A stretch of 64,000 nt of DNA. Origin: Streptosporangiales bacterium. GTDB taxonomy: Bacteria > Actinomycetota > Actinomycetes > Streptosporangiales > WHST01. This document shows positions 1 through 64,000 of this stretch, piece by piece. Positions within the stretch are counted from its first letter, which is position 1. Every line of letters begins with the position of its first letter. The position numbers were made by a program, and so were the translations under genes. Where the stretch lies: positions 1-64,000 of the forward strand of contig WHST01000005.1 of the NCBI GenBank assembly GCA_009379955.1, in the 5' to 3' direction. A model generated the notes under the pieces. The model was given only the letters and a program-made list of their open reading frames with translations. It was not told the DNA's origin and ran no database searches.

Positions 1-2
1 AC

Positions 3-1139
3 GACCCGACCCGTGCCGCGGCGGAGGCCCGGCTGGTGCAGACCGCGACTGAGCTGGATCCGGCGCGGTTGCGGTGTGCGGCCAAACACCTGGGCGCGTG
101 CCTGGACCCCGACGGGGTCCTGGCGACGGAGAAGGAGCAGCAGGAGAACCAGCAGTTCACGATCACCGCGGACCTGCACGGCATGTACGCCCTCCGCGGC
201 CGCCTCGACGCCCCCACCGCCAACGCCGTCACCCTCGCGATCGAGGCCCTGGCCAAGCCGAAACCCGAAGCCGACGGCACCCCCGATCTGCGGACCGCGA
301 CCCGCCGCCGCGCCGAGGCGCTCGGCCAGCTCGCCACCCTCGCTCTCGGGCACCCGGACATGCCCACCAGTGGTGGGTACCGGCCGCAGGTCATCGCCAC
401 CATCACATTGGCTGAACTCCAGGACCGTGTCGGGCTCGCGTGGCTGAACAACGGTGAACCCGTCTCCGTGCAGGAGCTGCTGCAGACCGCGTGCCAGGCC
501 GACGCCGCGCTCGCCGTCTTCGGGCACCACGGGGAGATGCTGCACTACGGCCGGAACAAGCGCCTCGCCCCACCCCCGCTGCGTCGGGCACTGGTCGCCC
601 GCGACGGCGGCTGTGTGGTCCACGGGTGCGACGCGCCACCGCAACACACCGAAGCGCACCACCTCACCTGGTGGTCCCACGGCGGAGCCACCGACATCGA
701 CAACCTCGCGCTGGTCTGCACCGCCCACCACACGGCGGTCCACGACGGCACCGTCCACCTCGCGATGCTCAACGGCCGCCCCCACACAGTGCCACCCAAG
801 TGGCTCGACCCCACCCAGAATCCCCGCCTGAACAGGTGCACGCGCGGCCGCCGTGACCCCGATGCGAGTTGTCAGTCATCCATCGCCGCTGGTGCGGCGA
901 CCCCGGGGCGGGTGACAAGGGTGGACTCGGTCGTGGTGTCGGTCGCTTCGTGGTCGCAACCCGTGAACGGCACCCTCACCGTGTCGGGGCATGGTGAGGG
1001 TGCCGTTCACGTGTGCGCTGCGAGGGTCGTCGGTGGAGCTTCACCTCACCGACGTGGACTTCACCTCGTCCCGGCACGAGGTGAAGTCCACGTTGATCAC
1101 GTGCACGTGATCAAACGGTGCGGGCGGCGAGCCTATTGA
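3..1139 (+). CDS. DUF222-HNH endonuclease domain protein (13E12 repeat family), 5' end outside window
   Basis: The frame is open from the first bases, so the N-terminus lies upstream of the window. The first three quarters is a DUF222-type helical region. It is followed by an HNH nuclease module: a CVVHGCDAPP zinc-type Cys pair, then TEAHHLTWWSHGG, then DIDNLALVCTAHHTAVH. This is the arrangement of the actinobacterial 13E12 repeat proteins, a multicopy family with a presumed DNA endonuclease role whose biology is unresolved. The conserved part ends near position 835 (PPKWLDPTQNPRLNR). The remaining ~100 codons to the TGA at 1137-1139 look non-family and are built over large inverted repeats (962-1011, 1052-1093, 1093-1114). 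The natural stop may have been lost, or this 3' part may be the repeat end of a mobile unit. Family assignment is confident; function is not. Confidence 0.85.
   Translation, partial: DPTRAAAEARLVQTATELDPARLRCAAKHLGACLDPDGVLATEKEQQENQQFTITADLHGMYALRGRLDAPTANAVTLAIEALAKPKPEADGTPDLRTATRRRAEALGQLATLALGHPDMPTSGGYRPQVIATITLAELQDRVGLAWLNNGEPVSVQELLQTACQADAALAVFGHHGEMLHYGRNKRLAPPPLRRALVARDGGCVVHGCDAPPQHTEAHHLTWWSHGGATDIDNLALVCTAHHTAVHDGTVHLAMLNGRPHTVPPKWLDPTQNPRLNRCTRGRRDPDASCQSSIAAGAATPGRVTRVDSVVVSVASWSQPVNGTLTVSGHGEGAVHVCAARVVGGASPHRRGLHLVPARGEVHVDHVHVIKRCGRRAY
962..1011. repeat. Perfect 19-bp inverted repeat, 12-nt loop
   Basis: The arms at 962-980 and 993-1011 are exact reverse complements separated by 12 nt. 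The repeat lies in the low-conservation 3' part of the 13E12 gene. No T-run follows, so it does not look like a standard intrinsic terminator. Confidence 0.9.
1052..1093. repeat. Perfect 18-bp inverted repeat, 6-nt loop
   Basis: The arms at 1052-1069 and 1076-1093 are exact reverse complements around CCCGGC. A partial extra copy of the arm (CTTCACCTCACC) lies just upstream at about 1039-1050. It is the second of three strong dyads in a row. Confidence 0.9.
1093..1114. repeat. Perfect 22-bp palindrome
   Basis: The 22 bases read identically on both strands (core ATCACGTGCACGTGAT) and touch the preceding inverted repeat at base 1093. A gap-free palindrome like this suits a dimeric DNA-binding protein or a cruciform end. 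No partner protein is identified. Confidence 0.9.
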
Positions 1140-1143
1140 CGAT

Positions 1144-1181
1144 TCAGTGTCAGGCGTTGTTATAGGCACGCCTGGCACTGA
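1144..1181. repeat. Dispersed inverted repeat, copy 1 (TCAGTGnCAGGCG family)
   Basis: The 13-bp arms at 1144-1156 and 1169-1181 pair with one G.T wobble, and T1157-A1168 extends the stem. The same arm sequence (CAGTGnCAGGCG / CGCCTGnCACTG) recurs at 45000-45039, so it is a repeated element in this genome. Its right end abuts the truncated hydrolase tail at 1181. Confidence 0.8.
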
Positions 1182-1342
1182 CAAGTCGCGTTCTGCTGGT
1201 GGCGAAGACGTTCGCCGCGGTCGACGGGGCGGGGCACTATCTTCCGTTCGAGGCGCCCGAGGTGCTGCGCGGCTTCGTGCACGAGTGGCTACGTCGCTGT
1301 CGCCGGCCGCAGGGTGAGCGGGAGCCTGCCTATCGTTTTGAT
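1181..1342 (+). pseudogene. Remnant of an alpha/beta hydrolase C-terminus
   Basis: This reads in frame with the hemerythrin gene downstream. It translates to the C-terminal end of an alpha/beta hydrolase: GAGHYLPFEAPEVL, carrying the catalytic-His region, followed by a final amphipathic helix (RGFVHEWLRRC). Everything upstream of this tail is missing and is replaced by the inverted repeats that follow the 13E12 gene. I infer that a hydrolase gene was truncated by insertion or deletion at the repeat. It could instead be translated as an N-terminal extension of the hemerythrin protein from the GTG at 1199. Confidence 0.55.
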
Positions 1343-1864
1343 ATGGACTCCGAGATGCCCGCGCCGCGGGGTGACAGGAACGGCGCGCTGGCGAGGGAGC
1401 TGCTGGCCATCCATCAGTGGTTCAGGCGCGACCTGGCGCTGTTGCAGCGCGCGGTCGCCGCGCTGGCGGACGGGGGCGCACCCGGCGTCGCCGACGCCCG
1501 GGTCGCCGTCGACGAGCTGCGGCGCCGGCAGGAGGTGCAGAGCGTGCAGTCGCGCTGCCTGTCGTTCTGCCGGCACCTGGAGATGCATCATCGGATCGAG
1601 GACGCGTACGTCTTCCCGCGCGTCGTCGACCGTGATCCGGGTCTCGCGCCCGTCGTCGCGCGCCTGATGAGCGAGCACCGGGACATCGCGGGCCGTCTCG
1701 CCCGGCTCGAGGAGGTGGCCGACGCCCTCGCCGGCGAGGCGGAGGTCGCAGCCGTGCGGCCGGTGCTGGAGCGGTTGGCGGCCGATCTGGAGGCCCACCT
1801 CGACTACGAGGAGGAGAACCTCGTGCCCGCGTTCAACGCGATGCCGGAGAGCGCGTTCTTCTGA
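1343..1864 (+). CDS. Hemerythrin HHE cation-binding domain protein
   Basis: This is a 173-residue four-helix hemerythrin-like protein, expected to bind a di-iron centre and act in oxygen, NO or redox sensing or iron handling. Visible ligands include the H of LLAIHQWFRRDL, HLEMHHRIED with VFPRV, the H of LMSEHRDIAGRL, and the HLDYEEENLVPAF helix with its final acidic metal-site residues. I chose the ATG at 1343 because the preceding in-frame codons encode an unrelated hydrolase tail. The GTG at 1199 would give 221 residues. A small membrane protein is convergent 8 bp downstream. A second hemerythrin lies at 3848-4417. Confidence 0.8.
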   Translation: MDSEMPAPRGDRNGALARELLAIHQWFRRDLALLQRAVAALADGGAPGVADARVAVDELRRRQEVQSVQSRCLSFCRHLEMHHRIEDAYVFPRVVDRDPGLAPVVARLMSEHRDIAGRLARLEEVADALAGEAEVAAVRPVLERLAADLEAHLDYEEENLVPAFNAMPESAFF

Positions 1865-1871
1865 CCGGTGG

Positions 1872-2249
1872 TCAGTGGTCGACCGGCGGGCGGGAACGCC
1901 GCGCCGCGCCGAGGGCGAGCACGCCGAGCGCGAGCACGAGCCAGCCGCCCGAGATCGGCTCGGGGATGGAGACGAACAGGCCGATCGCGACGAGTCCCCA
2001 GCCGAGCGCACTGGGCAGGCGGCCGGCGGTCCTCGCGGCCCAGGTGCCGAACGCTCCCAGGGTCAGCATCGCGATCCCGGCGGCCAGGAACCACAGGACG
2101 TATCCGCGTTCCGCGCCGTGGACGGTGGCGACGACACCCTCCGCCGCCATCTCGACGAGGACGCTCCACGAGAACACGACCCCGTAGACGAGGTGGACGA
2201 CGCCGAGCGCGAGTACCAGCCGGGGCGTCCATCGGGTCAGGCCGGACAT
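1872..2249 (-). CDS. Small four-helix membrane protein (DUF6463-like)
   Basis: This is a 125-residue protein with four hydrophobic segments, roughly residues 10-28, 48-66, 80-100 and 106-118. It ends in a short basic tail (RRSRPP). The pattern resembles small actinobacterial integral membrane proteins of the DUF6463 type, with no known function. The ATG at 2249 is preferred over one 18 nt upstream because GAGGAG sits about 8 nt before it. It is convergent with the hemerythrin gene. Confidence 0.6.
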   Translation of the reverse strand: MSGLTRWTPRLVLALGVVHLVYGVVFSWSVLVEMAAEGVVATVHGAERGYVLWFLAAGIAMLTLGAFGTWAARTAGRLPSALGWGLVAIGLFVSIPEPISGGWLVLALGVLALGAARRSRPPVDH

Positions 2250-2298
2250 GGTGTGTCTCCTCAGCACGGGCGACGACGGTCGAGACGCGCGGGCGTGG

Positions 2299-2937
2299 TC
2301 AGCCGAGGTTACCGGTGGCGGGGCGGTCGGCGAGGTAGCGCAGGCCGCGGTCGACGAGCTCGGACCTGATGAGGTCGGCCACGGCGTCGAGGTCGAACCA
2401 CTCGGCGCGGTCGGTGCTGCCGTTCTTCTCGTGCCGCAGCTCGCCGCCGACGACGTGGGCCTCGTAGAAGACGCGCACCGCGTGCATGTCGACCGGGGGC
2501 TTGCGGGTGAACCGCACCCGGCGACCCTCGACGCCGAGCAGCCGGTCGACCGCGCACTCGTAGCCGGTCTCCTCGGTGACCTCGCGGACGACCGCGGCGA
2601 GCGGGTCCTCGCCGTGGTCGAGCCCGCCCCCCGGGGGCCGCCCCTGCCTGATCTGCTCGGTCGTCCGGCCCTCGTACGCGCCGTAGTCCCACTCCCACAG
2701 GTCCGCGTCGACCTCGGCGCCGCGGAGGCCGGCCAACCGCGCGGTCAGCCCTGCGCGCTTCGCGGGACTCACGAACGTGCGCACGACGCCGCGGCGCCGC
2801 AGCGCCGGCAACAGACCGCGTGCCTGATCCTCGCCGTGCGCCGACAGCGGCACGTCGGTGCGTCCGGTGTGTCGGCCGGTACGACTCCACTCCGTCTCGC
2901 CGTGCCGCAACACGATCAGTTCGCCCACGCCCCGCAT
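2299..2937 (-). CDS. Chimera: N-terminal histidine phosphatase half joined to C-terminal Nudix domain
   Basis: Residues 1 to about 100 are the first half of a phosphoglycerate-mutase-like histidine phosphatase: the LIVLRHGETEWS phospho-His motif, then LSAHGEDQAR, VSPAKRA and DYGAYEGRTTEQIR. The second half, with its catalytic His, is absent. At about residue 102 the sequence switches to a Nudix hydrolase with a complete Nudix box (GGLDHGEDPL through REVTEETGY), but without that fold's usual first strands. MutT1-type natural fusions have the opposite order with both domains whole. This looks like an in-frame deletion between two neighbouring genes. The Nudix part might fold poorly and the phosphatase part is probably inactive. 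Confidence 0.7.
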   Translation of the reverse strand: MRGVGELIVLRHGETEWSRTGRHTGRTDVPLSAHGEDQARGLLPALRRRGVVRTFVSPAKRAGLTARLAGLRGAEVDADLWEWDYGAYEGRTTEQIRQGRPPGGGLDHGEDPLAAVVREVTEETGYECAVDRLLGVEGRRVRFTRKPPVDMHAVRVFYEAHVVGGELRHEKNGSTDRAEWFDLDAVADLIRSELVDRGLRYLADRPATGNLG

Positions 2938-2984
2938 CCTTCCGTACGCCGGCGCGCGCAGGCCAGGCGCTGCGGCTCTGGAGG

Positions 2985-3317
2985 TTACCTGCCGAGCGCG
3001 TTCTGCAGCTCACGCTTGGTCATCGTCGACCGGCCCTTGATGTTGCGCTTCTTCGCATCGTTGTACAGCTGGGCCTTGGTGGGCCCGCCTGACCCCTGAC
3101 GGTTTCCGGAACGCTTGCCGCCCCGCTTCTGCGGCGACGCACCCGTGGTCGACACCTTGCTCGCCTGCCGGCTCTCCCCGGACCGGGCCCGGTTCTTGTT
3201 CACGGTCCGCGCGGCGATCTCCTGCGCCCGGTCCTCACCGGCCCCCCGCTGCTTCTTCGCGACCTTGACGTGCTCGTACTGCCGTTCCCGTTTGCTTCCC
3301 CACGCCTGCTGCGGCAT
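2985..3317 (-). CDS. Small basic protein of the 'plasmid stabilization' type (Rho-N/SAP-like C-terminus)
   Basis: This is a 110-residue, very basic protein. The N-terminal half (RQYEHVKVAKKQRG, EIAARTVNKNRA) and a C-terminal helix-extended-helix (TKAQLYNDAKKRNIKG, MTKRELQNALGR) match small proteins often labelled plasmid stabilization protein. The C-terminus resembles the Rho N-terminal/SAP nucleic-acid-binding fold. It probably binds DNA or RNA. The 'plasmid' label is historical, and nothing nearby suggests a plasmid. It is transcribed away from the 3497 gene. Confidence 0.65.
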   Translation of the reverse strand: MPQQAWGSKRERQYEHVKVAKKQRGAGEDRAQEIAARTVNKNRARSGESRQASKVSTTGASPQKRGGKRSGNRQGSGGPTKAQLYNDAKKRNIKGRSTMTKRELQNALGR

Positions 3318-3496
3318 GTCAACTTCTCCTCCCTGCGGCGACTCACGAGGTGTGTGGCACCGCGTTCGGCCTCCCGTCTTCCTACCCCGGTGCGGTCGCC
3401 ACTAACCCGTTGACCAGTCTCGACCCCTTGGTCTACGTTGCGCATAGGTGGTCAAGCAGCGCGCCCCCTTTCCTACGAGCGCGCAGGGGCACGAAG

Positions 3497-3790
3497 ATGA
3501 CCACCCTTCGAGGTACGTTCACTCCACCGTCGTCGCCGGCACCGACCGAGTCGTTGGTGTCCGGGCAACGTGTCGTCCTGGTCGCGGTGGACGAGAAGAC
3601 CGGCCGCTCGCGATACATCCAGGGCTACCGGTGCACCAGCGATGTGTACACCGACCCGACCGGGCGCCGCGTAGTGCGCGTGGCGACCGACGCGGATTGG
3701 TTCGCGTGGATCATCGGCGCCAGCAAGGACGAGTCCGGCGACTGCCCGCACACCCAGCTGTGGCCCGCCGAACTCGTTCGGGCGCATTGA
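3497..3790 (+). CDS. Hypothetical protein, 97 aa
   Basis: A small soluble protein with no recognised domain. The ATG at 3497 follows an AGGGGC Shine-Dalgarno-like stretch. The product is beta-rich and polar (GQRVVLVAVDEKTGRSRYIQ, GRRVVRVATDADWFAW) and ends near CPHTQLWPAELV. It lies 57 bp upstream of the hemerythrin gene on the same strand and may be cotranscribed. Codon use matches its neighbours. Confidence 0.5.
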   Translation: MTTLRGTFTPPSSPAPTESLVSGQRVVLVAVDEKTGRSRYIQGYRCTSDVYTDPTGRRVVRVATDADWFAWIIGASKDESGDCPHTQLWPAELVRAH

Positions 3791-3847
3791 ACCCGCTGAC
3801 GTTCGACCGGCATGACATCCGCACTCTGCTGCCTTGGAGGGAACCCG

Positions 3848-4417
3848 ATGGCTGCCGGCCCAGCACCTGATCTGGTGGACGTGATCATCGCCGATCACCG
3901 TGAGATGGAGGCACTCTTCACCGAGTTGGAGCACGAGCGTAGAGACAGCGACCCAGGGCGGCGCCGCGATCTCGTCGACCATCTGATCACCGAGTTGGTG
4001 CGGCACGCGGTGGCCGAGGAGCAGTACCTGTACCCCGAAGCCCGGGCAGTTCTGTATGACGGCGACGACATCGCCGACCGTGAGCTCGACGAGCACGCCG
4101 CTGCCGAAGCGCTGATGAAGCGTCTGGAAGCCTTCGACGTCACCGTCCCGGAGTTCGCGGTGCTGCTCGCCCAGTTGATCAAACAGACCCGGCAGCGGGT
4201 CGAGGAGCAGGAGGCGAACCTGCTGCCCCGGCTGCGGACCACCTGTGATCCAGCCCGACTCCGCGAGCTCGGCGAGAGGTTCCGGGCCGGCAAGCAGGCA
4301 GCACCGACCCGACCGCATCCGGCAGTGCCTCACACGCCACCGGCCGACAAGATCCTCACGCCCGGAACCGGACTGATCGACCGGCTCCGCGACGCGCTGA
4401 CCGGCCGTGGGAGCTGA
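3848..4417 (+). CDS. Hemerythrin HHE domain protein
   Basis: This is a 189-residue hemerythrin-like protein. Iron-ligand positions are visible in DVIIADHREMEALF, ELVRHAVAEEQYLYPEA, LDEHAAAEALM and EEQEANLLPRL, spanning residues ~10-135. A Pro-rich low-complexity tail follows. This class is common in soil actinobacteria near stress genes and probably buffers iron, oxygen or redox. The ATG at 3848 follows a clear GGAGGG. The neighbours (GAF-ANTAR, SDR) are typical stress-island genes. Confidence 0.85.
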   Translation: MAAGPAPDLVDVIIADHREMEALFTELEHERRDSDPGRRRDLVDHLITELVRHAVAEEQYLYPEARAVLYDGDDIADRELDEHAAAEALMKRLEAFDVTVPEFAVLLAQLIKQTRQRVEEQEANLLPRLRTTCDPARLRELGERFRAGKQAAPTRPHPAVPHTPPADKILTPGTGLIDRLRDALTGRGS

Positions 4418-4449
4418 CCACGACGCCGCATGCCGCACCTCCCCCGCCG

Positions 4450-5258
4450 ATGTTCCGTCACGATGGACCCCTTCGACCTGGGCGCGGTTGCCCGTGGGAC
4501 GGACCCTGTCGTCCAATGCCAGACGCAGCTGCACGCCGCGCACGCATGCGCCCGTTGTACGACCTGCTGGTCGGCGTCGAGTCGGTGCAGGAATTCCTCG
4601 GCGACCTCGCGCGCCTGGCATCCGACGAGATCGACCGGGAACTGTCCTGCGGGCTGACCGTACGGATCGAGGGCGGGCCGATGACGATCGCCAGCAGCGA
4701 CGACTTCGCCGCCCGACTCGACGGGGTGCAGCACACCGCCGGAGAGGGGCCTTGCCTCGAGGCGATGGCCACCGGCCACCCGGTCGAGGTTCCCGACGTC
4801 GCCCGGTGCGAGCGGTGGCGGCCTGGCGCACCTACGGCCTGGCGCACGGACTGACCAAGTCGCTGTCCGTGCCGCTGCCGACCTCGACCGGGGCACCGCT
4901 GGGAGCGTTGAACCTCTACTCGATCAGCGCTGCGAAACTCACCCAGGACGATCATGACGCGGCGGTGGTGTTCGCCGCACAGGCCGCAGGCGCCGTGATG
5001 GTCGCGATACGACTCGCCGAGCAGGCCGAGCTGCTCGACCAGCTGGAACGAGCACTGGAATCCCGCGCGGTGATCAACCAGGCCAAGGGCGTCGTGATGG
5101 CACAGGAACACTGCACCGCCGACCAGGCGTTCGCGATCCTGAGGACCGCGTCCCAGCGGCGCAACACCAAGCTCCGCGACCTCGCGAGGGCCATCGTCAC
5201 CCGCGTCGGCATTCCCGACCCAGGGTCCTCGGACGACAACCCAGGTTCTCGTGGTTGA
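4450..5258 (+). pseudogene. GAF-ANTAR regulator interrupted by a frameshift
   Basis: The first part, read in frame from 4450/4516/4546, is a GAF domain (DLLVGVESVQEFLGDLA, AGEGPCLEAM, EVPDVARCERW). After about position 4815 it continues only in another frame: TYGLAHGLTKSLSVPL for the GAF end, then an intact ANTAR RNA-binding domain (LESRAVINQAKGVVMAQ, ILRTASQRRNTKLRDLA). Adding one base in the GGCCTGG stretch near 4818-4825 would rejoin both halves, so a 1-nt deletion or a sequencing error is likely. ANTAR proteins act as transcription antiterminators. A functional product is not expected unless the frameshift is an artefact. Confidence 0.75.
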
Positions 5259-5307
5259 GCGACGACACCCCGGGTAGGCCCGATCCGAGCCGACACCAGG
5301 ATGGAGC

Positions 5308-6207
5308 GTGACGATGTCGAACGATCAGCACGAGCAGCAGCATCCGCGCCATCAGCATCCGCGACCTGACTTCCCCGAGCAGGCGCAGCCGCATCCGGGG
5401 CTGGACTCCGCGATGGACCCCGAGCCCGACTACGGGTACGAGACGTACCGCGGCCTCGGCCGGCTCGAAGGGAAGACCGCGGTCATCACCGGTGGAGACT
5501 CCGGAATCGGCCGCGCCGTGGCGCTCGCATTCGCGCGCGAGGGAGCCGACATCGCGTTCTCGTACCTCGACGCGGAGAAGTCCGACGCCGACCAGACCGT
5601 ACGGGTCGTCGAGGACGCCGGCCGCTCCGCCGTCGCCGTCCCCGCCGACATCAGCGAGCCCGACGCGTGCACGCAGATCGTCGAACGTGCAGTGCAACGG
5701 TTCGGCCAGGTGGACGTGCTCGTCAACAACGCGGCCTACCAGATGGCGTTCGACGGGATCGAGTCGATTCCCGCCGACCTGCTCGTGCACACGTTCAAGA
5801 CCAACATCATCGCGATGTTCTGGATGTGCCAGGCGGCCCTGCCGCACATGCCCGAGGGCGGGTCGATCATCAACGTCGCGTCGATCCAGGCGCACAAGCC
5901 GTCGCCGCCGCTGCTGCCGTACGCCTCGACCAAGGGCGCGATCGTCACCTTCACCAAAGGGCTGTCACAGGAGCTGATCGAACGCGGCATCAGGGTCAAT
6001 GCGGTCGCACCCGGGCCGGTCTGGACGCCGATCATCCCCGCGTCGATGTCGGAGGAGAAGACCGCGCAGTTCGGCAAGAACGCGCCCGTCGGACGCCCCG
6101 GACAGCCCGTCGAGCTCGCACCGGCCTTCGTCTTCCTCGCCTCCCAGGAGTCGAGCTTCGTCAACGGCGAGGTGCTCGGCGTCACCGGCGGCCAGCTCAT
6201 GCCGTGA
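5308..6207 (+). CDS. SDR family oxidoreductase (YghA/GSP39-like)
   Basis: This is a 299-residue short-chain dehydrogenase/reductase with a ~50-residue His/Pro-rich leader typical of the YghA/general-stress-protein-39 group. It has the NAD(P) motif TGGDSGIG, the NNAA motif, the INVAS strand and the YASTKG catalytic Tyr/Lys. The C-terminal AFVFLAS and NGEVLGVTGG are also classic. The substrate is unknown; close relatives are stress-induced aldehyde or alcohol oxidoreductases. Translation starts at GTG 5308 or ATG 5314, after a GGATGGAG Shine-Dalgarno. Confidence 0.9.
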   Translation: MTMSNDQHEQQHPRHQHPRPDFPEQAQPHPGLDSAMDPEPDYGYETYRGLGRLEGKTAVITGGDSGIGRAVALAFAREGADIAFSYLDAEKSDADQTVRVVEDAGRSAVAVPADISEPDACTQIVERAVQRFGQVDVLVNNAAYQMAFDGIESIPADLLVHTFKTNIIAMFWMCQAALPHMPEGGSIINVASIQAHKPSPPLLPYASTKGAIVTFTKGLSQELIERGIRVNAVAPGPVWTPIIPASMSEEKTAQFGKNAPVGRPGQPVELAPAFVFLASQESSFVNGEVLGVTGGQLMP

Positions 6208-6285
6208 CGAGCCTCTCACCGGGCTCGGGCTCGTGAGGTTGCGCTAGGGTCACCGAGACGGGGACGGCTCGGTGGAGGACCTGGG

Positions 6286-8577
6286 GTGAACGAGCGGCTC
6301 GGGCGCGGCGCATCCATGGACGCGACCGAGGACGAGTGCCCGGTCAGACCGGATATCACCCGACTGCTACCCCAGTATCGGCTGCGCCAGCAGCTGTCCA
6401 GCACCTTGATGAGCGAGGTGTTCCGCGCCGAGGAGACGGAGCGCGGGCTGGACGTCGCGCTCAAGGTGATCGGGCCCGAGCTCATGCGGCGGCGCGCCTT
6501 CGCGTCCCGGTTCAAGCGAGAGACCACGATCGCGGCGGGGTTGCGCCACCCGAACATCGTGGACGTCTACGCGGCCGGCGAGGTCGGTGACGGTGACGAC
6601 GTCCTCGGCTACCTGGCGATGCGGTTCGTCGAGGGAGCGAACCTGGGCCGGGTCATCGCCGATCGTCGGCGACTGGACCTGGAGGAGACGGTCGCCGTCG
6701 CACGCCAGATCGCGAGTGCCCTCGACGCGGCGCACGCCCAGGGCCTCGTGCATCGGGACGTCAAGCCCGCCAACATCCTCGTCGAGGCGGCGACGAACCG
6801 GTACTACCTGTGCGACTTCGGCATCGCGAAGAGCACCGCGGCGAGCACCGTCACCGCCACGGGTGCGGCGATGGGCAGTGCGCTGTACTGGTCGCCCGAG
6901 CAGCAGGTGAACAGTCGTGACGTCGACCGCAGGTCCGACGTCTACTCGCTCGGTTGTGTGCTCTACGACTGCCTTGTCGGGTTGGCACCTCCGGCGTCGC
7001 GTGCCCGCCGGAGTCGCGAGGTCCCCTCCCTCAGCGCACCCGTCGGCAGCGTCCTGCAGAAGGCGATGGCCGTCGACCCGGCCGATCGGTACGCCACGTG
7101 CGGCGAGCTGGCGGACGAACTCGCGGCAGCGGCCGAGAAGACTCGGCGGCGGCGCCGGTTGTCGACCGTGGGCGGCCGGACAGCCCTCGGCCTGGTCGCC
7201 GTCCTCACCCTGCTCCTGTTCCTCGTGGTTCCAGGCCAGGGGCAGGACCAGACGACGGACCTGGCGAGGATCCCCGCCGCACTGCGCGGCGACTGCCGGG
7301 CCGCGACCACGGCGATGACCGGCGCGGCATCCGCACTGTCCTGCCCGGACGACGCGGGCCGCACCGCGGTGACGTCCCTGTTCACGGCCGGCAGCACCGC
7401 CTCCCGTGCCTACCGCCGAGCCGTCGCCGCGTCGGGTGTCGGCAGATCGCAGGGCGACTGCGTACGGGGCACCCAGGGTGAGCACCGCTATCCGGCCACC
7501 GGGCCGCCGGTCGGGCGCGTGCTCTGCTACGTCCGCGACGGCCGGGCCGTCGTCGTCTGGATCGACGACGAAGCCCGCACCGTGAGCCGGGCCGAGGCAT
7601 CCGACGCCACGGCCCTGCGTCGAGCCTGGACCGGATGGACCGGCACCGACCGGGCGTTCCCCAGCGCCGACGAGCGTGCCCTGGTCGACGTCGCGGCCGG
7701 TATCGACTGCGTGCGCGCCGCCACCGCAGACCTGGACGCGTTCCCGGCGGCCACCGCCGCGGTGACCTGCGTCCCGAGAGGGTCGGGCGCGCGGTCGGTC
7801 ACCTACTACAGGTTCGCGTCACGGCCGGTGCTCAGGGACAGCTTCAGTGACCGCGTGCAGGCGGCCGGGGCCGACAGCGGAGCGCGGTGCGCCGAGGGCG
7901 ACGCACCCGGCTTTCTCGGCACCGGGCGACACGACTGGCTCGGCGTCGATCTCGGACAGGTGCTGTGCCGGCCGGAGTCGGACGGCACGCTGCGGATGGA
8001 CTGGTCCATGGAGCCGTTGCTCGTGGCGGGAACGGTGACCGGCGTCGAGCGGACCACGCTCACGGGCTGGTGGTCGCAATGGCACCTCGCACCGCTGAGC
8101 CGCATCGTCGAAGCGGTCAACGAGCAGGCCGCACCGCCGTTCCCCAGCGCGTCCGAGCGAGCGGTCGTCCGCCGCGTCCCGCGCGTCTCCAGGATCAACT
8201 GTGTGCGCCCTTCACCTGAGCAGGTGTGGCGGGACGTGGGCGCCGCGGACGTGACCGGCGTGGCCTGTGGGCCGACCAGCGGCGCCGGGATGGTCGTGTA
8301 CTACCGGTTCCGTGACGTCGCCGCGATGCGAGCCGCCTACAACGACTCCGGGGGCGGTGGCGGCGGCTGCACCGATCCGTCGAACGGCTTCAGCGGGAGC
8401 GGTGCGTACTCCCGCGGTGGCCGCAGCGGCAGGATCCGCTGCGGCGTGATCGAGGGCACCGGCGAGCGATTCCTGGAGTGGACCGACGACCGCCGGGCCA
8501 TCGCCGTGTACGCGCACCGGGGGCGCGGCCCCGTGGCGATGGTCGACTGGTGGATCCACGACGCGGGCCCGACCTGA
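6286..8577 (+). CDS. Membrane serine/threonine protein kinase with a repeated extracellular sensor
   Basis: A 763-residue protein. The kinase domain covers about residues 25-275: invariant Lys in VALKVI, the HRDVKPANIL catalytic loop at ~155, DFGIAK at ~181 and DVYSLGCVLYD. The nucleotide-binding loop is degenerate, with QLSSTLMSEVF in place of a GxGxxG loop. One transmembrane segment (~298-315) leads to an extracellular part of ~440 residues. It has no PASTA domains but carries several related units with paired cysteines, each showing a short Cys motif, a VxYYRF strand and a W-rich end. The start is GTG 6286 with GGAGG upstream. A Gly loop (GGGGGG) lies in the last unit. The ligand is unknown. 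Confidence 0.88.
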   Translation: MNERLGRGASMDATEDECPVRPDITRLLPQYRLRQQLSSTLMSEVFRAEETERGLDVALKVIGPELMRRRAFASRFKRETTIAAGLRHPNIVDVYAAGEVGDGDDVLGYLAMRFVEGANLGRVIADRRRLDLEETVAVARQIASALDAAHAQGLVHRDVKPANILVEAATNRYYLCDFGIAKSTAASTVTATGAAMGSALYWSPEQQVNSRDVDRRSDVYSLGCVLYDCLVGLAPPASRARRSREVPSLSAPVGSVLQKAMAVDPADRYATCGELADELAAAAEKTRRRRRLSTVGGRTALGLVAVLTLLLFLVVPGQGQDQTTDLARIPAALRGDCRAATTAMTGAASALSCPDDAGRTAVTSLFTAGSTASRAYRRAVAASGVGRSQGDCVRGTQGEHRYPATGPPVGRVLCYVRDGRAVVVWIDDEARTVSRAEASDATALRRAWTGWTGTDRAFPSADERALVDVAAGIDCVRAATADLDAFPAATAAVTCVPRGSGARSVTYYRFASRPVLRDSFSDRVQAAGADSGARCAEGDAPGFLGTGRHDWLGVDLGQVLCRPESDGTLRMDWSMEPLLVAGTVTGVERTTLTGWWSQWHLAPLSRIVEAVNEQAAPPFPSASERAVVRRVPRVSRINCVRPSPEQVWRDVGAADVTGVACGPTSGAGMVVYYRFRDVAAMRAAYNDSGGGGGGCTDPSNGFSGSGAYSRGGRSGRIRCGVIEGTGERFLEWTDDRRAIAVYAHRGRGPVAMVDWWIHDAGPT

Positions 8578-8588
8578 CCGGTCCACGG

Positions 8589-9035
8589 TCAACCGCTCAC
8601 CGTGCCGCCGACGCTGGCATTGCCCGTCACGTTGCCGGAGCCGGCGCTGCCGCCCCGAGCGACGACCGCCCCCTCGAAGATCGCGACCAGGTTGACGCGC
8701 CCGTTGCCGGTGAACGCCACGTCGAGACGCCACGAGTGCGGGTCGCCGTCGGCGGGCACGGTGACGGACTTCCGCCAGGGCAGCTCGGCCGCACCCTTCC
8801 TCTCGACCTTGCGGTCCAGCGTGTACGTGACCTTCGTGACCTTCGCGGAGCCGGTCGCCTTCAGCACCAGCGTGCGCGGTTGCCGGTCCGGCACCGTCGA
8901 CCTGGTGACCGGCGTGCTCGATCCGGTCTCACTGCGGGCGGGCCCGGGCTCCGGTGGCTGTCCACACCCGACGAGAGCCAGGAGCAGAACCGCGCACACC
9001 GCCATGCGCCCGCGAAGGGGGAAGGTCATCGCCAT
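8589..9035 (-). CDS. MmpS-like lipoprotein
   Basis: A 148-residue secreted lipoprotein. The lipobox LALVGC ends a short signal peptide that begins with basic RGR. The C-terminal ~95 residues (KVTYTLDRKVERKG, ELPWRKSVTV, VAIFEGAVVARG) match the beta-sandwich of MmpS-type transport accessory proteins. The 3' end faces the 3' end of the kinase gene 12 bp away. The internal ATG at 9035 places the signal peptide correctly; longer starts add a non-signal leader. No MmpL partner is present in the window. Confidence 0.65.
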   Translation of the reverse strand: MAMTFPLRGRMAVCAVLLLALVGCGQPPEPGPARSETGSSTPVTRSTVPDRQPRTLVLKATGSAKVTKVTYTLDRKVERKGAAELPWRKSVTVPADGDPHSWRLDVAFTGNGRVNLVAIFEGAVVARGGSAGSGNVTGNASVGGTVSG

Positions 9036-9092
9036 GTCCGAGACGATAGCGAGCGGCGCCAGGACCGGTCCCCACTCGGTCACCCCTTGCCG

Positions 9093-10340
9093 TCATGTCC
9101 GGTGGCGGCGTAGCTCGCGGCGGGCGAGCGACCGCCGGTGGACCTCGTCGGGCCCGTCGGCGAACCGCAGCGAACGCGCGGTCGCCCACAGCGCGGCGAG
9201 CGGGAAGTCCTGGCTCACTCCCCCGGCGCCGTGCGCCTGAATCGCCTTGTCGAGGATCCACTCCACCGTGAGCGGCGTGGCGATCTTGATCGCCTGGATC
9301 TCGGTATGCGCGCCGCGGTTGCCCACGGTGTCCATCAGCCACGCGGTCTTGAGCACCAGCAGGCGCAGCTGCTCGACCCGTACGCGCGCCTCGGCGATCC
9401 ACTCCTGGACGACGCCCTGCTCGGCGAGCGGCCGGCCGAACGGCTGCCGGTCGAGCGCCCGGCGACAGGTGAGCTCGATCGCGCGCTCGGCCATGCCGAT
9501 CAGCCGCATGCAGTGGTGGATGCGCCCCGGCCCCAGCCGGGACTGCGCGATCGCGAAGCCACCGCCCTCCTCGCCGACGAGGTTGTCGGCGGGCACCCGC
9601 ACGTCGTCGAAGACGATCTCGGCGTGACCGCCGTGGTCGTCGTCGGCGTAGCCGAACACCCGCATGCCGCGCCGGACGGTCACGCCTGGCGTGTCCCGCG
9701 GTACGAGCACCATGCTCTGCTGCCGATGCGTCTCGGCGTCCGGGTCGGTCTTGCCCATGACGATGAGGATCCGGCAGTTCGGGCTCATCGCCCCGGTGAT
9801 GAACCACTTGTGGCCGTTGACGACGTAGTCGTCGCCGTCGCGTTCGATGCGGGTGCGGACGTTGGTCGCGTCGGAGGACGCCACGTCGGGCTCGGTCATC
9901 GCGAACGCGGACCGGATCGCCCCGTCCAGCAGCGGTCGCAGCCACTGCTCGCGCTGACGCTCGGTGCCGAACGCCGCCAGCACCTCCATGTTGCCGGTGT
10001 CCGGCGCCGCACAGTTGAGCGCCGTCGGCGCGAGCTGCGGACTGTGGCCGCTGATCTCGGCCAGCGGCGCGTACTGCAGGTTGGTCAGCCCGGCGCCGTC
10101 TTTACCGGTCAGGCTGTGCTCGCCGGTAAGGCTGTGCTCGCCGGTAAGGAACAGGTTCCACAGGCCACGTCGCCTGGCCTCGGCCTTGAGCTCCTCGACG
10201 ACCGGGACGCTCGTCCACGGTTCGGTGCGCTCCGCGAGCTGCGCCTCGAACACCGGCTCCGCCGGGTAGACGTGCTCGTCCATGAACGCGAGCAGCTCCC
10301 GACGCAGTTCCTCCGTGCGGGCGTCGAATGCGAAGTCCAT
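9093..10340 (-). CDS. Acyl-CoA dehydrogenase (FadE-like)
   Basis: A 415-residue FAD acyl-CoA dehydrogenase covering the full fold. It has SAFAMTEPDVASSDATN (acyl-CoA/FAD site), VNGHKWFITGA, the RLGPGRIHHCMR helix and the QIQAHGAGGVSQDFPLA-type C-terminal region. It catalyses alpha,beta-desaturation of an acyl-CoA. The substrate is not predictable; pairing with a phosphotransferase-like protein is typical of the FadE36/FadE34 class. An 18-bp tandem duplication puts a repeated LTGEHS hexapeptide in the N-terminal domain. It is the last gene of the thiolase-SDR-APH operon, 6 bp after its upstream neighbour. Confidence 0.9.
   Translation of the reverse strand: MDFAFDARTEELRRELLAFMDEHVYPAEPVFEAQLAERTEPWTSVPVVEELKAEARRRGLWNLFLTGEHSLTGEHSLTGKDGAGLTNLQYAPLAEISGHSPQLAPTALNCAAPDTGNMEVLAAFGTERQREQWLRPLLDGAIRSAFAMTEPDVASSDATNVRTRIERDGDDYVVNGHKWFITGAMSPNCRILIVMGKTDPDAETHRQQSMVLVPRDTPGVTVRRGMRVFGYADDDHGGHAEIVFDDVRVPADNLVGEEGGGFAIAQSRLGPGRIHHCMRLIGMAERAIELTCRRALDRQPFGRPLAEQGVVQEWIAEARVRVEQLRLLVLKTAWLMDTVGNRGAHTEIQAIKIATPLTVEWILDKAIQAHGAGGVSQDFPLAALWATARSLRFADGPDEVHRRSLARRELRRHRT
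10105..10150. repeat. 18-bp tandem repeat (about 2.5 copies) inside the acyl-CoA dehydrogenase
   Basis: Units lie at 10105-10122, 10123-10140 and a partial one at 10141-10150, with a single substitution between the first two. In frame they encode repeated LTGEHS. The unit is a multiple of three and expands a surface loop without breaking the gene. Confidence 0.85.
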
Positions 10341-10346
10341 CAGCGA

Positions 10347-11396
10347 TCACCGTCCCTCAGCAGCGTCGAGTCGGGCGTGACCGCCGGCCACCAGCGGGCC
10401 CACGTGCGTACCGATGTGCTCGAACCCCTCGCCCACGGTCTGCCCGTGGCTGAAGCGGAGGTGGATGCCCTCGCAGATCACGGCGAGCTTGAAGTACGCG
10501 AGTGCCACGTACCACTCCAGCCCGGAGACGTCGCGTCCCGACCGTTCGGCGTAGCGGGTCACCATCTCCTCGGTGCCCGGGTATCCCGCGGCATGGCTGG
10601 CGTTCCCGACGGCCGCGGGGTCGGCGTACATGACGAGCAGCGCGAGGTCGCTGAGCGGATCGCCGACGGTGGACATCTCCCAGTCGAGGACGGCGCTGAT
10701 CCGGTCCTCGTCGTCGACGAGGGCGTTGTCGAGCCGGTAGTCCCCGTGCACGATGGCCGCTCGCGGCGAGACCGGCACCGCCGCGCCGAGCCGTTCGTGC
10801 AGCTCGTCGATGCGCGGGACGTCGCGGCTGCGCGACGCGTCGAGCTGCTTCTTCCACCGACGCAGCTGGCGTTCGAGGAAGCCCTCGGGGCGGCCGAAGT
10901 CGGCCAGGCGCACCGATGCGGGGTCGACGGCGTGCAGCTCGACGAGCGTGTCGACCAGCCGGAGGCCGATGGCCCGCGTGCGCTCGGGCCCGATCGCCGC
11001 GAGCTGCTCGCCGTCGTGGTACGGCGTACCCGCGACGTGCTCCATGACGTAGAACGGCGCACCCACGACGTCGGACTCGGTGGACAGGAGGAAGGTGCGC
11101 GGCACCGGCACGCTCGTGTCGTGCAACGCCGTGATGACGCGGTACTCACGGGACATGTCGTGCGCGGTGGGCAGGACGTGGCCGAGCGGTGGCCGCCTGA
11201 CGATCCACCGCGACCGTCCGTCGGTCACCGTGTACGTCAGGTTCGACCGACCGCCCCCGATCACCTCACCGCGCAGCTCACCCGTACCGATCAGGCCGGG
11301 GTGCTCGCGGTCGAGGTAGGCACGCAGCCGGTCCAGGTCGAGCCCCGGCGGGTCGGCATCCCTCCCCGCTGCTCGCTGGTCAGCTCCTTCGCCCAC
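10347..11396 (-). CDS. Phosphotransferase-family (APH-like) protein
   Basis: A 349-residue aminoglycoside-phosphotransferase/kinase-fold protein with IVHGDYRLDNALV (catalytic HxDxxxxN), VLDWEMSTVGDPLSDLA (metal-binding DWE) and an N-terminal GGGRSNLTYTV nucleotide loop. In actinobacteria this subgroup usually sits next to acyl-CoA dehydrogenases, as here, and may phosphorylate an acyl or hydroxyacyl intermediate. It resembles the kinase half of human ACAD10/11. The gap is 6 bp to the dehydrogenase and 15 bp from the SDR. Confidence 0.85.
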   Translation of the reverse strand: MGEGADQRAAGRDADPPGLDLDRLRAYLDREHPGLIGTGELRGEVIGGGRSNLTYTVTDGRSRWIVRRPPLGHVLPTAHDMSREYRVITALHDTSVPVPRTFLLSTESDVVGAPFYVMEHVAGTPYHDGEQLAAIGPERTRAIGLRLVDTLVELHAVDPASVRLADFGRPEGFLERQLRRWKKQLDASRSRDVPRIDELHERLGAAVPVSPRAAIVHGDYRLDNALVDDEDRISAVLDWEMSTVGDPLSDLALLVMYADPAAVGNASHAAGYPGTEEMVTRYAERSGRDVSGLEWYVALAYFKLAVICEGIHLRFSHGQTVGEGFEHIGTHVGPLVAGGHARLDAAEGR

Positions 11397-11411
11397 CGCG
11401 TCCTCCCGTCG

Positions 11412-12179
11412 TCATCCACCGGTGGTCAGGCTGAGTCCGCCGTCCAGGACGAGCGTCTGACCGGTGATCCAGTCCGCCTCGTCGGAGAGCAGGAAGGCGA
11501 CCGCACCCGCGACGTCCGCGGGGACGCCGAGCCGTCTCATCGGGTACGTCGCCGCGACGTCGTCCTCGCGGCCCTCGTAGAGCGGGGTGGCGAAGCGGGT
11601 CTTCACGATCGCCGGGGCGACCGCGTTGACCCGCACGGTCGGCGCGAGCTCCGCGGCCAGCTCGACGGTGAGCCGGATCAGCGCGGCCTTGCTCACTCCG
11701 TACAGGCCGATCCCCGGCGAGGCGTGCATGCTCGTGATCGACGCCATGTTGACCACCGCGCCGCCGTGTTCGCCCATCCAGGCGTGGTGAGCCGCGCGGA
11801 CCCAGCCGATCGGCGCGATCACGTTGACCGCGAAGGTCTTCGCCGCCGCCCCCGGATCGCTGTCGAGCACGGGCCCGTAGACCGGGTTGATGCCCGCGTT
11901 GTTCACCAGCATGTCGACCCGCCCGAACGCCTCGACCGTGCGCGCCACCGCCTCCTGCTGGTGGTCCGCGTCGTCGGCCCGGCCCGGCACGCCGATGACC
12001 GTGCCATTCCCGCCGAGGTCACGCACCGCGGCCGCGAGTGGGTCGGGTTTGCGGGCCGTGACGCATACCCGCGCGCCCCTGGCCAGCAGGGTCTCCGCGA
12101 CCGCCAGCCCGATGCCGCGGCTCGCGCCGGTGACGATCGCCACCCGTCCGTCGAACGGGCGTGCGGTCGGCTCACCCAC
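11412..12179 (-). CDS. SDR family oxidoreductase (FabG-like)
   Basis: A 255-residue classical short-chain dehydrogenase with TGASRGIG, a VNNAGIN-type motif, VNMASI, YGVSKAALI (Tyr/Lys) and a terminal TGQTLVLDGG. It probably oxidises a 3-hydroxyacyl-CoA or related alcohol within the acyl-CoA pathway encoded around it. The GTG start at 12179 directly abuts the thiolase TGA (12182-12180), giving translational coupling. Confidence 0.9.
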   Translation of the reverse strand: MGEPTARPFDGRVAIVTGASRGIGLAVAETLLARGARVCVTARKPDPLAAAVRDLGGNGTVIGVPGRADDADHQQEAVARTVEAFGRVDMLVNNAGINPVYGPVLDSDPGAAAKTFAVNVIAPIGWVRAAHHAWMGEHGGAVVNMASITSMHASPGIGLYGVSKAALIRLTVELAAELAPTVRVNAVAPAIVKTRFATPLYEGREDDVAATYPMRRLGVPADVAGAVAFLLSDEADWITGQTLVLDGGLSLTTGG

Positions 12180-13400
12180 TCAGCTCAGCCTCTCGACGAC
12201 CATGGCCATGCCCTGGCCCCCGCCGACGCACATCGTCTCGAGGCCGATCTGCTTGTCGTGGAACTGCAGCGAGTTGAGCAAGGTGGTCGTGATGCGCGCT
12301 CCGGTCATGCCGAACGGGTGCCCGACGGCGATCGCCCCGCCGTTGACGTTCAGCCGGTCCTGGTCGACACCCAGCTCCCGCGCCGACGGGATGACCTGGG
12401 CGGCGAACGCCTCGTTGATCTCGACCAGGTCGACGTCGCCGATCGCCATCCCGGCACGGGCCAGTGCCTGCCTGGACGCCTCGACCGGCCCCAGGCCCAT
12501 GATCTCCGGCGAGAGCGCGGTGACGCCGGTCGAGACGATCCGCGCCAGCGGCGTGATGCCCAGCGCCCTCGCCCGCTCGTCGCTCATCACCACGACCGCG
12601 GCGGCACCGTCGTTCAACGGGCAGCAGTTGGCCGCCGTCACCGTCCCGTCCGGCCGGAACACCGGCTGCAGCTGCGACGCCTTCTCCAGGGTCGTGCCAC
12701 GCCGCGGGCCGTCGTCCGCCTCCACGACCGTGCCGTCGGGAAGCCGCACCGGGGTGATCTCACGCTTCCAGAAGCCGTTGTCGATCGCCGCCTCGGCGAG
12801 GTGCTGGCTCCGTACGCCGAACTCGTCCTGCATCCGGCGGGTGACCTGCCACGCCTGAGCCACGTTCTCGGCTGTCTGTCCCATGGCGATGTAGACGTCA
12901 GGCAGCTGCCCGGCTGCGCGGGGATCCGTCCAGGTCTCGGCGTCGGCCTGCGCCCGGCGCCCGGTGCGGGCCGACGCGTCGGCGAACGCCGGGTTCGCCG
13001 TGTCGGGCAGCGAGTCGGAGCTGCCCTTGACGAAGCGCGACACGCACTCGACGCCGGCGCTCACGAACGCCTCGCCCTCGCCCGCCCTGATCGCGTGGAA
13101 CGCCATCCGCGTCGTCTGCAGGCTCGACGAGCAGTACCGCGTCACCGTGGCACCAGGCAGGTGGTCGTAGCCGAGCAGGACGGCGACCACGCGCGCCATG
13201 TTGAAGCCCTGCTCACCACCCGGCAGACCGCACCCGAGCAGCAGGTCGTCGACGTCCGCCGGGTCGAGCTCGGGAACCTTGTCGAGAGCCGCGCGCACCA
13301 TCGCGGCCGTGAGGTCGTCGGGTCGCAGCTCGGTGAGCGAGCCCTTTCCCGCGCGGCCGATCGGTGACCGCGCCGTCGCGACGATGACTGCCTCGGGCAT
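12180..13400 (-). CDS. Acetyl-CoA acyltransferase (thiolase)
   Basis: A 406-residue thiolase with the acylation Cys in RYCSSSLQT, the HNE-type loop (VEINEAFAAQ), the GGAIAVGHPFGMTGAR His motif and the catalytic Cys in CVGGGQGMAMV. It cleaves 3-ketoacyl-CoA or runs the reverse condensation. It is the first gene of the four-gene minus-strand operon thiolase-SDR-APH-acyl-CoA dehydrogenase, which together looks like a beta-oxidation-type degradation module. The next gene upstream ends 130 bp away (13530); a promoter is likely there but not recognised. Confidence 0.92.
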   Translation of the reverse strand: MPEAVIVATARSPIGRAGKGSLTELRPDDLTAAMVRAALDKVPELDPADVDDLLLGCGLPGGEQGFNMARVVAVLLGYDHLPGATVTRYCSSSLQTTRMAFHAIRAGEGEAFVSAGVECVSRFVKGSSDSLPDTANPAFADASARTGRRAQADAETWTDPRAAGQLPDVYIAMGQTAENVAQAWQVTRRMQDEFGVRSQHLAEAAIDNGFWKREITPVRLPDGTVVEADDGPRRGTTLEKASQLQPVFRPDGTVTAANCCPLNDGAAAVVVMSDERARALGITPLARIVSTGVTALSPEIMGLGPVEASRQALARAGMAIGDVDLVEINEAFAAQVIPSARELGVDQDRLNVNGGAIAVGHPFGMTGARITTTLLNSLQFHDKQIGLETMCVGGGQGMAMVVERLS

Positions 13401-13529
13401 GCCAGCTACCTCCCTGCGTCAGCGAATCCGTTCCCGCACCAGCGGGCATCGGGTCGCCGCCGTACTCGGCGGTAGCTCACTCTGACAAGGTCTCGGGCGC
13501 GATGGCAACTCTCGCCGCGCCCGCGGACC

Positions 13530-14729
13530 CTATGGCCACAGATCCTTCGTCGCGAGGGCGGCGCCCTCGCTGAGCGACCGGAGCTTGGCCCAGGCGACTT
13601 CCGGGTGACTCCTGGCCCGGAAGCCGCAGTCACTGCCGGCGATCACGTTCTCGCGACCCACGACGCCCGCGAACCTGACGATCCTGTCGGCGACTCCTCG
13701 CGGATGCTCGATCACGTTGGTCGCGTGTGAGACGACACCGGGCATGAGGATCTTGCCTGCCGGCAGCTTCGACTTCTCGAACACCCGCCACTCGTGGTCG
13801 TGACGCACGTTCGCTGCCTCTACGGAGTAGGTCTGCGCCTTCACCTGGTAGACGAGGTGGATGACGTCCTCGAGCTCGATGTCGCTGGCGTGCGGCGAGT
13901 TCCAGCTCCCCCAGCAGATGTGGTGGCGCACCTGTTCCTCCGGCACGCCCTCGAGCGCGCGGTTGGTGGCGGCGACGACCAGCTCACCGAGCTCCCTGGT
14001 CTGTTGACGGTCCAGCTCGAGCATGTCGTGGATCGAGGGCAGCATCGGATCGTCGATCTGCACGTTGAGTCCGGCAGCCGCGATGGCCCGGCACTCCTCC
14101 CCGATGGCGTCGGCCAGTGCGAAGAAGTACGCCTCTCGGTCACCGTAGTGCTCGTCCACGTGCAGCAGTCCGAAGGTACCGGGGGCGGCCACGCCGATGA
14201 ACCCGTCGCTCGGCTCCGCGCCCACCGCCGCCAGTCCGGCCTTGAGGTTGGCGATATCCCTGGCGAGGCTCTCCTTGCCCTTGTACGTGACGGGGCCGAT
14301 GCACGCCTGGATCTTCAGCGGCGCTTCGGGGTCGGGGAAGAAGGACTCGCTGTGCCGGCGCCAGATCGACACGCCGTCGAGCTCGGCCGCGTCACGGTAG
14401 AAGGTCGGGAAGTTCGCGATGTCCGTCGCACCGCCGAGGCCGCCGGACAGCGACGGCGGCTGCACGGACGCGTCCCCGAACCCGGCGAGTCGATCCGCCA
14501 CGTAGTACAGCCAGTTGGACTTGCTGTACTCGCCGTCGTTGACGACGTCGACGCCCAGCTCGCGCTGCTTCCCCACGACGGACTCGACCTCGCTCGACAG
14601 GAGCGCGTCCCACTGCGTGTTGTCGTCGCCCGACGGACCGAAGTGTCGCGTCGCCGCGGCCTCGAAGTCCTCCGAGCGGTGCAACGAACCCGTGTGGCTC
14701 GTCAGGATCCGGTCCGTACTCCGCTTCAT
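13530..14729 (-). CDS. Cobalamin-independent methionine synthase-like (MetE C-terminal/UROD fold) protein
   Basis: A 399-residue TIM-barrel protein of the MetE catalytic-domain family. The N-terminus TSHTGSLHRSEDF and the C-terminal zinc region SDCGFRARSHPEVAWAKL match the stand-alone MetE-like group. Such proteins use a zinc thiolate for methyl or alkyl transfer; most act on non-methionine substrates and are hard to assign. VVNDGEYSKSNW and IQIDDP-type (NVQIDDPML) segments are also typical. It lies downstream of the AraC regulator on the same strand, which may control it. Confidence 0.75.
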   Translation of the reverse strand: MKRSTDRILTSHTGSLHRSEDFEAAATRHFGPSGDDNTQWDALLSSEVESVVGKQRELGVDVVNDGEYSKSNWLYYVADRLAGFGDASVQPPSLSGGLGGATDIANFPTFYRDAAELDGVSIWRRHSESFFPDPEAPLKIQACIGPVTYKGKESLARDIANLKAGLAAVGAEPSDGFIGVAAPGTFGLLHVDEHYGDREAYFFALADAIGEECRAIAAAGLNVQIDDPMLPSIHDMLELDRQQTRELGELVVAATNRALEGVPEEQVRHHICWGSWNSPHASDIELEDVIHLVYQVKAQTYSVEAANVRHDHEWRVFEKSKLPAGKILMPGVVSHATNVIEHPRGVADRIVRFAGVVGRENVIAGSDCGFRARSHPEVAWAKLRSLSEGAALATKDLWP

Positions 14730-14844
14730 CGCAGGTCTCCTCCGCGTGCCATCGTCGCAGTACGGTGCACGCTAGAAGCGTCGGCGGAGGAGCGGTATCC
14801 GTTCCCGCAGGGTTCTGGCCGGAATCCGAAGGTCGCCCGAGGCG

Positions 14845-15852
14845 TCACACCCGACGCCTGCGCGACGTCTGCGACGGGTTCTCGCCGAATCTCCTGCGGT
14901 AGGCGCCGGCGAACCGGCCGAGGTGGAAGAACCCCCACTCCGTCGCGATCCGCGAGATCGACCGCTCGTCGGCGGCGGTCGTGAGCAGGGTGTGCCTGGC
15001 GCGGTCCAGCCGCATGTCACGCAGATGCCGACCGGGCGATGTGCCCGTCTGCCGCCGGAACGCGAGCTGGAGTGATCGTTCGCTGACTCCGACCCGTTCG
15101 GCGATCGTCGCCACCGTGAGGCGGGCACCCGGCTCGGAGCGCATGATCTCGACGGCGCCCGCGACCGTACGACTCGACGCCGAAGGGACGCCGTCGAGCA
15201 GGGCACTGGAGTAACTGTGCGGCTGAGCCAGCAGCAACGTGGTCATCACCGTCTGCTCCAGCTCTGCCGTCACGAACGGCGACTGCCCTCCGACGGGGAC
15301 ACGTTCCGCGACGTCGACCAGCGTCTGGGCCACGCCGCCCCAGCTCGCCCCGGTCCGGCGCACCGACATCTCGGGTGCGAACCGGATCCGGTGGTCGACG
15401 CTGCGTCCGAGCATCCGGGACAGATGCCGCTCGAGCGCCGCACGACGGATCGTCACGCAGAGCACCGTGTGATCGGCAGTCCACCGCATCGTGGACCCGT
15501 CCGTGGTCGAGAAGACCGCGGCGGTCGACGTCGACGAATGGAACCGAGCGCCGGCATAGTTGACGTCCGCATGACCGGAAAGCGGCAGGTTGACCGCATA
15601 GATGTCCGACAGGGGCCCCGCCGTCACCTGCAGCTCCACCCCGTACGAGAAGTAGGCGACCATCACATCCCGCCACCGCCTGGCGTTGACCCGCGCGGCG
15701 AAGCCGGCCGCGCCGGCCGGCAGGGTCAGGCGGTGCGGCGCGAGCAGGCCGGTCGCGCCCACCACCGCGGCCTCGGGATCACCGGTCGCGAAGACGAGGT
15801 GCTGCGACAGTGGCACTCCACCGCGCCAGTGGAGTGCGCCGTTGCTCCCCAC
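14845..15852 (-). CDS. AraC family transcriptional regulator
   Basis: A 335-residue regulator. Residues ~50-200 form an AraC-binding-like sensor domain (MVAYFSYGVELQV, NLPLSGHADV, FSTTDGSTMRW). The last ~100 residues are a double helix-turn-helix: LTVATIAERVGVSERSLQLAFRR and ISRIATEWGFFHLGRFAGAYRRRFGE. The layout fits regulators responding to small aromatics or acids. It sits 115 bp upstream of the MetE-like gene on the same strand and 98 bp from the end of the dehydrogenase gene. The inducer is unknown. Confidence 0.88.
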   Translation of the reverse strand: MGSNGALHWRGGVPLSQHLVFATGDPEAAVVGATGLLAPHRLTLPAGAAGFAARVNARRWRDVMVAYFSYGVELQVTAGPLSDIYAVNLPLSGHADVNYAGARFHSSTSTAAVFSTTDGSTMRWTADHTVLCVTIRRAALERHLSRMLGRSVDHRIRFAPEMSVRRTGASWGGVAQTLVDVAERVPVGGQSPFVTAELEQTVMTTLLLAQPHSYSSALLDGVPSASSRTVAGAVEIMRSEPGARLTVATIAERVGVSERSLQLAFRRQTGTSPGRHLRDMRLDRARHTLLTTAADERSISRIATEWGFFHLGRFAGAYRRRFGENPSQTSRRRRV

Positions 15853-15949
15853 GCCAGGCTCCTTCGACGAGAACGTCCCTCCGGGAGCGTACCGCCGGGT
15901 GACACGCCAGGTTCCTTCGAGCCGGTGGCCTCACCGGGGACGTGGAGGG

Positions 15950-17071
15950 TCAGCCGTCGGGGGACGGTTCACGGACGTCTCCTGTCGGCTCATCGGCGAG
16001 GTGGTCGATGATCGCCGCGGTCACGTCCTCGGTACCGCTCGTCCCCCCGAGATCGGGTGGCAGGTGTCCGGCTGCGGCGCACGCCTCGATCGCCCTGTCG
16101 ACGCGGGCGGCGTCGTCGGGCAGCCCGAGATGCCGCAGCATCAACGCCGCGCTCCCGATGGCCCCGATCGGGTTGGCGACACCCTTGCCGGCGATGTCCG
16201 GTGCGCTGCCGTGCACCGGCTCGAACATGCTCGGGGTCTGCCGCTCCGGGTTGAGGTTCGCGCTCGCCGCCAGGCCCAGACTGCCCGCGAGGGCGCTGCC
16301 GAGGTCGGAGAGGATGTCACCGTTCAGGTTGGAGGCGACCACCACCGACAACGACTCCGGCTGCAGGACGAAGCGGGCCGCCATGGCGTCGACCAGGCAG
16401 CTGTCGGCGGCGACGTCGGGGTAGTCCGCGCTCACCCGCTCGAACACCTCGTCCCACAGCACCATGCCGTACTGCTGGGCGTTGCTCTTCGTCACGCTGG
16501 TCACCTTCCGCGACGACCGCGTGCGGGCGAGGTCGAAGGCGTGGCGGATGATGCGCTCGCACCCGAAGTCGGTGAACAGCGCGGACTGCACGGCGACCTC
16601 GCGACCGGGACCCCGCGCCGACAGGTTGCGTCCGCCGATCCCGGCGTACTCGCCCTCACTGTTCTCGCGGACGACGACCCAGTCGAGCACCGCGTCGTCG
16701 GCCTTCCGCAGCGGGCTCGTGACGCCTGGCAGGAACCGGATCGGGCGGATGTTCGCCCACTGGTCCAGCCCCTGGCAGATCGCCAGGCGCAGGCCCCACA
16801 GGCTCACGTGATCGGGGACCGACCTCCAACCGACCGCACCGAAGTACACCGCGTCGAAGGTCCGCAGCCGCGCCAACCCGTCCTCGGCCATCATCCGACC
16901 GGTGCGGGCGTAGTAGTCGGATCCCCACGGGAACTCGCCCCACTCGAAGGTGAACCGGCCGTCGGACGCGTTCGCCAGGGCGTCGAGAACGGTGCGACCG
17001 GAGGCGACGACCTCGGGCCCGATGCCGTCGCCGGGGATCACGGCCACCCGGATGGTTCGTGTGGAGTCCAC
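15950..17071 (-). CDS. Tartrate/D-malate dehydrogenase-like (isocitrate/isopropylmalate dehydrogenase family)
   Basis: A 373-residue decarboxylating dehydrogenase. It shows the VIPGDGIGPEVV nucleotide region, WGSDYYARTGRMM, NSEGEYAGIGG, SVTKSNAQQYGM, VASNLNGDILSDLGSALAG and PVHGSAPDIAGKGVANPIG. The NSEGEYAG and DYY segments are those of tartrate dehydrogenase/D-malate dehydrogenase (TtuC/DmlA) rather than isopropylmalate dehydrogenase. The GTG start at 17071 has AGGAG about 8 nt upstream; an in-frame leader to 17203 has no such site. It lies 154 bp downstream of the LysR regulator and near two enolase-superfamily dehydratases, fitting hydroxy-dicarboxylate breakdown. Confidence 0.82.
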   Translation of the reverse strand: MDSTRTIRVAVIPGDGIGPEVVASGRTVLDALANASDGRFTFEWGEFPWGSDYYARTGRMMAEDGLARLRTFDAVYFGAVGWRSVPDHVSLWGLRLAICQGLDQWANIRPIRFLPGVTSPLRKADDAVLDWVVVRENSEGEYAGIGGRNLSARGPGREVAVQSALFTDFGCERIIRHAFDLARTRSSRKVTSVTKSNAQQYGMVLWDEVFERVSADYPDVAADSCLVDAMAARFVLQPESLSVVVASNLNGDILSDLGSALAGSLGLAASANLNPERQTPSMFEPVHGSAPDIAGKGVANPIGAIGSAALMLRHLGLPDDAARVDRAIEACAAAGHLPPDLGGTSGTEDVTAAIIDHLADEPTGDVREPSPDG

Positions 17072-17225
17072 GAAGATGCTCCTGTTCCGCACCTGCGCGG
17101 TCGAGTGCCGGCCGCATCCTGGTGCCCGATCAACTTCCCGATTCAACGGGCCCTCGGCCTCGCGTGTCCAAGACGAAGGGCCGATCCGGCAAGTAGCGAG
17201 CACCTATAGGTCGGCCCGAACACTG

Positions 17226-18098
17226 CTAACCCACGGCGACGTTCAGGAACGCCTCCGCCGCCGGGGTGAGCCTGGCCCTGCGGTGCGCCAGGTAGATCTG
17301 CAGGAAGGACGTCGGCTCCAGTGGCACGACCCGCAGCGCGAACTTGCGCGAGAGCGATGTCCACGCCTCGGTCATGACAGCCACCCCGACGCCCTCAAGG
17401 ACCAACGGGAGGATCGCCTCGCGGTGCTCGACCTCCACGGCGATGCGCACGTCGACTCCCTGCGCACTGATCGTGTCGACGACCTGCCGTTGTCCGGTCC
17501 CGTGCTGCACGACGATCAGGTCGGTCCCTGCCAGGTCGGCCGCGGTGACGCTCGCCTTGTTCCCGAGCGGGTGGTCCGGCCGCATGATGAGAACGAATCG
17601 CTGTTCCTGCAGCAGGTGCAGTTCGATACCGGCGGCCTGGACCGGCTGCGGTGTCCCCAGCAGTCCGAGCTGTGCCACGCCGGTCCTGACCGCGTCGATC
17701 ACCCCACCGGGTGTGAACTCGGCGAGGACCCTCACCGACACGTCTGGGTACCGTTCACTGAAGCGGCCGATGATGCTGGTCAACGGCTCGACGGCCGGCG
17801 TGGGCATGCAGGCGATGTCCACCTCGCCGGCGGTCAGTCCCTTGAGCGAGTCGATGGCCGCCCTCGCGGTGTCGACGTCTCGCAGCACCTGCCGCGCCGG
17901 CTGGATCAACGCGCGACCGGCATCGGTCAGCACGACCCGCCGTCCGATGCGGTGGAACAGCATGACCCCGAGATGGCGTTCGAGCCCGCGGATGGCCTGT
18001 GACAACGACGGCTGGGCAAGGTGGAGGTGTTTCGCCGCCCGGTTGAATCCGGCATGGTCGACGATGGCCAGGAAGTACTCCAGCTGACGGACGTCCAT
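17226..18098 (-). CDS. LysR family transcriptional regulator
   Basis: A 290-residue LTTR. The N-terminal winged helix is MDVRQLEYFLAIVDHAGF, RAAKHLHLAQPSLSQAIRGLE and FHRIGRRVVLTDAGR. Residues ~90-290 are the two-lobed effector domain. ATG 18098 is the natural family start. It is divergent from the enolase-superfamily gene at 18224 and upstream of the TtuC-like gene on its own strand, so it probably controls both arms in response to a dicarboxylic sugar acid. Confidence 0.9.
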   Translation of the reverse strand: MDVRQLEYFLAIVDHAGFNRAAKHLHLAQPSLSQAIRGLERHLGVMLFHRIGRRVVLTDAGRALIQPARQVLRDVDTARAAIDSLKGLTAGEVDIACMPTPAVEPLTSIIGRFSERYPDVSVRVLAEFTPGGVIDAVRTGVAQLGLLGTPQPVQAAGIELHLLQEQRFVLIMRPDHPLGNKASVTAADLAGTDLIVVQHGTGQRQVVDTISAQGVDVRIAVEVEHREAILPLVLEGVGVAVMTEAWTSLSRKFALRVVPLEPTSFLQIYLAHRRARLTPAAEAFLNVAVG

Positions 18099-18125
18099 GC
18101 GCGCCCTTCCCGGATCCCGGACCGA

Positions 18126-18138
18126 TAGGCGCAGCCTA
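18126..18138. promoter_or_regulatory. Candidate LysR operator (TAGG-N5-CCTA)
   Basis: A short interrupted dyad TAGGCGCAGCCTA lies in the 125-bp gap between the divergent LysR gene and the enolase-superfamily gene. This is where LysR-type regulators normally bind. A related palindrome ACCTATAGGT occurs at about 17202-17211, in front of the TtuC-like gene. The assignment is inference from position and symmetry. Confidence 0.4.
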
Positions 18139-18223
18139 CTTGTCGGGTAGCGAAGTCTTGTTGGACCTCCGCTCCCGCGGGATGCAGAGTTCCTTCCATG
18201 ACTGCCCACAGGCGAGCGAACCG

Positions 18224-19339
18224 ATGAAGATCAAGGACATCCGCGCCAGCGTCCACACGACGTCGATCAGCGTGCCCCTGCTCGCCGAGAGGATCAGCGG
18301 CTATGGGCGCGAGGAGCAGCGGGAGTTCGTGTTCTGCGAGGTGGAGACCGACGACGGCTTGACCGGCATCGCTCTCACCGGTCACTTCCTCGTCCGCTCC
18401 GTGGTGGCCGCCGTGGTCGACCACTTCCTTCCCGTGCTGCGGGACATGGACGTGCGGGACATCGAGGCCATCCACGAGCGGGTGTCGAAGAAGCTCAACC
18501 CGCGCGCGATGACCGGCGTGGTGTCCAGCGCACTGTCGCTGGTGGACATCGCGTTGTGGGACATCCACGGCAAGGCCGTCGGTCGCTCGGTCGCGGGCCT
18601 GCTCGGGGGCGCCCGCAGCGAGGTCGGTTGCTACGTCACGTTCGGATTCCCCCAGTACGACCGGGAGCAGCTGGCCGCGGCCGCGCGACTGCATGTCGAC
18701 GCCGGCTTCACCGGACTGAAGCTCGTCGTGGGCGTCGACAAGGGCGGCTGGCGGGAGGACGCGGCACGCGTTCGCGCGGTGCGTGAGGAGGTCGGCGACG
18801 GCGTCGACATCATGATCGACGCCAACTACCTCTTCCGCCCGATCGACGCGCTGTGCCTGTGCCGGGCGATCGAGGACTGCGACATCACCTGGTTCGAGGA
18901 GCCGTTGCACCAGAACGACGCACGCGCCATGGCCGACCTGCGCACCCGTACGTCGATCCCGCTCGCCGCCGGACAGATGGAAGGGCATCGCTGGCGGCTG
19001 CGCGAGCTGGTCGAGCACCAGGCGGTCGACGTCCTGCAGCCCAATGTCTGCTACGGCGGCGGCTACACCGAGGCGCGGAAGGCCGCGCACCTCGCGCAGG
19101 TCTACAACCTGCCGATCGCCAACGGCGGTGGCTGGCCACACTTCAACATGCACACGATGGCGGGCCTGACGAACGGTTGGCTGGTCGAGTGGCACCTCGG
19201 CATGGTGCAGGTCGGTGAGCTGCTCTTCCCCGACGCCCCCAGGCCGGTCGGCGGCACCATCGCCATCCCGGAGCGGCCCGGCCTCGGACTGGAGGTCGAC
19301 CGGGAGGCGTTGCGTGCGTCGCGGGTGGCGAACACCTGA
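18224..19339 (+). CDS. Mandelate racemase/muconate lactonizing enzyme family protein (enolase superfamily)
   Basis: A 371-residue enolase-superfamily enzyme. The N-terminal capping domain is followed by a barrel with LKLVVGVDKG (a single Lys on the usual KxK strand), the metal ligands in MIDANYLF, WFEEPLHQND and AAGQMEGH, and a catalytic-type His in GGWPHFNMH. It is expected to abstract the alpha-proton of a carboxylate (racemase, epimerase or dehydratase). Proximity to the TarD- and TtuC-like genes suggests an acid-sugar substrate. ATG 18224 is preferred over in-frame starts from 18140, which fall in the regulator's intergenic region. The next gene follows after 38 bp. Confidence 0.85.
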   Translation: MKIKDIRASVHTTSISVPLLAERISGYGREEQREFVFCEVETDDGLTGIALTGHFLVRSVVAAVVDHFLPVLRDMDVRDIEAIHERVSKKLNPRAMTGVVSSALSLVDIALWDIHGKAVGRSVAGLLGGARSEVGCYVTFGFPQYDREQLAAAARLHVDAGFTGLKLVVGVDKGGWREDAARVRAVREEVGDGVDIMIDANYLFRPIDALCLCRAIEDCDITWFEEPLHQNDARAMADLRTRTSIPLAAGQMEGHRWRLRELVEHQAVDVLQPNVCYGGGYTEARKAAHLAQVYNLPIANGGGWPHFNMHTMAGLTNGWLVEWHLGMVQVGELLFPDAPRPVGGTIAIPERPGLGLEVDREALRASRVANT

Positions 19340-19377
19340 CGACCCGCGCACCTGACGACCCCACTCGGAGGAGAGAC

Positions 19378-20568
19378 ATGGTCACCATCGTGGACGTCCG
19401 TGACGTCGTCGTCCCGATCCGGTCGCACCTCCGCAACGCCTACATCGACTTCAGCACGATGACGGTCTCCGTCGTCGCGTTGGTGACAGACGTCGTCCGC
19501 GACGGACGTCCCGTGGTCGGCTTCGGCTTCAACTCCAACGGTCGCTACGCCCCGCAGGGCTTGCTGCGCGAGCGTTTCGTCCCACGCCTCCTCGAGGCCG
19601 CCCGTACCGAACCTGCGACGCTGCTCGACGAGTCCGAGACGAACCTGGACCCCGCGGCGATCTGGCAGGTCCTGATGCGGAACGAGAAGCCCGGTGGCCA
19701 CGGGGAGCGGTCGGTGGCGGTCGGTGTGCTGGACATGGCCGTCTGGGACGCCACCGCGAAGATCGCACGACTGCCACTGTGGCGCCTGCTCGCCGACCGG
19801 ACGAACGGCGGCGAGGTCACCGAGGAGGTCTTCGTCTACGCGGCCGGCGGTTACTACCACCCCGGCGCGACGTACGCCGCGCTCACCGACGAGATGCGCT
19901 CCTACCTCGATCGAGGCTACTCGACGCTCAAGATGAAGATCGGCGGCGCGCCTCTCGACGAGGACCTGCGCCGCATCGAGGCCGTGGTGGAAGGCGTGCT
20001 CGGCGGCGATGCCGGCCGGCTGGCCGTGGACGCCAACGGTCGCTTCGATCTCAACACCGCGATCCACTACGCCGATGCGCTCGGGCCGCTGGGTCTGCGG
20101 TGGTACGAGGAGCCAGGTGATCCGCTGGACTACCGCCTGCAGAGCGTCCTCGCCGACTGCTACGCCGGGCCGATGGCCACCGGCGAGAACCTCTTCAGCC
20201 ATGCCGATGCCCGCAACCTGATCCGGTACGGCGGAATGCGTGCCGACAGGGACGTCCTGCAGTTCGACCCGGCACTGTCCTACGGACTGGTGGAGTATCT
20301 CCGCACTCTCGACATGCTCGGCGCGCACGGTTGGTCCCGGCAGCGTTGCATTCCGCACGGCGGCCATCAGATGGCCCTGAACATCGCGGCGGGGCTCGGA
20401 CTCGGTGGCTGCGAGTCCTACCCGGACGTCTTCGAGCCGTTCAACGGTTTCGCCGACCACCTCGCCGTCGACGACTCGCGTGTCGGCCTACCGGACGACC
20501 CCGGCCTGGCGCTGGAGCGGAAGCAGGAGTTGTACCGCACGGTCCTCAGGCCGCTCGCCGACGGTTGA
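19378..20568 (+). CDS. D-tartrate dehydratase-like enolase-superfamily enzyme
   Basis: A 396-residue enolase-superfamily protein close in pattern to D(-)-tartrate dehydratase (TarD), which converts tartrate to oxaloacetate. Key elements are the STLKMKIGGAPL catalytic KxK, VDANGRFDL, WYEEPGDPLDY and ATGENLFSH metal ligands, the CIPHGGHQMAL histidine loop and the terminal FEPFNGFADHL. AGGAGAG precedes the ATG. With the preceding MR/MLE-type gene, the LysR regulator and the TtuC-like dehydrogenase it forms a probable tartrate or related hydroxy-diacid catabolic locus. Confidence 0.8.
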   Translation: MVTIVDVRDVVVPIRSHLRNAYIDFSTMTVSVVALVTDVVRDGRPVVGFGFNSNGRYAPQGLLRERFVPRLLEAARTEPATLLDESETNLDPAAIWQVLMRNEKPGGHGERSVAVGVLDMAVWDATAKIARLPLWRLLADRTNGGEVTEEVFVYAAGGYYHPGATYAALTDEMRSYLDRGYSTLKMKIGGAPLDEDLRRIEAVVEGVLGGDAGRLAVDANGRFDLNTAIHYADALGPLGLRWYEEPGDPLDYRLQSVLADCYAGPMATGENLFSHADARNLIRYGGMRADRDVLQFDPALSYGLVEYLRTLDMLGAHGWSRQRCIPHGGHQMALNIAAGLGLGGCESYPDVFEPFNGFADHLAVDDSRVGLPDDPGLALERKQELYRTVLRPLADG

Positions 20569-20610
20569 GCCGTCGCGCCGTCGGCACGACCGACACGGCG
20601 CGGCCGGACG

Positions 20611-21348
20611 TCAGGTCGGAATCGTGTCGGACGTCCCGCACTGCCAGATCGTGAGCCGCCAGAACAGGCGACTGCCGCGGCGGCTCAGTCGGATCACTCC
20701 GTCGGAGATCAGCCTGGCGACCTCCGCGACGCGGGTGACCGCCTCGGGTAGCGGGAAGTCACGGCTCGCGGCTTCGCGCATGTGGTCGCCGAACACGCGC
20801 TTGGCCGCCCGGAGAACGGCCGGTTCGTCCTGCAGGGTGGCGGTCGGCAGGTAGACGCGTCCGGCGGGGGCAAGGTGATCTCGGATCTTGGCGAGCATCG
20901 CCACCGGCAGCTCGGCACCGGTCGGGCCGCCTCCGCGGCCGTCGGGGAACCAGCCGGACGCGCGGGCCACGACATCGGGTATCCCGCTGATGTCGGCGAT
21001 CACGACGTCGGCACGGACATCAGGGACCGGTTCGAACAGCGAGCCACGCCGGAACTCGACGATCTCGGCCATGCCGAGCCGCTTCGCGTTCCTGGTGGCA
21101 CAGTCGACCGCGGCCTGTGACACATCGGACCCGATCACCCGACCGGCGCCGAGCTCGACCGCGGCGAAGCTCAGGACTCCACACCCACATCCGGCGTCCA
21201 GCACCGTGTCTCCGGGACGGATCCGCATCGCGTCACCCAGCACCCGGGTCGTGCTGCTCGGCGGGAACACCCCCTCGTCCACCGCCAGCGTGAACTGACC
21301 CCCAGCGCCCTTCCACGTATAAGACCGGTCCTCGCCCACTTGACACAC
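20611..21348 (-). CDS. SAM-dependent methyltransferase (PrmA/HemK-like fold)
   Basis: A 245-residue class I methyltransferase with motif I VLDAGCGCGVLSFAAVELG, an acidic post-I residue (IGSDVS) and VVIADISG in place of a clean NPPY. It has an N-terminal substrate-binding stretch of ~40 residues (YTWKGAGGQFTL). It is the fourth gene of the leftward senA-senB-MFS-methyltransferase run, only 24 bp after the transporter, so it probably acts on the same small molecule. It is not EgtD (too short, different motifs). The start is GTG 21348 or 21339, with GGAGG close by. Confidence 0.75.
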   Translation of the reverse strand: MCQVGEDRSYTWKGAGGQFTLAVDEGVFPPSSTTRVLGDAMRIRPGDTVLDAGCGCGVLSFAAVELGAGRVIGSDVSQAAVDCATRNAKRLGMAEIVEFRRGSLFEPVPDVRADVVIADISGIPDVVARASGWFPDGRGGGPTGAELPVAMLAKIRDHLAPAGRVYLPTATLQDEPAVLRAAKRVFGDHMREAASRDFPLPEAVTRVAEVARLISDGVIRLSRRGSRLFWRLTIWQCGTSDTIPT

Positions 21349-21372
21349 ATCCCTCCAGTGCTGCCTTCGACG

Positions 21373-22584
21373 TTACTCCCTGCCGCGCCGGCTCAGTGCC
21401 ACGGCCACGAGGACGCCGGAGGCGAGCGGCACCAGCATCAGGATGTGCAGCGCCGTCGAGGTGCCGAGCCGGTCGCTGAGCTGGCCGATCAGCAGGGCTC
21501 CGGCGACGAAGCCCATGTCGCGCCAGAACCGGTAGTGACCGATGCGGGAGGCGTGCAGGAGGGCGGTGTCGCCGGCGGCCGCGATCAGGACCGGGTAGGT
21601 GAGCGCGGTGCCGGCGCCGAGCAGGATCAACCCGGCCAGCCAACCGCCGAACCCGCTGGACAGCGCGACGATGCCCAGGCCGACGGCCTGGACGAGCATG
21701 CCGCTGATGATCGCCCCGCGTCGGCCGAAACGGTCGCTGGCCGCACCGGTGAACGGCTGGAGGACGGCCCAGCTGGCCGGATAGGCGGCGGCGAGGACGG
21801 CAACGGTGGCCACGGGGAGGCCGTGTGCGTGGAAGTACGTGGGGAGCAGGCCCCACACGAGGGTGTCGCCGAGCTTGACGACGAACCCGGCCTGGCAGAG
21901 CCCACCGAAGGCGAAGCGGGTGCCGGGGATCGCCGGCGACGGGTCGTACCGCGGCGGCTGCAGCGAGAAGAGGGTCTGCTGGCCCAGCCACCAGGCGGTC
22001 GCGAGCCCGGCGAGCACGAACGCCTCGCCGAGGAGGAACGGGGCCACCCGTGGTCCCATGGACGCGGCGATGGCGCCGCTCGCGTACGCCAGCACGGCGG
22101 TCCCGCCGTAACCTGCGAACTCGTTGATGCCCACCGCGAGCCCGCTGCGCTGCTTTCCCGAGACGTCCACCTTCATGAAGATCGAGGTGGACCAGCAGAT
22201 GCCCTGCTGTGCGCCCAGCAGGAGGTTCGCGACGATCACCCAGCTCCACGACGGCGCGAACGCGATCAGCAGCGGAACCGGGAGGCCGAGGAGCCAGCCG
22301 CCGAGCAGCAGGCGACGCCGGCCGAACCGGTCGGCGAGCCGTCCGGCGACGAAGTTGGCCGGCGCCTTGGTCAGTCCGAAGGCCAGGATGAACGACAACG
22401 TGGAGGTGGCCGAGGCGATCCCGAACTCGCTCTTGGCGATCAGCGGGAGCACCGTGCGTTCCGTGCCCCACAGGGCGCCGACGAAGGCGACCTGGGCGAC
22501 GAGGAGCAGGAACCTGGCCATGTTGGGCCTGATGCCCGGCGGTGTGCTCACCGGTTCGGTGGTGGATCGTTCCGTGGCTCCCAC
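21373..22584 (-). CDS. Major facilitator superfamily transporter
   Basis: A 403-residue 12-helix MFS carrier. Motif A-like loops occur twice (GRLADRFGRRR after helix 2 and AASDRFGRRG after helix 8), as in drug/H+ antiporters. The C-terminus is short and basic (SRRGRE). It sits 36 bp downstream of the SenB-type gene and 24 bp before the methyltransferase on the same strand. That makes it a candidate exporter or importer for the selenium compound or its precursor. This is inference; no sen-linked function is known to me for this carrier. Confidence 0.85.
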   Translation of the reverse strand: MGATERSTTEPVSTPPGIRPNMARFLLLVAQVAFVGALWGTERTVLPLIAKSEFGIASATSTLSFILAFGLTKAPANFVAGRLADRFGRRRLLLGGWLLGLPVPLLIAFAPSWSWVIVANLLLGAQQGICWSTSIFMKVDVSGKQRSGLAVGINEFAGYGGTAVLAYASGAIAASMGPRVAPFLLGEAFVLAGLATAWWLGQQTLFSLQPPRYDPSPAIPGTRFAFGGLCQAGFVVKLGDTLVWGLLPTYFHAHGLPVATVAVLAAAYPASWAVLQPFTGAASDRFGRRGAIISGMLVQAVGLGIVALSSGFGGWLAGLILLGAGTALTYPVLIAAAGDTALLHASRIGHYRFWRDMGFVAGALLIGQLSDRLGTSTALHILMLVPLASGVLVAVALSRRGRE

Positions 22585-22620
22585 GCGCTCGTCCTCTTCT
22601 CGTCGCAGCGGTCTGTGCGT

Positions 22621-23583
22621 TCATGCCCCGCCGGTCGGCAGGTCGGCGAGCAGCCCGCGCCAGGCGTCCCGTTCGCGCGCGGGATCGACCAGCCCGCCCA
22701 GGGACGCGCAACGCTCGACCAGGTCGTCGTACCGGCCCTCCTCGTTGCGTTCCACCAGATCGAGCAGCCGCGCCAGGGCCTCGGCGTCGCCGACCGGGAA
22801 GTAGCCCGGGTAGTCGTCTCCCAGCAGGCCGACGGATCCCGGGATGTGCGAGGAGACGACAGGCACGCCGGCCGCGAGTGCTTCGGAGACGACGTTGGCG
22901 CCACCCTCGTGCAGCGAGGTGAGCGCGAGCACCCGGCTGCGGGCGAGCACCCGCAACGCCTCGTCCCTGGGCAGCGGACCGAGCCAGTCGTACCGGGGGT
23001 TGCGTGCGGACTCGGCGGACGCCTCGGCGGTGAGCTCGTCGGTGTAGGCCGCGCCGGCGTGGGTGACCCGGATCCTGGACGCGGTGGGCAGCAGACGCAC
23101 CGCGGCGGCCAGGCGCAGCGGGTCCTTGACCGGCCGCAGGTGGGCCAGGAAGGCGACCTCGAAGCAGTCGGATCTGGGTCGCTGCCGGGGAATCGGCGGA
23201 ACCGCCTGCGTGATCACCCGGGTGCGCGGACGCAGGGCGTCGGGCAGCTGGGCCGCGCCGGCCGGTTGCAGCACGACCAGCCGCGCGGCGGCGGCCAGCA
23301 CCGCCAGGTCGACGCCCGCGGTCTCGAGGTCCGGGTAGAGGTCGGTGCCCGTGAGGGCGACGATCACCGTGCCCTCCGGGCAGGCGGCCCGGAAGTCCCG
23401 CACCGCGGACGCGCTCTTGCGCGCGTGCAGTGCGACGAGCACGTCGTACGGTCTGCCGTCGTACGCGTGCATCGGGGTGACCCGATGACCCAGGTCACGC
23501 AGGATCGCCGCCCACCGCATCGCCGTGACGGCGTTCCCGTGCACCGTGGTCGATGACGGGTAGGCGAGCGCAATCGTCGTCAC
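22621..23583 (-). CDS. senB: SenB-type selenosugar synthase (glycosyltransferase, TIGR04348-like)
   Basis: A 320-residue GT4-like glycosyltransferase. N-terminal features include ALAYPSSTTVHGNAVTAMRW and VALHARKSASAVR; the C-terminal half has VAFLAHLRPVKDPLRLA and LTSLHEGGANVVSEALAAG. In selenoneine clusters SenB couples UDP-sugar and selenophosphate to a 1-seleno-sugar. I assign it from the family pattern plus adjacency to the EgtB-like SenA and SelD. The start is GTG 23583, overlapping the upstream gene's stop by 4 bases (GTGA). Alternative starts out to 24090 would run through the SenA gene and are not credible. Confidence 0.78.
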   Translation of the reverse strand: MTTIALAYPSSTTVHGNAVTAMRWAAILRDLGHRVTPMHAYDGRPYDVLVALHARKSASAVRDFRAACPEGTVIVALTGTDLYPDLETAGVDLAVLAAAARLVVLQPAGAAQLPDALRPRTRVITQAVPPIPRQRPRSDCFEVAFLAHLRPVKDPLRLAAAVRLLPTASRIRVTHAGAAYTDELTAEASAESARNPRYDWLGPLPRDEALRVLARSRVLALTSLHEGGANVVSEALAAGVPVVSSHIPGSVGLLGDDYPGYFPVGDAEALARLLDLVERNEEGRYDDLVERCASLGGLVDPARERDAWRGLLADLPTGGA

Positions 23584-24866
23584 CGGCGCGCACAGGTACG
23601 GAAGCCTGCGCTCACGTCCCTGCGGTCGGGGGTGAAGTAGTTGCGGTACGTGGTGCGCAGGTAGCGAAGGCGGGTGGCCCAGGAGCCGCCGCGGAGCACC
23701 TTGCGGCTGCCGAAGAACTGCTCGGAGTTCTCGTGGTAGGCGTCGCGTTCGAAGTTCGGGTACCCGGCGAAGTCGCTCGCGGTCCACTCCCAGACGTTGC
23801 CGATCATCTGCCGGCAACCGAGCAGGCTGTCCCCTCCGGGGTGGGCGGCCACGTCCACCGGACCCATCGAGCGCCAGTCGGTCGCGGCGCGCGTGGACTC
23901 GGGAGCGTCGCCCCACGGGTACGTCGGCTTCGGCCGGTCGCCGCCGGTAGCGGCGAACTCCCACTCGGGCTCGCTGGGCAGCCGTCGGCCGGCCCACCGG
24001 CAGAAGGCGTCGGCCTCCCACCAGCACACGTGCGAGACCGGCAGGTGCGGCTCGAGATCCACCCAGGTGTCGAAGTGGCGGCGCTGCCACTCACCGTCCG
24101 GACCGCGCCGCCAGTACACCGGGTGACGGGCACCGGTAGCGGCCAGCCACGCGCCGCCGTCCGACCACAACCGGGGATCGTCGTAGCCGCCGGCATCGAC
24201 GAACGCGGCGAACTCCGCCTGCGTCACCGGTGCCCTCGCGATCGCGAACGGACCTACGCGCGCGGGATGCGCCCACTTCTCGTTGTCGTACACGAACGCG
24301 TCGGCGCGGAGCGCACCCAGCAGGAACTCCCCGCCGTCACTCGTGACATCGCCCGGCAGCGCACCGGCGGTCTCGGCGTCACCGGCGGCGCCGATGCCGG
24401 ACAGGACAGGCCGCGGGAACCCGAGGGTCTGCCGGGTATACGTCAACGCCTCGGTGTGGGTGTCGTAGTGGTGCACGGTGTACCGCGCGAAGTGGTGCAC
24501 GACATCGGTGGCGTTCGGGTCGAGGACCCGCTCGGCCACGCGCTCGGCGACCCTCTCGACGTACGCGACGGTGTCGGCGCGGCTGGGCAACCCCAGGTGC
24601 CAGCGGGTGTCATGCGGAATGGCACCGGAGTCGTACAGGGCATCGACCGCGTCCATCAGCGGCGGTTCGCCGCAGGCGTCGCGCAACACGAACTTCTCCT
24701 GGAACCACGCCAGATGGCCGATCTCCCAGATGAGGGGATTGACGGTCGGGAGCAACGGCCCGACCATCTGCGCGTCGTCGAGGTCCGCGACCAGGCACAG
24801 GCTCTGGCGGCACGAGTCCTCGACCCACGCGGCAAGCTCCTCAACTGACGGCTGCACTCCTGACAT
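23580..24866 (-). CDS. senA: SenA/EgtB-like sulfoxide or selenium-transfer synthase
   Basis: A 428-residue protein of the EgtB fold. The N-terminal DinB-like domain carries iron ligands in EIGHLAWFQEKF and HHYDTHTEAL. The C-terminal formylglycine-generating-enzyme-like domain ends with QMIGNVWEWTAS, KVLRGGSWATR and SAGFRTCARR. EgtB joins hercynine with a thiol; SenA uses the same chemistry with the SenB selenosugar. Adjacency to SenB and a divergent SelD makes SenA the better call. A strict EgtB cannot be excluded without phylogeny. No EgtD gene is in the window, so hercynine supply must come from elsewhere. ATG 24866 begins 175 bp from the divergent selD. Confidence 0.75.
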   Translation of the reverse strand: MSGVQPSVEELAAWVEDSCRQSLCLVADLDDAQMVGPLLPTVNPLIWEIGHLAWFQEKFVLRDACGEPPLMDAVDALYDSGAIPHDTRWHLGLPSRADTVAYVERVAERVAERVLDPNATDVVHHFARYTVHHYDTHTEALTYTRQTLGFPRPVLSGIGAAGDAETAGALPGDVTSDGGEFLLGALRADAFVYDNEKWAHPARVGPFAIARAPVTQAEFAAFVDAGGYDDPRLWSDGGAWLAATGARHPVYWRRGPDGEWQRRHFDTWVDLEPHLPVSHVCWWEADAFCRWAGRRLPSEPEWEFAATGGDRPKPTYPWGDAPESTRAATDWRSMGPVDVAAHPGGDSLLGCRQMIGNVWEWTASDFAGYPNFERDAYHENSEQFFGSRKVLRGGSWATRLRYLRTTYRNYFTPDRRDVSAGFRTCARR

Positions 24867-25041
24867 GAGGTCCTCCCGCGCGAGAGTGTGCTGCTGACGC
24901 TAGTGCCCCGTCGAGTCCCTAGCGAATCGGAGGAACCGTCCCCCACGCAAGCGATCGTCGATCGGCTCACAGTGCGTGGATGCACCGGGAGGTGTCGCGG
25001 TAGCCTCGGCGGCAACGGACGACGTCGGGTGGGAGAGATCG
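24867..25041. promoter_or_regulatory. Divergent promoter region of senA and selD
   Basis: These 175 bp separate the two divergent genes and must hold both promoters. I see no clear -10/-35 pair, operator palindrome or riboswitch here. Shared control by selenium supply is plausible but not shown. Confidence 0.4.
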
Positions 25042-26085
25042 ATGACACCGCCGAAGCCACGGCTGACCCAGTTCAGTCACGGCGCGGGCTGAGCCTGCAA
25101 GCTCGCTCCCGGCGAGCTGACGCAGGTCCTGCGTCACCTGACCCCAGCGGTCCACCCCGATCTACTCGTCGGGGCCGAGACCGGCGACGACGCCGCCGTG
25201 TGGCGGCTCGATGCCGAACGCGCGCTCGTCATCACCGTCGACTTCATCACTCCGGTGGTCGACGACGCCAGGACCTGGGGCAGGATCGCCGCGACCAACT
25301 CGATCTCCGACGTATACGCGATGGGCGGCCGGCCGCTGTTCGCGCTCAACGTCGTCGCGTGGAACAGTGACGAGCTGCCCGCGTCGCTGCTCTCCGAGGT
25401 GCTCGGTGGCGCCGACGACATCGCGGCCGAGGCCGGGTACGTCACCGTCGGCGGACACACCGTCGACGATCCGGAGCCCAAGTTCGGTCTCGTCGTGGTC
25501 GGCGAGGCCCACCCCGATCGGCTGCTGACGAACGCGGGTGTGCGACCCGGCGACCACCTGGTACTGACCAAGCGACTCGGCATCGGCATCGCCACCACCG
25601 CGATCAAGCAGGGCACTGCGACCGCGGAGATCACCCGCGCCGCGGTGCAGACGATGACCACCAGCAACGCCAAGGCGAGCAGTGCCGCCCTCGCCGCGAA
25701 CGCCTCCGGCGCCACCGACGTCACGGGCTTCGGGCTGCTCGGCCACCTCGCCCGGATGGCCGAGGCGTCCCGCATCGACGCCGTCCTCCACACCGCGGAC
25801 GTCCCGATCCTGCCCGGCGTGCGCGAGCTGGCCGACCAGGGCACCGTGCCCGGCGGCACCCGTCGCAACCTGGACTGGACACGTCCGATGCTCGACCTGC
25901 CCGACGAGAACATCGACGAGACCACGCTGCTGCTACTCGCCGACGCGCAGACCTCCGGCGGCCTGCTGTTCGCGGCCGCACCCGAGCGGGCAGAGCAGGC
26001 CGTCGCCGAGCTGACCGCGGCCGGCGACCATGCGACGGTCATCGGGCACGCCGAGCCGGGAACCGGACGCATCCGCCTTCGCTGA
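25042..26085 (+). CDS. selD: Selenide, water dikinase (selenophosphate synthetase) with in-frame TGA read as selenocysteine
   Basis: SelD makes selenophosphate from selenide and ATP. From ATG 25042 (GGGAGAG upstream) translation runs RLTQFSHGAG, then TGA at codon 17 (25090-25092), then ACKLAPGELTQVL and a complete SelD: TGDDAAVW, ATNSISDVYAMGG, GGHTVDDPEPKFG, TDVTGFGLLGHL, TSGGLLFA. Codon 17 is exactly the catalytic Cys17 position of E. coli SelD (GAGCGCK), and a hairpin follows at once (25094-25126). So this is a selenoprotein, 347 residues, that ordinary gene callers would truncate to about 25198. It serves Sec synthesis and, divergent from senA-senB, probably doubles as the SenC function. 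Confidence 0.85.
25094..25126 (+). promoter_or_regulatory. SECIS-like stem-loop after the selD TGA
   Basis: This begins 2 nt after the TGA. The inner stem pairs 25100-25106 with 25112-25118 (AGCTCGC/GCGAGCT) around a TCCCG loop. The outer stem pairs 25094-25098 with 25122-25126 (CCTGC/GCAGG). The internal loop holds A on the left and GAC on the right. Position and shape fit a bacterial SECIS element recognised by SelB. Confidence 0.7.
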
Positions 26086-26133
26086 GAGGGCCGGGCGGCA
26101 ATGCCGCCCGACCCCTCTCGGCCATACCTGTGT

Positions 26134-26952
26134 TCAGCTGCGCTTGTACTCCTCCCAGGTCACCTTCGCCACCTGGGGACCGTCGTCCGCGCCATGGCCC
26201 GCGAGACCGTTGAGACCCTTGTAGTAGTCACCGATCTGTGCCTGTGCCTCGGGCGACATGTCGGTGTCACTGATCGCGACGGCGTGGATGTGGTGGTCGA
26301 ACCCCTGCGCCGGGGTGCGGTGCCACGCCGCGAAGCCGACCTGGCGGAGCGCCGTCACGGTGCCATCGACGTCGGACACGCCGGAGATCGAGATGTCCAC
26401 GGCGCCGCCACCGTCGTGGGTGCCCGCCGAGGCACCGGTTTCGGAGGTGTACGAGCCCTGGGTCAGGGTGAGGTTCTCGCCCGCCTTGCCCTCCGCCTCC
26501 TTGATCATGGCGGCGGTGCGCGCGTTGACCGTCTCACCGTCCATCGTGGACCTGGCGCCCACGCTGAGGGTGTTGCTCAGCGTGTACCGTCCGTCGCCGA
26601 GCTTCGCCAGCGACGTCTTGCCCGGCAGACCGGAGGCGTCCAGACCGCTGTAGCCGAGCGACCGCTGGTACTTCGCGTAGCCGTCGATGGTGGTCGTGCC
26701 GAAGTGCCCGTCGACGTACCTGCTCGCCAACATGTCCTTCGCCGCGAGCGCCTGCTCGACGGCCTTGACGCTGTCACCGGCGCCCGGCGTGATCGACTGG
26801 TCGGGCTTGTACGGGTCCCACTGGGCCGCCTTGACCACGGCCTCCATGTTGACCGTCGGCGCCGCCTGTGCCGGCGCGGCCGTCGCCACGGCCCCGGCGA
26901 CCAGGGCGCTGGACAGCATGCCCGTGGCTGCTGCGATCTTCAGGATTCGCAT
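26134..26952 (-). CDS. Secreted peptidoglycan-binding protein with M15-like peptidase domain
   Basis: A 272-residue secreted protein. A ~31-residue signal peptide ends AAPAQAAP. Residues ~35-125 are a peptidoglycan-binding-type helical domain (VEQALAAKDML, GHFGTTTIDGYAKYQ, GYSGLDASGLPGKTSL). The C-terminal part shows zinc-type ligands SAGTHDGGGAVDISI and GFDHHIHAVAI, as in M15/VanY-related peptidases. It probably trims cell-wall peptides outside the cell. Its N-terminal half is paralogous to the broken gene at 27645-28304. It is convergent with selD, 48 bp away. Confidence 0.75.
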   Translation of the reverse strand: MRILKIAAATGMLSSALVAGAVATAAPAQAAPTVNMEAVVKAAQWDPYKPDQSITPGAGDSVKAVEQALAAKDMLASRYVDGHFGTTTIDGYAKYQRSLGYSGLDASGLPGKTSLAKLGDGRYTLSNTLSVGARSTMDGETVNARTAAMIKEAEGKAGENLTLTQGSYTSETGASAGTHDGGGAVDISISGVSDVDGTVTALRQVGFAAWHRTPAQGFDHHIHAVAISDTDMSPEAQAQIGDYYKGLNGLAGHGADDGPQVAKVTWEEYKRS

Positions 26953-26998
26953 GTCTCCTCCTCGTCTCGTCGTACTGGCGCGGTCGAGCCGCTGACGT

Positions 26999-27811
26999 TC
27001 AGTCGCAGTGCTCGAAGCCGCTCTCGTACTTCTCCGCTCCGACGGACCCGCCCCACTTCACGCAGGTCGCCTTGGCGCTGGCCGCGACCGGTCCTGCGTA
27101 GTACTTGAAGTCGCCGGAGTCGGTCGCTCGCTTCGATCCCTCGACCTCGAGGAACGCCGACGTCGCTGTCGCCTTGCCGACGTTGGTCCGCTTCAGCGTG
27201 GCCACGCAGTTCTTGCCGCTGCTCGAGCTGTAGAGCAGGTACGCGTCACCGGCGCTCCCGAGCTTCGCGGAGTCGATGACGGAGTAGCCGGCACCGCAGA
27301 CCTCTTCGGCCGTGTGCGGGTTGCCGCCACAGTTGTTCTTGCTGGTGAAGGACGTCTCGCCGTAGTACGGAACGGCCTGGCCGCCGAGCGTGACGCGCAC
27401 CGGGTTGCCGTTCTCGAGCTGCTCGTAGTGAAGGTGCGGCCCGGACGACCCGCCGGTGTTCCCTGCGTTGCCGATCTTCTCGCCGAGGGAGACCTTCTCG
27501 CCCTCGCTGACACCCTGCACCGACAGGTGCGCGTACCGGGTAGCCGCCCCGCCACCGTGGTCGATCTCGATCCACCTGCCGTAGCTGTCGCCGCCTTCGT
27601 TCTCGACCCGACTGACGGTGCCGGCGGCCGAGGCGAGGACCGAGTCACCGTCGATACCGGACTTCTGGAAGTCCACGGCCTGCGGCGGACTGTGGTCGGA
27701 TCGGGTGTTGGCGTCGGCGGTGTACCCACACGGGAACGGCATCTGGTAGGCGGGCGCCGCCGAGGCTTCCGGGGCATTCGCCGTGCCCAGTACCGGCCGA
27801 CGTCGGGTCAC
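26999..27811 (-). pseudogene. M23 metallopeptidase missing its signal peptide (3' half of a deletion join)
   Basis: This encodes a full M23 (LytM-like) zinc peptidase core: DHSPPQAVDFQ (first His/Asp ligands), RYAHLSVQGVSEGEKV and SSGPHLHYEQ (HxH). A ~100-residue C-terminal extension with Cys follows. The sequence just before the core (TANAPEASAAPAYQMPFPCG) is the end of a signal peptide. Its hydrophobic start and initiation codon are missing, because the DNA immediately upstream is the middle of the gene at 27645-28304 in another frame. Without that start it should not be secreted or even translated. Confidence 0.65.
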
Positions 27812-28304
27812 CGCCCGGGTTGTAGGACCCCTGGTCGAGGACGAGGTCGCGGTCGAGCTTCCGCTCGGCCTCGGCCAGCATGTCCCTGGTCCGCGTGTTC
27901 ACCGTCTTGCCCTGGTAGGACACCCGGTCACCGGGCGTGACGGCGTTCTGCACGGTGAACCGGTCCGTGCCGAGCTCCTTCAGTGAGGTCACGCCGGGCA
28001 GGCCGTTGGCGTCCAGGCCGCTGTAGCCCAGCGACTCCTGGTAGGCCCGGTAGGCCGCAACGGTCGACGTCCCGAAGCTGCCGTCCACCCACTTCTCGTC
28101 GAGCAGCCCCTCGTCGTGGAGCGCCTGCTCCACGAGCGTGACGCCGCCCTTGGAACCGGGCGTCACGGCCTGGTCCGGACGCTGCGGGTCGATCTGCGCC
28201 GCCATGAGCACCGCCTGCATGTCGACGGCGGGATCCGCGGGCGACACCCCGGGGAACGCCACGATCGCCGCTGCCGCGACGACCCCCACCAGCATCGATC
28301 TCAT
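27645..28304 (-). pseudogene. Peptidoglycan-binding protein truncated by a deletion join
   Basis: The true start is ATG 28304 with AGGAGG 5 nt upstream. A signal peptide (VGVVAAAAIVAFPGVSPA) and a peptidoglycan-binding domain (EQALHDEGLLDEKWVDG, SLGYSGLDANGLPGVTSL) follow. Both parallel the intact gene at 26134-26952. It matches that paralogue up to LDQGSYNPGG, then at ~27790-27830 loses the expected zinc-ligand region (SAGTGHG instead of SAGTHDGGG). It continues as a short meaningless tail overlapping the M23 gene out of frame. The simplest reading is a deletion that fused two adjacent cell-wall genes. Confidence 0.65.
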
Positions 28305-28604
28305 GACGGCCTCCTGTGTCGGGAGCGTCCTTAGGACGCTCTTTGACACGAGAGTTGTCCCCCGGTGCACGTGTCCGATACCTGTTGACAGGCATCGTTG
28401 ACACACGTCTGACACCATCGGGGCGCGGCGCCCGGCCGGCACCACGGGCGTTCGTGGCCGGTACGCAGGGGCGTCGATCCGAGCGCCCTACGGAGCGGCG
28501 AATTGGCGTTATAGTCGGACGACCCTGCGGAGGACGCGCGGCCCGCCTGTCAGATCTGACAGGTTCTGGAGCGCCCGACTCGGAGATGTGACAGCGCGAG
28601 GGGG
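28305..28604. other. 300-bp divergent intergenic region
   Basis: This lies between the truncated cell-wall gene (leftward) and the HTH-NBR1 gene (rightward). It contains several TGACA/TGTCA half-sites (for example GTTGACAGGCATCGTTGACAC at about 28383-28403), a possible -10 TATAGT at 28510-28515 and the palindrome at 28546-28563. No small gene or RNA was recognised. Confidence 0.5.
28546..28563. promoter_or_regulatory. 18-bp perfect palindrome, candidate operator
   Basis: CCTGTCAGATCTGACAGG lies 42 bp before the HTH-TM-NBR1 gene and about 30 bp downstream of a TATAGT -10 candidate. It would sit in the leader or early transcribed region. The product of the gene itself has an HTH-like N-terminus, so autoregulation is possible. 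Confidence 0.45.
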
Positions 28605-29450
28605 ATGGTCGTGCCGGATCAGCCAGGCGGCGAGCGACCGGAGCCCCTCGAGGAGTTCGTCGACGAGCTGGTGCGGCTGCGGGCGGCCGCAGGCAATCCC
28701 TCGTTCCGTCGGATGGCGGCGACGTCCGGCGCCGTCTCGCACGCGACCCTGCATCAGACGGTCACCGGCAACAGGCTGCAGCCGTGGGAGACCGTACGCG
28801 AGTTCGTACGGGCATGCGACGGCGACGAGGAAGCGCTGCACGAGCACTGGCAGCGCACGCACCTCGCCCTCGCCGCGGATTCCGCGTCCCACATGGGAGA
28901 GAGCGCCCACCGCCGGCTCGGCGCCCCCTGGCGACGCCTGCGGCGCGAGTCCGGGAGGTTCGTCGTGATCGTGGCGTCGGTCGTCGTCGCCGCCTGCGCG
29001 ACCGCGGTCGCCTTCACCGTCGTCGACGGCCGCTCGGCCGGATCGGACGACGAGCGCACGTCGTCGCCAACCACGCCGCCCGGCCCCGCCACGCCGGGTG
29101 ACGCGAGCCGGTTCATCAGGGACGTGACGATCCCCGACGGCACGATCGTCAAGCCCGGCCGGAAGTTCCAGAAGGTGTGGGAGATCCAGAACGCCGGCAA
29201 GGTCGCGTGGCGCGACCGGTATCTGCAGCGGCTGGACGAGTCGCTGGGTCCGACCGACTGTCGTACACCACGTCGCATCCCGATCGGCAACACCTACCCG
29301 CGCGAGAGGGTCAAGATCAGCGTGACGGTCACCGCACCGTCGACGGCACCGGCCGACTGCATGGTGCGGTGGAAGATGGTCGACAGGTCAGGACGTCAGC
29401 TGTTCCCGTCGTCGCGGCCGGTCTACTTCCTCGTCCACGTCCGGAAGTGA
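28605..29450 (+). CDS. HTH-like, single-TM protein with extracellular NBR1-Ig-like domain
   Basis: A 281-residue protein. Residues ~10-90 form an XRE-related helical domain like those in actinobacterial membrane-anchored regulators (FVDELVRLRAAAGNPSFRRMA, TLHQTVTGNRL, FVRACDGDEEAL). A transmembrane helix at ~123-144 (FVVIVASVVVAACATAVAF) leads to a Ser/Thr/Pro linker. Residues ~165-281 are an NBR1-type immunoglobulin domain: DVTIPDGTIVKPGRKFQKVW, GKVAWRDRYL, ISVTVTAPSTAP. It could couple an outside signal to DNA or RNA polymerase inside; the role is unknown. The start is ATG 28605 or GTG 28611. Confidence 0.75.
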   Translation: MVVPDQPGGERPEPLEEFVDELVRLRAAAGNPSFRRMAATSGAVSHATLHQTVTGNRLQPWETVREFVRACDGDEEALHEHWQRTHLALAADSASHMGESAHRRLGAPWRRLRRESGRFVVIVASVVVAACATAVAFTVVDGRSAGSDDERTSSPTTPPGPATPGDASRFIRDVTIPDGTIVKPGRKFQKVWEIQNAGKVAWRDRYLQRLDESLGPTDCRTPRRIPIGNTYPRERVKISVTVTAPSTAPADCMVRWKMVDRSGRQLFPSSRPVYFLVHVRK

Positions 29451-29458
29451 GGGCACCC

Positions 29459-30742
29459 TTACAGGCTCCGGACCTGTCGTTCGACGGTTGCTTCGATGAT
29501 GCGCACGGCGTGGTGGACGCCGTCCTCGGCACGGATCAGGTCGCCGAGACGTGACGCGCGGGCGGCCATCGTGTCGTCGGTGACGGCCTGGCGGATCGAG
29601 GTGGCGAGTCCGTCGGGGGTGAGTCGGCGCTGGGGCTGCGGGGCGGGACTGACTCCCATCGCGTGGGCGCGTGCCGCCCAGAAGGGTTGGTCGGCGACGA
29701 ACGGACAGACCACCTGAGGCCGTCCGGCGGCCAGCGCGGCTCCGGTGGTTCCGCTGCCGCCGTGGTGGACGTTGGCGGCCATGCGCGGGAAGAGCCAGTC
29801 GTGGGGCGCCTGGTCGAGCACGAGGACATCGTCGGGAAGGTCGGTCGGGTCGATGCCGCCCCAGCCGGTGACCAGGACCGCTCGGACGCCGGCGAGACGG
29901 ACGGCGTCGGTGACAACCCGGCCGATGCGTCCGGGGTCGGTACCGGCCATGCTGCCGAACCCGATGGACACCGGCGACGCGCCGGCTGCCAGGAAGTCCG
30001 TGAGGCCCTGCGAGGGGACCCAGTCTCGAGCGGCGGGGAGGAACCAGAAGCCGGTGGTGTGCACGGACTCCGGGTAGTCCAGTGGCTCGGGCAGCAGGTG
30101 GCGGCTGAATCCGTGCAGCACGGTGGCGGGACCGCCGTCGGGACGGCGCAGGATGTCACGTTGCCGGCGGCGCCGAGGCAGGCCGAGCGTGTCGGCACGC
30201 CAGGTGTCACCGAGCCCGGCCATGGTGCGCAGGGCGAGGACGAGCAGCCGGTAGCTGGCCCGGTTGAGCGCCTTCGGCAACGGGAGAGGAATCATCGGGT
30301 TGCGAAACGTTCGGGTGGGCACCCAGACCGGTTGCATGCAGGCGGGTACGGCGGGCACGCCCATTCGCTCGGCGAGGTGGTGCGCGGGGATGCCGGGCGG
30401 GTGCACCACCACGTCGGCTCCGCCTGCGGCGGCGGTCGCCATGTCGCCGAGGACCCGGGCCATCAGCGGCTTGGTGCGGCGGATGACCTCGACCGCGGTC
30501 AGCTTGCCTCGTACGCCGCGGTAGTTCGTGTCGATCGCCTGCCGGATCTGCGGATCGTCCATGAGGGTGTTCGGTCCGTCGTGCAGGGCCGCGAACGGCA
30601 GTCCGTACGGTTCCGCGAGCGGCGCGAAGGCCGCCGGCGCGCCGAGCAGGACGTCGTGGCCCGCGTCGCGCATGGCCACGGCCAACGCGGCGTAGGGCTG
30701 GACGTCGCCGCGGGTGCCGTGGGCCAGGACCAGTGCCTTCAT
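29459..30742 (-). CDS. GT1-family glycosyltransferase (UDP-sugar, sterol/macrolide type)
   Basis: A 427-residue GT1/MGT glycosyltransferase. The N-terminal acceptor domain starts ALVLAHGTRGDVQPYAALA. The C-terminal donor domain has IGFGSMAG, APHDWLFPRMAANVHHGGSGTTGAALAAG and PFVADQPFWAARAHAMG, the nucleotide-sugar signature of the UGT80/vancomycin GT class. It probably glycosylates a lipid or hydrophobic metabolite. The gene stands alone, convergent with the NBR1 gene 8 bp away. Confidence 0.88.
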   Translation of the reverse strand: MKALVLAHGTRGDVQPYAALAVAMRDAGHDVLLGAPAAFAPLAEPYGLPFAALHDGPNTLMDDPQIRQAIDTNYRGVRGKLTAVEVIRRTKPLMARVLGDMATAAAGGADVVVHPPGIPAHHLAERMGVPAVPACMQPVWVPTRTFRNPMIPLPLPKALNRASYRLLVLALRTMAGLGDTWRADTLGLPRRRRQRDILRRPDGGPATVLHGFSRHLLPEPLDYPESVHTTGFWFLPAARDWVPSQGLTDFLAAGASPVSIGFGSMAGTDPGRIGRVVTDAVRLAGVRAVLVTGWGGIDPTDLPDDVLVLDQAPHDWLFPRMAANVHHGGSGTTGAALAAGRPQVVCPFVADQPFWAARAHAMGVSPAPQPQRRLTPDGLATSIRQAVTDDTMAARASRLGDLIRAEDGVHHAVRIIEATVERQVRSL

Positions 30743-30982
30743 CCCTGCCTCCTTCGGGCTGACACCTCACCGTAGAGCGGCTGGTGCGCCGCCGAACCTG
30801 TGAGGGGCACCCCGACCGTGCCAGAGCACGGTGAGCGGTCCCCTCACGGGCTCCCCGCTGATCATTCGCCCGCACCGCGGCCGCGGGGTCACGGTCGAGG
30901 CGCTATCGTGGCCGTGGCGTGCCGGGAAGACTGGTCGGCTCCGAGGTCAAGCGGGCCTCGGGAACCTGACAGGAGTGCCCTG

Positions 30983-31426
30983 GTGCGTGCGCGAGATCTC
31001 GTCGGTGAGTTCCCGATGGTGGGGATGGACATGCCGGCGGTCGAGGCGGCCCGACTGCTGGCCGCACAGAACCTTCCCGGGCTGATCGTGGTCGACGATC
31101 ACGGGCACCCCGCGACGATCCTGCCCGGCACACAGGTGCTGCAGCTCGTGGTCCCTTCCTACATCCAGGACGACCCGATCGTGGCGCGGGTGATCGACGA
31201 GGACCACGCCGACCTGTTCCTGACCGAGCTCGGTGACCGCACCGTCCGCGAGTGCCTGCCAGCGCAGCGGCGCGAGCTGCCGGTCGTCGATCCGGACGCC
31301 AGCGTCCTGGAGATCGCCGCGCTGATGGCGCGCACGCGGTGCCCGCTGGTCGCGGTGGTCGACGAGGACACGGTGCTCGGTGCCATCACCCTGGACGCCC
31401 TGCTGGACCGGATGCTCGGCACGTGA
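30983..31426 (+). CDS. CBS-domain protein
   Basis: A 147-residue protein of two CBS repeats (AARLLAAQNLPGLIVVDDHG and AALMARTRCPLVAVVDED). Such pairs bind adenine nucleotides and gate enzymes or transporters. The GTG start at 30983 has CAGGAG 7 nt upstream. The stop overlaps the transporter start by 4 bases, so the protein very probably regulates that transporter. Confidence 0.8.
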   Translation: MRARDLVGEFPMVGMDMPAVEAARLLAAQNLPGLIVVDDHGHPATILPGTQVLQLVVPSYIQDDPIVARVIDEDHADLFLTELGDRTVRECLPAQRRELPVVDPDASVLEIAALMARTRCPLVAVVDEDTVLGAITLDALLDRMLGT

Positions 31427-32721
31427 GCGTCGTCGCCTGGATGGCGGTGGCGGTCTTCGTCGTCGTGTACGTCCTGATCGCGACCGAGTGGGTGCACCGG
31501 GTAGCGGCGGCGGTCGGCGGCGCCGCGGTGATGCTGGTGATCGGTGCCACCGACGCGCACACGGCGTTCTTCGCCGAAGAGTCCGGCATCGACTGGAACG
31601 TTATCTTCCTACTGCTCGGCATGATGCTGATCGTGTCGGTGCTCAAGCGCACCGGCCTGTTCGAGTTCCTCGCCATCTGGGCGGCCAAGCGAGGTCGCGC
31701 GCGACCGTTCCGGGTGATGGTGATCCTGGTCCTGGTCACCGCGGTGGCGTCGGCCGCGCTAGACAACGTGACCACCGTGCTGCTGATCGCCCCGGTCACC
31801 TTCCTGGTCTGTGACCGACTCGGCGTGCCGGTGGCGCCGTTCCTGATCGCCGAGGTGCTCGCCTCCAACATCGGCGGGACGGCCACCCTGGTCGGCGATC
31901 CGCCCAACATCATCATCGCCTCCCGCGCCGGCTTCGGGTTCAACGACTTCCTGATCCACCTCGCGCCCCTCGTCGCGGTCGTCCTGGTCGTGTTCATCGG
32001 GTTGTGCCGCATCCTGTTCCGCAAATCGTTCCAGTACGACCCGGCACGGGTCGAGGCCGTGATGAGCCTGCGGGAGAAGGACGCCATCCGCGACCGCCGC
32101 CTGCTGGTGGTCTCCCTGGCCGTACTCGCCGTGGTGCTGGTCGCCTTCGTCCTGCACACCGCCCTGCACCTCGAACCCTCCGTGGTCGCGCTCCTCGGCG
32201 GCCTGCTCCTCCTCGCGCTCTCCCGCCTGGACGCCACCGAGGTGGCCCGCGACGTGGAATGGCCCACCCTGATCTTCTTCGCCGGCCTGTTCGTCATGGT
32301 CGGTGGCCTGGTCCACACCGGCGTGATCGACACGGTCTCCCGAGCCGCGGCGGACGCCGTCGAGGGCCGGATGCTGCTGGCGTCCATGGTGCTGCTGTGG
32401 GGATCCGCAGCTTTGTCCGCGATCGTCGACAACATCCCCTACGTCGCCACGATGAGCCCTGTCGTCGCCGACCTCGTCCAGTCCAGCGGAGGAAACAGCC
32501 AGGCTCAGGTGCTGTGGTGGTCCCTGGCGATCGGCGCCGACTTCGGCGGCAACGCCACCGCCATCGGCGCCTCCGCCAACGTCGTCGTCCTCGGCATCGC
32601 AGAGAAGGCCGGCAAACCCATCTCCTTCTGGCAGTTCACCCGCTACGGACTCGTCGTCACCGTCATCACCGTCGCGCTCGCCGTGCCCTACCTCTGGCTC
32701 CGCTACTTCGTCCTGGCGTGA
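31423..32721 (+). CDS. ArsB/NhaD family ion transporter
   Basis: A 432-residue polytopic transporter (about 11-12 TM segments) of the ArsB/NhaD ion-transporter superfamily. The two inverted-repeat signatures are ALDNVTTVLLIAPVTFLVCD with GGTATLVGDPPNIIIAS, and AIVDNIPYVATMSPVV with GGNATAIGASANVVVLG. It carries out Na+/H+ antiport or oxyanion export. No arsenic genes are nearby, so the NhaD-like role is at least as likely. It is translationally coupled to the CBS protein through a GTGA overlap. Confidence 0.85.
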   Translation: MSVVAWMAVAVFVVVYVLIATEWVHRVAAAVGGAAVMLVIGATDAHTAFFAEESGIDWNVIFLLLGMMLIVSVLKRTGLFEFLAIWAAKRGRARPFRVMVILVLVTAVASAALDNVTTVLLIAPVTFLVCDRLGVPVAPFLIAEVLASNIGGTATLVGDPPNIIIASRAGFGFNDFLIHLAPLVAVVLVVFIGLCRILFRKSFQYDPARVEAVMSLREKDAIRDRRLLVVSLAVLAVVLVAFVLHTALHLEPSVVALLGGLLLLALSRLDATEVARDVEWPTLIFFAGLFVMVGGLVHTGVIDTVSRAAADAVEGRMLLASMVLLWGSAALSAIVDNIPYVATMSPVVADLVQSSGGNSQAQVLWWSLAIGADFGGNATAIGASANVVVLGIAEKAGKPISFWQFTRYGLVVTVITVALAVPYLWLRYFVLA

Positions 32722-32731
32722 CGGGCGCCGC

Positions 32732-33466
32732 TCAGTCGAGGCTGCGGAGGAAGCGCCGGTACAGCAGCCAGATCAGTGGCACGTGATAGGCGATCCCTGC
32801 CAGCAGGTAGGGCCACCAGGTGTCGCCCGTGCTGAGGAGCCAGTAGGTCTTCGCCGGCCAGTACGGCGGGAGCAGCCAGAACGGGTACTGCCACTGCGGC
32901 CCGAGGAAGTAGGGGATCAGCGGGAGGCCGGCGACGACGATGCCGAGGGCGCGCATGACGGCGAGTCCTTTGACCATGTTACGCGCGAGGCGCAGCAGGA
33001 CGAGACCGATGACCAGTCCGGACAGGCCGGTGAGCAGGCCGATCGGGACGAGCGCCGGCATCTGGCCGAGTGGCACCAGCCCGCTCGCGGCCATGGTGGC
33101 GACGACGTAGGTCGCCGTGACGGCGACGACGGTGGCGGCTCGGTAGCCGAGATAGGACCGCATCGGCGTCGGCATGACCAGCAGGACCGCGAAGGTACCC
33201 GCGTCGCGTTCGTCCAGGACGAGGAACGCCCCCACACCTCCGACGACGATCGGACTCGTCAGGAGCAGGAACGCGGTGAGGATCACCGGGTAGTGCGGCA
33301 CCAGGTCGACGCCGTAACGTGCGGCGACCAGGTCGGTGACCGGAGGCGTCGCCAACCGCACCATGGCGATCCAGACGAGCGGCGCGAAGACGATGCCGAA
33401 CAACAGTGACTCGCGCCGCAGGTTGCGTACGTCGTTGCGTCCGAATGCCAGCACCGCGCGCGACAT
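32732..33466 (-). CDS. ABC transporter permease (Rv2687c/Rv2686c-like exporter), second permease
   Basis: A 244-residue six-helix permease (VVGGVGAFLVLDERDAGTFAVLLVMPTP, GYRAATVVAVTATYVVATMAASG, WLLPPYWPAKTYWLL). It is the last gene of the TetR-ATPase-permease-permease operon; the ATG at 33466 overlaps the preceding stop. The set resembles the mycobacterial fluoroquinolone-exporter cluster Rv2686c-Rv2688c. The substrate is not predictable. Confidence 0.8.
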   Translation of the reverse strand: MSRAVLAFGRNDVRNLRRESLLFGIVFAPLVWIAMVRLATPPVTDLVAARYGVDLVPHYPVILTAFLLLTSPIVVGGVGAFLVLDERDAGTFAVLLVMPTPMRSYLGYRAATVVAVTATYVVATMAASGLVPLGQMPALVPIGLLTGLSGLVIGLVLLRLARNMVKGLAVMRALGIVVAGLPLIPYFLGPQWQYPFWLLPPYWPAKTYWLLSTGDTWWPYLLAGIAYHVPLIWLLYRRFLRSLD

Positions 33467-34176
33467 CAAGCGCCTCCGGTCCTGGCGACGACGTACCTGT
33501 CGAACATCCGCCGCGCCGGCACGTACATCAGGCCTGCGAAGAGCAACGGGTAGAGCACGCCATACCCGACCTGCCAGGCCGCGAGCGTCTTCTGGTCGAA
33601 GGCGGCACCGAGGAGCAACAGCGGCCCGTGTGTCGGGATCGCGTAGAACCACGGGGCTTCCCAGACACCGGAGAAGTGGAACACCGGGAGCGTGAACACT
33701 GCGAGTGGCCCTACCGATGGCAGGAACCAGTTGCTGATCGAGGTGAACGGCATCGAGGACACGAAGCTGACCATCAGCATCAGCACGGTCCCGAGCGCGC
33801 CGCCGAGGAGCAGGTACGGCAGCCGGAAGTCGAGACCGTGGGTCGTGGCGGCGACGAAGACCGCGAGGACCACGGACAGGGACGTCAGCGTGATCACCTT
33901 CGCGGCCAGGTACTCGACGAACCGCAGCGGTGTGGCCGCCAGGGCGTAGACCGTGCGGTCGCCCTTCTCGAAGAACACCGCGCCGGCGATGAAGAAGTAG
34001 CCGACGATCGTGAGATCGCCCAGGATCACGTACGGCTCCGCGGCGGAGCGCAGGTCGTGCGGCAGAGGCAGCAGCAGCGCCAGCCACATGACGCCGGAGA
34101 ACACCCCGGCATGGAGGAAGCGGTACCGCCACTGCAACCTCACCTCGAGGCGCAACGCGACACCCAACCGGCTCAC
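33466..34176 (-). CDS. ABC transporter permease, first permease
   Basis: A 236-residue six-helix permease (MWLALLLPLPHD, IVGYFFIAGAVFFEKGDRTVYALAATPLR, VLMLMVSFVSSMPFTS). The ATG start overlaps the ATPase stop by 4 bases, and its stop overlaps the next permease start. It forms a heterodimeric ABC-2-like exporter with the neighbouring permease. Confidence 0.8.
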   Translation of the reverse strand: MSRLGVALRLEVRLQWRYRFLHAGVFSGVMWLALLLPLPHDLRSAAEPYVILGDLTIVGYFFIAGAVFFEKGDRTVYALAATPLRFVEYLAAKVITLTSLSVVLAVFVAATTHGLDFRLPYLLLGGALGTVLMLMVSFVSSMPFTSISNWFLPSVGPLAVFTLPVFHFSGVWEAPWFYAIPTHGPLLLLGAAFDQKTLAAWQVGYGVLYPLLFAGLMYVPARRMFDRYVVARTGGA

Positions 34177-35030
34177 GTCAGGCTCCTGCCCGTCGTCTCC
34201 ACGAAGACGTCGTCGAGCGATGCCTCCTTGCTGTGGATCGTCTCTACCCGCTCGTCTCGCAACAGCTGGAGGAACCCGCGACTATCCGCGAGGTGGTCCA
34301 TCGGGAAGTCGCGCTCCGCCAGGGTTCCGGATCCGTCGCGATACTCGACCCGAACCCGGCGCTGACTCCGCTCGACCTTGAGCTCCCTCGGCGAGTCGAG
34401 CGCGACGATCCGGCCGTCGACCACGAACGCCACCCGGTCGCACAGTTCGTCCGCGGTGGCCATGTCATGGGTCGTCAGGAACACCGTCTTTCCCCGCGCC
34501 TTCTCCGCGAGCACGATGTCCTTGACCTTCCGCGCGTTCGTCGGGTCCAGGCCCGATGTCGGCTCGTCGAGGAACAACAGCTCGGGATCGTGGACGAGCG
34601 CGCGGACGAACACCAACCGCATCTGCATGCCCTTGGAGAACGCGGCGACGCGGGTGTCGGCGTCGTCCTCGAGTCCCACCAACTCCAACAGCTCACGTGT
34701 GTCGCGCGTCGGCGTGGAATAGAGCGACGCGAAGAACTCGAGGTTCTCCCTGGCGGTCAGCCTCAGGTAATGGTTCGGCAGCTCGAACGAGACTCCGACG
34801 CGTTCGTAGAACGCGGGCCCCCACGCCCGTGGCTCCCTGTCCCACACCTCCACGCTGCCGCCGTGACCTGCGAGCAGGCCGATGAGGATCTTCTGTGTCG
34901 TCGACTTGCCGGCTCCACTGGGGCCCAGGAAGCCGAACACCTCTCCGCGCCTCACCTCGAAGTCCATGCCGCGCACCGCCGGCTCGGCAGATCCCGGGTA
35001 GCGGAAGGTCAAACCGGCCACGGTGATCAT
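34173..35030 (-). CDS. ABC transporter ATP-binding protein (drug exporter type)
   Basis: A 285-residue ATPase. It has Walker A GPSGAGKST, a Q-loop near GVSFELPNHYLRLTARENL, the signature region AFSKGMQMRL (a variant of LSGGQ), Walker B LLFLDEPTSGLDP and the H-loop FLTTHDM. The closest pattern is the Rv2688c group. It is sandwiched by ATGA-type overlaps between the TetR gene and the first permease, so the exporter is probably controlled by that TetR protein. Confidence 0.9.
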   Translation of the reverse strand: MITVAGLTFRYPGSAEPAVRGMDFEVRRGEVFGFLGPSGAGKSTTQKILIGLLAGHGGSVEVWDREPRAWGPAFYERVGVSFELPNHYLRLTARENLEFFASLYSTPTRDTRELLELVGLEDDADTRVAAFSKGMQMRLVFVRALVHDPELLFLDEPTSGLDPTNARKVKDIVLAEKARGKTVFLTTHDMATADELCDRVAFVVDGRIVALDSPRELKVERSQRRVRVEYRDGSGTLAERDFPMDHLADSRGFLQLLRDERVETIHSKEASLDDVFVETTGRSLT

Positions 35031-35671
35031 CTCGACGCGGACCTCCTTCTCCCGCCGCCTGTCGCGCCCTGCCGGGTCAGGCCGGTCGCGACCAGGTCGA
35101 TGAGCATCTCCAGGGCCTGGGGATACGTCGCCGGGTCGAGCCGGTGTGCCTCGAGCGGCACGAGCATGACGGCCTGCATGACACCGAGCACGACGTCGGG
35201 CTCCGCATCCACCAGCTCGCCGTCGCGCTGAGCGCGTTCGATGAACTCGATGATCGGGCCGGTGACGAGCTGCTTCGCCTCCTCCAGCCGGCCGGGGGTC
35301 AGTCTTCTCGACACGGCCTCCAGCTCGTCGGGGTGCGTGACCAACCGGTGGTACAGCGCGTTGTTCTGCTGAATGTCGAGTACCCCGTACAGGAACCGGC
35401 GAATGGCGTCAGCCGTGTCGCCCGACTCCTCGAAGAGTCGGTCGAGAAGTCGGGCCTGCAGGGCGGGAACCTCGCGGAACATCAGCTCGATGTAGAGCTC
35501 CTCCTTCGAGGGATAGAACGCGTAGAAGCTGCTCTTCGCTATCCCGGCAGGCCTGACGAGCTCGTCGAGCGACGTCTTGCGCAACCCCTGCGTCGTGAAC
35601 AGGCGTCGGGCGGCGTCACACAGGATCGCGTCGATGCGTTCGCGCTCCCCGGTGCCGAAGGCCGGCGGCAT
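35027..35671 (-). CDS. TetR family transcriptional regulator
   Basis: A 214-residue regulator with an N-terminal helix-turn-helix (ILCDAARRLFTTQGLRKTSLDELVRPAGIAKSSFYAFYPSKEEL) and a C-terminal ligand-binding domain. It is the first gene of the four-gene exporter operon and overlaps the ATPase start, so it is likely a repressor of its own operon. Near-upstream bases (CATATGAACAGATCGAGTATTTG, ~35687-35709) are AT-rich and may be the operator region. Confidence 0.88.
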   Translation of the reverse strand: MPPAFGTGERERIDAILCDAARRLFTTQGLRKTSLDELVRPAGIAKSSFYAFYPSKEELYIELMFREVPALQARLLDRLFEESGDTADAIRRFLYGVLDIQQNNALYHRLVTHPDELEAVSRRLTPGRLEEAKQLVTGPIIEFIERAQRDGELVDAEPDVVLGVMQAVMLVPLEAHRLDPATYPQALEMLIDLVATGLTRQGATGGGRRRSASR

Positions 35672-35758
35672 GACTGCCCTCCATGACCATATGAACAGAT
35701 CGAGTATTTGTTTTCAGACACTACCGCGACCGCCTCCGGAGCCGCAACGTCCGGACAC

Positions 35759-36547
35759 TCAGCGGTGGTCGGCGCGCTGCCACCAGGCCGCGGTGAGGCC
35801 GGCCCCGGCGACGGCGACCAGCCCGACGAGCAGGTACCCGACGGGCCCGACCGTGCCCGCGTCCGGTGCGACGACACCCGTCGCGAACGCGGGGACCGAC
35901 CATGGGAACCACGTACCCGCGCCCACCATCGCCAGTGTCTGGGCGAGGACCACCAGCACCATGACGAGGCCGACCGCCGGCAGGTAGCCGCGCCCGGCGC
36001 TCGCCGCGAACGCGATCGGCGTGGTGAGCAGGACGTTGAACGCGTAGACGGCCGCGACCTTCGCCGCGGCGTCGACGACCACGACGTCGGTCCACCCGGG
36101 CAGGCCGAGCACGGCTCCGACGAGCAGGCCTCCGGCGAGCACGACCGCGGCGAGCACGGCGCACCACACGGCGGTGACGGCGAACTTCGCCGTCACGATC
36201 GCCGATCGCGACACGGGCGTGGCGAGCAGGTCGGCGGCCGTGCGGTCGCTGAACTCCCGACCGAAGATCCACGCCGAGACCACGCCGGTCACGACCAGTC
36301 CGCCGGCGACGTAGACGGTGAGCAGCAGCTGGACGAAGCCGGGCCACGTCGCGGCCGCACCGAACAGGTCCGCCTTGCCCGCGACCAGCTCGGAGGACCG
36401 CCGCGGGGCGCGGAGCGCGACCACGAACACCCCGGTCATCACCGGAGCCAGCGCGATCCCGGCCGCAGACAGCACCGGCGCCCGGGAGTGGCGCAGCTTG
36501 CCGGCTTCGACCCGGCACGCCGCGGCCAGCGCACGCGCGCCGGTCAC
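35759..36547 (-). CDS. ABC transporter permease (ABC-2 type)
   Basis: A 262-residue permease with about six TM segments (GVFVVALRAPRRSSELVAG, LVVTGVVSAWIFGREFSDRTAADLLATPVSR, LLVGLVAVAGAGLTAAWW). The EFSDRTAADLLATPVSR loop is typical of ABC-2 bacteriocin/multidrug permeases. The start GTG 36547 overlaps the ATPase stop by 4 bases. It is the last gene of the second TetR exporter operon. Confidence 0.85.
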   Translation of the reverse strand: MTGARALAAACRVEAGKLRHSRAPVLSAAGIALAPVMTGVFVVALRAPRRSSELVAGKADLFGAAATWPGFVQLLLTVYVAGGLVVTGVVSAWIFGREFSDRTAADLLATPVSRSAIVTAKFAVTAVWCAVLAAVVLAGGLLVGAVLGLPGWTDVVVVDAAAKVAAVYAFNVLLTTPIAFAASAGRGYLPAVGLVMVLVVLAQTLAMVGAGTWFPWSVPAFATGVVAPDAGTVGPVGYLLVGLVAVAGAGLTAAWWQRADHR

Positions 36548-37482
36548 GACGCCCGCCCGACCCCGGTGCGGTCGCCGTGTTCGGCGAGCAGTCGCAGGAA
36601 GAACCCCTCGAGGTCCTCCCGCCGGACATGCAGCGCCGTCGGCGGCACCGACGCGTCGACGAGCAGCGACGCCACCCGGTCCGGGTGTTCGACAGCGTCG
36701 TCGTCGACGACGACCAGGCCCTCCGGTGTGTCGCCGACGACGCGCACGCCGTGCGCATCGAGCACGCGCCGTGCGGCGGGCCGGTCGACGGCGTCGACGA
36801 GCAGGTGGGTCCGTGCGCGACGGGTCAGGTCGCTGCCGTCCAGCTCCGTGAGGAGACGCCCCCGGTCGATGATGCCGACCCGGGTCGCGAGCCGCGCGAC
36901 CTCGGCCAGCACGTGACTCGACAGCAGGACGGCGACGCCGGCACCCGCGCACCGGCGGAGCAGCTCGCGCAGGGCGACGACGGCGGCCGGGTCGAGTCCG
37001 TTGCCCGGCTCGTCGAGGACGAGCAGGTCGGGCCGGGGCAGCAGCGCCTTGGCCAGACCGAGTCGCTGGCCGTTCCCCAACGACAGCTGCCCGGCGCGAC
37101 GGTGCCGGTACGCACCGAGGTCGAGGAGGTCCACCGCGCGGTCGACGGCGCGCCGGTCGGCGATGCCGTGCAACCGCCTGGCGATCTCGAGGTTCTGGTC
37201 CACGGTCATGCCCGGATACGCGTGCGCGCCGTCGACCAGGTAGCCGACCCGACGCCACGGCCCCCTGCCGGACGAGACCCGTCCACCGAAGAGCGTGACC
37301 ATGCCACGCGACGGCCGGGTCATGCCAAGCAGCATCCTGATCAAGGTCGACTTGCCGGCGCCGTTGAGCCCGACCAGGCCGTAGATCTGGCCCGGCTCGA
37401 TCCGCAGCGCGACGCCATCGACGGCGACCACGCCGCCGTACCGCTTCGTCAGGTCACGGGTCTCGACCGCGGGCACGTTCAC
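36544..37482 (-). CDS. ABC transporter ATP-binding protein
   Basis: A 312-residue ATPase: Walker A GLNGAGKST, the variant signature LSLGNGQRLGLAKAL, Walker B LLVLDEPGNGLDP and the H-loop LLSSHVLAEVARLATRVG. Its ~90-residue C-terminal extension is common in bacitracin/lantibiotic-type exporter ATPases. The start is GTG 37482, overlapping the TetR stop; starts further upstream would run into the TetR gene. It pairs with the permease downstream. Confidence 0.88.
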   Translation of the reverse strand: MNVPAVETRDLTKRYGGVVAVDGVALRIEPGQIYGLVGLNGAGKSTLIRMLLGMTRPSRGMVTLFGGRVSSGRGPWRRVGYLVDGAHAYPGMTVDQNLEIARRLHGIADRRAVDRAVDLLDLGAYRHRRAGQLSLGNGQRLGLAKALLPRPDLLVLDEPGNGLDPAAVVALRELLRRCAGAGVAVLLSSHVLAEVARLATRVGIIDRGRLLTELDGSDLTRRARTHLLVDAVDRPAARRVLDAHGVRVVGDTPEGLVVVDDDAVEHPDRVASLLVDASVPPTALHVRREDLEGFFLRLLAEHGDRTGVGRAS

Positions 37483-38066
37483 GGGTGCGCCTCGCCGACG
37501 ACGACGGAGAGCGCCTGCTCCATCAGCGCGGTCAGGTCGGCGCGCCCGTCGGCCTCGGCCCAGCGGAAGAACGCGACGCCCGCGGCGGCCAGGCACACCT
37601 CCGCGGTGACGCGCACCCGGAACACCTCGTCGTCGTCGAGCCCGTCGCTCAGGCCGTCGACGATGGCCTGAGCGGTCTGGAACTGCGTCTCCCAGTGCCG
37701 CGCCCGCAACGCCGGGGTCGCATGCACCAGCCGCACCCGGGCGAGCACGAGGTCGAACTCGTCCGCGGACAGCTCGGCGACGCCCTCGACCAGGCTCCAG
37801 CCGATCCTGCGCAGGAGCGGTTCCCCGGCCGGTCGCGCGGCGATCCGTGCCGCGATCGTCGGGTCGTAGTCGTCGGCGAGTACCAGAGCCTCCTTGGTGG
37901 GGAAGTGCCGGAACACGGTCATCGACGAGACCTCGGCCGCGTCCGCGACGTCGGCCACCGTCGTGGCGTGGTAGCCGCGCTCGGCGAACAACCGCATCGC
38001 GTGTTCCTGGATCGCCAACCGCGTCCGCAGTCGGCGGCGCTCTCGTAGGGGAAGCCTCTCAGCCAC
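37479..38066 (-). CDS. TetR family transcriptional regulator
   Basis: A 195-residue regulator. The DNA-binding N-terminus is IQEHAMRLFAERGYHATTVADVADAAEVSSMTVFRHFPTKEAL, a Rutinose/AcyR-like subgroup pattern, followed by a helical ligand domain. The start is GTG 38066. The overlapping dyads at 38075-38101 are its probable operator. It overlaps the ATPase gene, so it is the head of its own exporter operon. Confidence 0.88.
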   Translation of the reverse strand: MAERLPLRERRRLRTRLAIQEHAMRLFAERGYHATTVADVADAAEVSSMTVFRHFPTKEALVLADDYDPTIAARIAARPAGEPLLRRIGWSLVEGVAELSADEFDLVLARVRLVHATPALRARHWETQFQTAQAIVDGLSDGLDDDEVFRVRVTAEVCLAAAGVAFFRWAEADGRADLTALMEQALSVVVGEAHP

Positions 38067-38074
38067 GCGTTACA

Positions 38075-38101
38075 CGCTAACGTGTGTTAGCGACTAACAC
38101 A
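38075..38101. promoter_or_regulatory. TetR operator: three CTAAC/GTTAG half-sites
   Basis: CGCTAAC-GTGT-GTTAGCG at 38075-38092 is an exact dyad. It overlaps TGTGTTAG-CGA-CTAACACA at 38083-38101, with 8-bp arms. Half-sites occur at 38077, 38086 and 38094. The site sits just upstream of the TetR start (38066), ideal for autorepression. Confidence 0.7.
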
Positions 38102-38115
38102 AGGCGTCGACTGCG

Positions 38116-38490
38116 TCAGACCAGGTAGCCGACCGCGGCGTAGCCGGCGGTGGCGGCGCCGAGTCCGATCACGAGGCTGGCGGCGACGTTCAGCGCCGCC
38201 TCCAGTGGTGCGCCTTCCTCGAGGAGGCGCAGCGTCTCGTAGCTGAAGGTGGAGAACGTGGTGAGGGCGCCGCAGAATCCGGTGCCGACCAGGACCGCGA
38301 CCCAGGCGGGGACCACACCTGCGCTCGACAGCCCCGCGACGACGCCGAGGATCAGGGAGCCGACCGCGTTGACGGTGAGAGTTCCCCAGGGGAAGAGCTG
38401 GTCATGCCGTTGCTGAACGAGTCGATCGGTGACGTAGCGCAGCGGTGCGCCGATCGCGCCGCCGACAACGACCAGGAGCACCGCTGTCAT
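38116..38490 (-). CDS. crcB: Fluoride channel FluC/CrcB, subunit 1
   Basis: A 124-residue four-helix CrcB protein (GGAIGAPLRYVTDR, LFPWGTLTVNAVGSLILG, TGFCGALTTFSTFSYET). The GxFCGALTTFSTF Phe-box and WGTLxVN motifs form the fluoride pore. Gram-positive bacteria often use two different CrcB subunits, as here. ATG 38490 overlaps the stop of the partner gene by 4 bases. Confidence 0.92.
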   Translation of the reverse strand: MTAVLLVVVGGAIGAPLRYVTDRLVQQRHDQLFPWGTLTVNAVGSLILGVVAGLSSAGVVPAWVAVLVGTGFCGALTTFSTFSYETLRLLEEGAPLEAALNVAASLVIGLGAATAGYAAVGYLV

Positions 38491-38999
38491 CGCCGCGCCC
38501 GGCGTCCGAGGGGGCGGCGAGCGAGCAACCGGGCCAGGATCACGCCGACCCACACGGCCGTCAATCCGGCCAGGACGGAGCCGACGACGTAGACGTTGGT
38601 GAGCAGCCACTGGCCCCGCGCGGCGAGCGCGTGTGTCTCGACGGCCAGCGTCGAGAACGTGGTGAAGCCGCCGAGCACACCCACTCCCAGAAAGGGGCGC
38701 AGGTACCGGCCGGTCTGCCACACCTCGGTGACGAGCACCATCAGCAGGCCGACGAGCAGGCAGCCGACGATGTTGACGGCGAACGTTCCCCAGGGGAACG
38801 AGCCGGGCCGGGTCGGGAGCGCGAGCTCGACGAGGTAGCGGGCCACGCTGCCCACCGCGCCACCGCCCGAGATGACGGCGAGGACGCCGGCGTGCCGGCG
38901 CATTCTCGATCCGAAGGAATGACGCGCGGGTGTCGAGCGGAGGACATCGGTGTCGCCGAGCTCAGGACTGTGCTGGGGGGTCGTCTCGCCGGTGGTCAC
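38487..38999 (-). CDS. crcB: Fluoride channel FluC/CrcB, subunit 2
   Basis: A ~170-residue CrcB ([47 protein letters not shown]) with a ~45-residue N-terminal leader before the first helix. The start is GTG 38999 or 39005. It is followed by subunit 1 in an ATGA overlap. The divergent DUF190 gene is the usual companion of CrcB. Confidence 0.9.
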
Positions 39000-39130
39000 G
39001 GTCACCTTTCCGCTTGCCCAGGGACCGTTGGCGAGGCACCGTGGTGCCTTGCGGTTGCCGGCGAGTCCCACCGCCGCGAACTCCACGAGTCTACCGACTG
39101 CCGGCCGACACCGGCATGGAAGAGGTCCTG

Positions 39131-39469
39131 ATGCGACACCAGGGCATGGCCTTGCGGGTCAGCATCTTCGTCAGCGACACCGACCAGTGGCACCACAAAC
39201 CGGTCTACCACGAGATCGTGCGTCGCGCGCACGCAGCGGGCCTCGCCGGCGCGACAGTGCTCCGCGGCACGGAAGGCTACGGCGCCGGCCGGTTCGTCCA
39301 CACCAGCCGCATCCTCAGCCTGGCCGACGACCTGCCCCTGGTCGTGATCATCGTCGACGAGGAAGACCGCGTCCGCGCATTCCTCCCCCAGCTCGACGAG
39401 CTCATCACCGAAGGCACGGTGGTCGTCGACGAGGTCGAGGTGATCCGGTACGTCGCATCGTCGAGTTGA
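39131..39469 (+). CDS. DUF190 protein (CrcB-associated)
   Basis: A 112-residue PII-like fold protein with [44 protein letters not shown] and a conserved LPLVVIIVD strand, the classic DUF190 pattern. Such proteins are linked to CrcB and may gate fluoride export. It is divergent from the crcB pair. ATG 39131 has GGAAGAGG before it; ATG 39116 is an alternative. I looked for a fluoride riboswitch in the 130-bp gap and saw no convincing one. Confidence 0.88.
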
Positions 39470-39583
39470 TCTCGCGCCGCACGCACGACCACCGCGCCCC
39501 CTCACACCCGTCCCCGCACGCGTCATGGCACCTCGATGTCGCCATGACAGCAGCAAGGCGCCCTTCACGTGAAGCCCACGCCG

Positions 39584-40227
39584 TCACGCGGGGGCGGCGG
39601 GTGGTCGTCTCCACAGGCGTTCCGCGAGCATCGGCTGACCCGGGCCGGTGAGCTCGGCGACGACGTCACGCCGTCCGGCGACGGTCATCAGGAGAGCCTC
39701 TGCCGCACCTCGCACCTCAGGTCCCCTGCCGGTGGACCAGTCCAGGTCCGTGGCGACGAGCCGTACGCCGCGGACCCGCCAGAAGCCGCGGATGACCGGG
39801 GCGTAGAGCGCGGTCCGCATCGCGGCCGGCACACGGTCGGCGGGGATGTCGCGCGGCATGTCCAGTGGCCGGCGGATGTCCTGGTGGTGGATGACCCCGT
39901 CGGTCAGCGCGATCGCGCCGCCCAACCCGGCGGTGAGCCCCTGCGGGTCGAGGTAGCCCGCAGGGTCGCGAGCAGCTCGTCGGGACTGCGTCGGTCGCAG
40001 CGCGCCTTGACGACGGCGTTGACGCGGTCGATCTGGAACCGGCCCGCGACGAAGCACCTGACCAGCTCGCGGCGGTCGAGCTCGTCGTAGCTGATCGCGT
40101 GTGCCACGACGTCGCGGACCCGCCAGCCCGCGCAGAGCGTCGGCCCCTCCCATTGGTCCGGCGACAGCGTGGCCAGGAACTCGGCGAGGTCTTCTCGTTC
40201 CGCGCGGGCAAGCGGCATGAGGTCCAT
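39584..40227 (-). pseudogene. Maleylpyruvate isomerase-family protein interrupted by a frameshift
   Basis: The N-terminal ~90 residues (LARAEREDLAEFLATL, LCAGWRVRDVVAHAISYDELDRR) are in one frame. The downstream part (GGAIALTDGVIHHQDIRRPL, FWRVRGVRLVATDLDWSTG) continues in another after ~39965-39970. A single-base deletion within the LRA(Y) region of the minus strand explains it. The family is mycothiol-dependent or DinB-like (His at HAISYDE and HHQD). It sits downstream of an ArsR-AHSA1 pair on the same strand. A sequencing error is the other explanation. Confidence 0.7.
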
Positions 40228-40245
40228 GTGGGGTGGTGTCCGCGG

Positions 40246-40719
40246 TCAGTCGACGATCTCGGCGAAGCGGGCCAGGGTGCCCGACCAGCCGCCAGGAGAC
40301 TCGAAGATGCCGCGGAAGGTGTCGGCCTGGTCGCCGTAGCGCTCGAGGTGACGGTGCCGCAGGTCGAGTCGCGTGTGGCCGGGTGCATCCTCGACGAACG
40401 TGACCTCGACCTCGGTCTCCAGCTCGGGATCGAACTGCCAGTCCGCGCCGATCTGCCAGAGCAGGACGAGACGTCCCGGCGGCTCCCACACCGCGACCCT
40501 CCCCCAGGCGCACTCGACCCCGTCGGTGCCGCGCTCGAACCAGCGTCCGCCGGCACGCGGCTCGACGACGACCTCGGCGATCGCGGCCGCACCGATCGAA
40601 TGCTCCGGCGGCCAGAACGCGGTCATCTGCTCGGTGAACAATGTGAAGGCACGGGCCGGCTCGATCGGCACGGTCACCGACCGGTGCACGACGATCTCTG
40701 TCGTCGACTCAACACTCAT
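40246..40719 (-). CDS. SRPBCC/AHSA1 domain protein
   Basis: A 157-residue START/Bet-v-1-like fold protein of the AHSA1 family (VTVPIEPARAFTLFTEQM, RAGGRWFERGTDGVECAWGRV, LVLLWQIGADWQFDP). Such proteins bind a hydrophobic ligand and are usually encoded next to ArsR regulators, as here. It sits 11 bp downstream of the ArsR gene. Confidence 0.88.
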   Translation of the reverse strand: MSVESTTEIVVHRSVTVPIEPARAFTLFTEQMTAFWPPEHSIGAAAIAEVVVEPRAGGRWFERGTDGVECAWGRVAVWEPPGRLVLLWQIGADWQFDPELETEVEVTFVEDAPGHTRLDLRHRHLERYGDQADTFRGIFESPGGWSGTLARFAEIVD

Positions 40720-40730
40720 CCGGTTACTCC

Positions 40731-41054
40731 CTACGGGTCGTCGTCTGCTGCCTCCGCCGCGGCCAGGGCGGCGAAGTTGTCCAGCGTGGTCGCCCAGAAC
40801 CGGTCGAGATAGTCGCGCACGACGCTCAACCCCTTCCGGTCCAGGCGGTACAGGTGTCGGGTGCCGCGCACCGACTCGGTGACCAGCTCGGCGTTCTTGA
40901 GCACCCGGAGGTGCTGGGACACCGCCGGCCGCGAGATCGGCAGGTGCTCGGCGAGCACACCGACCGGCAGCGGCCCGTCGACGAGCCGCTCCAGGATCAG
41001 CCGGCGTCGCGGGTCACCCAGAGCGTCGAGAACGGTTGCGGCGGAGGCGGGCAC
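40731..41054 (-). CDS. ArsR family transcriptional regulator
   Basis: A 107-residue winged-helix regulator. The HTH is RRRLILERLVDGPLPVGVLAEHLPISRPAVSQHLRVLKNAELV, and the C-terminus is acidic. There is no Cys cluster, so it is not a typical metal sensor. GTG 41054 is taken as the start; longer starts add unrelated leader. It heads the ArsR-AHSA1-(broken) isomerase unit. Confidence 0.85.
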   Translation of the reverse strand: MPASAATVLDALGDPRRRLILERLVDGPLPVGVLAEHLPISRPAVSQHLRVLKNAELVTESVRGTRHLYRLDRKGLSVVRDYLDRFWATTLDNFAALAAAEAADDDP

Positions 41055-41127
41055 ATCGGTAAGTCTGCACGAACGGTAAGTCGAAGTCAACCGTCCGCCG
41101 CTCGCGCGGGCATGGCAGACTCGTGCG

Positions 41128-41601
41128 ATGGTCTGGTGGCAAGCGCTCATCCTCGCGATCGCACCGGCTTCACTCACTGCCGGCGCGCTCCTGCTGCAGA
41201 GCTCGTTGACCCGCAGGAACGAGACGGCGAGGCACTGGTCCGACGTGAGGTTCAAGGCATACGCCGCCCTCTGGCGATCGTTCCACCACCTCGCACGAGC
41301 CCTGCACGAGCAGGCCGAAGCAGTACGTGACTCCGCCGCCGGCGACCGGTTGACCGTTATGCTGCGGGCCGACACCGAGACTGTCCGGCCGCTCAAGGAG
41401 CAGATTGCCGAGGCATGGCTCGTGTCGGGCGACAGCAGCAGGAAGTGCCTGCTCGACATGATGGACCTGACCACCCGGGTCCTGGACCTGCACCGGCACG
41501 AGGTCACTGCCGGCGAGATCATCAAGCTCAACGACGAGTTCGGTGACAGGTTCGACGACTACGTGACCAGGTGCCGCCAGGAGCTCTCCCTGCGGGTATG
41601 A
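41128..41601 (+). CDS. Hypothetical membrane-anchored protein, 157 aa
   Basis: It has one N-terminal hydrophobic helix (WQALILAIAPASLTAGALLLQ) followed by ~130 polar, mostly helical residues (ARALHEQAEAVRDSA, KLNDEFGDRFDDYVTRC). The pattern resembles small anchored helical proteins of unknown role. No family is recognised. It is divergent from the ArsR gene. Confidence 0.5.
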   Translation: MVWWQALILAIAPASLTAGALLLQSSLTRRNETARHWSDVRFKAYAALWRSFHHLARALHEQAEAVRDSAAGDRLTVMLRADTETVRPLKEQIAEAWLVSGDSSRKCLLDMMDLTTRVLDLHRHEVTAGEIIKLNDEFGDRFDDYVTRCRQELSLRV

Positions 41602-41689
41602 CCCGTTCCTCGCTGCCGTGTCGCGTCGCGAACACGTACACGTACAGCGGGCCTGTGGAGGCACCTCATGTGTTGCGGCCGAGCTGCCG

Positions 41690-42775
41690 TCAGCGCAGTT
41701 CGACGCGCCCGTCCGCGCCGTCGCCGAGGAACGCGGCCAGGCGTTCCCCTTCGGCGGTCACGCTGTCGCGCTCCCGCCCGGTGAGCGTCCGCAGCCGCTC
41801 GACCGTCACCGTCACCGGGTCACCCGCACCGTCGCGGGTACTGGTCCACGTGGCCGCGACGCGTCCGTCGACGAGGACGAACCTGGTGCCCTCGACGCTG
41901 AGCCCGCGGTGCTCGATGTCGATGATCCGGCTGCGGTCGTCGTAGCCGAGCACCGCGTTGTCGAACGCAGGTAGGAATCGTGGCGGCGCCGGGACGTCGG
42001 AGTCGGGCAACGGCCCCTCGTCGACGTCGAGCAGCTCGCGACCGCGCTTGTCGCGGAAGGTGCGCAGCTTCGGGCGCAGGCGCTCGATCACCGCGGGCAG
42101 GCCGGTCAGCCCCGACCAGGAACGGACGTCCGCACTCGCCGCGGGACCGTACGCACGCAGGTAGCGCAGCACGAGCTCGTCCGGTTCGCCGGCGTCGTCT
42201 GCGAGTCGGCGGCCCAGCCAGGCCTCGATCGTCGTGCACCGCGCCGGCGCCGTCGTGCCCCAGATCCCGCGCGGCGGCACCTGGACGAGCGCGACCACCG
42301 TGCTGAGCGCGTCGCCGAGGACGCGCGTCCGGGCGTCCGGCCACCGGTCGCCGATCGCGCGGGCGACCTCGCCGACCGTCCGGGGCTCTGCCGCGAAGTA
42401 TGGGGCGCCGGCGGTGGCGAGCTCGCCGAGGTCGACACCGGGCAGGTGCCGTGCCAGCACGCTCGACATCCGCTTGACGAGCATCTGCTCGTGCAGCGGT
42501 CGGAGCGCGAGGCAGTCCTCCGCCGAGACGAGGTGCAGCGTCCTGCGCATCAGCAGGGTGCGGACGGCGCGCCGGTTCTCGAGCAGCTCGACCAGCTCCG
42601 CCGGATCGAAACGCCGCAGCCGCGACCACAGTCCCACGTACGGCTCCTGCGGCTCCTGAGCCTGCAGCCCCACCAGATGCTCGACGGCCGAAAGGGTGTC
42701 GAGGTCGGCCGGCTCGAGCAGCAACTGGCGGGCGAGCAGCGCGCGGTTGAGTGCGCGGTCGTCGAGGACGGTCAC
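41690..42775 (-). CDS. AlkZ-family winged-helix protein (DNA glycosylase-like, HTH_42)
   Basis: A 361-residue protein of the AlkZ/DUF1006 group. The N-terminal motif LVGLQAQEPQEPY contains the QxQ catalytic-type signature of AlkZ (interstrand cross-link unhooking). RRTLHLVSAEDC and LPAFDNAVLGYDDRSRI are also conserved. A repair or self-resistance glycosylase role is plausible, since relatives protect producers of DNA-damaging natural products. The GTG at 42775 overlaps the membrane gene's stop. Confidence 0.8.
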   Translation of the reverse strand: MTVLDDRALNRALLARQLLLEPADLDTLSAVEHLVGLQAQEPQEPYVGLWSRLRRFDPAELVELLENRRAVRTLLMRRTLHLVSAEDCLALRPLHEQMLVKRMSSVLARHLPGVDLGELATAGAPYFAAEPRTVGEVARAIGDRWPDARTRVLGDALSTVVALVQVPPRGIWGTTAPARCTTIEAWLGRRLADDAGEPDELVLRYLRAYGPAASADVRSWSGLTGLPAVIERLRPKLRTFRDKRGRELLDVDEGPLPDSDVPAPPRFLPAFDNAVLGYDDRSRIIDIEHRGLSVEGTRFVLVDGRVAATWTSTRDGAGDPVTVTVERLRTLTGRERDSVTAEGERLAAFLGDGADGRVELR

Positions 42776-43461
42776 CGGGCCACCGCCCTGCGGCGGTACT
42801 CGACGTACTTCCACACACCGACGCCCGCGCCGACGACGAGCATGCTGACGATCCCGGCGACGACGGTGCTCGACGTGGCGGAGCCCGCGGTGTCGAAGAG
42901 CGTGACGTAGGCGGCGACGAGGCAGGCCGCGACGGCGAGCAGGCCCGCCGTCGTGCGCAACGCACGCCTGCCGCCGCCGCGTACCAGAGTGACGACGACG
43001 TCGCCGGCGAGCAGGAGACCCACGGCGACACCCATGCCGAAGGTGTACTCGCGGACATCGGGCGTGAGGTCGGGTCGGGCCAGGCGCACGACCACGAGAA
43101 TCAACGCCACCGCGAGCACCACCCCCAACACCAGCGCCGAGCCGAGCTCCCAGGCGAGCGGCAGCGCCCGGCGCCGGTCCTGGCGCTTGCGGGGGATGTA
43201 CGCCCAGGCCTGCTCGCGTGCCAGATGACCGGCCAAGGCGCCGAAGCCGACGATCGCGCAGCCCGCGACCAGAGGCCCGACGTAGCCGCTGCTCACGAAC
43301 CAGATGAGGGCGGCGACACACACGCCGACCGCGGGGCTCGCCAGCATGCCGATGAGCTGCGACCGCCGGAACGGCTGGCGCGCGTCACGAAGATCCAGCG
43401 GGTGCACCAGCGGCTGGACGGCCGCGTCGGGAAGGTCGACGATCTCGGTGATCTCACGCAT
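42772..43461 (-). CDS. Multi-pass membrane protein of unknown function
   Basis: A 229-residue protein with about six TM helices (LASPAVGVCVAALIWFVSSGY, WELGSALVLGVVLAVALILVVV, STVVAGIVSMLVVGAGVGVW). The N-terminus is charged and Pro-rich. It is translationally coupled to the HTH protein upstream and to the AlkZ-like gene downstream. ATG 43461 has GGAGG 5 nt before it. No family is recognised. Confidence 0.65.
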   Translation of the reverse strand: MREITEIVDLPDAAVQPLVHPLDLRDARQPFRRSQLIGMLASPAVGVCVAALIWFVSSGYVGPLVAGCAIVGFGALAGHLAREQAWAYIPRKRQDRRRALPLAWELGSALVLGVVLAVALILVVVRLARPDLTPDVREYTFGMGVAVGLLLAGDVVVTLVRGGGRRALRTTAGLLAVAACLVAAYVTLFDTAGSATSSTVVAGIVSMLVVGAGVGVWKYVEYRRRAVAR

Positions 43462-43900
43462 GACTGCCTCCGAAGGCATGGGGGATGAAGGTGCCAGGCA
43501 TTCCACCCCTGGCCACCTCGTAGACCTTCTGCCGCGAGACGCCGAGTCGTGCGGCGACCGTCACGGCGCTGAAGTCCTCGAGCAGGTCGTCCACGGCGAC
43601 GGCCCGTACCGCAGAGGCCCGGGAGTTGAGGTGAGCGGCGAGTGCGCTGACCTCGGCGGCCAGCAGTGCCACACCGAGCGGACCACCGAACCCGTCGGCC
43701 CACTCCTTCTCGCCAGTCGTCGCCGCTGTGTACAGGCCGTCGCCCATGTCCCGGAGGACCGCACGCACGCGATCGGGGTCGATGTCGTTCTCGGCGAAGC
43801 GCTCACCCACCGAGGCGCGGACGTCGTCCGGCCGATGGCCGAGCACCGCGTCCCACGCGCCGTCAACCCGGGGGTTACAGTTGCTCATGCCGCTCAGCAT
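43454..43900 (-). CDS. Helix-turn-helix DNA-binding protein
   Basis: A 148-residue protein with an acidic helical N-terminal part and a C-terminal HTH ([21 protein letters not shown]). It probably regulates the three-gene unit it heads. The start is ATG 43900 (AGGAGG 13 nt upstream) or ATG 43888. Its 3' end overlaps the membrane gene's start by 8 bp. Confidence 0.7.
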
Positions 43901-43970
43901 GCGGCAGGGCGGACCTCCTGTCAATAGGGGGGTGACAGATGCGTCTCCCCTGCCGGATATCGTGAGCCGG

Positions 43971-44831
43971 GTGAACCCAGCCGCACCTGCACTCTTCCGG
44001 CTGCTCGTCTCGTGTCCCGACCAGCCTGGCATCGTCGCGGCGGTGTCGCGGTTCCTGTACGAGTCCGGCGCCAACATCGTCAGCTCCGCTCAGTACTCCA
44101 CCGATCCCGAGGGCGGGGCGTTCTTCCTCCGCATGGAGTTCGCCCTGTCCGAACCGTCCGACGACCTGGCGGAACGCTTCGGACCCGCGGTCGGCGAACG
44201 CTTCGGCATGGACTGGACGCTCTGGGACACCAGGCAGCGCAAGAGGTTGGCGATCCTCGTCTCGCGGTACGACCACTGCCTGCTCGACCTGCTGTGGCGT
44301 TGGCGGCGGCGGGAGATCGACGCCGACATCGAGCTCGTCGTGTCGAACCACACCGACCTGCAGACCGACGTCGCCTCGTTCGGCCTTCCTTATCACCACC
44401 TGCCGGTGTCACGCGACACCAAGGCCGACGCGGAGGAGCGCCTCCTCGAACTCGTCACCGACCGGGTCGACCTCGTCGTCCTCGCCAGGTACATGCAGAT
44501 ACTGTCCGGTGACTTCCTGCGGCGCGTCGGCGTACCGCTCATCAACATCCATCACTCGTTCCTACCCGCCTTCGCCGGCGCCGGACCGTACGAGCGGGCC
44601 AAGGAACGCGGCGTCAAGCTCGTCGGCGCGACCGCGCACTACGTGACGGAGGAGCTCGACGCCGGGCCCATCATCGAGCAGGACGTCGCGCGGGTGTCGC
44701 ACCGCGACGACACCCCGACCATCGTCAGGCGCGGAGCCGACATCGAACGGATCGTGCTCTCGCGCGCCGTCGCGTGGCACTGCGAGGACCGCGTCCTCGT
44801 CCACGGCAACACCACGGTCGTGTTCCCCTAA
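43971..44831 (+). CDS. purU: Formyltetrahydrofolate deformylase
   Basis: PurU hydrolyses 10-formyl-THF to formate and THF. The 286-residue protein has an N-terminal ACT domain ([21 protein letters not shown]) and a formyltransferase fold ([46 protein letters not shown], in which His and Asp are catalytic). Length and order match the family. GTG 43971, 43962 or 43932 are possible starts. It is divergent from the HTH unit and ends at a strong hairpin. Confidence 0.9.
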
Positions 44832-44869
44832 TACTACAGCCGCACTTATGGTGCGGCTGTAGTACTAGG
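44827..44869 (+). terminator. Strong hairpin after purU
   Basis: The core arms at 44832-44845 and 44851-44864 (TACTACAGCCGCAC / GTGCGGCTGTAGTA) are an exact 14-bp stem with a 5-nt loop (TTATG). After one mismatch, four more outer pairs extend it. No long U-tract follows, but the position just after the purU stop argues for a terminator. Confidence 0.75.
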
Positions 44870-45057
44870 CGAATGATCACGTTCAGTTGGTAAAGACGCA
44901 CCGAACATGGCCCATGCGCCATGGGAAGCGCGTACTCACCATGGGAAGCCAGCGGCACGTATCGGGGCACCTCTCCACGCTGAGCCCGAGACCGGCCAGG
45001 TCAGTGGCAGGCGTGGCCGGAGCGACGCCTGCCACTGACAACTCACCATGCCTGCCC
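44870..45057. other. Intergenic region with repeats
   Basis: It holds a direct repeat (CCATGGGAAGC at ~44918 and ~44939) and the dispersed inverted repeat at 45000-45039. No gene or RNA was recognised. Confidence 0.5.
45000..45039. repeat. Dispersed inverted repeat, copy 2 (GTCAGTGGCAGGCGT family)
   Basis: The arms 45000-45014 and 45025-45039 are exact 15-bp reverse complements around a 10-nt loop. The arm sequence matches the repeat at 1144-1181. The unit is intergenic here, between purU and the decayed oxidoreductase. Confidence 0.85.
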
Positions 45058-45956
45058 TCAGGTCTCCACCGTGTCCGGCGTCACATCGGTCACCGAGGGC
45101 GTCCCCGCGAGCATCATGGTGTGGGCGAGCTCACCGGTGAGCTCCCCGGTGAGCTCGTCGAGGAGTCGACGGACGCCGTCGGCGCCGTCGACGGTGAGCG
45201 CCCACAGTATCGGCCGTCCGACGAACACCGCACGGGCACCGAGGGCGAGCGCGGCGAACACGTGCCGGCCGTGCCGGATCCCACCGTCGACGTACACCTC
45301 GGCACCGGTGCCGGCGACGGCGTCGGCGACGGCGACGGCGACGGCGACGCGAGGCAACGCGCGGGGGGTGGGGACGACGCCGTCGAGCTGGCGGCCGCCG
45401 TGGTTGGAGACCCAGACGGCCGACGGCCCCGGCGGCGACGCACTCGCGGGCGTCGTCGGCGCGGAGCACACCCTTGACCACGACGGGCAGGCCGCTGACG
45501 TCGCGCAGCCAGCCGATCGCGTCGGGCGTCAGGTCGGCGGCCTTGTCGAGGGCATGCACCTGCGCGCCGTCGCTGGCGACGTTCACCAGCAGGTGGTCGG
45601 CGGGCACGGTGTCCCACACGCTCGGCCCGTCGTCGAGGCGGCGCCCGACGACAGGCGTGTCCGCGGTCAGCACCACCGCCGCGGCACCGTTCTCCTTCGC
45701 GCTGGCGAGCAGGTCGACGGTGAGAGCACGGTCGTTGGTGACGTACGCCTGCACCCACCACGGCGCACCCGCCTCGGGGAGCCGCCGACACGGTGCTCAC
45801 GTCGCGCAGGACGTGCGGCAGCAGCCGGAGCGCGTCCCAGGCTCCCGCGGCTTCGCGGACGGACAGCTCGAGGTCCGAGCCCTGCCGGAAGTACCGGTAG
45901 ACAGGCTCCGGCAACCGGTCCGCCGCCATCCGTTCGATCTCGTCGACCCACCGCAC
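45058..45956 (-). pseudogene. FMN-dependent alpha-hydroxy-acid oxidase/dehydrogenase, decayed
   Basis: Three pieces of one enzyme lie in three frames. The N-terminus (IERMAADRLPEPVYRYFRQG) is joined near 45785 to the middle (APWWVQAYVTNDRALT), with ~70-100 residues missing. The middle ends near VVVKGVLRADDARECVAAG, then a frameshift at ~45430 leads to the C-terminus (SNHGGRQLDGV, VYVDGGIRHGRHVFAALALGARAVFVGRP). The C-terminal segment also contains a hexanucleotide GGCGAC-type run (45317-45353) encoding extra VA repeats, and a TGELTGEL duplication. The gene cannot give a working enzyme. Confidence 0.75.
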
Positions 45957-46040
45957 CCGCCACCGCCTTCCCCGCGCCGCTCGGTGTCGGCGCGATACCT
46001 TACCCTCGAAGGCACGCATGTCACCGCGGGAGGGCCGACC

Positions 46041-47630
46041 GTGCCAGAGAGGGACTTCACCCCGTTCAGCTACCTGACCGCGCCCAACGCCGGCCTGTAC
46101 CGGAGCGTCATGACCGCGTTCGTCCAGGCCAAGCGCCGGTTCACGGTGCACATGAGGCCGGAGGACGTACACGAGTCGCTCGCGCACGCGGTCGAGTCCG
46201 CGAGCCTGAACGATGCCCTCGCCAGACTCGTCGACTGGGGCAACCTGCGCGCGGACGCCGACACCAGCCGGGTCACGAGCGTCGAGGACTTCCACCGCGC
46301 CCGCTACCTCTTCCAGCTCACCCGGCAGGGGGAGGCCGTCGAGCAGGCCGTCGAGACCTATGACGAGGTCCTCGGCAGGCGCGGCGCGCTCCAGGCCGTC
46401 GCCCTCGCCGACATCGTCACCCAGCTCCGCGCCCTCACCGAACTGGCCGAGCAGCCCGCGGCGGATCCCGCCAAGGTGCACCTACTGCTGCGCGGACTCG
46501 TCGACCGGTTCACCGACCTGGCCGGTAATGCGCAGGCGTTCATGGGTTCGCTGCAGCGCACCATCGACCTGCACGACGCGGACATCGACGCCTTCCACGC
46601 GTACAAGGATCGGCTGATCGACTATCTCGAACGCTTCATCAAGGACCTGGTCACCACGGGCTCGGAGATCGCGACGCTCGTCGCAGCACTGGAGGAGCGG
46701 GGCGTGGCCTGGCTCCTCGACATCGCAGCCGGCCGTGAGTCCGAGGACGCCGCGCCCGGTGCCGGCGAGGATGCCGCCGACGCGAAGCAGGTCGAGTTCG
46801 AACGCACTCGACGGCTCTGGGACGAGCGTTGGCACGGCTTCCGCGCATGGTTCGTCAGCGAGCCCGGGCACCCGAGCCAGGCGAAGCTCCTCCGCTCGCA
46901 GGCCCGCGCCGCCATCCCGCAGCTCCTCCAAGTGGTGGCTACCCTCAACGAGCGGCGCGCGGGTCGCTCCGACCGGTCCGCCGACTTCCGCAGCCTGGCC
47001 GGTTGGTTCGCCGAGGCTCCCGACGACGCCGACCTGCACCGGCTATGGCGGGCGGCGTTCGGGCTGTCCAGCGCACGTCACCTGACCGCCGACTCCGACG
47101 GCGCGGCGGAGCCGACGTCGGCGCAGACGGCCTGGGCCGACGCTCCCCCGCTCGAGATCAGTCCGCGGCTGCGCAGGACCGGCAGCTACGAACGACGCGG
47201 CAAGCCGAACCGCGTGGTAGACCGGTCCACGCAGCGCGCTCACCTGGCCGAGCTCGCGGCGCGCGAGGCCGCCGAGACCAGCGACGCTCGCGACGCCCTC
47301 GTCACGACGCACCCCACCAGGCTCACCGACGTCGGGCACCTCGACCCCGCCGCGTTCCGGCTCTTCCTCGGTCTGCTCGGCGACGCGCTCGCCGCGCAGA
47401 CCCCCGACAGCCTCGCCGCGCAGACCCTCGACAGCCTCGCCGCGCAGACCCCCGACAGCACTGCCATAGAGACCATCACGTCGGACGGCACCATGATGAT
47501 CCGGCTCACCCCACTCGACGACGGGCATCGCGCCGAGATTCACACTCCGCTCGGCACCTTCGGCGGGCCCGACCACCTCGTCGAGATCCTGGACCTTATC
47601 GCCAACGCCCGCCAGGAGCAGAGCGCATGA
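46041..47630 (+). CDS. jetA: Wadjet subunit JetA (DUF2397/TIGR02677-like, kleisin partner)
   Basis: A 529-residue protein of the DUF2397 family. The N-terminal pattern FSYLTAPNAGLYRSVMTAF, VDWGNLRADAD and FHRARYLFQLTRQGEAV is characteristic, followed by helical and coiled-coil parts. In Wadjet systems JetA is the kleisin-like subunit bridging SMC-like JetC dimers that extrude and cut circular DNA such as plasmids. A 24-bp unit occurs three times at 47391-47462, adding a repeated AAQTPDSL stretch near the C-terminus. The start is GTG 46041 with GGGAGG upstream. It opens the island; the decayed oxidoreductase is divergent. Confidence 0.88.
   Translation: MPERDFTPFSYLTAPNAGLYRSVMTAFVQAKRRFTVHMRPEDVHESLAHAVESASLNDALARLVDWGNLRADADTSRVTSVEDFHRARYLFQLTRQGEAVEQAVETYDEVLGRRGALQAVALADIVTQLRALTELAEQPAADPAKVHLLLRGLVDRFTDLAGNAQAFMGSLQRTIDLHDADIDAFHAYKDRLIDYLERFIKDLVTTGSEIATLVAALEERGVAWLLDIAAGRESEDAAPGAGEDAADAKQVEFERTRRLWDERWHGFRAWFVSEPGHPSQAKLLRSQARAAIPQLLQVVATLNERRAGRSDRSADFRSLAGWFAEAPDDADLHRLWRAAFGLSSARHLTADSDGAAEPTSAQTAWADAPPLEISPRLRRTGSYERRGKPNRVVDRSTQRAHLAELAAREAAETSDARDALVTTHPTRLTDVGHLDPAAFRLFLGLLGDALAAQTPDSLAAQTLDSLAAQTPDSTAIETITSDGTMMIRLTPLDDGHRAEIHTPLGTFGGPDHLVEILDLIANARQEQSA
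47391..47462. repeat. Three tandem 24-bp units in jetA
   Basis: Units lie at 47391-47414, 47415-47438 and 47439-47462 and differ at one to a few positions. In frame they encode three AAQT-DSL octapeptides. The region lies in a non-conserved linker, so copy number may vary. Confidence 0.9.
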
Positions 47631-47658
47631 CGCTCCCCGCCGCTCCGGAGGCCTGCTC

Positions 47659-48843
47659 GTGACCGCCCTGACCGACGCCCTCGACGCGACGAGAACCGAC
47701 GAACAGCGCAAGGCCGCGCGGGCACTGTTGCGACGTCCGCTGCTGCACGCCGGCGACGAGGCCTTTCCCCTCGTCCGTCGCTACGCGGCGGAGCTCCGCG
47801 AATGGTTCGACCGCAACACCGGGTGGCTGCTCGTCGTCGACAGCGAGGTGGCGAGGCTGGTCAAGAGCGCGGCGACGACACACGACCACACCTTCCCCGC
47901 GCGTGACGTGAAGTCCCGGGTTCCGTTCGGCCGGCGCAGGTACGTGCTCACGTGCCTGGCGCTGGCCGCGCTCGAACGCGCCGACTCCCAGGTGACGCTC
48001 GGCCGCCTCGCCGAGCAGGTGGTCCTGGAAGCCGGCGACCCGCGGTTGTCCGCCGCCGGGGTGACCTTCACTCTCGAAGGTCGTGACGAACGCGCCGACC
48101 TGGTGGCGGTCGTCCGCCTGCTCCTCGACCTTCGCGTGCTCAGCCGGGTTGCCGGTGACGAGGAGGCGTTCGTCAGGGACACCGGAGATGCGCTCTACGA
48201 CGTGCACCGCCGGGTGCTCGCCGCACTCCTCGCCACACCGCGGGGGCCGTCCACCGTCGACGACCAGGGCTTCGACGACCGACTGGCGGCCCTGACCCAC
48301 GAGATCCCGCCGACCACGGACGAGCTGCGCAACCAGCGCATCCGGCACCGGTTGACCCGACGTCTCCTCGACGAGCCGGTGCTCTACTACGCCGAGCTCG
48401 ACGACGCCGAACGCTCCTACCTCACCGGGCAACGCACCGCCATCACTGCCCGCATCACCGAGCTCACGGGCCTGGTCGCCGAGGTCCGTGCCGAGGGCAT
48501 CGCCATGGTCGATCCGTACGACGACCTCACCGACGTACGCATGCCGGAGAGCGGCACGGAGGGCCACGTCACGCTGCTGCTCGCCGAGCACCTCACTCGA
48601 CAGGAAGGCGCGGTACCCGTCGAGGACCTGCACGCGGAGGTACGCCGACTGGCCACCGAGCACAGGGGCTACTGGCGCCGAGCCGCGCGTGACCCGGGTG
48701 CCGAGGTCGACCTGACCACCTCCGCACTCGTCCGCCTCGAAGCGCTGCACCTGGTGAGCCGCACGGCGTCCACGGTCACGGCGCTTCCCGCGCTCGCCCG
48801 CTACAGCCTCGCCGAACCCACCTTCGCGGTGCATCTCACATGA
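47659..48843 (+). CDS. jetB: Wadjet subunit JetB (DUF2398/TIGR02678-like)
   Basis: A 394-residue protein of the DUF2398 family (RWxDE-type winged-helix repeats; GWLLVVDSEVARL, RYVLTCLALAALE, LDDAERSYLTGQR). JetB is the KITE-like companion of the SMC subunit. GTG 47659 has GGAGG 7 nt upstream and begins 28 bp after jetA. Same direction and spacing indicate one operon. Confidence 0.85.
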   Translation: MTALTDALDATRTDEQRKAARALLRRPLLHAGDEAFPLVRRYAAELREWFDRNTGWLLVVDSEVARLVKSAATTHDHTFPARDVKSRVPFGRRRYVLTCLALAALERADSQVTLGRLAEQVVLEAGDPRLSAAGVTFTLEGRDERADLVAVVRLLLDLRVLSRVAGDEEAFVRDTGDALYDVHRRVLAALLATPRGPSTVDDQGFDDRLAALTHEIPPTTDELRNQRIRHRLTRRLLDEPVLYYAELDDAERSYLTGQRTAITARITELTGLVAEVRAEGIAMVDPYDDLTDVRMPESGTEGHVTLLLAEHLTRQEGAVPVEDLHAEVRRLATEHRGYWRRAARDPGAEVDLTTSALVRLEALHLVSRTASTVTALPALARYSLAEPTFAVHLT

Positions 48844-48949
48844 CTGTGTATCCCGCCGCCCTCCTCCGCTCCGCTCCTCGCTCACGTGCGGTGGACGACC
48901 CACTGCGCCGTGGTGTTCTCGCTGCGATGCTCACTTCGGAGGACGGCTC

Positions 48950-51900
48950 ATGAACAGACAGCTGCCGACACCGGTCCTGGAACGCTGGCAACCACTGCGC
49001 GCCGGCCTCGTCGACCTCTTCTACTACGACAGCGAGGAGTTCTGGTTCCGCGACGGCCGCCTCCTCCTGCGCGGGAACAACGGCACCGGCAAGTCCAAGG
49101 TGCTCGCCCTCGTCCTCCCCTTCCTGCTCGACGGCGATCTCGCGCCGCACCGCGTCGAGCCCGACGCCGACTCACGTAAGCGGATGGAGTGGAACCTCCT
49201 GCTCGGCGGTGACCACCCCTACCCCGAACGCCTCGGCTACACCTGGCTCGAGTTCGGTCGCGTCGACGAGCATGGCGAAGCGCACTACCGCACGCTCGGC
49301 TGCGGGCTGAAGGCCGTCACCGGACGGGGAATCGCACGCCACTGGTTCTTCGTCACCAGCCGGCGTCCGGGTGCCGATCTCGCCCTCGTCGACGCCACGA
49401 GAACCGCGCTCGCCCGCGACAGGCTGGTCGACGCGCTCGCCGGCCACGGCACCGTCTACGACCGCGCGCGCGACTACCGCCGCGCCGTCGACGAAGCCCT
49501 CTTCGGATTCGGCGAGCAGCGCTACCGCGCGCTCGTCGACCTCCTCGTCCAGGTGCGCCAGCCGCAGCTGTCCAAGCGACCCAGCGAGAAGGCCCTGTCG
49601 GCAGCACTCACCGAGGCCCTCCCGCCCCTGGATCAGGCGGTCATCGCCGACGTCGCCGAGGCGTTCCGCAGCCTCGAGGAGGATCGCGACACGCTGCGGG
49701 CGATGACCGAGGCTCACCACGCCGCCACGTCGTTCCTCGGCCATTACCGCCGTTACGCGCGCGTCGCGTCACGGCGCAGGGCAGCGCTCCCGCGCAACGC
49801 GCAGTCCGACTACGAGCGGGTCAACCGCGACCTGGGCGCGGCCGAGGCCGAGTACGCGAGGGCCGACGGCGAGTTGTCCGCCGCCAAGGAGAAGCTCACC
49901 GAGCTGGCCGGCGTCGAGAGCCGACTGAAGGCACGCGATGCCGCCCTACGCGCGAGTCCGGAGATGCGCAGCGCTCGCGAGCTGGAACGCCTCGGAGAAG
50001 ACGCGCAGCGACTGGCCACGGAGGCACGGCGGATCGCCGCCGAACGAGACGACGCCACCGGACGGGTGGGCGATCTCGAGAAGCGGCACAACACCGCGAC
50101 CGCGAGGCGGTCCTCGGCAGGCGACAAGCTGACCGCGGCGCGACACTCGGCAGGAGACGCCGCCGCCACGGCGCACATCACCGATCAGCACGCCGACGGC
50201 ATCAACACTCCCCTCGACGCCGCACACGATCTGACGGCACTGCGCGGCGAGGCCGGTCGGCTGGTCGATCGTCAGCAACGCGCGATCGACCACGTGCAGA
50301 GCCTGCTCACGAAGGTCGACGACACCACGCGAGCGCTCGCCGACGCACGGCGCAGAGCGACGGACCTCGACACCGAGGCCGAAGATCTGGCCGTGCGTCG
50401 TACCGACGCCGAGCGCACCGTCACCGAGCGCGGCGCCGCCCTGGTCAGGGAGGTACGCGCACATCTCGACCGGGCGACCGAGCTGCGACTACCCGATCCC
50501 GCCAGCACGCTGGCCGAGCTGGAACTCTGGGTCGAGACACTCGACGGGACCAACCCCGCGACCGCGGCCGCGGGCAACGCCGGCCGGGTCGCGGCGGCCG
50601 AGCTGGCCACGCTGGCGGCCGAGCTGGAGAATCGGGAGCGAGCAGAGCGCGAGCGCGCCGCGGAACTGGCCGAAGAGATCGCACGCCTGGAGCGCGGCGA
50701 GGACACCGCGCCACCTCCGCCGCACACGAGAGACGCCACCGCCCGGCAGGGCCGCCCAGGCGCACCGCTGTGGCAGCTCGTGGACTTCGCCGAGCACGTC
50801 GACCCGGTCGACCGGGCGGGGCTCGAAGCCGCACTGGAGTCGGCGGGCATCCTCGACGCCTGGATGACGCCCCGGGGTGAGCTGCTGTCCGCCGACACCG
50901 ACGACGTCGTCGTTCGGGCAGGCACCCGGGCCGACGTCGCGCTCGACACCGTTCTGCGACCCGCGGTCGACCGGGTGGCACCGCAGACGAGCGGGATGTC
51001 GGACGACACCGTCGCGGCCGTGCTCGGGTCGATCGGTCTCGGCCGCGGCGGCGACACGTGGGTCGGCGTCGACGGTCGCTACCGGATCGGGGTGCTCGAA
51101 GGCACCTGGCACAAGCCGGCAGCGCAGTACATCGGCCGCGGTGCGCGCGAGGCGGCACGACGGTCCAGGCTCGCCAAGCTCCGCGGCACCCTCACCGAGG
51201 TCGAGGCCGAGCTCACCGGGATCACCGCGGCGCGCGCTCAGTTGAAGGAACGGGAGACCGTCCTCACGGCGGAGCAAGCGACCTTTCCCGGCGACCAGCC
51301 GGTGCATCAGGCGCACGCGGCAGTCGGCGCGCTCGCAGAGGAACGCACGCGCCTCACGACCCGGCAGGAGGTCGCCGCGCGGGAGCTCGTCGCCGCCACA
51401 GCCGCGAGCGAGGGAGCCCGGGCCGCTCACCTCGAAGGCGCGCGGGACACCGGGCTCCCCGCCGACACAGGCGAGCTCTCCGACGTCCGGCGGGGGTTGG
51501 GCGAGTACCGGATCGCGCTGGCCGGACTCTGGCCCGCGGCTGAGGGACTCGACGAGGCGACCCGGCATGCCGACCAGGTCGCCGGCGACCTCGGGAACGC
51601 CCGTACCGCACGCGACGAGCTGGCCATGCGCACGACCGAGACCGAGCACGCGGCCGAGGCCGCGCGCGAAACGCACGACGCGTTGCGTCAGACCGTCGGC
51701 GCCGCCGTCGCCGAGCTCGAACGACAGCTCGGCGAGGTCGCTGACCTGGTGCGCGACAACGAGAACGGCCGGAAGCGGGCGCAGACCGAGGCCGACGGCG
51801 CCCTCGAGGCTCGCGGCAAGGCAGTCGGCGAGCGCGAACGTCTCGGCGAACAACTGGTCGCCGTCTCCGCGCAGCGGACGACGGCCACCGAGTCGTTCCG

Positions 51901-53053
51901 GCGCTTCACCAACACCGGTCTCCTCGCCGTCGCGCTGCCAGACCTCGACATCCCCGATGCCGACGAGACGTGGGCACCCGACCCGACCGTGCGGCTCGCA
52001 CGTCGAGTCAACGACGAGCTCGCCGACACACCGGACGACGACAGCACCTGGGATCGCGCCCAGCATCGGGTCAACACCGAGCTCAAGACGCTGCACGACA
52101 CCCTGTCCCGGCACGGTAACAAGGCGGCGGCGGACCTGCGTGACGACGGCATCGTGGTGGAGGTCGAGTTCCGCGGCCGACCAACCTCGGTGCCCGACCT
52201 CGCCGAGGCACTGGCCGTCGAGGTCGACCAGCGCGAGCGGCTGCTCGACGAGCGTGAACGCGAGATCCTCGAGAACCACCTCGTCAACGAGGTCGCGAGC
52301 ACTCTGCAGGAGCTGATCTCCGTGGCCGAGAGCCAGGTCGCGGCCATGAACCGTGAGCTGGCCGAACGACCGACGAGCACGGGCATGCGCCTGCGCCTGC
52401 TCTGGAAGCCGCGCGACGACGGCCCGTCGGGACTCGCGGCGGCCCGCGAACGGCTGCTGCGGCAGACCGCCGACGCCTGGTCGGCGGACGACCGTGCCGC
52501 CGTCGGCGGCTTCCTGCAGGAGCAGATCACGCAGGCACGCTCGCGTGACGAGTCGGGCACCTGGCACGAGCACCTCACCGAGGCGCTCGACTACCGCGCC
52601 TGGAACCGGTTCGTCATCCAGCGGCACCAGAACGGCCAGTGGCGACCGGCGACCGGGCCTGCCTCGGGCGGCGAGCGTGTCCTCGCCGCCAGCGTCCCCC
52701 TCTTCGCGGCGGCGTCGGCGCACTACGCATCGGCCGACAACCCGCACGCGCCACGCCTCATCACCCTCGACGAGGCCTTCGCCGGGGTCGACGACCACGC
52801 CCGCGCGAAGTACCTCGGGCTGCTCGCCGCGTTCGACCTCGACGTCGTCATGACCAGCGAGCGCGAGTGGGGCTGCTACCCCGAGGTGCCCGGGCTGGCG
52901 ATATCGCACCTGGCCCGTAGGGAGGGCGTCTCGGCCGTGCTCGTCACCAACTGGCAGTGGGACGGCAGCGACCGACTGAAGGTCGAACGCCCCGTGTCGA
53001 CGCTCGCCACCGAAGACCGTCCTGAAGCCCTCTCGGAGGGGTCGTGGGACTGA
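48950..53053 (+). CDS. jetC: Wadjet subunit JetC, SMC-like ATPase (TIGR02680-like)
   Basis: A 1367-residue SMC/SbcC-like ATPase. The N-terminal ATP-binding head has Walker A GNNGTGKSK at residues ~42-50. Long coiled coils span ~270-620 and ~740-1200 around a hinge-like globular part near ~630-720 (LWQLVDFAEHVDPVDR, VGVDGRYRIGVLEG). The C-terminal head has signature SGGER (~1238) and Walker B LITLDEAFAGVDD (~1270), ending QWDGSDRLK. It hydrolyses ATP to extrude DNA loops. ATG 48950 with GGAGG. A 106-bp gap separates it from jetB, with nothing coding recognised in it. Confidence 0.9.
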   Translation: MNRQLPTPVLERWQPLRAGLVDLFYYDSEEFWFRDGRLLLRGNNGTGKSKVLALVLPFLLDGDLAPHRVEPDADSRKRMEWNLLLGGDHPYPERLGYTWLEFGRVDEHGEAHYRTLGCGLKAVTGRGIARHWFFVTSRRPGADLALVDATRTALARDRLVDALAGHGTVYDRARDYRRAVDEALFGFGEQRYRALVDLLVQVRQPQLSKRPSEKALSAALTEALPPLDQAVIADVAEAFRSLEEDRDTLRAMTEAHHAATSFLGHYRRYARVASRRRAALPRNAQSDYERVNRDLGAAEAEYARADGELSAAKEKLTELAGVESRLKARDAALRASPEMRSARELERLGEDAQRLATEARRIAAERDDATGRVGDLEKRHNTATARRSSAGDKLTAARHSAGDAAATAHITDQHADGINTPLDAAHDLTALRGEAGRLVDRQQRAIDHVQSLLTKVDDTTRALADARRRATDLDTEAEDLAVRRTDAERTVTERGAALVREVRAHLDRATELRLPDPASTLAELELWVETLDGTNPATAAAGNAGRVAAAELATLAAELENRERAERERAAELAEEIARLERGEDTAPPPPHTRDATARQGRPGAPLWQLVDFAEHVDPVDRAGLEAALESAGILDAWMTPRGELLSADTDDVVVRAGTRADVALDTVLRPAVDRVAPQTSGMSDDTVAAVLGSIGLGRGGDTWVGVDGRYRIGVLEGTWHKPAAQYIGRGAREAARRSRLAKLRGTLTEVEAELTGITAARAQLKERETVLTAEQATFPGDQPVHQAHAAVGALAEERTRLTTRQEVAARELVAATAASEGARAAHLEGARDTGLPADTGELSDVRRGLGEYRIALAGLWPAAEGLDEATRHADQVAGDLGNARTARDELAMRTTETEHAAEAARETHDALRQTVGAAVAELERQLGEVADLVRDNENGRKRAQTEADGALEARGKAVGERERLGEQLVAVSAQRTTATESFRRFTNTGLLAVALPDLDIPDADETWAPDPTVRLARRVNDELADTPDDDSTWDRAQHRVNTELKTLHDTLSRHGNKAAADLRDDGIVVEVEFRGRPTSVPDLAEALAVEVDQRERLLDEREREILENHLVNEVASTLQELISVAESQVAAMNRELAERPTSTGMRLRLLWKPRDDGPSGLAAARERLLRQTADAWSADDRAAVGGFLQEQITQARSRDESGTWHEHLTEALDYRAWNRFVIQRHQNGQWRPATGPASGGERVLAASVPLFAAASAHYASADNPHAPRLITLDEAFAGVDDHARAKYLGLLAAFDLDVVMTSEREWGCYPEVPGLAISHLARREGVSAVLVTNWQWDGSDRLKVERPVSTLATEDRPEALSEGSWD

Positions 53054-54276
53054 CCGACCACCAGCGGCTCGCTCGCCTGCTGGGTGGCGACGAGCTCGCG
53101 TGGCTGCTCACCAGGGTGCGCCGTCGGATGGAGCGTGGCGAGCCGCTCGACACCTCGGTCACCCTGTCCGGCGCGACCGCCGAGCAGCGAGCCGCCGCCC
53201 ACCGCCTGCTCGGGCGACGTCCCCGTCCGGGCGAGACGCTCACCGTCTCCCTTCCCGCGGTCGACCACGTCGTACGCCACTCGGGCGCGTGTCCCGACGG
53301 ACTCGCGGTCGCCGTCGTCGCCCTCACCGGCCCGGTGGCCGACCGCACCACCGAGAGAGCGGAGCTGGAGCGGTCGTGGCAGCGCGCGTTCACGCCGCTG
53401 GAGGCCGTCGTCGAGCGGCGGCCCGGGCTCGTGGCGTGGTACGAACGCATCCGCGCCACCGGACTCGTCCGCCGGTTGGCCGGCACACCCGAGTCCGCGG
53501 AGTCGTTGCTCGGCGACCTGGCCGAGGTGATCCGCCACCTCCCCGCGCACGGTGAACCCCTTGGACGGTTCGCCGCCCGGGTGGCGCGCAGCGCGCACGC
53601 GCTCGACGACGACCGTCCGCTCGCGACGCTGAGCCTCGGCGCCGCCCGAGCCCTGTCCGGCCTGTCGGCCGGCACCGGCGCCGAATGGCGCCGCGAGGTC
53701 TGGGCGTCCGTCGGTCTCCTACGCGACGAACTGTCGACGACGGTCCTCACCCTCGGCTTCCCCGGTGACGACGAGACCGCCACGGGCCGCGCCCTGGCTG
53801 CGTGGCACGGCACGGGCCAGCCGGTCGTGCTGACCCTCCGCCAGCTCGTCCGCGACCCTCCCCGGCTCGACGTGCCACGCGCGTCCGTCTGCGAGAACCC
53901 GGTCGTGGCGTCGACGGCCGCGCAAGAGCTCGGGCCGGCGTGCACGCCGCTGGTCTGCACCAGCGGACAGCCCGGCGCCGCCGTCATGCACCTGCTGCGC
54001 CTGCTCACCGCGGCGGGAGCCGGCCTCCGCTACCACGGCGACTTCGACTGGGGCGGCCTGCACATCGGCAACCTCCTGTTCGACCGGTTCCCGGTCCGCC
54101 CCTGGCGGTTCGAGACCACCGCTTACCGCTCTGCGAGGCTCCGCGGCAGGGAGCTGACCGGGAGCCCTGTGCAGGCACGCTGGGATCCGTCCCTCGGCGC
54201 GGCCATGACCGAGCTCGGCGACGCCGTCGAGGAGGAACACATCATCGACGACCTCCTCACCGATCTGTCCGACTGA
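53044..54276 (+). CDS. jetD: Wadjet subunit JetD, Toprim-like nuclease (DUF3323/DUF2399; TIGR02679-like)
   Basis: A 410-residue protein. The N-terminal helical DUF3323-like region is followed by a DUF2399/Toprim-type module (VCENPVVASTAA, CTSGQPGAA, LRYHGDFDWGGLHIGN), which supplies the metal-dependent DNA-cleavage residues. In Wadjet, JetD cuts the extruded circular DNA. GTG 53044 lies 10 bp inside jetC, with GGAGGGG before it. It closes the jetABCD unit. The DUF2397/2398/2399 set corresponds to the class usually called type III. Confidence 0.85.
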   Translation: MGLTDHQRLARLLGGDELAWLLTRVRRRMERGEPLDTSVTLSGATAEQRAAAHRLLGRRPRPGETLTVSLPAVDHVVRHSGACPDGLAVAVVALTGPVADRTTERAELERSWQRAFTPLEAVVERRPGLVAWYERIRATGLVRRLAGTPESAESLLGDLAEVIRHLPAHGEPLGRFAARVARSAHALDDDRPLATLSLGAARALSGLSAGTGAEWRREVWASVGLLRDELSTTVLTLGFPGDDETATGRALAAWHGTGQPVVLTLRQLVRDPPRLDVPRASVCENPVVASTAAQELGPACTPLVCTSGQPGAAVMHLLRLLTAAGAGLRYHGDFDWGGLHIGNLLFDRFPVRPWRFETTAYRSARLRGRELTGSPVQARWDPSLGAAMTELGDAVEEEHIIDDLLTDLSD

Positions 54277-54408
54277 CGCACACCGCTCAACCGGCTACCG
54301 TGCGTTCGCGCCAAAGCCACTCTTACCTGATGTCACGGACCGGGTGACGCTCCGGGCTGTTCGTCGGAACGCCGTTCTGGCCAGCGCGAGGGAGCGCATC
54401 GTCATTCC

Positions 54409-57400
54409 ATGGTGCAGGCGGAACTGGCTGTCGGGGCGCTGGTCACCGTCCGGGCCGAGCGGTGGGTGGTCAGCGACGTCGACGCCGGCACCGACAACAC
54501 GGTCGTCGGGTTGCGCAGTGTCGAGGGCGGCCGGTACGACGACACGCTCGAGGTGATCTGGGAGGTCGAGACGGGCAGCCAGGTACTCCCGGCCGGGTCA
54601 TTGCCCGAGGTCACAGAGGACGGATTCGACCCGCCCGCCCGGCTCGCGGCGTTCCTCGACGCCGTGCGCTGGTCCGCCGTGACCTCCGCCGACGTCAAGA
54701 CCCTGCAGGCACCGTTCCGGTCCGGCGTCGCGATCGAGGACTACCAGCTCGAGCCGGTGGCCCGTGCCGTCGACGCACCCCGCGTCAACCTGCTGCTCGC
54801 CGACGACGTGGGCCTCGGCAAGACGATCGAAGCCGGCCTGGTCGCCCAGGAGCTGCTGCTGCGACACCGGGCCAGGCGGATCATGGTCGTCTGCCCCGCC
54901 GGCCTCACCGTGAAGTGGCAGGACGAGATGGCCGAGAAGTTCGGCCTCGACTTCACCGTGATCGACACCGAACGGTGCGCGGTCGTCCGCCGCGAGCACG
55001 GTAGTGCGGCCAACCCGTTCAAGGTGCACCCGCTTGCCATCGTCAGCCTGCCGTGGTTGCGTGGGCCGAAGGCGCAGCGCCTCCTCGACGAGGTGCTGCC
55101 GCCGGGAGGCCCGTCGTATCCGCGTACCTTCGACCTGCTGATCCTCGACGAGGCACACCACGTCGCGCCGGCCGCACCGAAGCAGGTGTACGCCGTCGAC
55201 TCCCAGCAGACCAAGCTGATCCGCCGTCTCGCGCCCCACTTCACCCACCGGCTCTTCCTGTCGGCTACACCGCACAACGGCTACCAGGCCTCGTTCACCG
55301 CGTTGCTGGAGATCCTCGACGACCAGCGGTTCGCCCGCGGCGTGGAGCCGGACCGGAGAGCGGTCGCCGAGACGGTCGTGCGACGACTCAAGCGCGACAT
55401 CGCAGGTGCGGACGGCACACGGCGGTTCGTCGAGCGCGTCGCCACCGCGATCCGGGTCGAGTATCCCGAGGACGAGCGGGAGATCCACGGCCTGCTCGAG
55501 GAGTTCGCACGGCTGCGTCGGGCGCGGCTCCGGTCGAACAGGGGCAGGAAGGCGACCGACCTCGTCACGCTGCTGCTGAAGAAGCGGTTGTTCTCCAGCC
55601 CCGCCGCGTTCGCGCACACCGTCGGCGTCTACCTGCGCACGCTCCAGGCGCGCGACCGCGACGATCCCGACGTTGGCGAGCCGCCGGACTGGATGGACGA
55701 CTTCTTCGACGACACCGCAACCTACGCCGACGAGCCGCTCGCCGAGGCCGAGGACGACGCACTGAACCGCGCGGGTGCGCTGCAGCCCACTCCGGAGCAG
55801 CAGGAGCTGGCACTGCTGCGCCGGATGGAGCAGTGGGCGCTCGCGCACGAGGCACGTCCGGATGCGAAGGCCCGCGAACTGGTCGCCTACCTCAAGGCCG
55901 TATGCCTCCCCGACGGGGGGCTCTGGACGAACGAGCGGGTCGTGGTGTTCACCGAGTACCGCGACACCCAGCGCTGGCTGGTCGAGCTGCTGCGGCAGGA
56001 AGGTCTGGGTGGCGCCGCCGTCGAGCAGCTGCACGGCCAGCTCGCGACGGCGGACCGCGAGCGGCTCCGGCTCGCCTTCCAGCGCCACCCCGCGGAACAC
56101 CCGGTACGCATCCTGGTGGCGACCGACGCCGCGAGCGAGGGGATCGACCTGCAGAACCACTGCCACCGGCTGGTGAACTACGACATCCCGTTCAACCCCA
56201 ACAAGCTCGAGCAACGGATCGGCCGCATCGACCGGTACGGCCAGCGCGAGGCTCCCGACATCCGCCACTTCGTCGGCTCGGGTTTCGGACGCGCGGTCGA
56301 CCGTTACGAGGCCGACCTGGAGTTCCTGGCCCGGGTGGCCGACAAGGTGACCCGGATGGAAGCCGACCTCGGCGCGGTCAACGCCGTCCTGTCCGACAAG
56401 GTGCAGCGGCGAATGCTCGGGCAGCTCGTCGACGACGGCCTCGACGACCCAGCCTCGACGTCGGCGGCGGCACGCGATCTGCCTGCGGAGAAGGCCGTCG
56501 GGGAGCAGGTACGCCGACTCCGCGACACCGTCGACCAGACTGTCGCCGAGCTCGGCATCACGCCGCACGCCGTGCGGCGGGTGGTCGACACGGCACTCGA
56601 CCTCGCGAGGCAGCAACCGCTACGGCCCCACCTGTCCGACCAGCGCCTCGTCGACGGGATGTTCGAGGTGCCGACGCTCACCGGCTCGTGGGTACGGGCC
56701 TCGGCCGGGCTCACCGAGAAGCTGGGGCGGCGCGACGCACCGCCCCGCCAGCTCCCGGTGACCTTCGACGCCGGAGTAGCCAGGGGCCATGACGACGTCG
56801 TGCTCGCTCACCTGAACCATCCGTTGGTCGCGATGTCGACCGACCTCCTCGCCGATGCCGTCTCGAACGTCGACATCGACCTGCACCGGGTGACGGCGGT
56901 CGTCAGCGACGATCCCGACCTCGACGACGTGCTGGTCGGCGCGTACTCGCGGTTCGTGCTGGTGGGCGCGGACGGCGTTCGGCTGCACGAGCAGGTGCTG
57001 CGCGCCGGCGGGTGGGCGCCGGAGACGGGACGGTTCCGCCGGCTGGAGAACCTCGGCCGGCTCGGCGAGTTCCTCGACCAGGCGCTCGCCACCGGCGCCG
57101 AGGCGTCACCCGCGGTCCGCGCTCGACTGGCGGAGCGCTGGCCGCGCGTCAGGGACGGCGTGCTCGGCGCCGTCGAGTGGCGGGCGCGGACCTTGCGCGA
57201 GCAGCTCGACCGCAAGCTCGCCCAGCGCGAGCAGGACGAGCGGGACCGGTTGACCGGCAACCTCGACCAGTTCACGAGGACCCTGACCGCCGCGCTCGCC
57301 GAACCCGAGGACGAGCAGCAACCGGTGCTGCTCAGCGAGATCGACATCAAGGGTGCCGAGGAGCTCGCGCAGTACCGCCGCGACCGGCAGTCCTGGCGAG

Positions 57401-57534
57401 AACGCCTCGACCAGCTCGAGGGAGAACGCGACAGGGAGCTGAACCTGATCCGGGCTCGGTACGCGCGGCAGGAGCCGCACCAGTTCCCGGTCGCCGTGGT
57501 GTTCGTCGTGCCGAGACGGGAGGCGACCCGATGA
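54409..57534 (+). CDS. drmD: DISARM SNF2-like helicase DrmD
   Basis: A 1041-residue SF2/SNF2-type translocase. Motif I is LLADDVGLGKTIEAG (~133), motif II ILDEAHH (~244), motif III LSATPHNGY (~284), and the C-terminal helicase half includes VATDAASEGIDLQNHCH and QRIGRIDRYGQ (~570-612). A charged coiled-coil end follows. Position just before an adenine methylase gene is the class 1 DISARM order (drmD-drmMI-drmA-drmB-drmC). A plain SNF2 protein of a BREX-like cluster was considered; no brx genes are present. ATG 54409, 132 bp after jetD. Confidence 0.82.
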   Translation: MVQAELAVGALVTVRAERWVVSDVDAGTDNTVVGLRSVEGGRYDDTLEVIWEVETGSQVLPAGSLPEVTEDGFDPPARLAAFLDAVRWSAVTSADVKTLQAPFRSGVAIEDYQLEPVARAVDAPRVNLLLADDVGLGKTIEAGLVAQELLLRHRARRIMVVCPAGLTVKWQDEMAEKFGLDFTVIDTERCAVVRREHGSAANPFKVHPLAIVSLPWLRGPKAQRLLDEVLPPGGPSYPRTFDLLILDEAHHVAPAAPKQVYAVDSQQTKLIRRLAPHFTHRLFLSATPHNGYQASFTALLEILDDQRFARGVEPDRRAVAETVVRRLKRDIAGADGTRRFVERVATAIRVEYPEDEREIHGLLEEFARLRRARLRSNRGRKATDLVTLLLKKRLFSSPAAFAHTVGVYLRTLQARDRDDPDVGEPPDWMDDFFDDTATYADEPLAEAEDDALNRAGALQPTPEQQELALLRRMEQWALAHEARPDAKARELVAYLKAVCLPDGGLWTNERVVVFTEYRDTQRWLVELLRQEGLGGAAVEQLHGQLATADRERLRLAFQRHPAEHPVRILVATDAASEGIDLQNHCHRLVNYDIPFNPNKLEQRIGRIDRYGQREAPDIRHFVGSGFGRAVDRYEADLEFLARVADKVTRMEADLGAVNAVLSDKVQRRMLGQLVDDGLDDPASTSAAARDLPAEKAVGEQVRRLRDTVDQTVAELGITPHAVRRVVDTALDLARQQPLRPHLSDQRLVDGMFEVPTLTGSWVRASAGLTEKLGRRDAPPRQLPVTFDAGVARGHDDVVLAHLNHPLVAMSTDLLADAVSNVDIDLHRVTAVVSDDPDLDDVLVGAYSRFVLVGADGVRLHEQVLRAGGWAPETGRFRRLENLGRLGEFLDQALATGAEASPAVRARLAERWPRVRDGVLGAVEWRARTLREQLDRKLAQREQDERDRLTGNLDQFTRTLTAALAEPEDEQQPVLLSEIDIKGAEELAQYRRDRQSWRERLDQLEGERDRELNLIRARYARQEPHQFPVAVVFVVPRREATR

Positions 57535-60500
57535 CGGCGCAACTCCAGCCATACCGCACACCGGGGCCACCTCCCGTGGACGGCGCGCAGCAGCACCGCG
57601 ACTGGCTCGATCTCGTCGAGGTGACGGGTCCGTTCCTGTCGCTACCTGTGCTGCGGTCGGCGTGGCCAGGCCTCGACCCGCTCGACAAGGCGGTCCGCGA
57701 CCGGCTGCGGCTCGAGCACGGGGACTGGCTGAACGATCAGGCGACCAAGCAACGTGCCTGGATCGAGTACCTGCTGTGCGAGCTGCTCGGCTGGGGCGCC
57801 GACGTGCTCTTCCGAGACGAGACCGAGACACTCGCCGCACTGAGTCACGAGAGCGCCGAGCACGCCGTGACGGTCTTGCCCGACTTCGCGGTCGTGGAGC
57901 CGGGCGAGGACGTCAAGCCGGCAACCACCCGGCTGGTCGGCCTGATCTGCCCGCCGGCCTCGCATCCGACGGCGGCCAACACCGGGGCGGGGCGCACCGA
58001 CGACTGGCCGGCGAGCCCGGCCGACCGGCTGGTGCAGCTCTGCCGGCACCACGGCGTGCCGCTTGGGCTGGCGACCGGCGGCCGGTTCTGGACCCTGGTA
58101 TGGGCGCCGCGGGCGACCGAGCGGCGGCCCGCGGTGACGACCACGGCGACCTTCGACGCCGTCTCCTGGCCCGAGTCGGCCGAGCGCAACGTCGTACGCG
58201 CGTTCGTGTCGATGCTGTGCCGGACGCGGTTCTTCTCCGTGCCCGACGACGAGACGCTCCCCGCGCTGCTCGAAGCGAGCCTGGGCTCGCAGGAGGAGAT
58301 CACCGAGGCGCTCGGCGTACAGGTGCGGCAGGCGGTCGAGCTGCTGATGGCGGCGATCGGCCGCGCCGACCTGCGCGCGCAGGAGCGCGGCGAACCCGGC
58401 CTGCGTGGCATCGACGCCCACGACGTGTACCGCGGCGCGGTGTCGACCATGATGCGCGTCGTCTTCCTGCTGTTCGCCGAAGACCGCGGCCTGCTGCCGT
58501 CCGACAACGACCTCTACGCCGGCGCGTACTCGGCGAGCGGCCTGTACGCCCGGCTCCACAGTCGAGCCGTCGAAGGCAGCGAGGATGACCTGGAGCACTC
58601 GACCGCCGCGTGGCACCGGCTGCTTGCCTTGTTCCGGGCTGTGCACGACGGTGTCGACCACCCGCGGCTGCGGATGCACGCGCACGACGGGCCGATCTTC
58701 GACCCCGAGTCGTACGACTGGCTGCCGCGCGCGATCGACGACCGCACGGTGCTGCACATGATGCGCGCCGTGCAGCACGTCGAGATCGGGCGCGGTCGCT
58801 CGCGCGAGCTGCGCACGGTCGGCTTCGGTGCGCTCGACGTCGAGGAGATCGGCTACGTCTACGAGGGCCTGCTCTCCTTCGAGGGCTACCGCGCCGAGGA
58901 GCTGATCGTCGGGCTCGTCGGCGCTCCGGGTCATGAGGCAGAGGTGGCGTTGACCGAGCTGGAACGGCTGGCGGCCGCACATCCCGGTGTGCCGGCGCTC
59001 GCGGCCGCTCTCGCCGAGCGGTACAAGGACGCGAAGATCGGTTCGGCCAAGGCGCTGGAGAAGCGGTTGGCGCCGCTCGGGGAGCAGGACCGGGAGGAGG
59101 CTCGCAGGCTGCTACTCGCGGTCACCGGCGGAGACTACCCGCTCGCCGAGCGGATGCTCCCGTTCCACGGCCTGATCCGGCACGACCTGCGCGGGCAACC
59201 GCTGGTGATCCCGTCCGGCGCGCTGTACGTCACTGAATCGCCGCTGCGCAAGAACTCCGGCACCCACTACACGCCACGTCCACTGGCCGAGGAGGTCGTG
59301 GAGCACGCACTGCAACCCTTGGTCTACTCGCCGGGTCCACTGCAGACGGCGGACGAGTCGCAGTGGGTGCTGAGGCCGTCGACCGAGATCCTCGCGCTCA
59401 AGGTCGCCGACATCGCGATGGGCTCGGCCGCATTCCTGGTCGCGGCTGCGCGCTACCTCGGCGACAAGCTCGTCATGGCGTGGTCACGGCAGGGTGTTGC
59501 GCCCGCGCAGAGCCGGGTCGTCGCCGGCGACAAGCGTCGCGACGCCGAGGAGGACCCGGTGGTGGTCGAGGCCAGGCGGAAGGTGATCGAGCACTGCCTG
59601 TACGGCGTCGACATCAACCCGATGGCCGTCGAGATGGCCAAGCTCTCCCTCTGGCTGGTCTCGATGGACGGCCGGCGCCCTTTCACCTTCCTCGACGACC
59701 GCCTCGTCGCCGGCGACTCGTTGCTCGGCATCACGTCCCTGGAGCAGCTGGAGTACATGCACCTCGACCCCGCCAAGGGCCGCGAGCTGCATGAGACCGA
59801 CCTGCTCGGCTGGACCTCAGGCGTGCGCAGCCTCGTGGCCGACGTCGCCGAGCACCGCCGCCAGATCGGCGAGATCGAGCTAGGCGACGACCCGATGGCG
59901 GCACTCGACCGCAAGCGCGAGCTGCTGGCCGAGGCGCGCAAGAAGGCAGAACCACTACGCCTGTTCGCCGACCTCACCGTCGGCGCCGCCCTCGCCGGGC
60001 ATGCCAAGCGAACGGGCTCCCGCGAGCCGAACGCCCGCGCCGACATCGACGCCGAGCGCGGCACGAAGCGGGCTGACCTCTCCCACCGGGCCGCCGAGCT
60101 TGCCGACCTGGTGAACAGAGACGTCCGCGCCTGGGAGGCGCGGGAACACGCCGACACCTGGCTGGCCACCGACCAGGTCCCCGGCTCCTTCGCCCGCGAG
60201 CCGCTCCACTGGCCCCTGGTCTTCCCCGAGGTCTTCGCCCAGGATGGATTCGACGCCGTCATTGGCAACCCACCCTTCCTGGGCGGACAGAAGCTCACCC
60301 GCTCACTGGGGACGGCCTATCGTGAGCACCTGGTGCTGGCGCTGGCAGCTGAGACTCGAGGCAGCGCCGACTTGGTCGCCTATTTCGCGTTGCGGGCACA
60401 CGAGCTGTTGAACCCATCGGGGCAGACCGGGCTGCTGGCGACGAACACGCTGGCACAGGGCGATACCCGAGAGACCGGGCTGGACCAACTCGTCGCGAAT

Positions 60501-61697
60501 GGGGCGGCGATCAGGCGGGCGATCAAAAGTAGACCCTGGCCGTCCCGGTCGGCGGTCCTGGAGTACTGCGCTGTCTGGACCAGCGGAGTGGAGCTTGACA
60601 AGGCCGCAGTACGGATCGCTGACGACGCCGTGGTCAAGCAGATCACGCCATCACTCGAGGCAGGGTCGAGGGTCGTCGGTTCACCGAACCGCTTAGTCTC
60701 CAACGCAGAACGGTCATTTCAAGGTTCCAACGTGCTCGGCCTCGGCTTCACCATGACTCCCGACGAGGCAGCCGCGTTGGTTGAGAAGGACCCCCGCAAC
60801 AAGGAGGTTCTCTTCCCCTACCTCAACGGCCAAGACCTCAACTCCAGACCCGACTGCTCGGGCAGCCGCTTGGTGATCAACTTTCGCGACTGGCCCGAGG
60901 AGAGAGCGAAGGGGTACCCCGATTGCTACGACAGAGTCATCCGCTTGGTGAAGCCTGAACGCGCGGAGAATCGGTACAGCAAGTCCGCCAGGCAGCGTTG
61001 GTGGCTCTATGAACGCGCTCGCCCGGAACTCTACGGTGCCATTGACGCGCTGGAGAAGGTCGTCGTGATCACGCTCGTAAGCAGGACCGTGACACCGGTG
61101 ATTGTGCCAACCGGGCAGGTGTTTTCCCACATGCTCGGGGTGTTCGCGACCGATGACACGGCGATGCTGGCGATGCTGTCAAGTGCACCGCATTACTGGT
61201 GGGCAGTTGCGCGGGCCTCGTCGATGAAGGCGGACCTTCGCTACACCCCCTCCGACGTGTTCGAGACGTTCCCGCTGCCCGAGCTCACGCAAGGGATGCG
61301 GGAGCTGGGCGACCGGTTGGACACATTCCGGCGGGAGGTCATGCTGGGGCGGGACCTCGGGTTGACAAAGACGTACAACCTGGTGTTCGACCCCGGTTGC
61401 ACGGACCCCGACATCGTCGAAATGCGGCAGATCCACCGGGCCATCGATGTCGCGACCGTCCGAGCGTACGGCTGGGACGATCTTGTAGAGCAGCTCGACC
61501 ACGGGTTCCATCCGGCGGGGCGGGATCTGCGCTACACGGTCGGGCCGGCCGCGAAGCAGGAGATCCTGGACCGGCTGCTCGAACTGAACCACGAACGCTA
61601 CGCCGCTGAGGTCGCCGCCGGCCTGCACGACAAGAAGAAGCCGAAGCAGAAGAGAGCGACCCCGCAGGCGTCCGAGGGTCAGGACGGCCTGTTCTGA
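57531..61697 (+). CDS. drmMI: DISARM N6-adenine DNA methyltransferase DrmMI
   Basis: A 1388-residue adenine methyltransferase. N-terminal ~600 residues are helical with no clear nuclease motif. The SAM-binding motif is DIAMGSAAFLVAAARYL (~626), with CLYGVDINPMAVEMAKLSL, and the catalytic NPPF (IGNPPFLGGQ) is at ~911. The last ~450 residues are a probable target-recognition region. In class 1 DISARM this methylase marks host DNA. The start ATG 57531 overlaps the drmD stop by 4 bases. Frames opening at 57012 are inside drmD and not real. The nucleotide make-up of ~60500-61200 is more AT-rich than its flanks. Confidence 0.85.
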   Translation: MTAQLQPYRTPGPPPVDGAQQHRDWLDLVEVTGPFLSLPVLRSAWPGLDPLDKAVRDRLRLEHGDWLNDQATKQRAWIEYLLCELLGWGADVLFRDETETLAALSHESAEHAVTVLPDFAVVEPGEDVKPATTRLVGLICPPASHPTAANTGAGRTDDWPASPADRLVQLCRHHGVPLGLATGGRFWTLVWAPRATERRPAVTTTATFDAVSWPESAERNVVRAFVSMLCRTRFFSVPDDETLPALLEASLGSQEEITEALGVQVRQAVELLMAAIGRADLRAQERGEPGLRGIDAHDVYRGAVSTMMRVVFLLFAEDRGLLPSDNDLYAGAYSASGLYARLHSRAVEGSEDDLEHSTAAWHRLLALFRAVHDGVDHPRLRMHAHDGPIFDPESYDWLPRAIDDRTVLHMMRAVQHVEIGRGRSRELRTVGFGALDVEEIGYVYEGLLSFEGYRAEELIVGLVGAPGHEAEVALTELERLAAAHPGVPALAAALAERYKDAKIGSAKALEKRLAPLGEQDREEARRLLLAVTGGDYPLAERMLPFHGLIRHDLRGQPLVIPSGALYVTESPLRKNSGTHYTPRPLAEEVVEHALQPLVYSPGPLQTADESQWVLRPSTEILALKVADIAMGSAAFLVAAARYLGDKLVMAWSRQGVAPAQSRVVAGDKRRDAEEDPVVVEARRKVIEHCLYGVDINPMAVEMAKLSLWLVSMDGRRPFTFLDDRLVAGDSLLGITSLEQLEYMHLDPAKGRELHETDLLGWTSGVRSLVADVAEHRRQIGEIELGDDPMAALDRKRELLAEARKKAEPLRLFADLTVGAALAGHAKRTGSREPNARADIDAERGTKRADLSHRAAELADLVNRDVRAWEAREHADTWLATDQVPGSFAREPLHWPLVFPEVFAQDGFDAVIGNPPFLGGQKLTRSLGTAYREHLVLALAAETRGSADLVAYFALRAHELLNPSGQTGLLATNTLAQGDTRETGLDQLVANGAAIRRAIKSRPWPSRSAVLEYCAVWTSGVELDKAAVRIADDAVVKQITPSLEAGSRVVGSPNRLVSNAERSFQGSNVLGLGFTMTPDEAAALVEKDPRNKEVLFPYLNGQDLNSRPDCSGSRLVINFRDWPEERAKGYPDCYDRVIRLVKPERAENRYSKSARQRWWLYERARPELYGAIDALEKVVVITLVSRTVTPVIVPTGQVFSHMLGVFATDDTAMLAMLSSAPHYWWAVARASSMKADLRYTPSDVFETFPLPELTQGMRELGDRLDTFRREVMLGRDLGLTKTYNLVFDPGCTDPDIVEMRQIHRAIDVATVRAYGWDDLVEQLDHGFHPAGRDLRYTVGPAAKQEILDRLLELNHERYAAEVAAGLHDKKKPKQKRATPQASEGQDGLF

Positions 61698-61720
61698 TGG
61701 CCCCTGCCGAAACGTCGCCC

Positions 61721-62161
61721 TCAGGCTTCCTGCACCACCCAGCGGAGCGGCTGCAACCGGCTCACCTGACTGGCCATACCGAGGAACTTGAAGTCGAGAG
61801 TGGCGATGTCGGCGATCCCGAGACGTTCTGCCATCGCGATGATCGTGGCGTCGACGTAACCGAGCGGTGCGGCCGCCAAGTGGACGGCGAGCTCGGTCGC
61901 ACGCTGGCGGTCCTCCCCTACCGGATTGACGATCTCGACCTCGCTGCCGGTCGCCGTCATCGATTCGAGGAAGCGCGCCTCCAGCACTGGGCCATGTCGT
62001 ACATGGTTGCGGAGGAAGTTGCAGGTCTCACCCAGGACCGGTTCGGGCACAAGGAGCCGGCCGGTCCAGGACCGCAGGAGGCGAAGGCAGCTCTCGTGAT
62101 GGGCATCCCGGACGTTGTAGCTCGCGATGAGAAGCCCCGAATCACAGAGCAGCTGGATCAC
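61721..62161 (-). CDS. PIN-domain toxin (VapC-like)
   Basis: A 146-residue PIN-fold ribonuclease. The conserved acidic set is D7 (LLCDSGLLIA), E45 (PVLGETCNFL), D104 (YVDATIIAMAERLG) and D118/D123 (IADIATLDFKF). VapC-like toxins cut tRNA or other RNA. Its start overlaps the antitoxin stop by 4 bases (ATGA). It lies opposite to the defence genes, between drmMI (24 bp away) and drmA. Confidence 0.8.
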   Translation of the reverse strand: MIQLLCDSGLLIASYNVRDAHHESCLRLLRSWTGRLLVPEPVLGETCNFLRNHVRHGPVLEARFLESMTATGSEVEIVNPVGEDRQRATELAVHLAAAPLGYVDATIIAMAERLGIADIATLDFKFLGMASQVSRLQPLRWVVQEA

Positions 62162-62331
62162 GCGCTGTGCCGCACCGATTCGATCGCCTCGACGATGTCA
62201 TGGTCGCGCCTGGAATCGGCCATGATCTCGCGGTATCTGCTGGACAGCTCCGGCTCGTCGACGTCGGCAAGGCCAACCCATGGGAAGCGCTCCCGCAGGT
62301 CCTCCGACTCGGTCGAGCTGTCAGCAGCCAT
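62158..62331 (-). CDS. Antitoxin partner of the PIN toxin
   Basis: A 57-residue, mainly acidic small protein (STESEDLRERFPWVGL, VDEPELSSRYREIMAD). ATG 62331 is chosen; a TTG at 62340 adds three residues. Size, charge and the coupled overlap with the PIN gene fit a VapB-like antitoxin. No DNA-binding motif is clearly visible. It faces away from drmA across a 59-bp divergent gap. Confidence 0.65.
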   Translation of the reverse strand: MAADSSTESEDLRERFPWVGLADVDEPELSSRYREIMADSRRDHDIVEAIESVRHSA

Positions 62332-62390
62332 GGCTATCAATGTAGCCGAAGATCACGACAGCACCCAGCGTCACGGGAGGAGGATCGCTG

Positions 62391-64000
62391 ATGTCCGCAC
62401 CTGACCAGGAACAGGTACACGAGCTGGACCGGCCGCAGCGGCTCGCCAGCCCCGGGTCTTACCAGGTGCGGGACGAGCTGGCGGAGCTGGTCGCGCGTGA
62501 CCTGCTCGGTCCGTGGGACGGTCCGGCCGAGCGGTTCGCGCCCAAGGCCGACGGGCCGCGCGAGCGTTATCTCGTGGGTGCACTCGGGCCGCGCGACGCG
62601 CTGGCCGGCGCGCCGGAGGAGGCGCAGGCGTCGGTCGACAACGGGTCCGGGGTGTTCGGCGACGGCGCGGACGCGGAGCTCCCCGAGGTCACCCCGGCGA
62701 GCCTCGGCCGGCTGTGGGCGTCGTCGATGGGACTGTCCTGCACCGTGCCGACCGAGATCACGCGCCTGCGGGTGACCGCCGAATGGGGGCGGTACGCCCA
62801 CGAACAGGTCGAGGACGAGCAGGGAGTGGCGCGCACGGTCTGGGCCCGCGAGCAGGTCGAGCAGGTGCGCGAGATCGCGCTCGACGTCGACCCGACGACG
62901 GTCGTGCCGCTGGACGACAGCGCCGCCGGGGCGGGCGTGCGCCTGGTCGTGAACGTGCGCCTGCGCGGTTCCCGCCGGGTGGTCGAGCTCGCGCTCGTCA
63001 ACGCCCAGCAGGAACCCGAGTCCCAGCGCGACACGGCCTGGCTGTTCCAGACCCGGCTCGCCGTCACCGCGACGGACGGCGAGGCCGCCGTGTTCGCGCC
63101 CGTCGATGATCAGGCTGACGCCGGCCAGGCCGTGACGCACAATGCCGAGGACGCTCACCTGCGGCTGCTCTACCGGCACGAGCTGCGCTACGCCAACGGC
63201 CGCAACGTCGCCGTGCACCCGCACGTGCGCCACGGCGAACGCAATGCGCACCGGGTCGAGACCACCTGGCTGCCGACCTACGACGTGCCTGCCACGGTCG
63301 CACCGTCGGGCGACGGCACGCCGCTCGCCGGTGTGGAGCTGTCGATGGACGCCCTCGCCGACGCTGACGCCGACACATTGCGGACGGGACTGCTGCCACT
63401 GGTCGACGGGTACGCCACCTGGCTCGACGCGCGCGAGGAGGAGCTGCCCACCCTGCCGGAGGTGTTGCGGCCCGCCGGCGTCGACGCGGTCGCCAAGGCA
63501 CGCCGGGCGGCGGACCGCATCCGGACCGGGGTCGAGCTGCTCACCGACCCGACCGCCCACCGGCACGACGAGGCGCTGCGCGCGTTCCGGTTCGCCAACG
63601 AGGCGATGGCCGCGCAGCGGCGCCACACCGAGATCGCCCAGCGCCGCGACCGCGAAGGGATGAGCTACGCCGACGCCAAGAGCGCGGTCGACGCCAAGGG
63701 CACAGCCCTCGCCTCCTGGCGGCCGTTCCAGCTCGCCTTCGTGCTGCTCAACCTGCCGTCGCTGACCGACCCGACGCACTCCGAGCGTGCTGCCGACGCG
63801 AACGCCACCGTCGACCTGCTGTTCTTCCCCACCGGCGGCGGCAAGACCGAGGCGTACCTCGGGCTCACCGCGTACACCTTCGCGATCCGCCGGCTGCAGG
63901 GCACCGTCGGCGAGGGCGCGGACGTGCGCAGCGGCGAGGCCGGCGTCGCGGTGCTGATGCGCTACACCCTGCGGCTGCTCACGGCCCAGCAGTTCCAGCG
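62391..64000 (+). CDS. drmA: DISARM helicase DrmA, 5' part only
   Basis: The frame is open from ATG 62391 (GGGAGGAGG upstream) to the window end, at least 536 codons. The N-terminal ~470 residues are a large helical and beta accessory part (VARDLLGPWDGPAERF, LGRLWASSMGLSC, EDAHLRLLYRHELRYANGRN, AFRFANEAMAAQRR). The Walker A motif of the SF2 helicase, LLFFPTGGGKTEAYLGL, begins near residue 477. The family (DrmA, with a downstream DUF1998-bearing DrmB partner) is the signature DISARM helicase. The C-terminal half and drmB/drmC, if present, lie beyond 64000. Confidence 0.82.
   Translation, partial: MSAPDQEQVHELDRPQRLASPGSYQVRDELAELVARDLLGPWDGPAERFAPKADGPRERYLVGALGPRDALAGAPEEAQASVDNGSGVFGDGADAELPEVTPASLGRLWASSMGLSCTVPTEITRLRVTAEWGRYAHEQVEDEQGVARTVWAREQVEQVREIALDVDPTTVVPLDDSAAGAGVRLVVNVRLRGSRRVVELALVNAQQEPESQRDTAWLFQTRLAVTATDGEAAVFAPVDDQADAGQAVTHNAEDAHLRLLYRHELRYANGRNVAVHPHVRHGERNAHRVETTWLPTYDVPATVAPSGDGTPLAGVELSMDALADADADTLRTGLLPLVDGYATWLDAREEELPTLPEVLRPAGVDAVAKARRAADRIRTGVELLTDPTAHRHDEALRAFRFANEAMAAQRRHTEIAQRRDREGMSYADAKSAVDAKGTALASWRPFQLAFVLLNLPSLTDPTHSERAADANATVDLLFFPTGGGKTEAYLGLTAYTFAIRRLQGTVGEGADVRSGEAGVAVLMRYTLRLLTAQQFQ

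Follow-up and report, generated by a model that had tools for sequence, protein, structure and literature searches.

Where two immune systems lie head to tail on one strand, do they form a single unit, or are they neighbours in a defence island? The question is raised by the window, the whole 64,000-bp stretch of DNA that was analysed, which opens a contig of 101.6 kb from an actinomycete draft genome (6.6 Mb, 225 contigs). From position 46041 onwards it carries Wadjet genes followed by DISARM genes. The defence island to which they belong spans about 46-74.4 kb of the contig, and metabolic genes resume after 74443.

Gene content of the island

The genes at 46041-54276 are a complete type II Wadjet, jetABCD:

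46041..47630, plus strand: jetA, kleisin-like subunit, type II Wadjet (DUF2397, TIGR02677), GTG start; PADLOC JetA2 E 1.5e-193, TIGR02677 E 4.7e-169
47659..48843, plus strand: jetB, type II Wadjet (DUF2398, TIGR02678); PADLOC JetB2 E 3.4e-143
48950..53053, plus strand: jetC, SMC ATPase (TIGR02680); PADLOC JetC2 1468 bits, Walker A and SGGE motifs
53044..54276, plus strand: jetD, toprim-type nuclease (DUF3323 and DUF2399, TIGR02679); PADLOC JetD2 E 2.1e-139, Pfam match and motif

All four match the type II PADLOC models JetA2, JetB2, JetC2 and JetD2 (E from 2e-139 to 0) and exceed the cut-offs of the NCBIfam families TIGR02677, TIGR02678, TIGR02680 and TIGR02679, and Pfam finds DUF2397, DUF2398 and DUF3323 with DUF2399 on the jet genes. 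The complete set of the DUF2397/2398/SMC/DUF2399 class claimed in the initial annotation is confirmed by these matches. As read in the sequence, JetC has the Walker A motif GNNGTGKS at residue 42 and the SGGE signature at residue 1239, and the toprim motif HGDFDWGG of JetD is intact. The four genes agree with known type II Wadjet in number, order, families and motifs, and depart from it in their neighbourhood only. Just before jetA (window 45058-45990, minus strand), broken reading frames appear by eye to be the remnant of an FMN-dependent hydroxy-acid oxidase, possibly a scar of the island's insertion.

DISARM follows on the same strand at exactly the distance first noted, and continues beyond the window end at 64000:

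54277..54408, plus strand: gap of 132 bp between jetD end and drmD start
54409..57534, plus strand: drmD, SNF2-like helicase of class 1 DISARM; PADLOC DrmD 1385 bits, NF038317 1360 bits (cut-off 610)
57531..61697, plus strand: drmMI, adenine methyltransferase; PADLOC DrmMI 1704 bits, NPPF motif at 913
61721..62161, minus strand: PIN-domain toxin inside DISARM, antisense; PF01850 E 9.5e-12, gene call
62158..62331, minus strand: 57-aa partner, presumed antitoxin; gene call
62391..66134, plus strand, past the window end: drmA helicase; PADLOC DrmA, NF038325 1385 bits (above cut-off)
contig 66131-68026, plus strand, outside the window: drmB; PADLOC DrmB, NF038324 700 bits (above cut-off)
contig about 68023-68769, plus strand, outside the window: drmC; PADLOC DrmC, NF038319 226 bits (above cut-off)
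contig 68815-69494 (L002:8815-9494), same strand as drmC and directly after it: second PIN pair, a FitA-like ribbon-helix-helix protein and a PIN-toxin-like protein
contig 70789-72342 (within L002:10789-14443): Ser/Thr kinase, best PADLOC match PD-T4-6
contig 72344-74443: UvrD-like helicase, starting 1 bp after the Ser/Thr kinase

The matches of drmD, drmMI and drmA to PADLOC have E values of 1e-70 or far better, and those of drmMI and of drmD, which also matches NF038317, place the two genes in class 1 DISARM. The drmB and drmC genes, which the initial annotation proposed to look for past 64000, are present at contig 66131-68769. Under the PADLOC rule, by which a class 1 call means that DrmA, DrmB, DrmC, DrmD and DrmMI are all present (PMC9252829), the locus is a complete class 1 DISARM with its five core genes. 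DrmE was not among the best PADLOC matches listed for the main island genes scanned. Family scores are very high for all nine jet and drm genes, and catalytic motifs are present where they were checked.

The start codon of drmMI (ATG) and the drmD stop share a 4-nt overlap, also seen in relatives (e.g., L068), and drmB and drmC each overlap the preceding gene by 4 nt. Between drmMI and drmA there is a break of 693 bp; the two genes overlap at the same joint in several relatives. The locus agrees with known class 1 DISARM in its five core genes, their order and their common strand, and differs in this 693-bp break and in the antisense PIN pair that the break contains. The class 1 loci annotated on plasmids from Rhodococcus, Nocardia and Deinococcus have the same gene order but are uninterrupted at this joint. 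ARMADA (Bell et al. 2025, PMC12458937) has a YprA-like helicase, a BrxHII-like helicase and a PglX-like methylase in common with class 1 DISARM, but its DUF1998 module is within the helicase, whereas DrmA and DrmB here are separate genes, the DISARM condition. One or both of the Ser/Thr kinase and UvrD helicase genes found 3' of drmC have relatives near other DISARM loci, where their position varies (e.g., L080, L100, L104 and G652).

Wadjet and DISARM in related genomes

We compared the window with the loci of the 80 closest DrmD relatives (52-74% identity). In this set, a few members of which start at a contig end near drmD, jetABCD was directly upstream of drmD in 0/80, and the closest relatives, at 72-74% identity, have no adjacent Wadjet. 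A conserved adjacent Wadjet-DISARM unit across relatives is therefore not supported. Within the same order, a strong DrmMI match was found in 73 of 347 genomes and a strong JetA match in 227, and both systems occur together in 54 genomes as compared to 47.8 expected (p = 0.10). A class-level draw of 395 genomes gave a stronger association (21 versus 7.3 expected), which we do not read as linkage because the draw pools lineages rich in both systems with lineages poor in both.

At least four pairs lie within about 30 kb of each other (the window, G652, G675 and G264), as compared to 0.5 expected at random placement, which fits island clustering; the distances to Wadjet are lower bounds, with JetA places taken among the matches listed. 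Wadjet and DISARM are divergent in G652, with a UvrD helicase between them, and convergent in G675. In G264 they are on the same strand but separated by a methylase-like gene and two kinases, and drmABC is absent nearby. The jet proteins are 29-40% identical to those of the window in G652 and G264 and 53-58% in G675. The same-strand order with Wadjet before DISARM is seen in a few Streptomyces (G264, L115 and, decayed, L109), with about 5 kb between the systems. No plasmid record carried both (10 records with DrmD and 19 with JetD, none in common), and viral contigs contained no JetD relative and three distant DrmD relatives. An empty insertion site was not found in two same-genus genomes, where the flanking genes were too divergent.

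Completeness, gene order and family membership of both systems are established by the matches above. We infer that Wadjet and DISARM here probably had independent origins, because the arrangement is unconserved and the neighbours are discordant. It is highly probable that the locus consists of two independent, complete and known immune systems in one defence island, adjacent by chance assembly, together with a mobile PIN pair in the drmMI-drmA joint. Both systems are of known kinds and the window is a new instance assembled by defence-island mixing, and a clean, complete actinomycete example of the two. The initial annotation had described a compact back-to-back arrangement worth testing for co-expression; both systems are indeed complete and head to tail, but a joint, co-expressed unit is not supported: the arrangement is not conserved and co-occurrence within the order is near chance.

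Of the alternatives, the one that survives best, though improbable, is that jetABCD and drmD-drmMI are one transcript and the systems act jointly, through shared timing or because one exposes the substrate of the other. The shared strand and the 132-bp gap agree with it. A simple consensus scan, a weak tool in high-G+C actinomycetes, found neither a terminator-like nor a promoter-like (sigma70-like) site in 54277-54408; no unusual RNA fold was found there, and the 250 bp upstream of 80 drmD genes yielded no motif or promoter element shared with the window. Read-through from jetD, and hence co-transcription, is possible in this strain. Joint action would also give useful combined cover: the literature describes Wadjet as anti-plasmid (PMC10586767), while for class 1 DISARM a preprint cited in PMC9142583 reports activity against phages and also against conjugation. 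Against joint transcription, the adjacency is absent from the 80 close DrmD loci, the other nearby pairs have divergent, convergent or interrupted layouts, and the antisense pair interrupts DISARM, which is thus probably not one transcript here. Because the antisense pair at 61721-62331 splits DISARM, drmABC probably has its own transcription start, and a single transcript from jet to drmC is therefore unlikely. The comparison removes a tempting, unsupported idea, that of a joint Wadjet-DISARM machine. As for the proposed division of labour, "Wadjet for plasmids, DISARM for phages" is too simple, since the reported targets of the two systems overlap, those of class 1 DISARM including conjugation.

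The antisense PIN pair

The pair at 61721-62331 had been overlooked in the initial annotation. The arrangement is VapBC-like: the PIN toxin is preceded by a small gene that overlaps it by 4 nt, and this partner, for which Pfam gave no family, is kept with the toxin in G538, G514 and G664. A plus-strand ORF of 235 aa at 61697-62404 was considered as an extra DISARM gene and rejected; it is a shadow of the antisense pair, with the coding signal on the other strand.

Perhaps the pair is a guard built into DISARM that halts or kills the cell once DISARM is missing or under attack. G538, from another family, has the pair in the same slot and orientation (63% identity for the toxin and 55% for the partner), and Pseudonocardia asaccharolytica (L089) has a remnant of it in the same slot, as a guard would predict. 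However, equally similar pairs (61% identity for the partner in G514) reside beside genes that look non-defensive in G514 and G664, neither of which had a drmMI match in the order search, and most DISARM loci have no PIN pair. The pair is thus not DISARM-specific, and we regard a guard role as unlikely, somewhat less probable even than joint transcription. Its presence beside non-defence genes in genomes lacking a drmMI match indicates that the pair is a mobile passenger, one that has entered the drmMI-drmA slot, or been retained there, more than once.

Least probable is a misjoin of the two systems in assembly, for the draft state (225 contigs) and the 3.8% estimated contamination are set against a G+C that stays at 0.70-0.74 on both sides of the jet-drmD junction, a codon-position composition that is alike in jet and drm genes, and the position of both systems deep within the 101.6-kb contig.

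With two independent systems and a passenger pair as the preferred reading, the functions can be sketched by analogy with studied relatives. JetABC, with its SMC, kleisin and KITE-like parts, would extrude DNA and on small closed circles would activate the JetD nuclease, leading to a cut; linear DNA would be spared, as would circles of more than about 100 kb (PMC10586767). DrmMI would methylate host DNA, and DrmAB with DrmD would recognise and block unmethylated incoming DNA, the activator of DrmAB being unmethylated DNA that carries a 5' single-stranded overhang, while methylation represses it (PMC9142583). The head-to-tail placement would have arisen by chance assembly, as is typical of defence islands, and does not imply a joint machine, and the mobile antisense pair would have settled in a joint that often bears inserts in this order.

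The drmMI-drmA slot

The most useful by-product of the analysis is the drmMI-drmA slot itself. Within the order, we measured the distance between drmMI and drmA wherever the two share a contig and a strand, which gave 69 pairs, and removal of five second, tandem drmMI copies left 64 loci. The two genes are adjacent in 31/64 and separated by an insert of 0.5 to about 22 kb in 33/64. Half of the inserts read (15/30) contain an XRE regulator, which is usually accompanied by a DUF397 protein and often by a histidine-kinase-like ATPase protein. XRE-DUF397 pairs are very common actinomycete regulators (PMC10364602, PMC6262351), so their count in the slot may merely reflect abundance. An AAA ATPase of one kind is present in 5 of the 30, in four of them with a small partner alongside; in the one example scanned, PADLOC identified the two as HEC-01A and HEC-01B.

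Defence genes embedded in other immune loci have already been described (Payne et al. 2024, doi 10.1101/2024.01.29.577857, as cited in PMC12988326 and PMC12629846). As far as these citing papers present it, "guilt-by-embedding" and the resulting Hma-embedded candidates (HEC) likewise concern extra genes, HEC-01A and HEC-01B included, within a multi-gene immune locus; here, the host locus is instead a class 1 DISARM and the insert of the window is an opposite-strand toxin-antitoxin pair. A literature search that stopped short of bioRxiv and the original DISARM paper returned no paper describing the drmMI-drmA slot. An embedding preference for this joint over others is likely rather than proven, the distances having been taken at the drmMI-drmA joint only. 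On balance we favour the view that in actinomycete class 1 DISARM this joint preferentially takes up other genes (defence, toxin-antitoxin, regulator), that the system is often split by variable cargo into two halves with separate expression, and that a scan of the slot would reveal more defence genes. The cargo is a short list of candidate defence genes for testing.

We also considered drmD-drmMI without a nearby drmA as a two-gene system and rejected it; DrmA is present in all such genomes (41/41), in several of them 6-35 kb downstream on the same contig. DISARM loci split at the drmMI-drmA slot may be called incomplete by annotation tools that require tight gene clustering. In Streptomyces and near relatives (L109, L110, L112-L126, L128, L138, L143, L145 and G264), there is a conserved block in which one or two kinase genes are followed by drmD-drmMI. 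Upstream of it, the loci read often have a methylase-like HTH gene in the opposite orientation, and where the distance was measured drmABC is several to more than 30 kb downstream.

Five genomes (G647, G619, G609, G641 and G546) have two tandem drmMI copies upstream of one drmA, which suggests doubled modification modules with one effector part in common. One locus (L163, in G357) has within the drmMI-drmA slot a recombinase-like gene and a partial copy of drmMI in inverted orientation, an insert that looks like a switchable methylase specificity segment.
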